This document shows positions 1 through 37,016 of a stretch of 37,016 nt of DNA, in pieces. Location of the stretch: positions 1-37,016 of the IMG/VR virus record IMGVR_UViG_3300009537_000074. One strand, written 5' to 3'. Position 1 is the stretch's first letter, and each line of letters starts with the position of its first letter. The notes beneath the pieces were generated by a model. The model worked only from the letters and a program-made list of their open reading frames with translations, made no database searches and was not told the origin of the DNA. The DNA is from a virus. The translations under genes and the position numbers were made by a program.

Positions 1-90
1 CGCGGGTGGGAGTGCGATAGCATCTGCGATTTCGTGAGGCCCTACGGGTGGGTGCCCGAAGACGGCTGCCCGGTACACGATGAGGGGTGA
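1..90 (+). CDS. C-terminal end of an unidentified gene (5' truncated)
   Basis: The frame starting at base 1 is open from the window edge to a TGA at 88-90 and encodes the last 29 residues of a protein, with three cysteines and a His near the end (CDSIC, then DGCPVH). Cysteine-rich tails like this are common in small zinc-binding phage proteins. The next gene begins four bases after the stop, in the same direction, which fits a continuing operon. Too little is present to name a family. Confidence 0.6.
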   Translation, partial: RGWECDSICDFVRPYGWVPEDGCPVHDEG

Positions 91-93
91 GTG

Positions 94-354
94 ATGGACG
101 AGAACGAATATTACAACAAGTTCTGCAATGAGTGCTACGTACTGCTGGGGCGGCTTGTTGTAGCCCGGAGCCAGCGTGACGCCCTGCTGGAGGCGTGGGG
201 GGCGGACATAAACCAGATGAATAACCTGATTGAGCGGCTGCAGGGGTGGCTGGATAGTCCGAGTCTCGACGCTAACAGCTTGGTGCAGTTGCTGATCATG
301 GACCTCCGGCATTGGTCAGGCACTCTTGACGCCGTTGACGTAGACACCCGGTAG
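94..354 (+). CDS. Small hypothetical protein (86 aa)
   Basis: I do not recognise this protein. It looks helical and acidic (about residues 1-75), with two cysteines close to the N-terminus (KFCNECY). A GTG at 91 is directly followed by the ATG at 94; I chose 94 because GAGGGG at 82-87 is then at a normal distance. It follows the truncated upstream gene by a few bases and its last codons overlap the -35 region of the promoter that precedes the structured RNA candidate. Confidence 0.75.
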   Translation: MDENEYYNKFCNECYVLLGRLVVARSQRDALLEAWGADINQMNNLIERLQGWLDSPSLDANSLVQLLIMDLRHWSGTLDAVDVDTR

Positions 355-364
355 ATGGTATGAT
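335..364 (+). promoter_or_regulatory. Sigma70-like promoter for the structured RNA / next gene
   Basis: TTGACG at 335-340 is followed after 18 bases by TATGAT at 359-364. The expected transcription start, about seven bases after the -10 box, is at 370-372, exactly where the closing helix of the RNA candidate begins (369). Two other intergenic sites in the window (4247-4276 and 22321-22350) use the same TTGACG plus 18-base spacing, which supports this being real. Confidence 0.7.
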
Positions 365-368
365 GGGG

Positions 369-560
369 GTAGGTGGCACCAGCAACGGCTGGCACGGAAG
401 GAGGCCCACCGGGTAACAGCGAGGGCAGGGCGTCACTAAGGCGTAGGGTCGGGCTGACGGTGTGACTTATGTCCGCCTTTTCGACAACGGGCACGACCCA
501 CCTGAGCGACCTAGCTTACCGGGCGGGGCCGTGGTGGAGCGACGCAACACTGCCACCTAT
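369..560 (+). ncRNA. Candidate structured RNA with a four-way junction (no known family)
   Basis: The 230-base gap between two genes holds a set of mutually compatible helices. The outer helix P1 pairs 369-378 with 551-560 (ten pairs, one G-U). Directly abutting it are P2, a hairpin 379-383/388-392 with an AACG loop; P3, 393-397 with 529-533; and a short P4, 534-536 with 548-550. No unpaired base separates the four helices. Inside P3, 412-416 pairs with 516-520, extendable by two pairs past a bulge. Further inside, 432-436/462-466 and 438-443/474-479 would cross as a pseudoknot, and 446-451/494-499 is an alternative. The promoter start coincides with P1. There is no U-rich terminator after P1, so it could be the leader of the gene at 586 or a processed RNA. 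I cannot match it to a known riboswitch, ribozyme, RNase P or tmRNA. Confidence 0.6.
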
Positions 561-585
561 ATGTCTTATAAACAAGGAGAATAGT

Positions 586-843
586 ATGTTGACGGAGTTT
601 CAGTTTGATAAATTGATGAGCATGTTACGCCTCCAGACCCAATACCTCAGAGAGTTGGCCCATCCCGACCGTGATACAACCCCGCCCCCAGCCCCAGACA
701 GGGAGGCTAAAATGGACTCCCTTATTCGGGTACTACTCCATTACGCCTCGCTGCGGCAAAGCAAGCTGCCGGTGGACCTGCGGGAACATATCTTGGAACT
801 GGCGGACGATCTGGGGTACGAGCACGACATTTTACCCTTCTAG
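586..843 (+). CDS. Small hypothetical protein (85 aa)
   Basis: The protein is not recognised. It is predicted mostly helical, with a short Pro-rich linker (TTPPPAPD) between an N-terminal helix and a C-terminal helical half. The open frame extends upstream to 469, but that part lies in the structured RNA; the ATG at 586 has an AAGGAGA at 574-580, so it is the credible start. It is the first gene after the structured RNA and would be the gene controlled by it if the RNA acts in cis. Confidence 0.8.
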   Translation: MLTEFQFDKLMSMLRLQTQYLRELAHPDRDTTPPPAPDREAKMDSLIRVLLHYASLRQSKLPVDLREHILELADDLGYEHDILPF

Positions 844-856
844 AAAGGATGAGCCG

Positions 857-1228
857 ATGAACTTCGAGTTACTCTTATGGTTGGTGGTGGCCCACATTAT
901 TGCGGACTGGTTTTTCCAGAATGATTGGATGGCACGAAACAAGGTGCGGTTTGCCTCCCTCGCCGGGGACGCGCATATGCTGATCCACGGGATGGTGACT
1001 GTATTACTTTTGGGTTGGTTCACGCCGCTACCAGATATCCGTATTGTACGAATCAGTCTGTTAGTCGCCTTTACTCATATGATCATCGATTACCGCTTTA
1101 TATTGGTATGGTGGCGCGGGTTGATCCGGCAAACGACGGAAGGGCCTGCCGCCCTCCATGTGGCGATATGGCAGGACCAGATGGCCCACCTGCTGGTACT
1201 GGTAGCCATCGCGGGGGTGCTGGGATGA
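857..1228 (+). CDS. DUF3307-type membrane protein
   Basis: This 123-residue protein has about four hydrophobic segments and the signature of DUF3307 proteins near the N-terminus: a His and Asp in one helix, then Gln and Lys (VAHIIADWFFQNDWMARNK). A second His/Asp pair lies in the third segment (FTHMIIDYRF). The family is small, membrane-embedded and common in phages and prophages, with unknown function. An AAGGA at 845-849 supports the ATG at 857; upstream extension of the frame would overlap the previous gene. The end overlaps the next start as ATGA. Confidence 0.85.
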   Translation: MNFELLLWLVVAHIIADWFFQNDWMARNKVRFASLAGDAHMLIHGMVTVLLLGWFTPLPDIRIVRISLLVAFTHMIIDYRFILVWWRGLIRQTTEGPAALHVAIWQDQMAHLLVLVAIAGVLG

Positions 1229-1473
1229 TGCGGATGAGTATGATGGCGGATCTGGCTGCCCTGCTTAACAAGATGGAGGTGGGGGACGTGGCTTTTGAAG
1301 AGGGCGATCCCCTATACATAGAAGATGTAAAGGAGGCGATGCACATCGCCATCCACCGTGCCGCCACCCAGAGAAAAATCCTCAACGATCACGAGAGCGA
1401 CGTAAATGTTTTAATCTCCACTATAGCAAACATGATGGCGCTGGAAAGCGTAGAAAAGGCTAACGATGAATAA
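1225..1473 (+). CDS. Small hypothetical protein (82 aa)
   Basis: I do not recognise this protein. It is predicted helical, starting with a Met-rich stretch (MMRMSMM), an acidic loop (FEEGDPLY) and two long helices. Several ATG codons are available; the one at 1225 overlaps the stop of the membrane protein gene as ATGA and is preferred. Its end overlaps the next start by eight bases, so it is translated as part of a tight operon. Confidence 0.75.
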   Translation: MMRMSMMADLAALLNKMEVGDVAFEEGDPLYIEDVKEAMHIAIHRAATQRKILNDHESDVNVLISTIANMMALESVEKANDE

Positions 1474-1651
1474 CCCCAATAATATTGCATATCGCGCCCT
1501 GAAGATGTTAGGGGTGCTGATTGGTTTTGTCGGGATCGCCATTTCGTCAACCCTGCTGACCGACTTGTTAATCAAGGAGTTACCCCTCGGCGTTTTGGTG
1601 GCGCTGGTCATTATGGTCGCCATCGGGGCGGCGTGGTTGATAACCGAATGA
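1466..1651 (+). CDS. Small two-segment membrane protein (61 aa)
   Basis: The protein has two hydrophobic segments, about residues 13-33 (MLGVLIGFVGIAISSTLL) and 40-58 (PLGVLVALVIMVAIGAAWLI), separated by a short charged turn. Size and topology would fit a holin-like or generic small phage membrane protein, but no lysin lies nearby, so I leave the function open. It overlaps the genes on both sides by a few bases. Confidence 0.7.
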   Translation: MNNPNNIAYRALKMLGVLIGFVGIAISSTLLTDLLIKELPLGVLVALVIMVAIGAAWLITE

Positions 1652-2130
1652 GCACCCGCCCCCGGTACGAGACAGAAGCCCACCTGCAGGCAGAGCGGGC
1701 CTTTGCTGCCGATTTGCAGACGGCGTGGAACTGCGAGTTAATCAAACTTGCCGGGGCCAATGAAAGGACCTACCGACTGGACTACAGTGTGGTGCGCGGC
1801 GGGGTGCTGATGGCCCTGCTGGAGATCAAGGTGCGGAACAACCCCTCCGACCAGTACGAGACCCTGATGTTGTCGCTCAGTAAGTGGGCGACTGGGGTGC
1901 GGTATTATCAGGCGGGGTTGGATTTCGCCATCGCCGTCCGCTGGGAGGATAAGGACGGGCATTACAAGTACAACCCCCTCGATATGGGGTTGATGCGTTT
2001 TGAGCACAGCGGGAGGACGGTGCAGACCCGTGATGCGGGCGATATCGAGCCAGTGGTGATGATCCCGGTGAGTCTCTTTACGTTAACGGAAAGGCTGAAC
2101 CATGCAGGCACTACTAAAACGCCAGCTTGA
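1648..2130 (+). CDS. Putative PD-(D/E)XK nuclease-like protein
   Basis: This 160-residue protein has the core pattern of the PD-(D/E)XK nuclease fold: a helix with conserved acid (Glu30), then a strand with Asp45 (YRLDYSVVRG), a turn, and a strand ending Glu59-Ile-Lys61 (ALLEIKVR). A later strand (LDFAIAVRWED) and helix are consistent with the fold. Such proteins act on DNA or RNA ends or branched DNA. The assignment rests on the D...ExK pattern only. The ATG at 1648 overlaps the upstream stop as ATGA and is preferred over the GTG at 1633. Confidence 0.6.
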   Translation: MSTRPRYETEAHLQAERAFAADLQTAWNCELIKLAGANERTYRLDYSVVRGGVLMALLEIKVRNNPSDQYETLMLSLSKWATGVRYYQAGLDFAIAVRWEDKDGHYKYNPLDMGLMRFEHSGRTVQTRDAGDIEPVVMIPVSLFTLTERLNHAGTTKTPA

Positions 2131-2575
2131 GATTGCTGTTAAGTATATTGAAAGGTTTGTGGATGAGAATTACTACCCAGTACCCTATGGTTCGAGGGTG
2201 CTTGTTGTGTGCTGCAAGTGCTGTGGTGAGATAGAAAAAAATCATCGGGAGGGGTGCTTAGTTGCGGAGACGGAGGCGTTTCTTACCGCCTGCGAAGACT
2301 TAACCTGCGATCATGACTGGCATAAGGTGATACCAAGAGACACTCGGATATGCAGCAAGTGCAAGATGCTGTACCGGGGAGAGGTGAATAGCGGGGAAGT
2401 TTACGAGAGTGTCGGGGGATGGTTTCGTGCAGGGAAGCAGGACCCGTCAGGCCGGGAGTGTGAGCATGTATTTTTGCAGGGTATCCCTCCCTTTGAGTTT
2501 AGAGACACCCACTACGAGGCCATTTGTGTTAAGTGTAGTCATAAAGAATTGAGGGCGCGAGATGGACTTGATTAA
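2102..2575 (+). CDS. Cysteine-rich putative zinc-binding protein
   Basis: The 157-residue protein has several Cys pairs spaced as zinc knuckles: CCKCCGE around residue 38, CDHDWH around 89, CSKCKM around 104, and CVKCSHKE close to the C-terminus, plus EC-EH near 140. This suggests two or three zinc sites. No catalytic motif is visible. It overlaps the previous gene by 29 bases and the next by 14, so translation is coupled in this operon. Confidence 0.75.
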   Translation: MQALLKRQLEIAVKYIERFVDENYYPVPYGSRVLVVCCKCCGEIEKNHREGCLVAETEAFLTACEDLTCDHDWHKVIPRDTRICSKCKMLYRGEVNSGEVYESVGGWFRAGKQDPSGRECEHVFLQGIPPFEFRDTHYEAICVKCSHKELRARDGLD

Positions 2576-3026
2576 AGTTTACTTAGGTGGCCCGATTAAG
2601 GGGCAGACGCTGTCGGGGGCGGCTGGCTGGCGGCGACAGCTAAACAGTGACAACTGGGCGGAGGGATTTTTCGAGTTCCTTAACCCCATGCGGGTACATG
2701 AGGAAGAGCTACCTGATGGCCCGGTGGATCAGGGGGTGTATAACAGCATCCTGCGTACCCAGCGCGGCGTGTATGCACGGGACCGCTTTGACGTGATGCG
2801 CAGCGATGTGCTGCTGGTTAATTTTCTGGGGGCCACGAGGGTGTCGATTGGGTCCGTGATGGAGATCGGCTGGGCGAAGGCGGACCCCACCAAGAGCCGG
2901 ATCGTCGTCGTGGTGATGGAGAAGGAGGGCAACCTGCACGATCACTGGTTCATCAACGAATCCACCGACTACCGGGTAGAGACCTTGGTGCAGGCCATTT
3001 CCGTCCTCTGGTCCTTGGTGCCGTGA
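2562..3026 (+). CDS. Nucleoside 2-deoxyribosyltransferase-like protein
   Basis: The protein (154 aa) matches the small Rossmann-like fold of nucleoside 2-deoxyribosyltransferases: an N-terminal strand ending in a Gly-rich turn (VYLGGPIKG, residues 6-14), a second strand with Asn-Pro (FEFLNPMR), an R-D motif (YARDRFDVMRSDVLLVNF, Asp82) and the conserved Ser-Gly-Glu region (SIGSVMEIGWA, Glu101 as the likely nucleophile). These enzymes swap or hydrolyse bases of deoxynucleosides in phage nucleotide metabolism. Some phage members are inactive or only bind nucleotides, so activity is inferred. Confidence 0.8.
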   Translation: MDLIKVYLGGPIKGQTLSGAAGWRRQLNSDNWAEGFFEFLNPMRVHEEELPDGPVDQGVYNSILRTQRGVYARDRFDVMRSDVLLVNFLGATRVSIGSVMEIGWAKADPTKSRIVVVVMEKEGNLHDHWFINESTDYRVETLVQAISVLWSLVP

Positions 3027-3511
3027 TGGAGATTAAACTACACCGCAGCGGGGAGGGGGTGGAGGTATCAGGGCGGGGATGTAGTGTGCGTATTGAGCGA
3101 GATCATGTCAACCAATCGATTCCGGGCTACGTGCGGGAGGTCGGGCTGCGTATTTTTATGACGGATACGCAGGATGAGCACGCATGGCTTATCAGGAGAA
3201 ATGACATGCTGGGCACGTCCATCCTGCTCTGTCCCGCCTCCCTCAAGGCCGACCACTACATCCAAGACTGGCAGGAGAAGCACGACCGGGAAGATGTCCT
3301 GCTCAAACTCAGTGATGCCAAGAAGGTGCTGGCTCACCGGGGGGATAAGGGGGAGATACTGACCAACGAGGAGCGGGGGCTGATCATACACGCTCTGAGG
3401 ATATTAGCAGACGGCAGGGATGAAATGTACAGCAGCGAGATCGGCGCGCTTTTGATGAAACTAGCTTCGATGGATATGATCACGGTTTATAAGGATGAAC
3501 GATATGAGTGA
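3026..3511 (+). CDS. Hypothetical protein (161 aa)
   Basis: I do not recognise this protein. The first ~75 residues look beta-rich, and the remainder looks helical (DREDVLLKLSDAKKVLAHRG and a helix after NEERG). The ATG at 3026 overlaps the upstream TGA by one base; a GTG three bases earlier is also possible. Confidence 0.75.
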   Translation: MEIKLHRSGEGVEVSGRGCSVRIERDHVNQSIPGYVREVGLRIFMTDTQDEHAWLIRRNDMLGTSILLCPASLKADHYIQDWQEKHDREDVLLKLSDAKKVLAHRGDKGEILTNEERGLIIHALRILADGRDEMYSSEIGALLMKLASMDMITVYKDERYE

Positions 3512-3719
3512 AGAACCGAAGTACACATGGAGCGGTCCTTATCAGGGGCCGGGGGATTTAGAGCATGGCTACTTCATCTACAGCCCGGAGCGGATGCTGG
3601 AGCCGGGGGAAGTATGTGATCTGCTGGCGGATTACGAATCTCTGAAGGAACAGATACGCAGAACCAGCTACCTGAAGATGGCGCAGCACTCTACGATTGA
3701 GCGGGGGGATGATGGCTAA
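3504..3719 (+). CDS. Small hypothetical protein (71 aa)
   Basis: The protein is unrecognised. The N-terminal half is rich in Gly, Pro and aromatic residues (YTWSGPYQGPGDLEHGYF), the C-terminal half forms one helix. The ATG at 3504 is preferred over 3495 because AAGGA at about 3490-3495 is then correctly spaced. It overlaps the genes on both sides. Confidence 0.7.
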   Translation: MSEEPKYTWSGPYQGPGDLEHGYFIYSPERMLEPGEVCDLLADYESLKEQIRRTSYLKMAQHSTIERGDDG

Positions 3720-3885
3720 GGCGCGGAAATGCAAACGCTGCGGGGAGGTTATCCCCAAGGACGGCTTCACGATCTATATCCACAGCGGGGAGTACCGGGG
3801 CCTGTACGGGAAGTGCTGCGCAAGGTTGGTAATGGATAAACTGGGGATTCCCCCTGCCCCAAAGGAGGGGAGTGACGATGACTGA
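3712..3885 (+). CDS. Small zinc-ribbon protein (57 aa)
   Basis: The protein has a basic N-terminus and a CxxC pair (CKRCGEVI, residues 6-13) with a second Cys pair (GKCCARL) about 25 residues later, typical of a single zinc ribbon. The spacing with a beta-hairpin between (FTIYIHSGEYRGLYG) supports this. Function is unknown; it may bind nucleic acid or a protein partner. Two ATG codons (3709, 3712) are possible starts. Confidence 0.7.
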   Translation: MAKARKCKRCGEVIPKDGFTIYIHSGEYRGLYGKCCARLVMDKLGIPPAPKEGSDDD

Positions 3886-4168
3886 CCACCGACGAAGGGG
3901 TATCTGCTTAGTGGACATGAACCTACTCGTCATGGCGCTGGCCTTGCCGGAGGGAACCACCATCCATTTTATTGGGCAAAACGCCGACGATTACGCCTGC
4001 GACCGGATGCGGCTGGTGTTCTCCCACAACAACCTGCCCGTTTTGCCGGAAGGATACCACCCCGCCTCCTACGATATCCTGACCAATCCCACCACCGGAG
4101 CGCGCACGTGGGACGCTGGGGATGATGACAGCGTGTTTTCGCCGGGGTTGGGCAGCCCGGCGACTTGA
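3878..4168 (+). CDS. Small hypothetical protein (96 aa)
   Basis: I do not recognise this protein. It has a helix around residues 11-25, an alternating strand pattern (TTIHFIGQNADDYACDRMRLVFSH is split between strand and helix) and a flexible acidic end. AAAGGAGG at 3861-3868 sets the start at 3878, overlapping the zinc-ribbon gene by eight bases. It is the last gene before the terminator and promoter region at 4176-4276. Confidence 0.7.
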   Translation: MTDHRRRGICLVDMNLLVMALALPEGTTIHFIGQNADDYACDRMRLVFSHNNLPVLPEGYHPASYDILTNPTTGARTWDAGDDDSVFSPGLGSPAT

Positions 4169-4175
4169 CACGCTG

Positions 4176-4184
4176 TGATATAAT
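4176..4184 (+). promoter_or_regulatory. Possible extended -10 promoter
   Basis: A perfect TATAAT at 4179-4184 is preceded by TG at 4176-4177, the extended -10 pattern, but there is no -35 box at the proper distance (a TTGACA at 4165-4170 is only eight bases away). If active, transcription would start near 4191 and meet the terminator at 4211-4240 after about 50 bases. Confidence 0.35.
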
Positions 4185-4210
4185 TAAAATGACAGTGATG
4201 CCTTACCCCA

Positions 4211-4240
4211 CCCCCGCTTATGCCCCAGCGGGGGTATTTT
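4211..4240 (+). terminator. Rho-independent terminator
   Basis: CCCCCGC at 4211-4217 pairs with GCGGGGG at 4228-4234 (seven GC pairs, ten-base loop) and is followed by TATTTT at 4235-4240. It closes the accessory operon ending at 4168 and sits directly before the promoter of the RuvC-like gene. Confidence 0.7.
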
Positions 4241-4246
4241 GTCGGG

Positions 4247-4276
4247 TTGACGCTGCCCCCCCTCCTGTACTACAAT
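4247..4276 (+). promoter_or_regulatory. Sigma70-like promoter, predicted leaderless start
   Basis: TTGACG at 4247-4252 and TACAAT at 4271-4276 are separated by 18 bases. The start site expected seven bases after the -10 box falls on the A of the ATG at 4283, so the RuvC-like mRNA would have no leader. No Shine-Dalgarno site precedes this ATG, in line with that. Confidence 0.65.
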
Positions 4277-4282
4277 CAAGGC

Positions 4283-4777
4283 ATGAATATTAACGGTTAC
4301 GGAATAGGGCTGGACCTTGCGACGCGGGTGACCGGGGTATTTGGCACTGTGGGCGACAAGTTTCAGGGCGGCAAGATTATCAAGGCGGACGGCGTCGCCG
4401 ATATGGGCAGCAAGCTGTGGGATTATCTGGATGAACAGAAGCCGGATTGGGTGGCGGTGGAGTCCACCTACCTCGACCGCAGTCATAAAAACGTCCATAC
4501 CAAAGGGGTGCTGGATGAAGTTCGAGGAGTGGTGCGAATGTGGTGCCACCGCAATCAGGCTGCTTTCTACACTGCCCCGACCGCTAAAATAGACAGCGCC
4601 TGCGGTATCCCCACCGGGATCAAGCGCCGGGCGCGAAAGCTACACACGCAAGCCTTCGCCAAGACCTGCGGATTTGTGGTGCCGGGCGACGTTGCCGACG
4701 CTCTTTGCGTGACCCACTGGGGCTTTGGCGAATGGCGTAAGGATCAATGGATTAAGTCAGGAGAAGAAGATGGATAA
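4283..4777 (+). CDS. RuvC-like Holliday junction resolvase
   Basis: The 164-residue protein has the RNase H-fold acids of RuvC-type resolvases: Asp11 in GIGLDLATRVTG on the first strand, Glu60 in WVAVESTYL on the fourth strand, and Asp136/Asp139 in GDVADALCVTHWG on the last helix. A basic helix (KRRARKLHTQAF) precedes the C-terminal acids. Such phage enzymes cut branched DNA before or during packaging, which fits its place upstream of the terminase gene. The frame is open upstream to 4220 but promoter and terminator occupy that part, so the ATG at 4283 is chosen. Confidence 0.85.
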   Translation: MNINGYGIGLDLATRVTGVFGTVGDKFQGGKIIKADGVADMGSKLWDYLDEQKPDWVAVESTYLDRSHKNVHTKGVLDEVRGVVRMWCHRNQAAFYTAPTAKIDSACGIPTGIKRRARKLHTQAFAKTCGFVVPGDVADALCVTHWGFGEWRKDQWIKSGEEDG

Positions 4778-5132
4778 CTCCCCCTCATTAAGCCAGTCAG
4801 GCACCGCCCCCACAACCGGGGACGAACCCTGCCTGTCCGGGGCGGAGTTTCCAGATCGCCGTAACTTTGCTCGTGACTTCGCCCAATGGCTGGCGATGTA
4901 CGACGAACCCTTTTCCCTACCACGCGATTACGAAGAGATGGTGCTTCGCCAATTGCGCGAAGGCAGCTTTGTGACCAGATTTGGCACCATTGCCCGCGCC
5001 CTGCGAGTCCAGAAGATTCCTATAGACACGGGGGTGTTAAGGAAGGCGTATACTACTTCAGCCGTGTGGAGAAATTACGAGGTTTCGCTGCGGATTATTG
5101 ACGATGTAGAAAGGGACGACGATGATAAGTAA
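4770..5132 (+). CDS. Hypothetical protein (120 aa)
   Basis: The protein is unrecognised. The first ~35 residues are Ser/Thr/Pro-rich and probably disordered; residues 40-110 are helical and the end is an acidic run (VERDDDDK). GGAGAAGAAG at 4760-4769 supports the ATG at 4770, overlapping the resolvase gene by eight bases. The middle could be a small DNA-binding helical unit, as expected for a small terminase, but I cannot show this. Confidence 0.75.
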   Translation: MDNSPSLSQSGTAPTTGDEPCLSGAEFPDRRNFARDFAQWLAMYDEPFSLPRDYEEMVLRQLREGSFVTRFGTIARALRVQKIPIDTGVLRKAYTTSAVWRNYEVSLRIIDDVERDDDDK

Positions 5133-5679
5133 TGATTTTGATGGCACGCTGCTGGAGCGGTTGACATATACGGCCCAGACGACGATCTCGCGGGAGATGA
5201 CCGACTACCTTGCTATTGAGCCAGAAGTGAGCATTATGCCGATGATTGCGGACGATCTGTGCGTGGAGGTGCGTGCGCATATCTATGGGCGGACAGCGTC
5301 GCAGGATGAAGTTCGCCATCCTATGGATTGGTGGGAAGCTCTTAAAGATCGCTTTTTCCCGCAGTGGGCCAAACGGCGCTGGCCTGTTGCTTATATGGTG
5401 TATACGATGACGGCGCGGGAACTCTACCCCAAAGTCAAGCTGCCCAATCAATCCCCGGTCATCGTTGTGCATACCAGCACGGCCCCCATCCCTGAGTACC
5501 ATACCGATCCACCCCCGGTGCATACCATCGTTGTCAAAGCCGAGCCGTCAGCCAACCCACCGGAATTATCCCGGCTGGTGCAGGCTAGGGAGCGTGTGGT
5601 AGACTCACTGGTAGAAAAGCTCATCCCCCGCCCGGACGACCGGGAGGCGTTTTATAGGGCGTATTACACCGCCCAGTAA
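5122..5679 (+). CDS. Hypothetical protein directly upstream of terminase (185 aa)
   Basis: I do not recognise this protein. Residues 1-110 appear mixed alpha/beta with many aromatic residues (MDWWEALKDRFFPQWAKRRW). Residues 115-150 are Pro-rich (EYHTDPPPVHT), and the last 40 form a helical segment. Its place immediately before the large terminase would suit a small terminase or adaptor, but no helix-turn-helix is clear, so that remains a guess. It overlaps the previous gene by 11 bases. Confidence 0.75.
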   Translation: MISNDFDGTLLERLTYTAQTTISREMTDYLAIEPEVSIMPMIADDLCVEVRAHIYGRTASQDEVRHPMDWWEALKDRFFPQWAKRRWPVAYMVYTMTARELYPKVKLPNQSPVIVVHTSTAPIPEYHTDPPPVHTIVVKAEPSANPPELSRLVQARERVVDSLVEKLIPRPDDREAFYRAYYTAQ

Positions 5680-5691
5680 CCTGTTGGTGTT

Positions 5692-7311
5692 ATGGACCTT
5701 GACAACCTGCTTGCGCTTTCGGATCATGAACTAAACAGCTTCATGGACTCGTTGCCGGAAACGAGTCGTCTGGAAGTGATGCAAATCATCGAGGCGGAAT
5801 TCCATCATAAACAGAACGAACTACAAGAGGCTGCTGCGCAGTCTCTTGCGGCCTTTGCCCAATATATCAACCCCCGCTATATCCTCGAACCCTTCCATCA
5901 GTCCTTATTTGACCATCTGGAGGCGGTGCTGCGAGGCGACATCAATCGCCTGATGATCTTTGCACCCCCTCAGCACGGGAAAACGGAAGCGGTCAGCGTG
6001 GTCTTTCCTGCCTACTGGTTGGCCCACCGCCCATACGACAGCATCATTCTCGCCTCCTACGCCGCCGACTTAGCCAGAGATAAGTCCGGCGATGCGCGCA
6101 GCATTGTTGCCAGTGAGCGTTACGGCGGCCTGCATCCCAACCACAAGATCTCCGCCGTGAGTCGTGCGATGGATACGTGGAAGCTGGCAAATACAGGTGG
6201 CGGCATGCGTGCCCGTGGGGTCGGGGGGCCGATCACCGGACACCCCGCCCATCTCGCCATCATCGACGACCCGGTGAAGGGGTATGCGGAGGCGTCCAGT
6301 GAGGCGATCCAGAACAGCAACTGGCACTGGTACGACAGCACGCTGTACAGCCGTCTACAGGAAGATGCCCCCGTTATCCTGATCATGACCCGCTGGCACG
6401 AACTGGACCTCGCCGGGCGGATACTGAACGAGCGGGAGGGGAAGAGGTTTACCGTCCTGCGCTACCCGGCGCTGGCGGAGTCCCAAGAGGCCCGCGATGC
6501 TGGCAACGTCCGGCTGGGTTTGGAGGAGGGATTACCCGACCCATTGGGGCGGCAGGAGGGGGAGGCGCTGGCCCCTGAGCGGTTCAGCCGTCAATATCTG
6601 GAGCACGTCCGTGATAACGGTACAGCCTACCGCTGGGGGGCGCTGTATCAGGGCGTACCCAGACCCGCCGAGGGGAATATTATCAAGCGGGCGTGGCTGC
6701 AGATCGTGGACGAGGTGCCGTGGGAGGCGGAGCGAATCCGCTACTGGGACTTGGCAGGCACACGCGGAGGCGGCGCACGGACGGCAGGTATCCTGATGGC
6801 ACGCAGCACGGACGGAAAATACTACATCGAGGACGCCGTTTTTGGTCAGTGGTCGTTTGGTGAGCGGAATAAGGTGATGGAGCAGACCGCCGCCATCGAT
6901 GCGATGAATTATGTAAGGATGGACCCGGAAAACCCGGAGGCGGAACTCTGGGAGATGGATGGGTATAATACGGTGCGGATTTACATCGAGCAGGAGCCGG
7001 GGGCGTCCGGTAAGGAGGTCATTCAATCACTGGTCAAGCGGCTGTCCGGCTTCGCCGCCTTCGGCGACCGCCCCACCGGGAGTAAGGATGATCGTATTCG
7101 CCCCTTTGCGGCACAGGCGGAGATCGAGCAGGTGTACATCAAGCGGGCCACTTGGAACGCGGTCGTGATCGATGAGTTGGCTTCATTTCCCAATGGTCAG
7201 TACCGGGATATTGGGGACGCGGTCAGCGGCGCTTTCAACCTGCTTCATACCAAGCCCGGCTTCGTAATGGGGGTTGCCAACCCGCCAGACGACGAGGATC
7301 GCTGGGTATAA
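5692..7311 (+). CDS. terL: Terminase large subunit
   Basis: This 539-residue protein is the DNA packaging motor. Walker A is APPQHGKTE at residues 91-99, Walker B is HLAIIDDP at 187-194 and the coupling motif is VILIMTRWHELDL at 228-240. The C-terminal nuclease domain begins around residue 345 with its first acid in RYWDLAGT (Asp353), a second strand at KYYIEDAVFG, a strand YIEQEPGASG and a late acid in IGDAVSGAF. Length and motif order are normal. It cuts and translocates DNA at the portal encoded next. The stop codon is the first part of a repeated 31-base element. Confidence 0.95.
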   Translation: MDLDNLLALSDHELNSFMDSLPETSRLEVMQIIEAEFHHKQNELQEAAAQSLAAFAQYINPRYILEPFHQSLFDHLEAVLRGDINRLMIFAPPQHGKTEAVSVVFPAYWLAHRPYDSIILASYAADLARDKSGDARSIVASERYGGLHPNHKISAVSRAMDTWKLANTGGGMRARGVGGPITGHPAHLAIIDDPVKGYAEASSEAIQNSNWHWYDSTLYSRLQEDAPVILIMTRWHELDLAGRILNEREGKRFTVLRYPALAESQEARDAGNVRLGLEEGLPDPLGRQEGEALAPERFSRQYLEHVRDNGTAYRWGALYQGVPRPAEGNIIKRAWLQIVDEVPWEAERIRYWDLAGTRGGGARTAGILMARSTDGKYYIEDAVFGQWSFGERNKVMEQTAAIDAMNYVRMDPENPEAELWEMDGYNTVRIYIEQEPGASGKEVIQSLVKRLSGFAAFGDRPTGSKDDRIRPFAAQAEIEQVYIKRATWNAVVIDELASFPNGQYRDIGDAVSGAFNLLHTKPGFVMGVANPPDDEDRWV

Positions 7312-7339
7312 CACTCCCTGCGGGGCGTATTGGAGGGTG
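7309..7339 (+). repeat. Stop-anchored 31-base element, copy 1 (before portal)
   Basis: The element starts on the terminase TAA and is shared with 18917-18947 and 29448-29478. All copies begin TAAYACTCC, contain GCGTATT, and end with a G/T-rich GTG. In this copy CTCC (7314-7317) can pair with GGAG (7332-7335), which is the Shine-Dalgarno-like part. The 12-mer at 7316-7327 also occurs on the minus strand at 15405-15394, just before another gene. Confidence 0.65.
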
Positions 7340-7340
7340 A

Positions 7341-7379
7341 ATGGCTATTCATAAGGATGGTGTATATGCCACCGATTAG
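7341..7379 (+). CDS. Possible 12-residue leader peptide overlapping the portal start
   Basis: An ATG at 7341 follows GGAGGG (7332-7337) and opens a frame MAIHKDGVYATD that ends in TAG at 7377-7379, just past the preferred portal start at 7366. Ribosomes ending here could restart on the portal. This is only a possibility; the spacing to the Shine-Dalgarno is rather short. Confidence 0.3.
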   Translation: MAIHKDGVYATD

Positions 7380-9987
7380 TGACCTGTTGCGCAACATAAA
7401 GGCGGGCGGACAGCGCACCAACCCCATGCGCGATTGGTTCTTCGGCATAAACTTAAATGCAGATTTTGCCGATTTCCCTGCCAACGACGAGGGGATGACT
7501 CGTGCTTATCTAGCCTCGCTTTGGGCGTATCGATGTATTAAATTACGGTCGATGCGCCTTGGCGCGATCCCCTTGGTGGTCAAAACTCACGACGATGAGT
7601 GGGTGGACCGCGAGGGGAAGCCCACTGAGGAGCGGGTGCGCTCTTTTACCCAGCAGCACATTTTACAGAAGATGGTCGGGCAGCGGGCAGCCCGCACCAA
7701 GCGGCAGCTAGAAAGCGACCTCTGTATCTGGGGTAGGGGGATATTAGAACCCACCAAGCAGGGGCTGCACCGCCTGAATCCTAAAACCATCGAGGTGGTG
7801 AAGGACGAGCACGGGGTGCAGGAGTTCCGGCAGTTTCTCAATGGCAGCGTGGTTGCCACTTGGGAACCGGATGAATTGATCTATATCTATGACTACGACC
7901 CGGATGATGACTTGGGCGGCGTACCCCCCATGCTGTGGGCGCTGCGTGCTGCCGGGGTAGAGGTGAATGTCAACGAGTTTGTCGACGCCTTCTTTGAAAA
8001 CGACGCCACCCCGGCAGGTATTTTGACCACCGACCAGCCCATGCAGGACCCGGAAATAGAGCGGGCCGTCAAGTGGTGGGAAAAGATGTTCCGGGGGGTC
8101 AGGAAAAAGGGTACAGTGGGCGTGGTGGGTAATGGCCTGCGCTTTGAGGCGATTGGGTCCAATCTGGGCGATCTGGCGATCACCGAACTGAGGCTGGAGG
8201 TGCGCCGCGACGTGACGGCGGCCTTCGGGGTGCCGATGACGATTGCGCAAGCCGATGAGGCGGCGAACTATTCGACAGCAAACGAGCAATATAAAGCCTT
8301 TTACACCGAAACCATCATCCCCGAACTGGAGATGATCTGCGAGGAACTTAACCAGCAGTTGGTCCCCCACTTTGGAAACCACCTGACCATTAAGCCGGAC
8401 GTGAGCGGCATCAAGGTCCTGCACGATGACGCCGAATCGGTGGCAAACCGAACCAGCACCGCCTTCGGGGCGGGGACGATGACGCTGAACGAAACCCGTG
8501 AGGCGATGGAGCTTCCCCCGCTGGACCATGATTACATCATGATCCCTAATATTGGTGTTATTCGACAGGATGATTTAGATGCTGTTGCCCGTGCCACCGC
8601 GAAGGCAGCCACGACGACGCAGGGGGAGCAGACGTGGTCGGCGGACGGCATTACGACCAGCCGCGAGATGCCGGAGGAACCGGAGCCGCAACCCGACCCA
8701 TCACCAAATCCCGCCAGTAATGGCAATAAACCCAAAGGCCCGCTGCCCGATAAGCCTAAAGATGTGGTAGGTATTCAGGGGCCGCTGGACCCTAAGCCTA
8801 CCGGACTCCGCCCCAACAGGCCGGATACCCCGCCTGTGCGGGTCAGGAGCGTGCTGCGGCAGGCGGCGATAGATGATATTAAGCGGTGGATGAAGAAGGT
8901 GGACAGCAAGGGGGTGAAGAGCACCTTTACCTCCGACGCCATCCCCTCCAGCATTGCCGGGTTTTTACGATGGGACTTACTTGACGCCGAAGATGAGCAT
9001 GGACGTAAAGCGGCCTTTAAGGCGGCGGAGCAGCAAATCCTCAGCACCGACCCAACGCCGGAAGAGTTTGAGGCTTACTGGTCCGGGCTGGACGACATCG
9101 CCCAAGACCTGATCGCCGGGTTTGGTGATTTATTAGAAAATGAAGAGTTGCGGAAAAGGATCGCCGATAACCTTTCCGAAACCGGGGACGTCGATCTGGC
9201 GATCAGCACGGTGGAAACCTTCACCGAGGCGTGGGTGGATGCGCTGGTAGGGACGCTGGAAGAACCCGGCCCCCTTTCGCAGATCTTCCTTGCCGGGGCG
9301 GCGCGGGGAGATGAACTCCACACCGAGATGCTGGCGATGAACCTCCCTACCCCCAGACGGCACAGCGCCCTGAAGGCGGATGAGAAGTTCGACGTATCGA
9401 CGGCGTGGGGGCTGATCCACAAGGACGCCTTATCCTTTGCGCGTGATTACGCCTATGACTTGGTGCGCGGCATTAACGACGTAACGACCCAGAGTTTTCG
9501 CGAGGGGATGTCGGACTGGATAGAGAAGGGGGGTGGTCTTACCGGATTAACAGATTACCTTTACGGGAGATTACAGGGACTCGACATCCCCACCGGGTGG
9601 TCACCGAAAAAGATCGAGTGGGCGACCAGCCGGGAACGGGCGCGTAATATTGCCCAGACCGAAAGCACCCGCGCCTTTACAGAAGGGAACGTGCAGCGAT
9701 GGCAGCAACTGGGCGTCAAAGATATCAAGTGGCGCACCCAGAACGACCGGGTGGTTTGCCCAGCCTGTAAATCGCTGAATAGCACCGTCGTCGCCCACAC
9801 ACAGGGCTTCTGGGATAAGCTGGCTCCCGCCTTCCGGCTGAACTACACGGCGGAACAGGCCAAGCGCCCCCCCCTTCACCCCGGCTGCCGCTGTTTCCCA
9901 AGCCCAGTGACGGCGTCCAGAAATAAACCGCTGGAACTGGTTGGGCCGGATGCTGATTTTGATGACTTAAACTTATCGGAGTTGTGA
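7366..9987 (+). CDS. Portal protein fused to a Mu gpF-type head morphogenesis domain
   Basis: Residues ~1-430 match an HK97-type portal: RDWFFGINL near the start, a helix with YRCIKLRS, and the long stem region with FGVPMTIAQADEA. A Pro-rich linker follows (about 435-495). Residues ~500-860 hold a helical region and a C-terminal Mu gpF / SPP1 gp7-type domain, recognised by ARNIAQTESTRAF, the VCPACKSLN motif near 797 and PPLHPGCRCF near 838. The portal forms the vertex through which DNA enters; gpF-like proteins are minor head proteins needed in assembly. In many phages they are separate genes. The ATG at 7366 is preferred because AAGGA (7353-7357) lies eight bases upstream; a TTG at 7330 would extend it by 12 codons. 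Confidence 0.9.
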   Translation: MPPISDLLRNIKAGGQRTNPMRDWFFGINLNADFADFPANDEGMTRAYLASLWAYRCIKLRSMRLGAIPLVVKTHDDEWVDREGKPTEERVRSFTQQHILQKMVGQRAARTKRQLESDLCIWGRGILEPTKQGLHRLNPKTIEVVKDEHGVQEFRQFLNGSVVATWEPDELIYIYDYDPDDDLGGVPPMLWALRAAGVEVNVNEFVDAFFENDATPAGILTTDQPMQDPEIERAVKWWEKMFRGVRKKGTVGVVGNGLRFEAIGSNLGDLAITELRLEVRRDVTAAFGVPMTIAQADEAANYSTANEQYKAFYTETIIPELEMICEELNQQLVPHFGNHLTIKPDVSGIKVLHDDAESVANRTSTAFGAGTMTLNETREAMELPPLDHDYIMIPNIGVIRQDDLDAVARATAKAATTTQGEQTWSADGITTSREMPEEPEPQPDPSPNPASNGNKPKGPLPDKPKDVVGIQGPLDPKPTGLRPNRPDTPPVRVRSVLRQAAIDDIKRWMKKVDSKGVKSTFTSDAIPSSIAGFLRWDLLDAEDEHGRKAAFKAAEQQILSTDPTPEEFEAYWSGLDDIAQDLIAGFGDLLENEELRKRIADNLSETGDVDLAISTVETFTEAWVDALVGTLEEPGPLSQIFLAGAARGDELHTEMLAMNLPTPRRHSALKADEKFDVSTAWGLIHKDALSFARDYAYDLVRGINDVTTQSFREGMSDWIEKGGGLTGLTDYLYGRLQGLDIPTGWSPKKIEWATSRERARNIAQTESTRAFTEGNVQRWQQLGVKDIKWRTQNDRVVCPACKSLNSTVVAHTQGFWDKLAPAFRLNYTAEQAKRPPLHPGCRCFPSPVTASRNKPLELVGPDADFDDLNLSEL

Positions 9988-9988
9988 A

Positions 9989-10462
9989 ATGGGAAGAATA
10001 CGAAAAGCAGATACTACGCGATTAAACACCCTCGCCGCCAGAGGACAGGTGGTGCAAAGGCAGGCAGTGGAGACCAGAATTTCCATCCTGCCGCTGACCA
10101 GAATTTCAAACCTGTCTAACATGGCAAGCGCGGCGTCGATTTTTATGTATGGTGAGATAAAGCGAGTGATCGATAATTTGGATTACGCTTATTACAACCT
10201 GCTCAATCAGGGCGAAGAGTACAGGCGATACGGCTCCACCGGGACCATTAAATATATCAGGATTTCGGTGACTTACACCGACAAGGTAAACGGGCAGCTT
10301 GCCGCCATCGGGAAGGTACTACATCGATATATGGGGGACTTTCCCCGCCGCGATTACGATAGGGCCAGAGTGACCCTCCAGCGTCTTGATGACGTACATA
10401 GAAAGCTGGGTAAAGAGATTTATCATGCGTTTAGAGAATTGCAAAAACAAGGGCTAAGATGA
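9989..10462 (+). CDS. Helical protein of unknown function (157 aa)
   Basis: The N-terminal ~40 residues are basic and probably flexible. From residue 45 the protein is a series of long amphipathic helices (YGEIKRVIDNLDYAYYNLL, then GQLAAIGKVLHRYMG, then a last basic helix). I do not recognise the family. It starts one base after the portal stop and opens the run of small helical genes between portal and capsid. Confidence 0.8.
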   Translation: MGRIRKADTTRLNTLAARGQVVQRQAVETRISILPLTRISNLSNMASAASIFMYGEIKRVIDNLDYAYYNLLNQGEEYRRYGSTGTIKYIRISVTYTDKVNGQLAAIGKVLHRYMGDFPRRDYDRARVTLQRLDDVHRKLGKEIYHAFRELQKQGLR

Positions 10463-10463
10463 G

Positions 10464-10790
10464 ATGGCAAAATACAACAAGACCCGGCATGTGGAGGCTA
10501 TCGCCAGATTGCTCAGGCGGCGTATCCCGCAAGTCAGTGTGATCGGTAGGAACCCCGCCAGCCTGAAGCTGCTGGTGAGGCGGACCTACGACGACCATGG
10601 GTATGCGGTGCAGGATGCGGCAAAGATTGCGCGCTTTATCCGGTACAGCTTCCCGATGGTGCAAGTCGTTCACCATCAGGTATCTCAGGAAAGCGACGGC
10701 AGGTGGCGGGCGGAGATTGTTACCCGGTGGCCTGAGAACTGGCCCCGGAAAAGTCCTTACACCAACAACCACTCACTGGGGGTGAGGTGA
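10464..10790 (+). CDS. Basic hypothetical protein (108 aa)
   Basis: The protein is strongly basic with an N-terminal helix rich in Arg (VEAIARLLRRRIPQ), a helix AAKIARFIRYSF and a strand pair (VQVVHHQV, RWRAEIVTRW). Mixed alpha/beta content sets it apart from its helical neighbours. The basic helices could bind nucleic acid, but no known motif supports it. It overlaps the next gene as TGATG. Confidence 0.75.
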   Translation: MAKYNKTRHVEAIARLLRRRIPQVSVIGRNPASLKLLVRRTYDDHGYAVQDAAKIARFIRYSFPMVQVVHHQVSQESDGRWRAEIVTRWPENWPRKSPYTNNHSLGVR

Positions 10791-11005
10791 TGCGTAATAA
10801 ACGGTACAAGGCGGTAGACCCGGAGCAGGTATCCAAAATGCTGAAGGCCCTCCAGCGGACCAAGCGCCTGCTGGCACAAATACCGCTCCCCCGGATGGGG
10901 CGGGAGGAGATCTTTACCCGCGAGGTGGTTGAAGTGTACAAGCACTTTAATGGGCTGGCGCAGAAAATCTTTGACGCCGAACAGAGTCTGAAAAGGCTAA
11001 AATGA
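10790..11005 (+). CDS. Small helical protein (71 aa)
   Basis: Two helices (VSKMLKALQRTKRLLAQI and a longer one from REEIF to the C-terminus) joined by a Pro-containing loop make a helical hairpin. It is basic and lacks any catalytic pattern. The ATG at 10790 overlaps the upstream stop as TGATG; a GTG at 10787 is the alternative. It belongs to the group of small helical proteins discussed for this region. Confidence 0.75.
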   Translation: MRNKRYKAVDPEQVSKMLKALQRTKRLLAQIPLPRMGREEIFTREVVEVYKHFNGLAQKIFDAEQSLKRLK

Positions 11006-11006
11006 G

Positions 11007-11288
11007 ATGAAGTATTTGTTTAAGGCTAACCAGCAATTTACCAGCGTGGTCCGGCAGCTTATGAAACAATCGCGGGAGGCTGTCCGCCAAGCCGGGATCG
11101 CCCATGAGTACACCCGCAACACCGTTGTCTCCTACGCCCAGAGGATGGGGGATAAAAATGCGGAGATCGCGATGCGGGGGGTGCTGCGTAAATACCGGGA
11201 AGCCAAACGGCTACTGGAGTCCGCCACAGGCGATCTGGAAAAGTTCACCAGTTCCGGCCCCCGACCAAGGAGCAAGAGGCCCCGATGA
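11007..11288 (+). CDS. Small basic helical protein (93 aa)
   Basis: The protein has two long basic helices (QFTSVVRQLMKQSREAVRQA and AEIAMRGVLRKYREAKRLL) with a short connector, followed by a disordered tail rich in Arg, Pro and Ser (SSGPRPRSKRPR). Function unknown. It begins two bases after the preceding stop and overlaps the next gene by four (ATGA). Confidence 0.75.
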   Translation: MKYLFKANQQFTSVVRQLMKQSREAVRQAGIAHEYTRNTVVSYAQRMGDKNAEIAMRGVLRKYREAKRLLESATGDLEKFTSSGPRPRSKRPR

Positions 11289-11527
11289 CCCTTAACAAAC
11301 GGCAGGAAGCCATTATCAAGTACCTGAAAGCACGGGGCGGGAGAGCTTTTCTTGACGACCTGCCCGGTCTGGTCATGTCAGGAAAGTTGGTGCAGGCGGG
11401 AATTAATGACGTCAACCAACTGATCGCACGCGGGCTGGTGAAGCAGACTGGATTGTCTCGTGGGTTTGGCGGTGCTTTCGGGAAGGAGTACCTTGTGCCT
11501 CTTATCCAGCTACTCAAAGAAAGGTAA
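11285..11527 (+). CDS. Small winged-helix-like protein (80 aa)
   Basis: The order helix (KRQEAIIKYLKARGG), helix, helix (INDVNQLIARGLVKQ) and a basic Gly-rich hairpin (TGLSRGFGGAFGKEYLV) resembles a compact winged helix. It might bind DNA or a protein; there is no direct evidence for a regulatory role. Overlap with the previous gene is ATGA. Confidence 0.7.
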   Translation: MTLNKRQEAIIKYLKARGGRAFLDDLPGLVMSGKLVQAGINDVNQLIARGLVKQTGLSRGFGGAFGKEYLVPLIQLLKER

Positions 11528-11532
11528 ACCCG

Positions 11533-11802
11533 ATGAAGTATCCAGCACAGGCGATGTTGCGCGAAATGTCAGATCGCCTTTATCGTCTCGGTGCCCGTAT
11601 TGTGGATTATAAGATTACCGATATGGGAGACCGGGGGGAAAAGGCACAGTTTGCCGTCACTATCAAAGACCCGTCTCTCAAGCCGGACCTGATGAAAAAA
11701 CGACTCTATATCGTAGGGCGCGGGTATGGGGGAAGGTTGCTGCGCGAACAGGGGTACTACCCGAACTACGTTTTTGAATGGATGGTGCCGAAGGGTGGCT
11801 GA
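11533..11802 (+). CDS. Hypothetical protein (89 aa)
   Basis: The protein has an N-terminal helix (MLREMSDRLYRLGARI) followed by beta strands (VDYKITDM, KAQFAVTI) and a basic Gly-rich stretch (YIVGRGYGGRLLREQ). I do not recognise a family. It overlaps the next gene by eight bases. Confidence 0.75.
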   Translation: MKYPAQAMLREMSDRLYRLGARIVDYKITDMGDRGEKAQFAVTIKDPSLKPDLMKKRLYIVGRGYGGRLLREQGYYPNYVFEWMVPKGG

Positions 11803-12700
11803 GTTCTATTATGCCGTTCCACTGGGCAACCACCCGGAGTTGATTCGGACGCAGCACCTGCTTTTGCAGTGGGTTGATCAGGACGGCGTGCGCGATATTC
11901 AAAAGCCCGACTCCTTCCATATCACGCTCTGCTATGTGGAGGACGATCAGGGGGCCGATCTGGTATCGGTGCCGCTCCCTAAAATGAACCCCTTCAAAGT
12001 GATGGCCCAGCGGGTCAATTATTTCGAGACCCCGGACGGTTATGCGATCCATCTGGAGGTGGAACCGTCCCTGCCCTTACAGCAAATCCAGCGGCGGGTG
12101 TACCGACACGCGGCAGACGGCGGGGCGGCTGTGTCGGCCTTCGGGGCGGCGGACGTGTGGAATCCGCACGTTACGATGTTTTATTCGGACGGAAAGCCCG
12201 CCTTTGGGCGGCTGAAAACGCCCCTGTCGCTTCCTGTGCGGCAATTCGTCCTGAGTCGTGGAGAATATCAGGTAACAGATCGGTACGTTTTAGGAGGGTT
12301 AAATACGATGACAGAACTTAAAGCGTCCCCCTACGCGATGATCCTTAACCAACTGGATAACGCGGCGCGGGCACTTAACCGGGCGCGCAATGCCGCCTAC
12401 TCCAACCAAGGGGATCGGCAGGTGATTAACAGCGCCGTCAGCAAGATTGAGAGTGCGAATAATCAGGTTTCCCGCGCCGCCCGGTTACTGGCGCAGGCCA
12501 AGTCAATGCGGGATAAGCGAGACTCGGCAAAAACCAGCGACACGCTGGGCATCACTGCCGCAAAAGAGCGCGCCCTGCTCCGGCAGAGTCTGGAAGCCTT
12601 GGCGGAGATCGCCGGGGTGCCTGTCCCGGTACAGCACACGGTGACAAAGGTGATGGACGCCGTGCGCTGGACTCACCGTAACATCCACGATGGGAGGTAG
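11795..12700 (+). CDS. 2H phosphoesterase fused to a helical domain
   Basis: Residues 1-165 form a 2H phosphoesterase with both His-x-Thr motifs: H42-I-T in DSFHITLCYVE and H125-V-T in WNPHVTMFYS. Family members cleave or ligate 2'-5' or cyclic phosphate bonds in RNA or nucleotides, and some phage members destroy cyclic nucleotide signals of host defence; which applies here is unknown. From Met172 to the end is a 130-residue, all-helical domain similar in character to the small helical proteins nearby. The GTG at 11795 is used since the coherent fold starts there. A strong Shine-Dalgarno before Met172 may give the helical domain on its own. Confidence 0.8.
   Translation: MAEFYYAVPLGNHPELIRTQHLLLQWVDQDGVRDIQKPDSFHITLCYVEDDQGADLVSVPLPKMNPFKVMAQRVNYFETPDGYAIHLEVEPSLPLQQIQRRVYRHAADGGAAVSAFGAADVWNPHVTMFYSDGKPAFGRLKTPLSLPVRQFVLSRGEYQVTDRYVLGGLNTMTELKASPYAMILNQLDNAARALNRARNAAYSNQGDRQVINSAVSKIESANNQVSRAARLLAQAKSMRDKRDSAKTSDTLGITAAKERALLRQSLEALAEIAGVPVPVQHTVTKVMDAVRWTHRNIHDGR
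12292..12310 (+). promoter_or_regulatory. Internal ribosome binding site and in-frame ATG
   Basis: AGGAGGG at 12292-12298 lies nine bases before an in-frame ATG at 12308-12310, exactly at the junction of the phosphoesterase and the helical domain. Translation from it would yield a free 130-residue helical protein. Confidence 0.55.
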
Positions 12701-12703
12701 GCG

Positions 12704-12988
12704 ATGACGTTGAAACGCGATCTACGAAGCGCCTACGAAGAACTAAGGCTGTACAGGCGCAAGGTGTCAGAGGCAAGCCAGCATCGCAATCGGGCCTTTA
12801 AGCACTTGCGCGATGCAGGGACGCAGAATTTAGGCTCCCCCGAATTACGTAAGCGGCTGATGGAGGTGCAGCGCCTTCTCAGCAACCTCCGGGGCGAACC
12901 CAGCGAAGCGGACACCTTCCGGGCGTCTGGCCTGTTATGGAAACTTTTTGACGACGTAATGAAGGGGAAGTACGGGAAGCAGGGTTAA
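12704..12988 (+). CDS. Small basic helical protein (94 aa)
   Basis: Two helices, residues ~3-40 (DLRSAYEELRLYRRKVSEAS) and ~45-65 (PELRKRLMEVQRLLSNL), then a third near the C-terminus. It starts three bases after the phosphoesterase stop. It is another member of the local group of small helical proteins; function unknown. Confidence 0.75.
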   Translation: MTLKRDLRSAYEELRLYRRKVSEASQHRNRAFKHLRDAGTQNLGSPELRKRLMEVQRLLSNLRGEPSEADTFRASGLLWKLFDDVMKGKYGKQG

Positions 12989-12991
12989 GTC

Positions 12992-13648
12992 ATGCCGACC
13001 ATCAATCGCGATATCAGCCAAATGTGGGGTGGCCTGCGTATCCTCTTTGCCGAAGAGGAGATACTCGCCATCATGAACCACGCCGCACGGCTGGCAGGGG
13101 AGCAGGCGATAGAGTTCCTGACCAGCGAGTACCCCCCGGAAACCCCGCCCCGGATGGGGCCGCACAAAGGGGTGCTGCCGGAAAAGTCCCCCCTCCAGAC
13201 CCCGAAACAATGGAAATGGTGGTGGGCGATGATGGGGCGGATAGCGCGTGGGGAAAGCGTCCCCCAAAGCCTGCGCGGCTGGCGGGCGGCCTATCAGGTG
13301 ATTGACGGGCGTAAAACGCTGGTGCTCGACGGGGGGTACACCCGGACGGGCACGCTGGTGCGATCCCTGAGTTATGAGGTGGGGGCGATTAAGAACGGAA
13401 TCGAGATCGCCGTTGGCCCCGGCGCGGCGCGGGAGTTTTCGGAGAAAAAAGAGGACATCGCCGATTATGCTCAATACGTTATCGACGAAGCCCCTCCCGG
13501 TGGATATCAGGCCCCCATCCACCGAGATCGATGGAAGCCGATGTTTGAAATATTAGAGTCCAATATCGACGCCATTATGCAAACCTTCTTTGACGCCGCC
13601 GTGGAAGAAATGGAACGCCAGTGGATTACGGCTTGGCGGGATGAGTAG
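12992..13648 (+). CDS. Possible HK97 gp10-like head-tail protein
   Basis: The 218-residue protein has the arrangement seen in HK97 gp10-like completion proteins: N-terminal helices, a region RTGTLVRSLSYEV with a following strand (GIEIAVGPG), then a motif with YAQYV and a basic C-terminal helix. These proteins act where the tail joins the head or as minor capsid proteins. The extra Pro/Trp-rich part at residues 48-80 is unusual for the family. The position after head genes fits. The assignment is moderate. It is the last plus-strand gene before the convergent operon; 17 bases separate the two stops. Confidence 0.55.
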   Translation: MPTINRDISQMWGGLRILFAEEEILAIMNHAARLAGEQAIEFLTSEYPPETPPRMGPHKGVLPEKSPLQTPKQWKWWWAMMGRIARGESVPQSLRGWRAAYQVIDGRKTLVLDGGYTRTGTLVRSLSYEVGAIKNGIEIAVGPGAAREFSEKKEDIADYAQYVIDEAPPGGYQAPIHRDRWKPMFEILESNIDAIMQTFFDAAVEEMERQWITAWRDE

Positions 13649-13665
13649 AGTGGTAAGACAACTCG

Positions 13666-13920
13666 TTACAGGACTCTGGTGGAGTTCGATAAGCGGTTGA
13701 TCTTTTTCATCACATCCGCCACTTGGCGATCAGCGTGAAAGGTCCATTGAGCTAGGAAATCATATCTCTCGCTTATGGCGCTGCTGTCGTCTGGGGCTTT
13801 CCGCAGGTGTAATTTGAAACTCTGTAACAGCCCCATGACCCTTAATCCAGCCTGCCGGAAATCCCGGATGGCGGCAAATAGCTCGTTTAGTTTACGTGAA
13901 GTTTCGCGGTCAAACTCCAT
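13666..13920 (-). CDS. Small helical protein (84 aa), last gene of the minus operon
   Basis: Three helices (ETSRKLNELFAAIRDFRQAG, GLLQSFKLHL and DRQVADVMKKINRL) make up nearly the whole protein. AAGGA lies about seven bases before the ATG, inside the upstream gene's last codons. It is the last gene of the minus-strand operon and I see no clear terminator after it; the convergent plus-strand gene ends 17 bases away. Confidence 0.75.
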   Translation of the reverse strand: MEFDRETSRKLNELFAAIRDFRQAGLRVMGLLQSFKLHLRKAPDDSSAISERYDFLAQWTFHADRQVADVMKKINRLSNSTRVL

Positions 13921-13922
13921 GA

Positions 13923-14189
13923 TTATTTCCTTCCTCCTTGTTTGGCGGGTCCGGGATAACGGCCCTTTGGGGCCTTAAATAATGCGCGGTCTATCTCTTG
14001 GATAACCACTTCTACATCACGGAGGGCACCACGGACTTTGCGACTGTAGATTTTGACTGGACCCCACGCTGCAGCTTGGGATGACTCCAGCTTACGATAA
14101 GCCTCCCGCAAGTTGTCCTCCGCGTTGGTAAGGTTGATCTTGGCTCTATCCAACTGCATCATTGCTTTCTGTCGGCTCGTTAGTGGCAT
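13923..14189 (-). CDS. Small helical protein with basic tail (88 aa)
   Basis: Two helices (KAMMQLDRAKINLTNAEDNL and a second through GALRDVEVVIQEIDRAL) are joined by a short loop, followed by a basic Gly/Pro tail (KGRYPGPAKQGGRK). The hairpin plan equals that of its operon neighbours; the second helix keeps the V-x-x-x-I-x-x-I pattern. Its last bases contain the ribosome binding site of the next gene. Confidence 0.75.
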   Translation of the reverse strand: MPLTSRQKAMMQLDRAKINLTNAEDNLREAYRKLESSQAAAWGPVKIYSRKVRGALRDVEVVIQEIDRALFKAPKGRYPGPAKQGGRK

Positions 14190-14204
14190 TAGTATTTTAT
14201 CCTT

Positions 14205-14408
14205 TTATTTTTTAATATTCTTGATCAATTGAATTACTGTTTTAAGCATCCCATCAATAAGGCGTTTCGCCATTCCAGCTTCTTTACGGGTGGCGTAACC
14301 AATATCTGCGCTCTGGTATATCAACCAGCACTCTCCCGTAGCGGCACGCAGATTCTGTTCTGCTTTCTGTAGGTATCCTAACACTTTGTTAAAATCACTG
14401 TCCGGCAT
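14205..14408 (-). CDS. Small helical hairpin protein (67 aa)
   Basis: Helix one (FNKVLGYLQKAEQNLRAATG) and helix two (KEAGMAKRLIDGMLKTVIQL) are joined by a short loop. The sequence QKAEQNLRAA resembles QKAEQHMRAA of the gene at 14636-14887, evidence for relatedness. No catalytic residues are seen. Confidence 0.78.
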   Translation of the reverse strand: MPDSDFNKVLGYLQKAEQNLRAATGECWLIYQSADIGYATRKEAGMAKRLIDGMLKTVIQLIKNIKK

Positions 14409-14417
14409 GATGATCTC

Positions 14418-14633
14418 CTATAGTTTCTGCATGCGTCGGCTCAGGCTCCTGAGCGCGATCTTCGCTGACTCAATTCCGCTGCGTACATGGTATATCTTGT
14501 TCTGCGGGTCTTTGCCCCCTGACACTGTGAGGGCGGCAGTCAACCGGGCATCCGCTACACCCATTAGGCGCTCGGCATCGCGGACGGCGGTCACTGCTGC
14601 GCGGATATGTGATGATCCTGCTGTGTTTGCCAT
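14418..14633 (-). CDS. Small helical hairpin protein (71 aa)
   Basis: Helix one (AAVTAVRDAERLMGVADARL), a loop with GGKDPQ, and helix two (GIESAKIALRSLSRRMQ). The second helix shares an I-x-S-A-x-I-A-L-(K/R) motif with the gene at 14905-15138 and, less exactly, with 14636-14887, so these three look like paralogues. Function unknown. Confidence 0.8.
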   Translation of the reverse strand: MANTAGSSHIRAAVTAVRDAERLMGVADARLTAALTVSGGKDPQNKIYHVRSGIESAKIALRSLSRRMQKL

Positions 14634-14635
14634 GA

Positions 14636-14887
14636 TTATCTCCCCCTAAGTGAGTCGACGACCCGGCGATTGAGCTTCAGTGCTATATCGGACAGGGTAA
14701 TCATTTTCTGTATCGATCCAAGCCCATGGGCGAATTCTTTTTGACCCGTCGGCAGGCGGCCTCCGACAGCCTTCTCGGCTGCCCGCATGTGCTGCTCCGC
14801 CTTCTGGAGGGATACCCGCGCCGCCGTGACTTCGCGGTGAGCGGCGTGCAGTGATCGAATTGCGTTAATTGGGTCTCGTGCTGCCAC
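14636..14887 (-). CDS. Small helical hairpin protein (83 aa)
   Basis: Helix one is long (AIRSLHAAHREVTAARVSLQ, continuing through KAEQHMRAAEKAV), followed by a GG-containing loop (GGRLPTGQ) and helix two (MITLSDIALKLNRRVVDSL). The DIALKLNRR segment aligns with KIALRSLSRR of the downstream gene. The gene ends two bases before the next starts. Confidence 0.8.
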   Translation of the reverse strand: MAARDPINAIRSLHAAHREVTAARVSLQKAEQHMRAAEKAVGGRLPTGQKEFAHGLGSIQKMITLSDIALKLNRRVVDSLRGR

Positions 14888-14904
14888 GTCTCCACTCCTT
14901 TTTC

Positions 14905-15138
14905 TTATGATCGGCTTTTAGCGTCCCTGATGAGCGCCTTGAGTGCGATCTCCGCTGATACGATGGCCCCACCCACATCATCCACCGCTTCAATCAACTC
15001 TCCAGCCGGGGAGTTGTAGCTGTGGCCCATCTGGGGGTGGAGAGCGCCGACCAGCCTGTTGGTCGCTCGTGCTGCTTCCTGCTGCGCACGGGCAAGATTG
15101 GCGACGGCGCGTTGTGCTGCTGCAAATTCTGACTTCAT
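14905..15138 (-). CDS. Small helical hairpin protein (77 aa)
   Basis: Helix one is Ala-rich (AVANLARAQQEAARATNRLV), the loop contains HPQMGHSYNSP, and helix two ends in IVSAEIALKALIRDAK, the clearest match to the I-x-S-A-x-I-A-L motif of 14418-14633. It lies in the middle of the minus operon. Confidence 0.8.
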   Translation of the reverse strand: MKSEFAAAQRAVANLARAQQEAARATNRLVGALHPQMGHSYNSPAGELIEAVDDVGGAIVSAEIALKALIRDAKSRS

Positions 15139-15142
15139 TTGA

Positions 15143-15382
15143 TTACCTCAAATCTGATCGAATAAACTTAATGGATTTCTGCACACGCTCTACCGCACGG
15201 CGTGCTTCGGCAACACTGACCTGCTCCTTCGCCCACTGGGAGGGGCTGTAGGGCAGGTACTTATCGGCCTCGGCCCGGCTGTTACCCAGCATCACCTCGA
15301 TGGACAACAGGGCAGACGTCGCCCCGTAAGTGCGGCGCTCGGCCTCTTTTAGCATGGCTGCGAATTGCTGTTTTGATTTCAT
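15143..15382 (-). CDS. Small helical protein (79 aa)
   Basis: Two helices (KQQFAAMLKEAERRTYGATS continuing to IEVML, and VSVAEARRAVERVQKSIKFI) flank a Tyr/Pro-containing loop (YLPYSPSQW). It belongs to the same helical group. Between its start and the metalloprotease stop lies a 12-mer (15405-15394 on the minus strand) also found in the element before the portal gene, followed by the GGAG of this gene's binding site. Confidence 0.75.
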   Translation of the reverse strand: MKSKQQFAAMLKEAERRTYGATSALLSIEVMLGNSRAEADKYLPYSPSQWAKEQVSVAEARRAVERVQKSIKFIRSDLR

Positions 15383-15417
15383 ACCTCACTCCTCGCCCCG
15401 CAGGGCTTTGTTATGTT

Positions 15418-15975
15418 CTACCCTTCTATACGCCCCATCAACTCTTTTACCCGGTTTCGTATCCACGGGGTGCGGTGGCATCCAGCGCATAGTTCCCGTT
15501 TACGGATAAAGACGGGCTTGTCACAGTGCCAGCATCGCCCAAGGCTGCGATACTTGAGGTTCCACGCATCCAGCCCTTCGCGCAGGGCCTTGCCTGACTC
15601 GCGCCCCATAAAGCTGGTCACAAGCTGGACGTACCAGTACCGGAACTCCCGGTTATGTCCGGCCCCTTTGCGCGCCATGATGTGCGCTAACTCGTGGAGG
15701 ATCATCGCCTCCTGCCGCAGCTTTCGGGGCAGGGCGATGTGGGCGATCCGCAGCCCGGCATACCCAAAGGCCGCCGCACTGCGCCGCCTGCGCCCATCGC
15801 GGACGGCGATGGAGTCGGTCCTGCTCCGGGCCTTCCACCATTTGCTGGCGACCACCCGGTCCACGTAGGACTGGCACTCCCCTACCGACTCAAAGCCGGG
15901 GTCGGCTTCGGCGTGATCGTAGTCGATCAGTCCGCAAGCTTCCTCGGCTTCGTAGATTTTAAGGCTACCGCTCAT
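15418..15975 (-). CDS. SprT-like zinc metalloprotease
   Basis: The 185-residue protein carries the metalloprotease motif HELAH at 94-98 (Glu95 catalytic), a third metal ligand in GAGHNREF (His107), and a C-terminal zinc ribbon with C148-x2-C151 and C163-x2-C166 (CWHC, CAGC). This architecture is that of SprT-like proteins; the eukaryotic relative Spartan clears protein crosslinks from DNA. The phage role and substrate are unknown. Its ATG shares its first base with the end of the preceding gene, so it is translated within the minus operon. Confidence 0.88.
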   Translation of the reverse strand: MSGSLKIYEAEEACGLIDYDHAEADPGFESVGECQSYVDRVVASKWWKARSRTDSIAVRDGRRRRSAAAFGYAGLRIAHIALPRKLRQEAMILHELAHIMARKGAGHNREFRYWYVQLVTSFMGRESGKALREGLDAWNLKYRSLGRCWHCDKPVFIRKRELCAGCHRTPWIRNRVKELMGRIEG

Positions 15976-16208
15976 TACAGCCCCCAGCCGGGACGGGTCA
16001 GGGTAAAAGTCAGCACCCCGGTAAAGCGGCAGATGTTGTCAATGCGCCAGCCCGGTGGCAGGCAGGGGACGATGCGGCAAAAAAGCAGGGCGACATCGTG
16101 GTCGCTTTTGGCGTGGAAGCTGATCGCATACCCGCCTTTATTCAAATACTCGTAGCTGGCGGCAAAGTCCTCCAGCCGACTCAGCAGGGTAATAATATAG
16201 TCATCCAT
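15975..16208 (-). CDS. Small hypothetical protein (77 aa)
   Basis: The protein starts with a helix (DDYIITLLSRLEDFAASYEY) and then has an alternating strand pattern (GYAISFHA, DVALLFCRIV, TGVLTFTLTR), unlike the helical hairpins of the operon. I do not recognise it. Start and stop overlap neighbours by one base each. Confidence 0.75.
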   Translation of the reverse strand: MDDYIITLLSRLEDFAASYEYLNKGGYAISFHAKSDHDVALLFCRIVPCLPPGWRIDNICRFTGVLTFTLTRPGWGL

Positions 16209-16330
16209 TATCGTTCATAACCTTTCTTGATCAGGGAGTCCAGCAGATCGTCGAGGGTCAGCGCCTCATACCCATCGGGCTTGATGCCGTGGGCGATTTT
16301 GAGTGCGTCTGAAAAGCTTCGGATAATCAT
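16208..16330 (-). CDS. Very small protein (40 aa)
   Basis: An ATG at 16330-16328 on the minus strand opens a 40-codon frame ending in TAA at 16210-16208, sharing one base with the next start (TAATG). The sequence is helical with a loop (MIIRSFSDALKIAHGIKPDG, then EALTLDDLLDSLIKKGY). AGGGGG lies about five bases before the ATG. The tight fit between neighbours is the main argument that it is real. Confidence 0.65.
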   Translation of the reverse strand: MIIRSFSDALKIAHGIKPDGYEALTLDDLLDSLIKKGYER

Positions 16331-16349
16331 CGGTCCCCCTTCAGGGTAA

Positions 16350-16374
16350 GGGGAGTCCACTCACTGGACTCCCC
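16350..16374 (-). other. Perfect 10-bp intergenic hairpin
   Basis: GGGGAGTCCA (16350-16359) and TGGACTCCCC (16365-16374) form a perfect stem around a five-base loop, between two genes of the minus operon. Neither side has a U-run, so it is not a standard terminator. It could protect or process the mRNA, or reduce expression of downstream genes. Confidence 0.6.
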
Positions 16375-16380
16375 TGTTAA

Positions 16381-16650
16381 TTACCAGCTTGCTATGATGA
16401 TAACCGTTAGGACGGTTGCCAGCATCGCGGTGCGGATGGCTGCAGTTTGCAGTTGAGCCGCCCGGCGCTTTCGGATGCGCGCCTTCTCTTCTTTCAGCAG
16501 GGTCGCGCCACTCTTTTGCTGGTTCTGGCGCTGGTTCTGCTGGTTCTTCTGGTTCCCCTGCTGATTCTGCCGATTACCCTGATTCTGCTGGTTCTGGCGA
16601 TTCTGCTGGTTCCCCTTATTCTGCTGGTTCTGCTGATTTTGGTTCGCCAT
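16381..16650 (-). CDS. Asn/Gln-rich repeat protein with C-terminal membrane segment
   Basis: Residues 3-45 of this 89-residue protein are almost only Asn and Gln with occasional Arg, Lys and Gly (units like NQQNQ). Residues 51-65 form a basic helix (LLKEEKARIRKRRAA) and residues ~70-88 a hydrophobic segment (AAIRTAMLATVLTVIIIASW). It may be anchored in a membrane by its tail with the low-complexity part free in the cytoplasm, or sit in the virion. The ATG at 16650 has GGAGGG about nine bases upstream; the frame extends to 16695 but that part overlaps the previous gene. Function unknown. Confidence 0.75.
   Translation of the reverse strand: MANQNQQNQQNKGNQQNRQNQQNQGNRQNQQGNQKNQQNQRQNQQKSGATLLKEEKARIRKRRAAQLQTAAIRTAMLATVLTVIIIASW
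16516..16644 (-). repeat. Degenerate tandem repeat coding for Asn/Gln
   Basis: The segment consists of irregular repeats of AACCAG/AACCAGCAG-type units on the minus strand, encoding residues 3-45 of the Asn/Gln-rich protein. The plus strand of the same region reads as a spurious Ser/Ala/Gly-rich frame. Confidence 0.8.
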
Positions 16651-16651
16651 C

Positions 16652-16825
16652 TTATTTACCCTCCTCATTGGCTTTAATGGTTGCATCAGCGGCATTGGCG
16701 ATGGTGGTCAGGATGGAGGTGTAGGGCGCATCGCCCTTGGCGGCGTTGTATTCATCGCGTACCTTGGCGGCCTTCTCGCTGGCTGCCATCAATCGCTGTG
16801 CTAGGGTCTTACGTTTCTTTGCCAT
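16652..16825 (-). CDS. Small helical protein (57 aa), first gene of the minus operon
   Basis: The frame runs from ATG at 16825-16823 to TAA at 16654-16652 and starts MAKKRKTLAQRLMAASEKAA. It folds as two helices separated by GDAPYTS, the second being ILTTIANAADATIKANEEG. AAGGAGA lies five bases before the ATG, and the gene ends one base before the next start. It is the first gene after the minus-strand promoter and another member of the helical group. Confidence 0.75.
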   Translation of the reverse strand: MAKKRKTLAQRLMAASEKAAKVRDEYNAAKGDAPYTSILTTIANAADATIKANEEGK

Positions 16826-16868
16826 TCAGGTCTCCTTCGCTTGAGTCCTATCCTTAACCGTCAACTAC

Positions 16869-16897
16869 AGTATAATCGATGTGGTTGTCAATGTCAA
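16869..16897 (-). promoter_or_regulatory. Near-consensus sigma70 promoter of the minus operon
   Basis: On the minus strand TTGACA (16897-16892) and TATACT (16874-16869) are separated by 17 bases, one mismatch from the full consensus. It faces the twelve-gene minus operon starting at 16825. Consensus strength suggests early expression by unmodified host RNA polymerase. Confidence 0.8.
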
Positions 16898-16899
16898 CC
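16883..16899. promoter_or_regulatory. Operator-like dyad over the -35 box
   Basis: GGTTG (16883-16887) and CAACC (16895-16899) form inverted arms, extended inward by CA/TG, giving a 17-base imperfect palindrome covering the -35 box of the minus promoter. Such a site could bind a repressor; none is encoded in the window that I can recognise. A weak plus-strand promoter (TTGTCA at 16885, TATGAA at 16907) would overlap it too. Confidence 0.4.
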
Positions 16900-16948
16900 C
16901 CCAATTTATGAATTCGTACTATTGCTCAGGCGTATAGGAGGTTGATTA

Positions 16949-16975
16949 ATGTTGAAAATTCCGGGATGGAGATAA
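16949..16975 (+). CDS. Possible 8-residue leader peptide
   Basis: A perfect AGGAGGT at 16936-16942 precedes an ATG at 16949 that encodes only MLKIPGWR before TAA at 16973-16975. The next real gene begins three bases later behind its own weaker site. The strong ribosome binding site for such a short frame suggests a translational leader, or simply ribosome loading for the next gene. Confidence 0.4.
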   Translation: MLKIPGWR

Positions 16976-16978
16976 GAC

Positions 16979-17254
16979 ATGGCTAAAAGAAGTGGAGTGA
17001 TCACGATGACCGGGTCGGCGCTGGCGCTTGCCGATCAGAGCATACTCGGTCAGTTGGTGTACTTCTGGGTAGATAAGGACAACGCCGATCCGGTCTATAT
17101 TGGTAATGACGGGGCGGATACAGTTGCCAGCACCACGGGGGGTGAGTTGCATGTAGACGGCCTGATCGGGCTGGAACTGCACCAGATGATTTATGCCGAT
17201 TGTTACGTGATCGGGACAAACGCTGAAAAACTCTACTGGGTGCAGCGCGGTTAA
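16979..17254 (+). CDS. Small structural-type protein (91 aa)
   Basis: The sequence is beta-rich with Gly/Asp turns (ITMTGSALALADQ, DPVYIGNDGADTVASTTGGE, LHVDGLIGLELHQM), in the style of small phage decoration or spike-base proteins. I cannot name a family. It opens the plus-strand capsid block after the divergent control region and ends one base before the FN3 gene. Confidence 0.75.
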   Translation: MAKRSGVITMTGSALALADQSILGQLVYFWVDKDNADPVYIGNDGADTVASTTGGELHVDGLIGLELHQMIYADCYVIGTNAEKLYWVQRG

Positions 17255-17255
17255 A

Positions 17256-18497
17256 ATGGCCTTCGGTAAGGGTTTCTTTACGTATAACAGACGCCTCCTG
17301 CGCAAGCAGGTGCTGCTCCAGCCTCCGGCGCAGGTGACGGGGTTGGCTATTGCGGTGATCTCCGATTCGGAGCTTACGGCTTCATGGGATAACGTCGATG
17401 GAGAGACGGGCTTTGAGGTTCAGCGCAGCCCGGACGATTCAACATGGGCGGAGGTAGCTACTCCGGGGCAGGACGTGTTGAGTTTTGCCGACACGGGCCT
17501 AAATGATAATACCACCTACTATTACCGGGTCCGGGCTGTGACGGGGGCACTCGCCGGGCCTTGGAGCGCCAGCGCATCTGCAACCACCCTGATTAGCTGG
17601 CTGAACAGCACACCTGCTGCGATCACGCCCACAAAGACCCATGTAAATGATAATAACGCCACTTCTGACCCTGCCGGGAACGAAGCAAACGCCACGACGG
17701 GATGGTCACCTATTGGGGTTACGCTGGTATCGCAGGCTGCCGAGAAGGATACAGGAAGCTATGCTTTTAAGTTAACGGCCTTAGATGGGACAAGTGACCG
17801 GGCGGATAAGAACACCCCGTCAAACCCGAAAGGCTTTAACTATTATCAGGTGGCCCATAAGAGAGGTACAGGAACCAACCAATGGGTGACGACCCCTGCC
17901 TTTAATGTGGTTCCGGGCGCAGCATGGGCAACGACAAAGGGAACCGAGAAGTATGTGAGTGGAAGCAACGTGAGACTATGGGCCGCTGACGCTAGTGGCG
18001 GCGCACCGGGTGACGAACTGTATGCGGACAATATCGCGATGGCAACACTGTCGGATTTGTACGTTGCAGAAGCCGAAGCCATTACGGGCGCAGGCTGGGG
18101 TTACGCACATTGGCATGTGGCTGATAATATGCACGCGGGGTTGGACTTGACAGATGGAACAGATAAGATTCTGATATTTATAGAGAAATTGGCCGCGAAA
18201 ATTGCTGTAAGAGAATATGTGGGGGCAGTTTGGGCAGATGTCGCCAATGCTAGTTTTACCTACGACGCGGCAAAGGCGATCTATTGGGAGCTGCTGCCCG
18301 GCACAACGCGGATAGTGATTGGCTATGACACGCCAGCGAACATCGAAGCGATGAGCGCCGCGCAGCGGATTTCCAACGCCCTGATCGACAACAACACTCT
18401 TAGCAGCGCGACCCTGAGCGCGATCAATGTTCTTCAGCTTTTCTCGACCGACGCGAGCAACGACCCGCAGGCGGTCAGATTTGCGGAGGTGGCCTGA
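17256..18497 (+). CDS. FN3-domain virion protein (413 aa)
   Basis: Residues ~24-112 form a fibronectin type III domain (VTGLAIAVISDSELTASWDN, the core ETGFEVQRSPD, and NDNTTYYYRVRAV). The remaining 300 residues are rich in Thr, Ala and Asn with beta patterns and resemble surface-exposed virion proteins. FN3 domains in phages are common on capsid and tail surfaces, where they are thought to bind carbohydrate weakly. Position just before the protease-capsid gene suggests a head decoration or fibre. The basic N-terminus (TYNRRLLRKQV) may anchor it. Confidence 0.75.
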   Translation: MAFGKGFFTYNRRLLRKQVLLQPPAQVTGLAIAVISDSELTASWDNVDGETGFEVQRSPDDSTWAEVATPGQDVLSFADTGLNDNTTYYYRVRAVTGALAGPWSASASATTLISWLNSTPAAITPTKTHVNDNNATSDPAGNEANATTGWSPIGVTLVSQAAEKDTGSYAFKLTALDGTSDRADKNTPSNPKGFNYYQVAHKRGTGTNQWVTTPAFNVVPGAAWATTKGTEKYVSGSNVRLWAADASGGAPGDELYADNIAMATLSDLYVAEAEAITGAGWGYAHWHVADNMHAGLDLTDGTDKILIFIEKLAAKIAVREYVGAVWADVANASFTYDAAKAIYWELLPGTTRIVIGYDTPANIEAMSAAQRISNALIDNNTLSSATLSAINVLQLFSTDASNDPQAVRFAEVA

Positions 18498-18919
18498 TGC
18501 GAATAATCATGTGTGAAGCAATTTATGATAGTCTGGACCTTCCGGTTCCCGCACTGTCAGATAATGACGGTGCTGGCGTGCAAACAATAGGTCGCATCGC
18601 GTACAGTTACGTCAATCCTACCGCGAGTGTCAGGATGGTTTGTAGTGATGCGATAGCCGCAGACATCGAAGCAGGCAATGACCCGAACTATCTCTATATT
18701 GCAGAGATGGGTTCACCCGTCAAAGAACGTGACGTAAGCGCACAAGAGGCGAAAGCGATGCGCGATTGGTTGCTTGACGCATGGCCCCCGCCGCGCAAAG
18801 GTGGTTTCGGGCAGGCGATGAGTGCGATAAACAGTGCGCGTAAGGGACGCGATATAGCACGTGTGATCACTGAGCAACTACACGATACGTCGTTGGAGAA
18901 GGCGGAGGGCGGGCGCTAA
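18497..18919 (+). CDS. Hypothetical protein (140 aa)
   Basis: I do not recognise this protein. The N-terminal 60 residues are mixed strands and loops; residues 75-95 are a helix (SAQEAKAMRDWLLDAW) followed by a Pro-rich stretch and a basic C-terminal helix. It overlaps the FN3 gene by one base (TGATG), so it is translated with it. Its stop codon is part of copy 2 of the 31-base element. Confidence 0.75.
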   Translation: MRIIMCEAIYDSLDLPVPALSDNDGAGVQTIGRIAYSYVNPTASVRMVCSDAIAADIEAGNDPNYLYIAEMGSPVKERDVSAQEAKAMRDWLLDAWPPPRKGGFGQAMSAINSARKGRDIARVITEQLHDTSLEKAEGGR

Positions 18920-18947
18920 TACTCCAGCGCGTGCGTATTGATGTGTG
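18917..18947 (+). repeat. Stop-anchored 31-base element, copy 2 (before capsid gene)
   Basis: The copy begins on the TAA of the upstream gene, keeps TAATACTCCA and GCGTATTG but diverges in the 3' part. AATAC (18918-18922) can pair with GTATT (18935-18939). The GGAGG used by the protease-capsid gene lies a few bases further (18951-18955). Confidence 0.6.
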
Positions 18948-18962
18948 AACGGAGGATGATAA

Positions 18963-21824
18963 ATGCCTTACAGCGCAGACAGCGTTCCCTCCCACGTCCC
19001 CCAGTCCAAGGCGGACCAGTGGGCGTCGGTGTGGAATGCGGTATATGAAAAGACCATGGAGGATGGGGACAAAAGCACTGCCGAAGCAGAGGCGCGTGCT
19101 TTTTCTGCTGCCAATGCCCTCCTTAGCAAGCGGTCAAGTTCTTTAAGCGTGGATAACTTTGTTTCTTTCACCGATCAGGACGGGGTGCGCAGGCAGGGGC
19201 AGATTGTGGCGCGCATTGATTTAGACGAACTGGGCGATGGGGACGGGGACGCGATTAAAGACGACGTGATCTTTGGCACCGACGACGCCGAGTCCGTGCT
19301 GGAGGTTCAACTCTACAAACCCAAACGCGATGGCTGGGAAGCGGGGGAAGAGAAGATTAAGGTCGGGGAAAGCAAGCTGATCAAAATAGAATCCCTCCCC
19401 GCCCCTTCCCGTGTCAGCCGTAAAACACCGGGAGGCAGCCCACTGGAAAACGACAATATCGATCAGGTCATCAAAGCCGCCGTCCGGGCGGCGCTGGACA
19501 CGATGAAGGCGTATGTTCCCGATGGCAGCAGGTTCCAAGTCAAGCGGCTTGGCGAGAACAGGCTGGGCGGGTATGCGCTGGTCCACGGCTCCCCTACAGA
19601 GCGGGATGTTGAGGGGGATTACTTCACCAAAAATACAGATCTGTGGCTGGATGTGTACAGCAACCAGCCCCTGATGTTTGACCACGCCGTTGGGGTGGAG
19701 CTTCCCCCCGACGACGATGGCAACGACGAGCAGACCCCCCGCCGCTATCGCCTCGGCAGCATTGTTAAAGCCAAGCGGGACGATATTGGATTATGGGTAG
19801 AAGGCGTAGTCAGCACCCATAACAAATGGGTGGAAGGCATCTGGGATTTGATTGACCGGGGTGCCCTGTATTTCAGCAGCGGCAGCGTGCCGCACTTGAT
19901 AAAGCGTAGTGAAGGGGGAGAGGTACTCAGTTGGCCCATCATTGAGGTGTCAACAACCCCTACACCAGCAGAACCTCGGCGTACTGAGGTTCGCTCATTG
20001 GCGGGAGCAGGCAAAAGCAGTGACTGGACAGAAATGTTAGGCGGCAGCCAGAGAACATTTACCAGCATGGCGGAAGGCAGCACCAGCCATATGAAGCATA
20101 TAGACAATGTAAATCATGGAGGTAGTAAGATGACGATGAAGAACAAGGAAGCGCAGCAACGCCTTTCTGGACTTCTCACTGCCCTCTGGTCCGATGAACT
20201 CGAACAGGCTATCAAAAGCTATGTGGTCACTCGTCGGCAGTTTGCAGTTAAGCAGGCGGAGAACGAAGAAATTCTTCCAGAAGAAGAGGAAGAGGTGGTT
20301 GCTGTTGCCTCACAACTCGAACAACTTCTCGCCCCGATCTCCGAGCAGGCCAAGTCAGCACTAGGGCTGGATGCCAAGCGTGTCACCAAAACGCTGGTCA
20401 AAATGGCGCTTCGCAAGATCGCCAAACAGGCCGGGCTGGAGGACGAGGAGGATTACTTAGAGTCCGAGGATGAGGAAGAAGAAGATTACATGAGTTCCGG
20501 TGACTTCGACTTTCTGAGCTTCGACGAGGACTACATCGATATGGACGATGACTACCTTGAATTTGGCGAAGAAGAGGAAGAGGACTTCCTTGAATTCGGC
20601 GAAGAAGAGGAAGAGTTTGAAACCCTATCCGGTTGGCCCTCCTATGGTCGACGGGGACGCGGGCGACGTACTTTCCGAAGTGCCACGCCCAGCTTCACGA
20701 GGATGGTAGATGATGTGGTGATGCGAGAAATGAATCGGCTACCCAGCGGACGGCGCGGCGGGTACGCAACCAAGAACGTGCAGATCATGCGCCGTAGCCA
20801 CAACGAAGCAACCAGCCTGACCGGGTTCCTGAAAGCGGTGCGTGATAAAGATCATGCCAAGCTACGGGGCTATAAGGCGCGGGCCGAGAGTTCGTATAAG
20901 GCACTGGGGATTAACCCGGATACCGCAGGTGGTTATCTGGTTCCTCCGGAGCAGTCCAATGAGATCATTGAACTGCTGCGTGCCAAGAGCGTCTTTTTAC
21001 GCGCTGAGGGTGGGCCGGAGGCGCAGGCGGAAAGCCTTGTCACCGTACTACCGCTCAACCGTGACACCCTGAACATCCCCCGTCAAACCGGGGCAGCCAC
21101 CGCTTACTGGACGGCGGAAAATGCAACCATGACCGCCAGCCAGCAAACGGTTGGGCAGATCCAGTTGGTGGCGAAGAAGCTGACCTGCTTGGTAAAACTG
21201 AGCAACGAGCTTCTGGCAGATGCCAGCGTGGATATGGATAACTTTGTCAGGGCTGATATGGCGCAGGTGATGGCGCTGAAGGTAGACAACGCAGTAATGT
21301 ACGGGTCGGGTATTGCCTCCGAGCCTTTGGGAGTTGACGCCTACCCCGGTCTGACCAAGACCGCACTCAACGCTGCACCCACCTACTCCAACTTGGTCAA
21401 TCTGGTAAAGACCATCGAAATCGCCAATGTGGAAGAGGACGATTCGTGGAAGTGGTTATTCCACCCCCGCGATAAACACGCCTTCTCCAAACTGAAGGAC
21501 ACGGCTGGGCAGTACATCTTCCGCAACACAGGCGCACTTAATGCCCTACAGGGCGCGGTGCCCGAATTGCTGCTTGGATACCCCTATATGACTACCACGC
21601 AGGTAGACAAAACCGGGTCGCCGGAAGAGACGGATGTTTTCTTCGGTCGCTGGCGGGACGTTATTTTAGGTATGCGACAGACGATTGAAGTAATGGCATC
21701 CGATGTCGCTGGCACGTCGTTTGAAGCGGACCAAACTTGGATTCGCGCCATCCTGCGTATGGATATTCAGATGCGACACCCTGAATCCATCGCGATGTAC
21801 ACCGACGTGCGCGAAGTAGCATAA
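18963..21824 (+). CDS. ChaB-like, prohead protease, scaffold and major capsid fusion
   Basis: This 953-residue polyprotein carries most of the capsid shell functions. Residues 1-58 resemble a ChaB-like segment (VPSHVPQSKADQWASVWNAV). Residues 62-150 look like the small beta domain (FVSFTDQDGVRRQGQIVARI) often attached to capsid proteases. Residues 190-345 are an HK97-type prohead protease (ALVHGSPTERDVEGDYFT, His241 in MFDHAV, Ser306/307 in ALYFSSGSVP, and SWPIIEVSTTPTPAEP). Residues 390-610 are helical and very acidic, like a delta or scaffold domain. From about 615 to the end is an HK97-fold major capsid protein (ALGINPDTAGGYLVPPE, then GMRQTIEVMASD near the end). A strong internal start at codon 390 separates protease from scaffold-capsid. 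Confidence 0.9.
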   Translation: MPYSADSVPSHVPQSKADQWASVWNAVYEKTMEDGDKSTAEAEARAFSAANALLSKRSSSLSVDNFVSFTDQDGVRRQGQIVARIDLDELGDGDGDAIKDDVIFGTDDAESVLEVQLYKPKRDGWEAGEEKIKVGESKLIKIESLPAPSRVSRKTPGGSPLENDNIDQVIKAAVRAALDTMKAYVPDGSRFQVKRLGENRLGGYALVHGSPTERDVEGDYFTKNTDLWLDVYSNQPLMFDHAVGVELPPDDDGNDEQTPRRYRLGSIVKAKRDDIGLWVEGVVSTHNKWVEGIWDLIDRGALYFSSGSVPHLIKRSEGGEVLSWPIIEVSTTPTPAEPRRTEVRSLAGAGKSSDWTEMLGGSQRTFTSMAEGSTSHMKHIDNVNHGGSKMTMKNKEAQQRLSGLLTALWSDELEQAIKSYVVTRRQFAVKQAENEEILPEEEEEVVAVASQLEQLLAPISEQAKSALGLDAKRVTKTLVKMALRKIAKQAGLEDEEDYLESEDEEEEDYMSSGDFDFLSFDEDYIDMDDDYLEFGEEEEEDFLEFGEEEEEFETLSGWPSYGRRGRGRRTFRSATPSFTRMVDDVVMREMNRLPSGRRGGYATKNVQIMRRSHNEATSLTGFLKAVRDKDHAKLRGYKARAESSYKALGINPDTAGGYLVPPEQSNEIIELLRAKSVFLRAEGGPEAQAESLVTVLPLNRDTLNIPRQTGAATAYWTAENATMTASQQTVGQIQLVAKKLTCLVKLSNELLADASVDMDNFVRADMAQVMALKVDNAVMYGSGIASEPLGVDAYPGLTKTALNAAPTYSNLVNLVKTIEIANVEEDDSWKWLFHPRDKHAFSKLKDTAGQYIFRNTGALNALQGAVPELLLGYPYMTTTQVDKTGSPEETDVFFGRWRDVILGMRQTIEVMASDVAGTSFEADQTWIRAILRMDIQMRHPESIAMYTDVREVA
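20118..20132 (+). promoter_or_regulatory. Internal ribosome binding site for scaffold-capsid
   Basis: GGAGGT at 20118-20123 lies six bases before an in-frame ATG at 20130-20132 (Met390 of the fusion), just after the protease and before the acidic scaffold region. Translation here would give a 564-residue scaffold-capsid protein in excess over protease fusion. Confidence 0.7.
20556..20615 (+). repeat. Tandem acidic-aromatic coding repeat
   Basis: Two nearly identical 27-base units at 20556-20582 and 20589-20615 encode LEFGEEEEE followed by Asp/Phe or Phe. They lie in the scaffold-like region, within a longer stretch of Asp/Glu with Tyr and Phe (DYLESEDEEEEDYMSS and following). Confidence 0.8.
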
Positions 21825-21836
21825 GGGGAGGATGAC

Positions 21837-22286
21837 ATGAGTTTCCCACGTACTATTCGAGAAGGGCTTGCAGTTCGTACTGCTGGCACGCCGGGCCAAT
21901 GGGCGGCAGCCGCCGTCTATGGCGATTGGGTCGCCCTGAAAGGGGTGGGTCGGCGCGCCGCACTGATCGCACTGGCAGGCGAGTTGGACGGCGATATGAC
22001 GGTGGAGGTTTTTGAGGCCACCGACTCATCGGGGACCAGCGCGCAAGAGCTAACTGGTGTTACCACCGGGGAGACTTTTGCCAACGGAACCGACGAAGGT
22101 AACTGCGGCATCATCGAGGTTCAGCAGGACGACCTCAGTGCTGGCTTCAGTCACATTGCTGTGCGTTGTACCCCCGCCACCGCAGATGGTTTTGCTGCGG
22201 CATGGGTGATCTCGCAGTTGTACGAGTACCCGGCAGCCAACGCTGCAGCCAACGGGGTCACGTTCTCAACGGGATCAGACGCCTAA
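21837..22286 (+). CDS. Probable capsid decoration protein (149 aa)
   Basis: The protein is rich in Ala, Gly and Thr with many predicted strands (DMTVEVFEATDSSGT, CGIIEVQQDDL, HIAVRCTPATADGFAAAW). It follows the capsid gene by 12 bases with a good GGGGAGG, the usual place for head decoration or stabilising proteins. No family could be recognised. A terminator follows. Confidence 0.7.
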   Translation: MSFPRTIREGLAVRTAGTPGQWAAAAVYGDWVALKGVGRRAALIALAGELDGDMTVEVFEATDSSGTSAQELTGVTTGETFANGTDEGNCGIIEVQQDDLSAGFSHIAVRCTPATADGFAAAWVISQLYEYPAANAAANGVTFSTGSDA

Positions 22287-22309
22287 CATAGCCTGATGAC
22301 GTTATAACG

Positions 22310-22340
22310 GGGGGAAGGTGTTGACGCGCCTTCCCCCTTT
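22310..22340 (+). terminator. Rho-independent terminator after capsid block
   Basis: GGGGGAAGG (22310-22318) pairs with CCTTCCCCC (22329-22337), nine base pairs, ten-base loop, followed by TTT and an AT-rich stretch. The loop contains the TTGACG -35 box of the next promoter. Confidence 0.7.
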
Positions 22341-22350
22341 ATGATATTCT
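22321..22350 (+). promoter_or_regulatory. Promoter of the glycan-modification cassette
   Basis: TTGACG (22321-22326), 18 bases, TATTCT (22345-22350). Transcription would start near 22357, about 18 bases before the ATG at 22375 and upstream of AAAGGA (22362-22367). The same TTGACG and 18-base spacing occurs at 335 and 4247. Confidence 0.55.
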
Positions 22351-22374
22351 TACCCTAGTAGAAAGGACGGTGTT

Positions 22375-23541
22375 ATGCACGTCTTATGGGTAAGTGACAG
22401 TCCGTTTTCCCCCTCCGCCTACGGGCAACAAACACAATTGATCGTTCCCCGCCTCCAGCAACTCGGATTAGAAATCACCATCTGTGCCCCCCAGCACATC
22501 GGGGCTACGCTTTCATTTGAAGGCGTGCGTGTTGTGGGGGGGAGGTATGCTGCTTTTGGAAACGACATCATCGACGAGCACGCCCGGCGCTACAAGTGCG
22601 ACATCATCATCACGCTCAAAGACCCTTATGTTTATGATCCCGCCGTACTGCGTGCTCTTCCGGTGCCGTGGGTGCCCATGGTGCCCGTAGACACAGAACC
22701 GATCAGCCGGGAGGTGGCGGAGCGGGTAAAATACGCCGCCGTCCCGATAGCGATGAGCAGGCACGGGGAGCAGATGCTCAAAGATATCGGCAGCGACCCC
22801 CTCTATATCCCGATGGTGTTTGACGCCGAAGTATTCCGCCCCGGAGATAAAGAAAAGGTGCGGGAGGAACTTGAACTTCCCCCCGATGTATTTGTGGCTG
22901 CTTTTGTGGCGGCTAACCGGGATTATGTTGGTGATCGGAAAAACATCGAAGCGGTGATCCGCGCATGGTCCTACTTTACCGAGCACTACCCCAAGGCGGT
23001 GCTGATCTATCACGGCGAACTCAGCGGGGCGGTGTCGGGGGATGATGTTTTTGGGCTGATTAAGGCGTATGGGATTAAAGATATCAACATCCTGACCAGC
23101 GACCAGTACATTTACTCCAGAGGGTTCTCCCCCCAATACATCGCCAAACTGTATCAGGCCGCCGATATCCTCTTATCCCCCACCTGCGGGGAGGGTTTTG
23201 GGCTGCCTGTGGTAGAGGCACAAGCCTGCGGGACGCCTGTCATTGTCACCGATTGGACCGCGATGCGAGAGACGGTTTATGCCGGGATCAAAATCCCCAG
23301 CACCTTCGAATCGGGGGCAGGGGATGTGGAGTGGGCGTCACAGGGCGCGTTCTGGTTCCGCCCTAACTCAAAGGCTATTTTTGATGCGCTGGACTTTGCT
23401 ATCAACGACCCCATCCCCCGCCATGCCCGCGATGTTGCCGTACAGGGAATGAAACAATACGAGGTTGACCATGTCGTGGCGGCCCATTGGAAACCTGCGC
23501 TGGAAAGGCTGGAGAAGTGGCTTATCAAAGGGGAACTGTAA
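22375..23541 (+). CDS. Glycosyltransferase, GT4-like (GT-B fold)
   Basis: This 388-residue enzyme transfers sugars from nucleotide donors. The N-terminal domain starts with a strand and Ser-rich turn (LWVSDSPFSPSAYGQQ). The C-terminal domain has VAANRDYVGDRKNIEAVIRA and the donor-binding motif CGEGFGLPVVEAQACGTPVI (around residues 272-291), with the E-x7-E spacing typical of GT4. It is the first of seven overlapping genes probably involved in modifying virion or cell-surface glycans; the substrate is unknown. The gene follows its own promoter. Confidence 0.88.
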   Translation: MHVLWVSDSPFSPSAYGQQTQLIVPRLQQLGLEITICAPQHIGATLSFEGVRVVGGRYAAFGNDIIDEHARRYKCDIIITLKDPYVYDPAVLRALPVPWVPMVPVDTEPISREVAERVKYAAVPIAMSRHGEQMLKDIGSDPLYIPMVFDAEVFRPGDKEKVREELELPPDVFVAAFVAANRDYVGDRKNIEAVIRAWSYFTEHYPKAVLIYHGELSGAVSGDDVFGLIKAYGIKDINILTSDQYIYSRGFSPQYIAKLYQAADILLSPTCGEGFGLPVVEAQACGTPVIVTDWTAMRETVYAGIKIPSTFESGAGDVEWASQGAFWFRPNSKAIFDALDFAINDPIPRHARDVAVQGMKQYEVDHVVAAHWKPALERLEKWLIKGEL

Positions 23542-24098
23542 ACTGGTGTTATCTGGTGCTTGGGCCGGAGGGGTCGGGAACCAGATTGTGGGCAGAGGTA
23601 TTGATCCGGTCTGGATGCAAGGGATCGAGCGAACACATCCAGCCCTTCGATGATGAACTTCCCCCGGCAAAAGGCAACATTGTCTGGCGGCGCTCTATCC
23701 CCCACGGTGGCAAAGAGGGGGATGCGCACGGGATCACCCGCCACTGGCCTAATATTACCTACTTGTGCGAACAGGCCATGCAGGCCGGGTATTCGCCGAT
23801 GCTGATGATTACGCATCGTGAGTTTTCGTGGATTGCGCGATCGCAGGTCAGGACCGGGGTCGCCAAGGACGAAAAGGAGGCGATGCAGAATATTTATCTG
23901 GCCTACCTGCGCACCAGTACGTTGCTCGGCCTGTTCCCGTGGCAGAACCTGTATTATGAATCACTCATCAATTACCCGGAGGCCGTCATGGGGTTACTGG
24001 CGGGGATGCACCACTTGACCCCGGCGACCGGAATTCGGATTTATGACGGCAATAAGAAATATATCGAGGAGGATATCGATGGACGATCTGCAACGTAA
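23517..24098 (+). CDS. Sulfotransferase-like P-loop protein
   Basis: A P-loop-like motif lies at the N-terminus (YLVLGPEGSGTRLWAEVLI), matching the sulfotransferase-type 5'-phosphosulfate loop better than an ATPase. Later features are LMITHREFSWIARSQVR, which could be the 3'-phosphate site, and a helix with QNLYYESLINYPEAV. It would transfer sulfate to sugars, fitting the cassette. The start is uncertain: the ATG at 23487 is far inside the previous gene, a GTG at 23517 gives 24 bases of overlap and is chosen, and the first strand begins right after. About 193 residues, short for a sulfotransferase. Confidence 0.6.
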   Translation: MAYQRGTVNWCYLVLGPEGSGTRLWAEVLIRSGCKGSSEHIQPFDDELPPAKGNIVWRRSIPHGGKEGDAHGITRHWPNITYLCEQAMQAGYSPMLMITHREFSWIARSQVRTGVAKDEKEAMQNIYLAYLRTSTLLGLFPWQNLYYESLINYPEAVMGLLAGMHHLTPATGIRIYDGNKKYIEEDIDGRSAT

Positions 24099-24828
24099 AA
24101 TGCGCGATGACTGGAATGAGCGAGGGATGGATGATCCCCTGTACTGGACGATGAACTCCAGACCCCGCTACGAGTGGGACGAGGATGATTACTACCACAC
24201 CGGAGTCAGTACGGTAGCCCTCAACGTGCTCCCCTTTGTGGAGGAGCATAAGCCCAAGCCGCTGCACCAGATGCGGGTATTGGACGTCGGGTGCGGAACG
24301 GGCCGGATCACGCTGGCGCTGGCGGAAAAATTCGGGACCGTGATGGGGGTGGATGTATCCGACGTCATGGTAGATAAAGCCCGCCAGCACGCCGAGGATA
24401 AAGGGGTGGGGAACGTGCAGTTTCTCACCGTCGATGGCAGCGGGCTGCCGCCGCGTTTTGCGGTGCCCTTCGATCTGATTGTCAGTATCGCCGTCATCCA
24501 GCATATCCCCGATCAGGATATCCAGTTACAGTATTTGCGCGATATTCCCAAACACATCAATCAGGGCGGGTTGTTTGTGCTGCACCTCTACAGCGATGTC
24601 GCCAACTACGAGCGGGCAAAGCTGAACTGGGCGGCACGAGCGGAGCGGAACGAACTCATCGGCTGGGCGGAGATTGCGCGAGAAGAGTTCCACAGGTGGG
24701 AAACCTCGATTTGCCACGCCCTGCCCGCCGACCTGATTGTCAGCACCCTGAAAGAATCAGGGGCCGAGATACTGGTCGATCAGGGGGCGGGGACGAGCCT
24801 CCACTGGCTGATGGGGAAGGTACGATGA
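24079..24828 (+). CDS. SAM-dependent methyltransferase (class I)
   Basis: The protein (249 aa) has motif I VLDVGCGTGRITLALAE around residues 67-83, the acidic ribose-binding strand (VMGVDVSDVMVDKAR), a strand DLIVSIAVIQHIPDQ and a C-terminal part resembling the gene at 25942. The N-terminus (MRDDWNERGMDDPLYWT) is shared with that paralogue. AGGAGG at 24067-24072 fixes the start at 24079. A small-molecule or sugar O/N-methyl transfer is likely, substrate unknown. Confidence 0.88.
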   Translation: MDDLQRKMRDDWNERGMDDPLYWTMNSRPRYEWDEDDYYHTGVSTVALNVLPFVEEHKPKPLHQMRVLDVGCGTGRITLALAEKFGTVMGVDVSDVMVDKARQHAEDKGVGNVQFLTVDGSGLPPRFAVPFDLIVSIAVIQHIPDQDIQLQYLRDIPKHINQGGLFVLHLYSDVANYERAKLNWAARAERNELIGWAEIAREEFHRWETSICHALPADLIVSTLKESGAEILVDQGAGTSLHWLMGKVR

Positions 24829-25937
24829 ACCCCACCTACTACTATTGGAAGGACGTAAGGCACACCCCCGGACAAACCGGGTTGCACTCCACCATGTACA
24901 GGGGCGAGGGGCTGCGAGTGATGGCGGAAGAATTTAATCGCGACCCCAAGGGGCTGGCGATTAAGATTTGGCATCAACCCACCTTGCAGGGGGTGGAGAG
25001 TTATATCTGGGGCCTGCCCTACAATCCCGACGAGCCGACCAGCAGCAACTGGCTGGAGGCGCTGTCGATACAAAACATCTGCGCCCACTACGGGATCGCC
25101 CCTCGCGTTTACGGTATCGGGTGCTGGAAAAACCCCCACAAAGAGCGGTCGGGGGCGACCTACTACCACCCGGTGGCCTTGGTGGAGGATGTTGGGGACG
25201 AGATTGTAACCCGTCACGAGGCGAAGCAAGCCTTCGAAGCCGTCCGCGATCTTGGCAGGCGGCTGGGTTTTACGATCCCGGATTGTACCCCCACCCCAGA
25301 ATATAATGTCCGGGCCAATAAGTGGATCGATTTTGGCGGTGCGCGCTTTTCCGAGGGGTATGAGGACCAAATGCTGGACCGTTACGACAAGCTCACCAGC
25401 TTTGGTGCGCACGCCTACCAGAGTCCAGTGACTGGACCGGGGGCTGACACCCCCTCGATACGCAATACCATGGGCAGGCTGGAGTGGTTGGACCTGAATG
25501 TGGGAGCACTAGACTTCGCCGTTAACAGCGTGCTGGATGTAGGATGCTCCGGGGGGCAGTTCCTCAACTACTACAACAGAACCTGTAAGGCGCGTGGGCT
25601 GGGATTGGAGTTACCCGAAAAGGTAAAGGGGGCGATGGAGTATTCCGCCTACACTTATAACTGGAATGTGGACTACCGGGGGGTGGATTTGCGATCATTC
25701 GACAAGCCCCAAGAGCGGTACGATCTGGTATTATTCCTCAGTGTAGAGCAGTATATTGGGGGGCTGGTCGAGTGGGTTAAGGATTGTGTGGGCCATCGGC
25801 TGGTCGCCGAACTTCATCACGAATACGGGCACCCGAAGGTACGGGAATGGCTGCAGCCCGACTTCGAAGAGGTGAAGGCTTTTTGGAGCAAGGACTACGG
25901 CAGGCTGGTAGTCCATTATGACAGAGTCAAAGGATAA
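24825..25937 (+). CDS. Kinase-like domain fused to a SAM methyltransferase
   Basis: Residues 1-200 have the features of the protein-kinase/aminoglycoside-phosphotransferase fold: Lys46 in LAIKIW, a helix LEALSIQNICAHYGIAP, a hinge (VALVEDVG), a catalytic-loop analogue Asp153...Asn161 (PDCTPTPEYNV) and DFG at 169-171 (NKWIDFGGARF). Residues 225-370 are a methyltransferase domain with VLDVGCSGGQFLNYYNR at ~236-252. The kinase part may phosphorylate a sugar or only bind substrate. ATGA overlap with the previous gene. The frame extends upstream but into that gene. Confidence 0.7.
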   Translation: MNPTYYYWKDVRHTPGQTGLHSTMYRGEGLRVMAEEFNRDPKGLAIKIWHQPTLQGVESYIWGLPYNPDEPTSSNWLEALSIQNICAHYGIAPRVYGIGCWKNPHKERSGATYYHPVALVEDVGDEIVTRHEAKQAFEAVRDLGRRLGFTIPDCTPTPEYNVRANKWIDFGGARFSEGYEDQMLDRYDKLTSFGAHAYQSPVTGPGADTPSIRNTMGRLEWLDLNVGALDFAVNSVLDVGCSGGQFLNYYNRTCKARGLGLELPEKVKGAMEYSAYTYNWNVDYRGVDLRSFDKPQERYDLVLFLSVEQYIGGLVEWVKDCVGHRLVAELHHEYGHPKVREWLQPDFEEVKAFWSKDYGRLVVHYDRVKG

Positions 25938-25941
25938 GATC

Positions 25942-26664
25942 ATGATGCGCGAAGACTGGAACGACCGGGCGAAAGACAACCCGCTTTACTGGACCTACGC
26001 CACCGAGGGGCGGGAGCGGTTCACCACCGTCAAGCCTTACTTTGACGCGGGAGAGGTGGAGTTTAAGGAAATGATTTTGCCGCACTTAGGGGGGGGGCGG
26101 GATATTGCGGTTGATTTTGGCTGCGGGGTGGGGAGACTCACCTTTCCGCTGGCCCGCCACTACGACACGGTGTACGGATACGACATCTCGCCGGAGATGA
26201 TTAAAATGGCGGGGAAATACACCACCAAGAGCAGGTGCCCCAAAGGGAATGTGCGATTTAATGTTTCCAGCGGGGGCCTCCAAATCGGGGACAGCCGTGC
26301 TGACCTCACCCTCTGTATCGGGGTCCTCCAGCATATCCCTGACCCGGCAACCCGGCTGGGCACGCTGGCGGAGCTTATCATGGCGACCAAGTTTGACGGG
26401 AAGATCATCTTTAACTTCAACCCGCACGTCGAGCAGGCAGCCCACATCAAGGAGCAGTGGGCGCGCCGGGAGAAGGCGCAGGACCTGATGGGGTGGAGCG
26501 AGTCCGCTGGAGCGGAGTTGGTGGATGGGCGCTGGAAAACGTGGATGGCGCACGCCGATGATCCTGATACTTTGTACGATTGGGTTGAGCAGCAGGGCGC
26601 AGCCCCCTACCATTACGAAACCTTTAAGGGCTTCCACTGGGTGGTGGCGACAAAAATCACATGA
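25942..26664 (+). CDS. SAM-dependent methyltransferase (class I)
   Basis: The enzyme (240 aa) has AVDFGCGVGRLTFPLAR as motif I near residue 55, VYGYDISPEMIKMAG as the acidic strand, and LTLCIGVLQHIPDP. The N-terminus (MREDWNDRAKDNPLYWT) is nearly the same as that of the gene at 24079, so the two are tandem paralogues around the kinase-like fusion. AAAGGA at 25929-25934 favours ATG 25942; an earlier ATG at 25918 is also possible. It overlaps the next gene by four bases. Confidence 0.88.
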   Translation: MMREDWNDRAKDNPLYWTYATEGRERFTTVKPYFDAGEVEFKEMILPHLGGGRDIAVDFGCGVGRLTFPLARHYDTVYGYDISPEMIKMAGKYTTKSRCPKGNVRFNVSSGGLQIGDSRADLTLCIGVLQHIPDPATRLGTLAELIMATKFDGKIIFNFNPHVEQAAHIKEQWARREKAQDLMGWSESAGAELVDGRWKTWMAHADDPDTLYDWVEQQGAAPYHYETFKGFHWVVATKIT

Positions 26665-27644
26665 TCATCACATGGGATGGAACATTTGAGGGAAGTGGGG
26701 CCTACCCCACCATCAACCGACACCTCTCCGCCGCCGTTGAGCGGCTGGGGCACACTGTTTTGCGTAACTACCACAATGACGGGGACGCGATTGCGGAGGT
26801 GCTGGTATCCTGCCATTACCCGCCGCGCCCCTCTTCGATGCGCCACGAGATCAACGTATGTCTGTCGACGTGGGAGTTCGCAGGCCCACAGGGAACTCCG
26901 CACTCGTTTCTGACCGCCTTTGAGTGGTATGACCGGGTGTACGCCATGTGTAAATATTCTTACGATATATTCCAAGAGAACGGGGTCAGCAATGCCTTTG
27001 ATGGGTATCTGGGGGTGGACCCAGATGAGTTCTGCCCAACAGGCGAGGAGTACGAACTGGATATCCCGGAGGGGAAGGTGGTACTCTTGTGGGTCGGGGG
27101 GACGGATAAGCGCCACGGCTTTGATATTGCCCTGAAGGTGGCGGCAGACCTGCCGGATGAATATTTCCTCGTCGCTAAACAAAGTGTCCACTACCCGCCC
27201 CACGAGGCGGAGGGGGATAATATGCTGGTATTGCGGGAGGACTTGCCGTCACTTGCCCCCCTGTATCGCCGGGCGGATATTTTGCTCCATACCGCACGGG
27301 CGGCGGCTCCGGGCCTCACCGTCATCGAGGCGCTGGCTTGCGGGCTGCGGGTGGTATCAACCCCCCTGCCCGCCGTACAGGAACTCCGAACCGGGGACAT
27401 TGTGAATAAATACCTCCAGATCTCCAGCGAGGAGGTGCGGCTGGAGTTGATGGAGCATCACCTGCATCAAGATTGTCTGCCTTACTGGATAGAGCCAGAT
27501 CATACCTACTTAGTGGACGCGATCCGTAAAATAGGGGTTCCCCCAACACGTATGCCCGCCATCACGGCTACCGAATTCGGCAATCTGTGGTCGTGGGATG
27601 ACTCGGCGTTGCGGTTGATGGAGTGCCTAGAAGGGAAAAATTAA
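26661..27644 (+). CDS. Glycosyltransferase, GT4-like
   Basis: A 327-residue GT-B type enzyme. It opens with IITWDGTFEGSGAYPTINRH, the Gly-rich acceptor-side loop, and has KVVLLWVGGTDKRHGFDIAL at the start of the donor domain and PGLTVIEALACGLRVVSTPL as the donor-binding motif around residue 217. It partly lacks the first acid of the E-x7-E pattern (AAAPGLTVIE). Likely works with the other transferases of the cassette. Overlaps its neighbours by four bases and one base. Confidence 0.85.
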   Translation: MIITWDGTFEGSGAYPTINRHLSAAVERLGHTVLRNYHNDGDAIAEVLVSCHYPPRPSSMRHEINVCLSTWEFAGPQGTPHSFLTAFEWYDRVYAMCKYSYDIFQENGVSNAFDGYLGVDPDEFCPTGEEYELDIPEGKVVLLWVGGTDKRHGFDIALKVAADLPDEYFLVAKQSVHYPPHEAEGDNMLVLREDLPSLAPLYRRADILLHTARAAAPGLTVIEALACGLRVVSTPLPAVQELRTGDIVNKYLQISSEEVRLELMEHHLHQDCLPYWIEPDHTYLVDAIRKIGVPPTRMPAITATEFGNLWSWDDSALRLMECLEGKN

Positions 27645-28360
27645 TGCCCGATATCACACTGATGCTGATGACCTTCCACCACCCCCAGCAGAGTTGCTTA
27701 GGAGTGGCGATGCGATGTTTTCGCAGCCTGAAAGAAACCATGCACCGGGCGGAGGTGGAGACCTTGGTGCTTGATCAAGGATCGACGGACGGGACGGCTG
27801 AGTGGCTGCTGAGGCTCAAGGGGGGTATCCCCAACTTCCTCCCCCTGCTCTCGACCAAGAACTGGGGGGTTGCGGGGGGGCGGCAGGAGTTGCTGGACCG
27901 GGCCAAGGGCGATATCCTGATATTTCTGGACAGCGATGTGGTTGCCATCAATGGGGATTGGCTGGACCTTCTGATTGCCCCTCTCCTTGACGGCGCTTCT
28001 GTTGGGTTGGCTGGTCCGGGCGGGCACTGGGTGCTGCCCGATTGGCAGTGGTATGATCCAGTCGAGAAAGGTTACGCTGGGGAGGTCGATACAGTCAGCG
28101 GCTTTTGCCAAGCCTTTACCCGCAGCAGTATTGCGGGCTTTGCGATGGACCCCTACTTCAACCCCTACTGGCACGAGGATACCGACATGGCGATGTATAT
28201 CAAGTCGCGGGGCGAGAAGGTCTGGTGTACGGGCGATATCGGCTTGCACCACATCTTTTCAGGCAGCAACGCCGATGCGACAGGGATGAAGAAACAAGCC
28301 TACCTTGCCAGCAAGTGGGCAGGCAGGGGGTTGGTCCGCCACGAAAGGGAAGGCGTATAG
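27644..28360 (+). CDS. Glycosyltransferase family 2
   Basis: A 238-residue GT-A enzyme: first strand LMLMTFHHPQQS, VETLVLDQGSTDGTAEWL (the Asp of the nucleotide site), NWGVAGGRQELLDRA and the DxD-type metal site FLDSDVVAI near residue 95. A later acidic motif HEDTDMAMYI matches the catalytic ED of GT2 enzymes. Start at 27644 shares one base with the previous stop (TAATG). Last gene of the cassette. Confidence 0.9.
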   Translation: MPDITLMLMTFHHPQQSCLGVAMRCFRSLKETMHRAEVETLVLDQGSTDGTAEWLLRLKGGIPNFLPLLSTKNWGVAGGRQELLDRAKGDILIFLDSDVVAINGDWLDLLIAPLLDGASVGLAGPGGHWVLPDWQWYDPVEKGYAGEVDTVSGFCQAFTRSSIAGFAMDPYFNPYWHEDTDMAMYIKSRGEKVWCTGDIGLHHIFSGSNADATGMKKQAYLASKWAGRGLVRHEREGV

Positions 28361-28380
28361 TAGGGTAGGAGGATCGGTTT

Positions 28381-28992
28381 ATGACATGGACGATAGGCGA
28401 TTATTGTACGGTGGCGGATGTTAAGCGGCACCAAGATATGGACGGGTCGGCGGATGATGGGCTGATTGAGGACCTCATTCGAGATTGCAGCCGTGAGATC
28501 GACATATACTGCAATCGCAGATTTTACGGTGAGGCGGAGACGCGGTATTATGACGCCCTTCGCGACACCGATGTGCGCAGGCTATTTCTGGACGAGGACT
28601 TGGTGAGCGTTACTACCATCAAGGTAAATGAAGAGAACACAACCCTGACCTCCAGTGAGTATGTGACGGAACCCATCAACCGGACGCCGTGGAGCACCAT
28701 CTTACTCAAGGCATCCAGCAATAACAACTGGCAGGACTTCACCAACGATCAGGAGAAATCGATCAGCGTTGAGGGCACTTGGGGCTACACCATCGGCTCA
28801 ACTCCCCCCAGACCGATCAAGCGGGGGTGTATAGAGTTGACGGTCTGGAGGTATCTTACACGCTACGGGGCCAGCCCCAGTATCGGGATGGACTCAAGTA
28901 CCTTTGAAGTAAGCACCGAAATCCCCACCCATGTCCAGAAGTTGATCTCTCCCTACCGAAAATCGGCTATTGCGGGGGTGGGTTGGACATGA
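28381..28992 (+). CDS. Head-tail connector protein (HK97 gp6-like)
   Basis: The 203-residue protein has the alpha-helical start of gp6-like connectors (TVADVKRHQDMDGSADDGLI, then a helix DLIRDCSREIDIYCNRRFY), a beta stretch (RRLFLDEDLVSVTTIKVNEE) and a C-terminal helix (KRGCIELTVWRYLTRYG). It joins the portal vertex to the tail. AGGAGG precedes the start at normal distance, and it resumes the structural operon after the glycan cassette. Confidence 0.75.
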   Translation: MTWTIGDYCTVADVKRHQDMDGSADDGLIEDLIRDCSREIDIYCNRRFYGEAETRYYDALRDTDVRRLFLDEDLVSVTTIKVNEENTTLTSSEYVTEPINRTPWSTILLKASSNNNWQDFTNDQEKSISVEGTWGYTIGSTPPRPIKRGCIELTVWRYLTRYGASPSIGMDSSTFEVSTEIPTHVQKLISPYRKSAIAGVGWT

Positions 28993-29450
28993 GTGTTATT
29001 ACGGTTACTGAGCGCCTTGAGGACATACTGGACACCCTTATTTCTGCCGAAGAGGGCAAGACTTACGTCGGTCGCCCTCGCGGGGTAGCGCCCGGCAATC
29101 TCCCTGCTTTTGTCATTATGACCGGGGAGGCCAGCTACGATTACGAGGGGTCCGACCTGCTTCTGGAAACCCGAACTTATCGGCTTGCGCTACTGGTGCA
29201 GCAGTGGGCGGCTGGTGCGGAGTTGGAAACCGAACAGAAGTGCCGCCCCTACTTCGGCACCATGATCTCAACCTTCGCCGGGAGGCCGGGCCTTGAGCAC
29301 CCTCTGGGGGAAAACCCACTTAGTGGGGTACAGGTAGCGGCGTTGACCAGAGATAGCGGAGTGGTTAATATTATCCTCGCCGGGAAAGCCTATGCCGGGG
29401 TGGAGTGGCAGCTACAGGTGACGGAGTACCGCGAGGTTACGTATACATAA
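28989..29450 (+). CDS. Tail completion/terminator-type protein candidate (153 aa)
   Basis: The sequence fits small tail-terminator proteins: an N-terminal helix (ERLEDILDTLISAEE), then a beta core (FVIMTGEASYDYEGS, TRTYRLALLVQQW) and a final strand pair (VEWQLQVTEYREV). This is an inference from order (connector, this gene, tail tube) and pattern, not from clear homology. The ATG at 28989 overlaps the upstream stop as ATGA. The stop is part of copy 3 of the 31-base element. Confidence 0.6.
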   Translation: MSVITVTERLEDILDTLISAEEGKTYVGRPRGVAPGNLPAFVIMTGEASYDYEGSDLLLETRTYRLALLVQQWAAGAELETEQKCRPYFGTMISTFAGRPGLEHPLGENPLSGVQVAALTRDSGVVNIILAGKAYAGVEWQLQVTEYREVTYT

Positions 29451-29478
29451 TACTCCACACGGGGCGTATTGGAGGGTG
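29448..29478 (+). repeat. Stop-anchored 31-base element, copy 3
   Basis: Starts on TAA of the upstream gene and ends two to four bases before the next start, with GGAGGG (29471-29476) as that gene's ribosome binding site. AATAC (29449-29453) can pair with GTATT (29466-29470), or CTCC (29453-29456) with GGAG (29471-29474), a possible switch that hides or frees the ribosome site. Confidence 0.65.
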
Positions 29479-29481
29479 ATG

Positions 29482-29676
29482 ATGGATCAGGTTCGCAGGA
29501 TGGCAGTGGTACGATTAGGGGGGAACGGCGACCGGGATGTTCTGGCGATTGAACTTGTACTGCACAAGGACGAAAGCCTTACCATCACCAATCGTCCCCC
29601 GTTGACGTTTTCCGACACCATCTATGATGCGGCACAAAAACTAATCGATGCAGTATTAAGTGAGGTGAAAGAATAA
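29482..29676 (+). CDS. Small hypothetical protein (64 aa)
   Basis: Beta-strand pattern (RRMAVVRLGG, VLAIELVLHKDESLTI) followed by a helix (IYDAAQKLIDAVLSEVKE). Two adjacent ATG codons (29479, 29482) exist; the second is better spaced from GGAGGG. The end overlaps the tail tube start as TAATG. Function unknown, possibly a tail accessory. Confidence 0.7.
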   Translation: MDQVRRMAVVRLGGNGDRDVLAIELVLHKDESLTITNRPPLTFSDTIYDAAQKLIDAVLSEVKE

Positions 29677-30509
29677 TGGCGGCAACACAAATTGCTTCAG
29701 GTGCGGGACTGCGACACGTTAGGGCGTGGCTGATTGATACGAGTGGCTACCCCAGCGGCGATCAGTCGGGGTCAAATGGGTATGATGGGATCAGGCTGGA
29801 GGGCGTGAAGTCGTTTCAGGCCGCCCTGCCCGATACGCAGACCATTCGGCATACGGGTGATGACCGAGTCTTTGCCCAAGACCAACTCCCCCCGACCGAG
29901 ATGGAGACAGCCACCATCACGACCGGGAAAACCAACCAGACCGTTGACGCGGTCCTTCAGGGGACTTCGATTGAGACGGTGGGTGAGGTTAAAATGGATG
30001 CGGTGTTTACCGATCAGGCTGGCTTTGAGCCGCAGGTTTGCGTTTATGGCTGGCGGCAGGCACTAAAGACGGGGGCAGGCGATGCGGCAGCAGGCGCACG
30101 CCAGTACATCACTTACATTTACCCCTCGGCCCGGATCACCCCGAAGGGTGGGACGATGGCGGAACAGTCTGCTGATGAGAATCAGTACAGCGTGGTGCCC
30201 ACCGTAGTCACCAAACCCCCATGGGGGAAGGCGTTTACGCTGGGGTCCAATGGTTTTACCGAAGCCACCAAGCTACGGGTGATCAGCGATAACCCCCTGA
30301 TGATTGAGCGGCATACAGGCGACAATTCTATCGCCACCTTTAACCTGCAGTTTGCCCCGATCAGCGTTGCGAAAACAACCTGCTTTGTGGATGGGGTTGA
30401 AGTAACGGTCAACTCGGTGGACGTATCAGGCAAGACGATGACTCTCGCCGCCGCACCGGGCACCGATGCGGTAGTGGTCACACTTTACGAAACAACTGAC
30501 CTCTCGTAA
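29676..30509 (+). CDS. Major tail (tube) protein, probable
   Basis: The 277-residue protein is beta-rich with Gly/Asp loops (ASGAGLRHVRAWLIDTSGY, DGIRLEGVKSFQA, IETVGEVKMDAVF) and is followed by the tail assembly chaperones and tape measure, the standard position for the tube protein. The last ~70 residues (TTCFVDGVEVTVNSVDVSGK) look like a separate beta domain, possibly an Ig-like or immune-type surface domain. Assignment rests on gene order and fold pattern. Confidence 0.7.
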   Translation: MAATQIASGAGLRHVRAWLIDTSGYPSGDQSGSNGYDGIRLEGVKSFQAALPDTQTIRHTGDDRVFAQDQLPPTEMETATITTGKTNQTVDAVLQGTSIETVGEVKMDAVFTDQAGFEPQVCVYGWRQALKTGAGDAAAGARQYITYIYPSARITPKGGTMAEQSADENQYSVVPTVVTKPPWGKAFTLGSNGFTEATKLRVISDNPLMIERHTGDNSIATFNLQFAPISVAKTTCFVDGVEVTVNSVDVSGKTMTLAAAPGTDAVVVTLYETTDLS

Positions 30510-30529
30510 GAGGGGAGAAGGGCATTCAA

Positions 30530-30952
30530 ATGTGGCATATCGAGGACGAAGAAACGGGCATCAAGTTTCGGGTTAAGCGATACGAGATGCGGGATGGGCT
30601 GGATAAGGCCAAGCTGGAAGTGGCCTTGTCGGAACGTATCCCAGAAAACCCAACCGCCGACGACGATCTCGAAGCCCTGTACAGCGTTAACTACTACCCC
30701 CTCCTGCGCTTCGGTATTGCGGAGGCGGAGGGGGTGGAGCTTCCTTTAAGCGAGGAATCATTCTGGAAGTTGCCAGAGGATTTAGTGCTTGAGTTGTCCG
30801 AACACATCCGGGAGGTAAATAAGCAATATGCGCTCCCTTTTTCGGACTTACAGAAAATGATCGCCACCTTGTCAAGCCCGAAGGAAGAGAGCGGTTCGAT
30901 TCCTATGTCAGAGGCAGGCGTGGAAGACAAGACGATCTCTACGCCAGACTAA
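30530..30952 (+). CDS. Tail assembly chaperone (gpG-like)
   Basis: The 140-residue acidic, helical protein sits between tube and tape measure, where the two overlapping chaperone products of siphophages are encoded. It starts after GGGGAGAAGGG. A slippery CCCTTTT at 30835-30841, in phase, would shift a fraction of ribosomes into the -1 frame, which is open as far as 31206 and joins the next gene. The unshifted product is 140 residues, the shifted one about 225. Confidence 0.75.
   Translation: MWHIEDEETGIKFRVKRYEMRDGLDKAKLEVALSERIPENPTADDDLEALYSVNYYPLLRFGIAEAEGVELPLSEESFWKLPEDLVLELSEHIREVNKQYALPFSDLQKMIATLSSPKEESGSIPMSEAGVEDKTISTPD
30835..30841 (+). promoter_or_regulatory. Slippery site for programmed -1 frameshift
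   Basis: C-CCT-TTT is in the X-XXY-YYZ phase of the chaperone gene. In the -1 frame the Pro codon becomes CCC (still Pro) and Phe remains TTT, so both tRNAs can re-pair. The -1 frame has no stop between 30835 and 31206. Confidence 0.7.
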
Positions 30953-30963
30953 CCCGCTGGCAC

Positions 30964-31206
30964 ATGGCTAAAAAACGCTCCTCCGAAGGCCATTATGAAG
31001 ATGACGGCAGGTGGGATTTATTCGATCCTGATCGCTCGTATGCGATCTGGATGTTGATGGAAAACACCGAGTGGAAGCACCTGCCCGACACAGGCTCCCT
31101 GCTCGATCAGGAAGAAATGCTACTCCAAGACCTGAGTACGATCAGCTACGTTTCTCAGGTGGTGGAGAAAATGTTAAAAGAGGATGAAGCCGATGGCGCA
31201 AACTGA
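30964..31206 (+). CDS. C-terminal chaperone part (gpT-like), made by frameshift
   Basis: This 80-codon frame lies in -1 relative to the chaperone gene and is open upstream to the slippery site (30841). Its ATG at 30964 lacks any ribosome binding site, so translation as an extension of the chaperone is more likely than independent start. The extension also includes a basic stretch (RERFDSYVRGRRGRQDDLYA) between slippery site and ATG. It ends inside the first codons of the tape measure gene, as in other phages. Confidence 0.65.
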   Translation: MAKKRSSEGHYEDDGRWDLFDPDRSYAIWMLMENTEWKHLPDTGSLLDQEEMLLQDLSTISYVSQVVEKMLKEDEADGAN

Positions 31207-33496
31207 GCGGGTATTGCGGGGATTACTCCGCATCGAGGCGGACAAAGCATCCCTCTCTAAGCTGCAGCAGGGCATCTCCGGTATTGTCAAGGCATTAAGA
31301 ACGACGGAAGAAGCCGCCCTGAGAGCCAGTGAGGCGCTGGAGGTACTGGATCGCCTTACCGGGGATCGTGGTATTGGGCAGGCGGCTAAATCGATGCTCC
31401 AGCCGCTGGAAACCCTCAGCCAATCCTACGTAAGCATGATGGGGGTCACTGAAATTGCCAGCCGCCGATGGATTCAGTCCACCGAGCGCCTGACAACGGC
31501 GCAAGTCAATCTGGGTCGGGCCGCCACCACCGCCCTTCAGCCGATGCAGGACCAATTAGTCAAGATCGTTGAAACCACTTCGCAGTTCATCACCCAACAC
31601 CCACAGCTACTGCAGTTCGCTGCCGGGTCGGCGGGGGTGGTGCTTGCTGCCTCAACGGCGCTTAGTGTCGCCGTCCAGATGGGGGAGGGTATTGTCGCCG
31701 CCTCCAAGATGATCAAAGAACTGCGCAACCTCGCAGGTTTTGCCGGGGCGCTGGGCGCAGGGGGTATCCTCGCGCTGGGTCTGCCTACGGCGGTGGTCGG
31801 CGGGACCCTTGGTGCGCGGGCGATTGCGGGAGGGTTGGGGTCGGCTGGGGCTATCAGCCAGAACACCGCCGCCGCCATCCAAGAGCAAAACATCGCCGAC
31901 GTCCTGACCCGCTATCCACAATATCTCCTGATCGCCATCAAGCAGATACTGGAGGTGTTCAAAAGGATCGCCAAGTTGGGGGTAGACTTTGCCGCCTTTA
32001 TTGCCAATATGCGCTTGGTGGCAGAGCGGGGCATGGCGGGATTCATCACTCATATGCTGGGGGTGCTGGGGGATGGATTAGGCGCACTGGTTGAGGCGGT
32101 TGTTATGGCAGCCGCCGCCATCCGCCACCCATTCGATGCCGCAAAGCGCAGCACATTCACAGAGGGGACGCTGGCTCAACTTCAGGGACCGGGCACCGAG
32201 GATATTCTAACCGTCTTAGGGCTGAACGAAGATCAGTTAGCGGAGAAGCAGCAGGGTATTATTGACGGGTATGATAACCTGATATCGGGCATCGAGACCT
32301 TCGAGCAGAGCATCCTTGAGGGCGCGGTTAATGTCGAGCAGGGGATGGAGAAGTTTATACGAGGGGTCGCTGGCGGCGCTGGAGGCGGAACCGTAGGCAG
32401 CATCCCGCTGATCACGCAGCAGATGCTTGAGCAGTATGAGAACTTTCTATACAACGAGCAATTGATCCGCACCGCTAACCTGCGCGAAGAGCGCAAAATG
32501 CGGGGCGTCCATAACCAAGAACTGGTAGACGAAAACGCCGCCCACCTCAAAACGCTGCGCGATATGGAAGTGGCTTTTAATGAGCAGCAGATCAAGGCGC
32601 GTGAGGATCATATTAAGTCCCTTGAGGAACTGTACGAAAACTACGAAAAGGATGAACTCCAGCGCACGGAGGATTTCAACGACAAGCGTATCCGGGCTGA
32701 GGAGGATTATCGCCGGAATTTGCGTGAGGCGGCCCGCCGCCTAGATGCTATCGCGGTACTGAATACGATGCAGAACTTCGCCATCGAGCAGCGCCGGGAC
32801 GATGAGGACTTCGACAAAGAGACGAAGCTCAAAAAGGAACAGTTTGAAGAAAGCTATAAACAACTGGAGGACAATTACGAAGAGGTCCGGCAGCTTGCGG
32901 AAGATGAGCACGCCAAAGAGATCCGCCTTGCTAACGAGCATTACAATAAGATGCGGCAGCAGAAGATTGCCGACTTCGAGCGGCAGCTACTGGAGCGGGA
33001 GCAGGAGAACGCTTACCAGATGCAGTTGCGATCCGACGCCTTCCAGCGGCAGATGCTCCAGCAGAATTTCCATAACACCTACGAAGAGACCCAGATGCAG
33101 CGGCATTATGACAACCTCCGCGCCCAGCTAGAGGAATTCTTAGGTCTTACCGAAACAGGCGGAACCACGACCCCCGCCGGGGGTGGTGGCGGTGCGACGG
33201 GCGGAGGTGGCCCGGTGGCCTTCCAGCTAGGCGGCAAGGTGCCTTACACCGGACTATTCCGGCTACATGAAGGCGAGGAAGTGGTGAGCGCCCCACTGGC
33301 GCGTGGCTACGAGCGGATGTTTGGCAAACGTCTTTCGGGCCAGCAACTACTGACCTCTGGGGGAGGCGGTTTACAGATTTCGGTGGGCAATGTATTTAAC
33401 GACGTGGGCGGGCATAGTATTAAGAGTCTGGAGCGCATGGTCCGCTCGGCAACCGTCGAGGCCCTGACAGCGGTTTTTAAGGGGATGAACGCATGA
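31193..33496 (+). CDS. Tail tape measure protein
   Basis: The 767-residue protein sets tail length. It has N-terminal coiled-coil helices, hydrophobic Gly/Ala-rich stretches at about residues 140-165 and 178-215 (LQFAAGSAGVVLAAS, AGFAGALGAGGILALGLP), a charged helical region at about 430-650 with many Glu/Arg/Lys heptads, and a Gly-rich linker followed by the C-terminal motif LGGKVPYTGLFRLHEGEEVV seen at the ends of many tape measure proteins. It follows the chaperone pair. AGAGGA before 31193 favours that ATG over 31184. Confidence 0.9.
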   Translation: MAQTERVLRGLLRIEADKASLSKLQQGISGIVKALRTTEEAALRASEALEVLDRLTGDRGIGQAAKSMLQPLETLSQSYVSMMGVTEIASRRWIQSTERLTTAQVNLGRAATTALQPMQDQLVKIVETTSQFITQHPQLLQFAAGSAGVVLAASTALSVAVQMGEGIVAASKMIKELRNLAGFAGALGAGGILALGLPTAVVGGTLGARAIAGGLGSAGAISQNTAAAIQEQNIADVLTRYPQYLLIAIKQILEVFKRIAKLGVDFAAFIANMRLVAERGMAGFITHMLGVLGDGLGALVEAVVMAAAAIRHPFDAAKRSTFTEGTLAQLQGPGTEDILTVLGLNEDQLAEKQQGIIDGYDNLISGIETFEQSILEGAVNVEQGMEKFIRGVAGGAGGGTVGSIPLITQQMLEQYENFLYNEQLIRTANLREERKMRGVHNQELVDENAAHLKTLRDMEVAFNEQQIKAREDHIKSLEELYENYEKDELQRTEDFNDKRIRAEEDYRRNLREAARRLDAIAVLNTMQNFAIEQRRDDEDFDKETKLKKEQFEESYKQLEDNYEEVRQLAEDEHAKEIRLANEHYNKMRQQKIADFERQLLEREQENAYQMQLRSDAFQRQMLQQNFHNTYEETQMQRHYDNLRAQLEEFLGLTETGGTTTPAGGGGGATGGGGPVAFQLGGKVPYTGLFRLHEGEEVVSAPLARGYERMFGKRLSGQQLLTSGGGGLQISVGNVFNDVGGHSIKSLERMVRSATVEALTAVFKGMNA

Positions 33497-33891
33497 CCAC
33501 TTACCAGATAGCGGCAGGCTGGGACAATACCGGGGGGCTGGCTGACTTTTCTTACTTGACTCGCAAGCCCCCACGCATGGCGGGGATCACCTACGGGGAG
33601 ACGCGGGTGGCGGGCGATCACCTCGAATATGAGGACGGCTACCGTGTTGCCGAGTTGGTGTACGGGTGGTTGACGAAAACCGAGATCGCTGCACTACTGT
33701 CTCAGTTTGGTTTATCGGATTCGACGATTTCGGCAAAGGTGACGATCAAGCTGCCTGCCAATGCCAGCCGCACCTTCACCAATTACAATGCTGTTATCCA
33801 TGCCCCCAAGTACCCCGATGATGGGGAGCATTATTTCGGGGTGTGGCGCGACGTAACTTTCCCCCTGTCGCAGATTCATGGAGCATCCTAA
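33493..33891 (+). CDS. Distal tail or minor tail protein candidate (132 aa)
   Basis: The short beta-rich protein (MTTYQIAAGWDNTGGLADFS, AKVTIKLPANASRTFTN, NYNAVIHAPKYPDD) lies between tape measure and the large tail protein. This is the usual place of a small distal-tail protein, but the sequence is not diagnostic. It overlaps tape measure by four bases and shares one base with the next start. Confidence 0.65.
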   Translation: MTTYQIAAGWDNTGGLADFSYLTRKPPRMAGITYGETRVAGDHLEYEDGYRVAELVYGWLTKTEIAALLSQFGLSDSTISAKVTIKLPANASRTFTNYNAVIHAPKYPDDGEHYFGVWRDVTFPLSQIHGAS

Positions 33892-36800
33892 TGCCAGCAT
33901 TGGCGAGTCCGGCAACGTGGCGAACCCACCCCTATGCCTACCAGCGATACTTATTCCTGCTCGAACCCACCGTTATTTTCGCAGCACGAGTTAATCAATC
34001 CGAGTTCGCTTACCCGGTTGCGGAGGTCACCTTTGACACTGTCACAACGGGGGCTTTCGGTGACATCAAGCCGGGGATGACGGTGCTTTTTGGCACCAGC
34101 GCCGGGGCGGACGATCTGGGGCGGGCGCGGATTAGGGCCGCCGCCACGAGCGACACCCTCAAAATTGGCTACTCCTCTCAGGGGGACCACGACGGCGAAG
34201 TCAACCTGAGCAACAACCAGTATATTACGGTGTGGGACGATTACCGGGTGTGGGCGAAGATACCGCGCTTTCTTGAGGATGGCACGGTTTATAAGGACTA
34301 TGACGAGGCGATAGGGACCAACGGGACGGCTCCACCCCCGGTCGCCAACGCAGGCTGCGGCTATGCGGACTTCGTAGATACCGGGACCAGTAAAATTACG
34401 GTCAGCTTTGATGGCACCAACTCATTCGCCGTGGCGCAGGGAGCCTCCATCAGCGCCTACTTATGGGATGTGGATGATGGAACCATTACGGTTGGCAGCA
34501 CTTCCACCTCGACGATAACGGCGACCTTCCCGGCTGGGTTCCGTTGGGTGAGCCTGAAGGTGACAGACAGCAACGGCAAAACGCATACCACGCGGGTTCC
34601 GGTCTTTGGGGCCGACACCTCAAGCAATGCGCCGATTACCCAGTTCGATGTCGAGAACCACACCATCACCGCCGAGGGGACTCAGATGATCGTTAAGATA
34701 TTTTCTGATATCCCCGAATCCACCTACCCCGATGGGACACTGGTCATTTACTGGGAGGAAGAAAGCTACGGGGGAACGGCAGGGAGCCTTGCTGGTCCTG
34801 CCGGGCGGGAGCACGTCAAGTTTATCGGCTGGCACCGGGCGGATCGCGCCAGTATCCGCGCCACCCGAACTGGGATATTGAGCGGCATTTCCTTTACCTG
34901 CATGGGGGTGGCAGGCATCCTGCAAAACACGCCCGGTCTTGAGCAGGTGCTGGAGTATAACAACGCCGCCGATATCTGGATGGAGATGGCTTACCTCAAC
35001 ATTGACCGCTATATCTGGTATCTGCTCTACTGGCACAGCACGGCGCTGGAGGTGGCGGCCTTTACGTGGAGCGGGCAGGGGAGTACTTATCCCGTTACAG
35101 GATTAGAGAGTCAGGGGATGAACCTGTTTGAGCAGGTTAACCAGATGGCGCAGGCTATCGGGTACAGGCTGGCCTGCGACCAGCGGGGAAGGCTTTTTGT
35201 CAACCCCCACCCCCTTCTGTTGAATTCTGGCAGCCGCACCTCGACGACGATTATCAGTCTGGTGAGCACAGACTGGACCGATATTAATATCGCCCGCATA
35301 CGTCCGCCTCGCATTTACTGGCTGCAGGGGTCGGCGATCATCGCATCGGCGACGGATATCAGCGCGGTGCTTTGTCTGGCACCGGGCGAATCGCCGGGGC
35401 AGGGGATGGGGCCGGACCAGATGGGGCAGCAACTGGTCGTCAACCAGACGGAACTTAATGCCCGCACCGGGCACGCCTACGCCATGCGCAACAGCCCCTA
35501 CGATCCACTGGAGATCACCCTGATCAATACCGGGGACGCCGGAATCGAACCCGCCTTCTTTGAATGGATCAAGCTGACCCTGTCCGCCGACACCAACGAG
35601 CGGGGTTACGCCTTTACGGAACAGCGCATGCTGCCGGAGCATGTCACCATCCAGCACTCCAACGACCAGAAGATGATTAAGGAGGTGGTGGTCAGGGCTT
35701 TGGTGGAAACAGTGGGCACCCCGGCAGCCACCGTGGTGGTTCCGCTAGACACCACCGTCCCCCCCTACACCCCGCCCGGCGAGGTATACCCGCCGAGCAC
35801 GGAGACCAACTACGGTATCCATCAGGGCGTGGGGGTGATGGGGATGTTTACGCGGGATGGCTATCTGGTGACCACTGAAGATTTCAGTACCCCGGAGGCA
35901 AACGGTGGCCCCACGTGGACGGCAACCGCGCTGGGCCTGACAGGTAATATTGACGCCTTTGTGGTAGACCCTTTTTCCTATATTGACGGGGGTGGGGTGG
36001 ACGGGTGGATTGTTACCGAGTCCCGTATCTACAAGATAGATGATATTTTCGAGGATTACGGGGCACGGGTCACTACCCAGCAGCATGTGTTTTCGGTAGG
36101 CGGGGGGACTACATCTGCCATAGACGCCTCTTTCTCAGTCCAAAACTGGGTCATGGTAGCGAAGTTTGTTAGCTCTGGGGGCGGTGTTATCGTATCCTAC
36201 ACCACCAATGGGGGATCGACGTGGACGGAAGTGACGGTATCGGCATTATACTCTACGGCGACCTCCGGGCACGGGTGGAGTATGGGATCACTTCTTACCG
36301 GACTGCACCTCTCTAGCAAAACCCCCGGCTTGGCTTATGTAACGGCGTATTCCACGGGCGGAGCAAGTCCGCAAGCGTCCTTTTACAAAAGCCTGAACTA
36401 CGGCGCTTCGTGGGCGGCAATCGATAAGGCCGATATCGACCCCGGAGAGGGACTATCCCCCACCATCGACCAGCCGTGGGATTATCCGAGCGATGGTCTG
36501 GTGTATCACGGCTACCTCGAACACGGGGCAAGCGACTTCTTCAAAATCAGGCGCACCCTGATAGGTAGCTCCCCGTCTGACATTACCCCGACGATTTCGG
36601 GCACCTTTTATGGGCTGCGTTACGCTACGGCGGACTGGGGGATGAATGTGATGGCGGAGGACAGGCAGAATATTGTGCTCTGTGGACAGAATTATGAGGA
36701 CGACGAGTTCGCCACTTTCATCAGCAACGACGCCGGGCAGACGTGGCGGACTCTGGAAACAGGTGTCAGTGCTGGTGAAACCTACCTGCGGGCCGTCTTT

Positions 36801-36962
36801 GCCGGGGATAAAGACGTGTTATACTTCTGGATGGGAGATAACATCATCGGCTACACGCAGGATGGTGGGGCTTCTATCGATAACCGGAAGGGCAACTGGG
36901 CCGATCTCGGTATCGGGTCCGCTTACCCCGAACCTCGCATGATTGTTGGAGGACTGTCGTGA
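33891..36962 (+). CDS. Large tail/tip protein with PKD and Asp-box repeats
   Basis: The 1023-residue protein combines: N-terminal region (1-140), a PKD-like domain at about 148-240 (SAYLWDVDDGTITVG, WVSLKVTDSNGKTHTTRV), a long central region (250-640) of tail-hub character, and a C-terminal beta-propeller with Asp-box motifs at about 769 (TTNGGSTWTEV), 830 (SLNYGASWAAI), 942 (SNDAGQTWRTL) and 986 (TQDGGASIDN). Asp-box propellers occur in sialidases and other glycan-binding or -cleaving proteins; PKD domains mediate adhesion. A host-recognition or tail-tip function is inferred. Start at 33891 (TAATG); an upstream extension would enter the preceding gene. Confidence 0.8.
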   Translation: MPALASPATWRTHPYAYQRYLFLLEPTVIFAARVNQSEFAYPVAEVTFDTVTTGAFGDIKPGMTVLFGTSAGADDLGRARIRAAATSDTLKIGYSSQGDHDGEVNLSNNQYITVWDDYRVWAKIPRFLEDGTVYKDYDEAIGTNGTAPPPVANAGCGYADFVDTGTSKITVSFDGTNSFAVAQGASISAYLWDVDDGTITVGSTSTSTITATFPAGFRWVSLKVTDSNGKTHTTRVPVFGADTSSNAPITQFDVENHTITAEGTQMIVKIFSDIPESTYPDGTLVIYWEEESYGGTAGSLAGPAGREHVKFIGWHRADRASIRATRTGILSGISFTCMGVAGILQNTPGLEQVLEYNNAADIWMEMAYLNIDRYIWYLLYWHSTALEVAAFTWSGQGSTYPVTGLESQGMNLFEQVNQMAQAIGYRLACDQRGRLFVNPHPLLLNSGSRTSTTIISLVSTDWTDINIARIRPPRIYWLQGSAIIASATDISAVLCLAPGESPGQGMGPDQMGQQLVVNQTELNARTGHAYAMRNSPYDPLEITLINTGDAGIEPAFFEWIKLTLSADTNERGYAFTEQRMLPEHVTIQHSNDQKMIKEVVVRALVETVGTPAATVVVPLDTTVPPYTPPGEVYPPSTETNYGIHQGVGVMGMFTRDGYLVTTEDFSTPEANGGPTWTATALGLTGNIDAFVVDPFSYIDGGGVDGWIVTESRIYKIDDIFEDYGARVTTQQHVFSVGGGTTSAIDASFSVQNWVMVAKFVSSGGGVIVSYTTNGGSTWTEVTVSALYSTATSGHGWSMGSLLTGLHLSSKTPGLAYVTAYSTGGASPQASFYKSLNYGASWAAIDKADIDPGEGLSPTIDQPWDYPSDGLVYHGYLEHGASDFFKIRRTLIGSSPSDITPTISGTFYGLRYATADWGMNVMAEDRQNIVLCGQNYEDDEFATFISNDAGQTWRTLETGVSAGETYLRAVFAGDKDVLYFWMGDNIIGYTQDGGASIDNRKGNWADLGIGSAYPEPRMIVGGLS

Positions 36963-37016
36963 CCATAGACGAACTCCGCAGCGAAATGGACCGTTATATC
37001 GGCGCTGCCGCCGAGC
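36959..37016 (+). CDS. Start of next gene (3' truncated)
   Basis: A GTG at 36959 overlaps the TGA of the large tail gene (GTGA) and opens a frame to the window edge, beginning MTIDELRSEMDRYIGAAAE, a helical N-terminus. It continues the tail operon. Too short to classify. Confidence 0.55.
   Translation, partial: MTIDELRSEMDRYIGAAAE

Follow-up and report, generated by a model that had tools for sequence, protein, structure and literature searches.

Locus and gene context

The window analysed here is a 37,016-nt stretch of viral DNA (IMG/VR record IMGVR_UViG_3300009537_000074, positions 1 to 37,016). A gap of 231 nt (355-585) separates a small gene (94-354) from the 85-aa gene that starts at 586, confirming the intergenic placement given in a preliminary description of this DNA. 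It is the sole long non-coding gap within 94-13648, where genes elsewhere overlap or lie a few bases apart. The other apparent gap of similar size, 3720-3871, is occupied by a 57-aa frame (3712-3885) that falls under the cut-off of the list of open reading frames and is zinc-ribbon-like, with CxxC and CC motifs (MAKARKCKRCGEVIPKDG...). With that gap explained, there remain about 114 nt after 4168, in which a terminator-like hairpin is followed by a promoter-like site. The hairpin may mark the end of a transcription unit begun at about 371. The promoter-like site that follows it within 4210-4290 reads TTGACG-18-TACAAT, and its –10 element ends 7 nt ahead of the ATG at 4283; the mRNA of the RuvC-like gene that starts there may therefore be leaderless.

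Further along the window, a block of small minus-strand frames (13666-16208) lies amid plus-strand structural genes and could be driven by a promoter-like site (TTGACA-17-TATACT, 16897-16869) that is the strongest on the minus strand. In the 953-aa product of 18963-21824, the best matches to major capsid proteins mostly cover the last third, which suggests a long N-terminal fusion, perhaps a protease or scaffold. Two glycosyltransferase-like and two methyltransferase-like genes are grouped after the capsid gene (22375-27644).

Table 1 Features of the leader region and of the end of the putative transcription unit.
Feature	Positions	Strand	Details
Sigma-70-type promoter	335-364	+	TTGACG-N18-TATGAT with extended –10 TGG; predicted start about 370-372
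Candidate structured RNA domain	369-560	+	192 nt, 65% GC; predicted fold, no coding signal, homologue search negative
Closing helix P1, 5′ strand	369-378	+	Pairs with 551-560; 10 bp including one G-U
Closing helix P1, 3′ strand	551-560	+	Pairs with 369-378
Hairpin P2	379-392	+	CCAGC-AACG-GCTGG; 379-383/388-392, pair probability 0.97-1.0
Favoured alternative to P3	403-407	+	GGCCC, pairs with GGGCC 526-530; pair probability about 0.9
Inner arm	446-499	+	GGGTCG 446-451/CGACCC 494-499, pair probability 0.98-1.0; encloses hairpin 459-466/471-477
Shine-Dalgarno sequence of gene 586	574-581	+	AAGGAGAA; mostly unpaired in the predicted leader fold
First gene after the leader	586-843	+	85 aa; matches no known family
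Terminator-like hairpin	4210-4235	+	9 bp, then ATTTTG; –18.2 kcal/mol

The gap had been described as lacking a protein-coding explanation, and this holds: no frame of 355-585 gives a gene-like score or scores as the phage genes do. An ATG at 469 lies in frame with gene 586, and the open frame 469-843 would lengthen that gene by 39 codons, with a codon score over 469-585 that is intermediate between coding and off-frame values. However, no ribosome-binding site precedes this ATG, the G+C content by codon position over 469-585 (46/59/64%) departs from the coding pattern (60/44/68%), and 586 has a clear ribosome-binding site of its own, making a partly coding gap very improbable. Because the frames score unlike genes, and the stretch from 469 has neither a ribosome-binding site nor the gene-type G+C pattern, region 355-585 is most likely non-coding.

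Promoter

The TTGACG (335-340) and TATGAT (359-364) hexamers with their 18-nt spacer are present as previously described, and the promoter is of better quality than had been claimed, with an extended –10 motif TGG (356-358) that had gone unmentioned. When hexamers and extended –10 are combined, it is the top plus-strand site of the window. It is also the only plus-strand case in the window with at least 10/12 matches plus an extended –10; shuffles of the window yield 0.1 such sites per strand. Hexamers alone prove little, because within the first 18 kb promoter-like sites with at least 9/12 matches are no more frequent than expected by chance; position and the extended –10 make this predicted promoter credible. 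The start of transcription had been placed exactly on the first base of the closing helix P1, a position that needs correcting: standard spacing predicts 370-372 (A371), 1-3 bases inside the helix.

Predicted structure of the candidate RNA domain

The 10-bp helix P1, put forward in the preliminary description as closing a 192-base domain, is present in the sequence and is improbable by chance when tied to the promoter start: a helix of at least 10 bp (one G-U allowed) starting at 365-371 arises in 0.75% of dinucleotide shuffles (P = 0.0075), and one starting anywhere in the gap in 4.7%. Pair probabilities in the single-sequence ensemble are 0.96-1.0 for 370-377, falling to 0.76 and 0.56 for the pairs at either end; within this ensemble P1 and the adjoining hairpin P2 are predicted with near-certainty.

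The energy of the whole domain is ordinary and no better than the phage composition predicts, with a folding z-score of –1.24 by shuffling and of –1.02 against the same contig (regression against 768 windows, among which the domain ranks 103). Thermodynamic folding, which had been suggested as a check, bears out P1 and P2 as near-certain predictions; the originally proposed P3 is disfavoured and the total energy is unremarkable.

All four helices listed in the preliminary description do pair at the coordinates given there, but the complete four-way junction into which they had been assembled is less secure. The P3 helix proposed there (393-397/529-533) is disfavoured, with a pair probability of 0.05-0.14, compared with the alternative listed in Table 1, and once P1 is given, 5.1% of shuffles yield helices of 5, 5 and 3 bp that abut in an equally complete junction. 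The two cores are nearly isoenergetic, and forcing the earlier junction costs 1.1 kcal/mol. The notable part of the domain is P1; the junction and the overall stability are not notable.

Deeper in the interior, the well-predicted inner arm is flanked by a second hairpin at 430-444. A pseudoknot had been suspected within 398-528, and crossing complementarity is indeed there: AAGGCG (439-444) can be matched by eye with CGCCTT (474-479) across 446-451/494-499. This crossing helix competes with, and would destroy, two well-predicted hairpins, and it is no better than they are. The pseudoknot is possible in that the sequence permits it, but it is not established.

Within the domain, positions 396-404 (GGAAGGAGG) contain a perfect 7-base Shine-Dalgarno word, AAGGAGG, followed by no start codon; 398-402 are predicted to be unpaired. 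The word could bind ribosomes or could be there by chance.

Search for relatives and known families

The domain had been said to match no known riboswitch, ribozyme, tmRNA or RNase P, in agreement with our searches. Rfam 15 gave no match at the gathering threshold over the whole window, and at E ≤ 10 returned only lncRNA and snoRNA noise far under threshold; ARAGORN found no tRNA or tmRNA in the window. As identities, tmRNA, RNase P and the Rfam riboswitches and ribozymes were rejected. Going by the annotated genes nearby alone, a retron is unlikely.

No relative of the RNA was found by blastn in 50,697 phage records, nor in about 170 viral loci sharing the terminase or the DUF3307 gene. Terminase kin were gathered with one sequence and then with two alignments, and scanning of their loci by blastn, nhmmer/profile and a single-sequence covariance model found no RNA among the matches listed. 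Of the 20 loci with the neighbouring DUF3307 gene, none (0/20) has the RNA, and none has another gene in common with this phage next to DUF3307; the search for neighbours through the proteins of genes 586 and 94 gave no RNA homologue. Exact 17-base patterns of the RNA occur at 20 loci in viral and genome collections, and at each of them the shared stretch around the pattern is no longer than about 20 nt. Since AAGGAGG is a word of ribosome-binding sites, some genome matches of CACGGAAGGAGGCCCAC directly precede a start codon; the RNA has none after it.

The terminase reaches no more than about 50% identity to any relative among the matches listed; for the portal and capsid proteins, identity over the aligned parts is about 20-36%. 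The phage appears to have no close kin in the collections, among the matches listed. As no homologue was found, there are no sequences in which to count covarying pairs, which would be the decisive evidence; that none turned up speaks neither for nor against the RNA.

Proposed function and alternatives

The analysis supports a promoter-proximal, non-coding, closed RNA domain of no known family ahead of gene 586. No terminator-like site was found between 560 and 586, and the mostly unpaired AAGGAGAA precedes the ATG at 586; for these reasons the simplest reading is a 5′ leader of the genes from 586 to about 4168. We infer, tentatively and at somewhat less than even confidence, that the domain is transcribed, folds and acts in cis as the structured leader of this phage operon. 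Transcription from the extended –10 promoter would yield an mRNA whose leader opens with about 190 nt folded into a self-closed domain, the 5′ end being held in P1. The domain would stop 14 nt short of the clear ribosome-binding site of gene 586 and leave it largely free. In cis, it might protect or insulate the mRNA 5′ end; alternatively, it might enable expression of the operon by way of the elongating polymerase or of a bound factor from phage or host.

Among the three roles suggested in the preliminary description, a leader that would control gene 586 fares best, given the missing terminator and the good ribosome-binding site. Cis action is preferred over masking of the ribosome-binding site because that site stays open. 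Likewise, the hallmarks looked for in a riboswitch or sequestering leader were absent, the Shine-Dalgarno sequence being mostly unpaired and 560-586 devoid of a terminator; a ligand might still induce an alternative fold. A bolder version, in which the domain founds a new class of structured phage leader RNAs and has a pseudoknotted core with either a put-like, protein-free action on transcription or a factor-binding operon switch, is unlikely.

The domain may also owe its fold to chance, as a high-G+C intergenic stretch (promoter plus leader, or a degenerate gene) with no selected RNA structure. This is a real possibility, to which about a third of our confidence goes: the folding z-scores are close to –1, roughly 13% of the contig's windows fold equally well for their composition, and 5% of shuffles yield such a junction. 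Against it, P1 falls at the promoter start in less than 1% of shuffles, and a non-coding stretch of about 230 nt is exceptional in so gene-dense a phage.

The self-closed shape, in which a blunt helix joins both ends, would also suit a separate trans-acting small RNA of about 190 nt, released when RNase III or a similar enzyme cleaves the leader at the base of P1. We consider this improbable, as the 3′ end has no terminator and the next gene, co-linear and with a good ribosome-binding site, comes directly after it. Although P1 is also a long inverted repeat in the DNA (370-378/551-559), a packaging or replication site or an operator acting at the DNA level is highly unlikely, since iterons and other repeats are absent, the terminase genes are 5 kb off, and the region lies between a promoter and a ribosome-binding site.

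To return to the cis-acting leader, the arrangement of promoter and leader is credible, the closing helix notable and the interior uncertain; the domain is a single-sequence orphan candidate. Should its fold and transcription be confirmed, an RNA of no known class would join a short list of phage leader RNAs, open to direct tests for antitermination or mRNA protection.

Comparison with known phage RNAs

The packaging RNA of phi29 is a phage RNA with a multi-way junction, found in phi29-like protein-primed phages, and a junction of that kind was proposed for the present domain. A packaging-type RNA, one of the roles suggested earlier, finds no support. Large terminase, portal and major capsid genes of the ordinary kind are present in this phage, and the RNA has no Rfam match.

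GOLLD and ROOL are large, elaborate non-coding RNAs of phages and prophages, often encoded near tRNA islands, and GOLLD often exceeds 800 nt (PMC12286853). The candidate domain would share with them the character of an elaborate phage-encoded non-coding RNA, but it is far smaller, has no Rfam match and lies in a window without tRNA genes.

The put RNA of phage HK022 is an RNA-only antitermination leader, structured and non-coding, which lies just downstream of a phage promoter and heads an operon; putL is about 70 nt long with two stem-loops (PMC9378689). The placement is the same here, with the promoter at 335-364, the domain from 369 and the operon from 586. Compared by description, put is short and consists of two stem-loops, whereas the domain has 192 nt, is closed end to end and has a branched interior. 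We do not claim membership, and take HK022 put as probably the closest working analogue of the domain.
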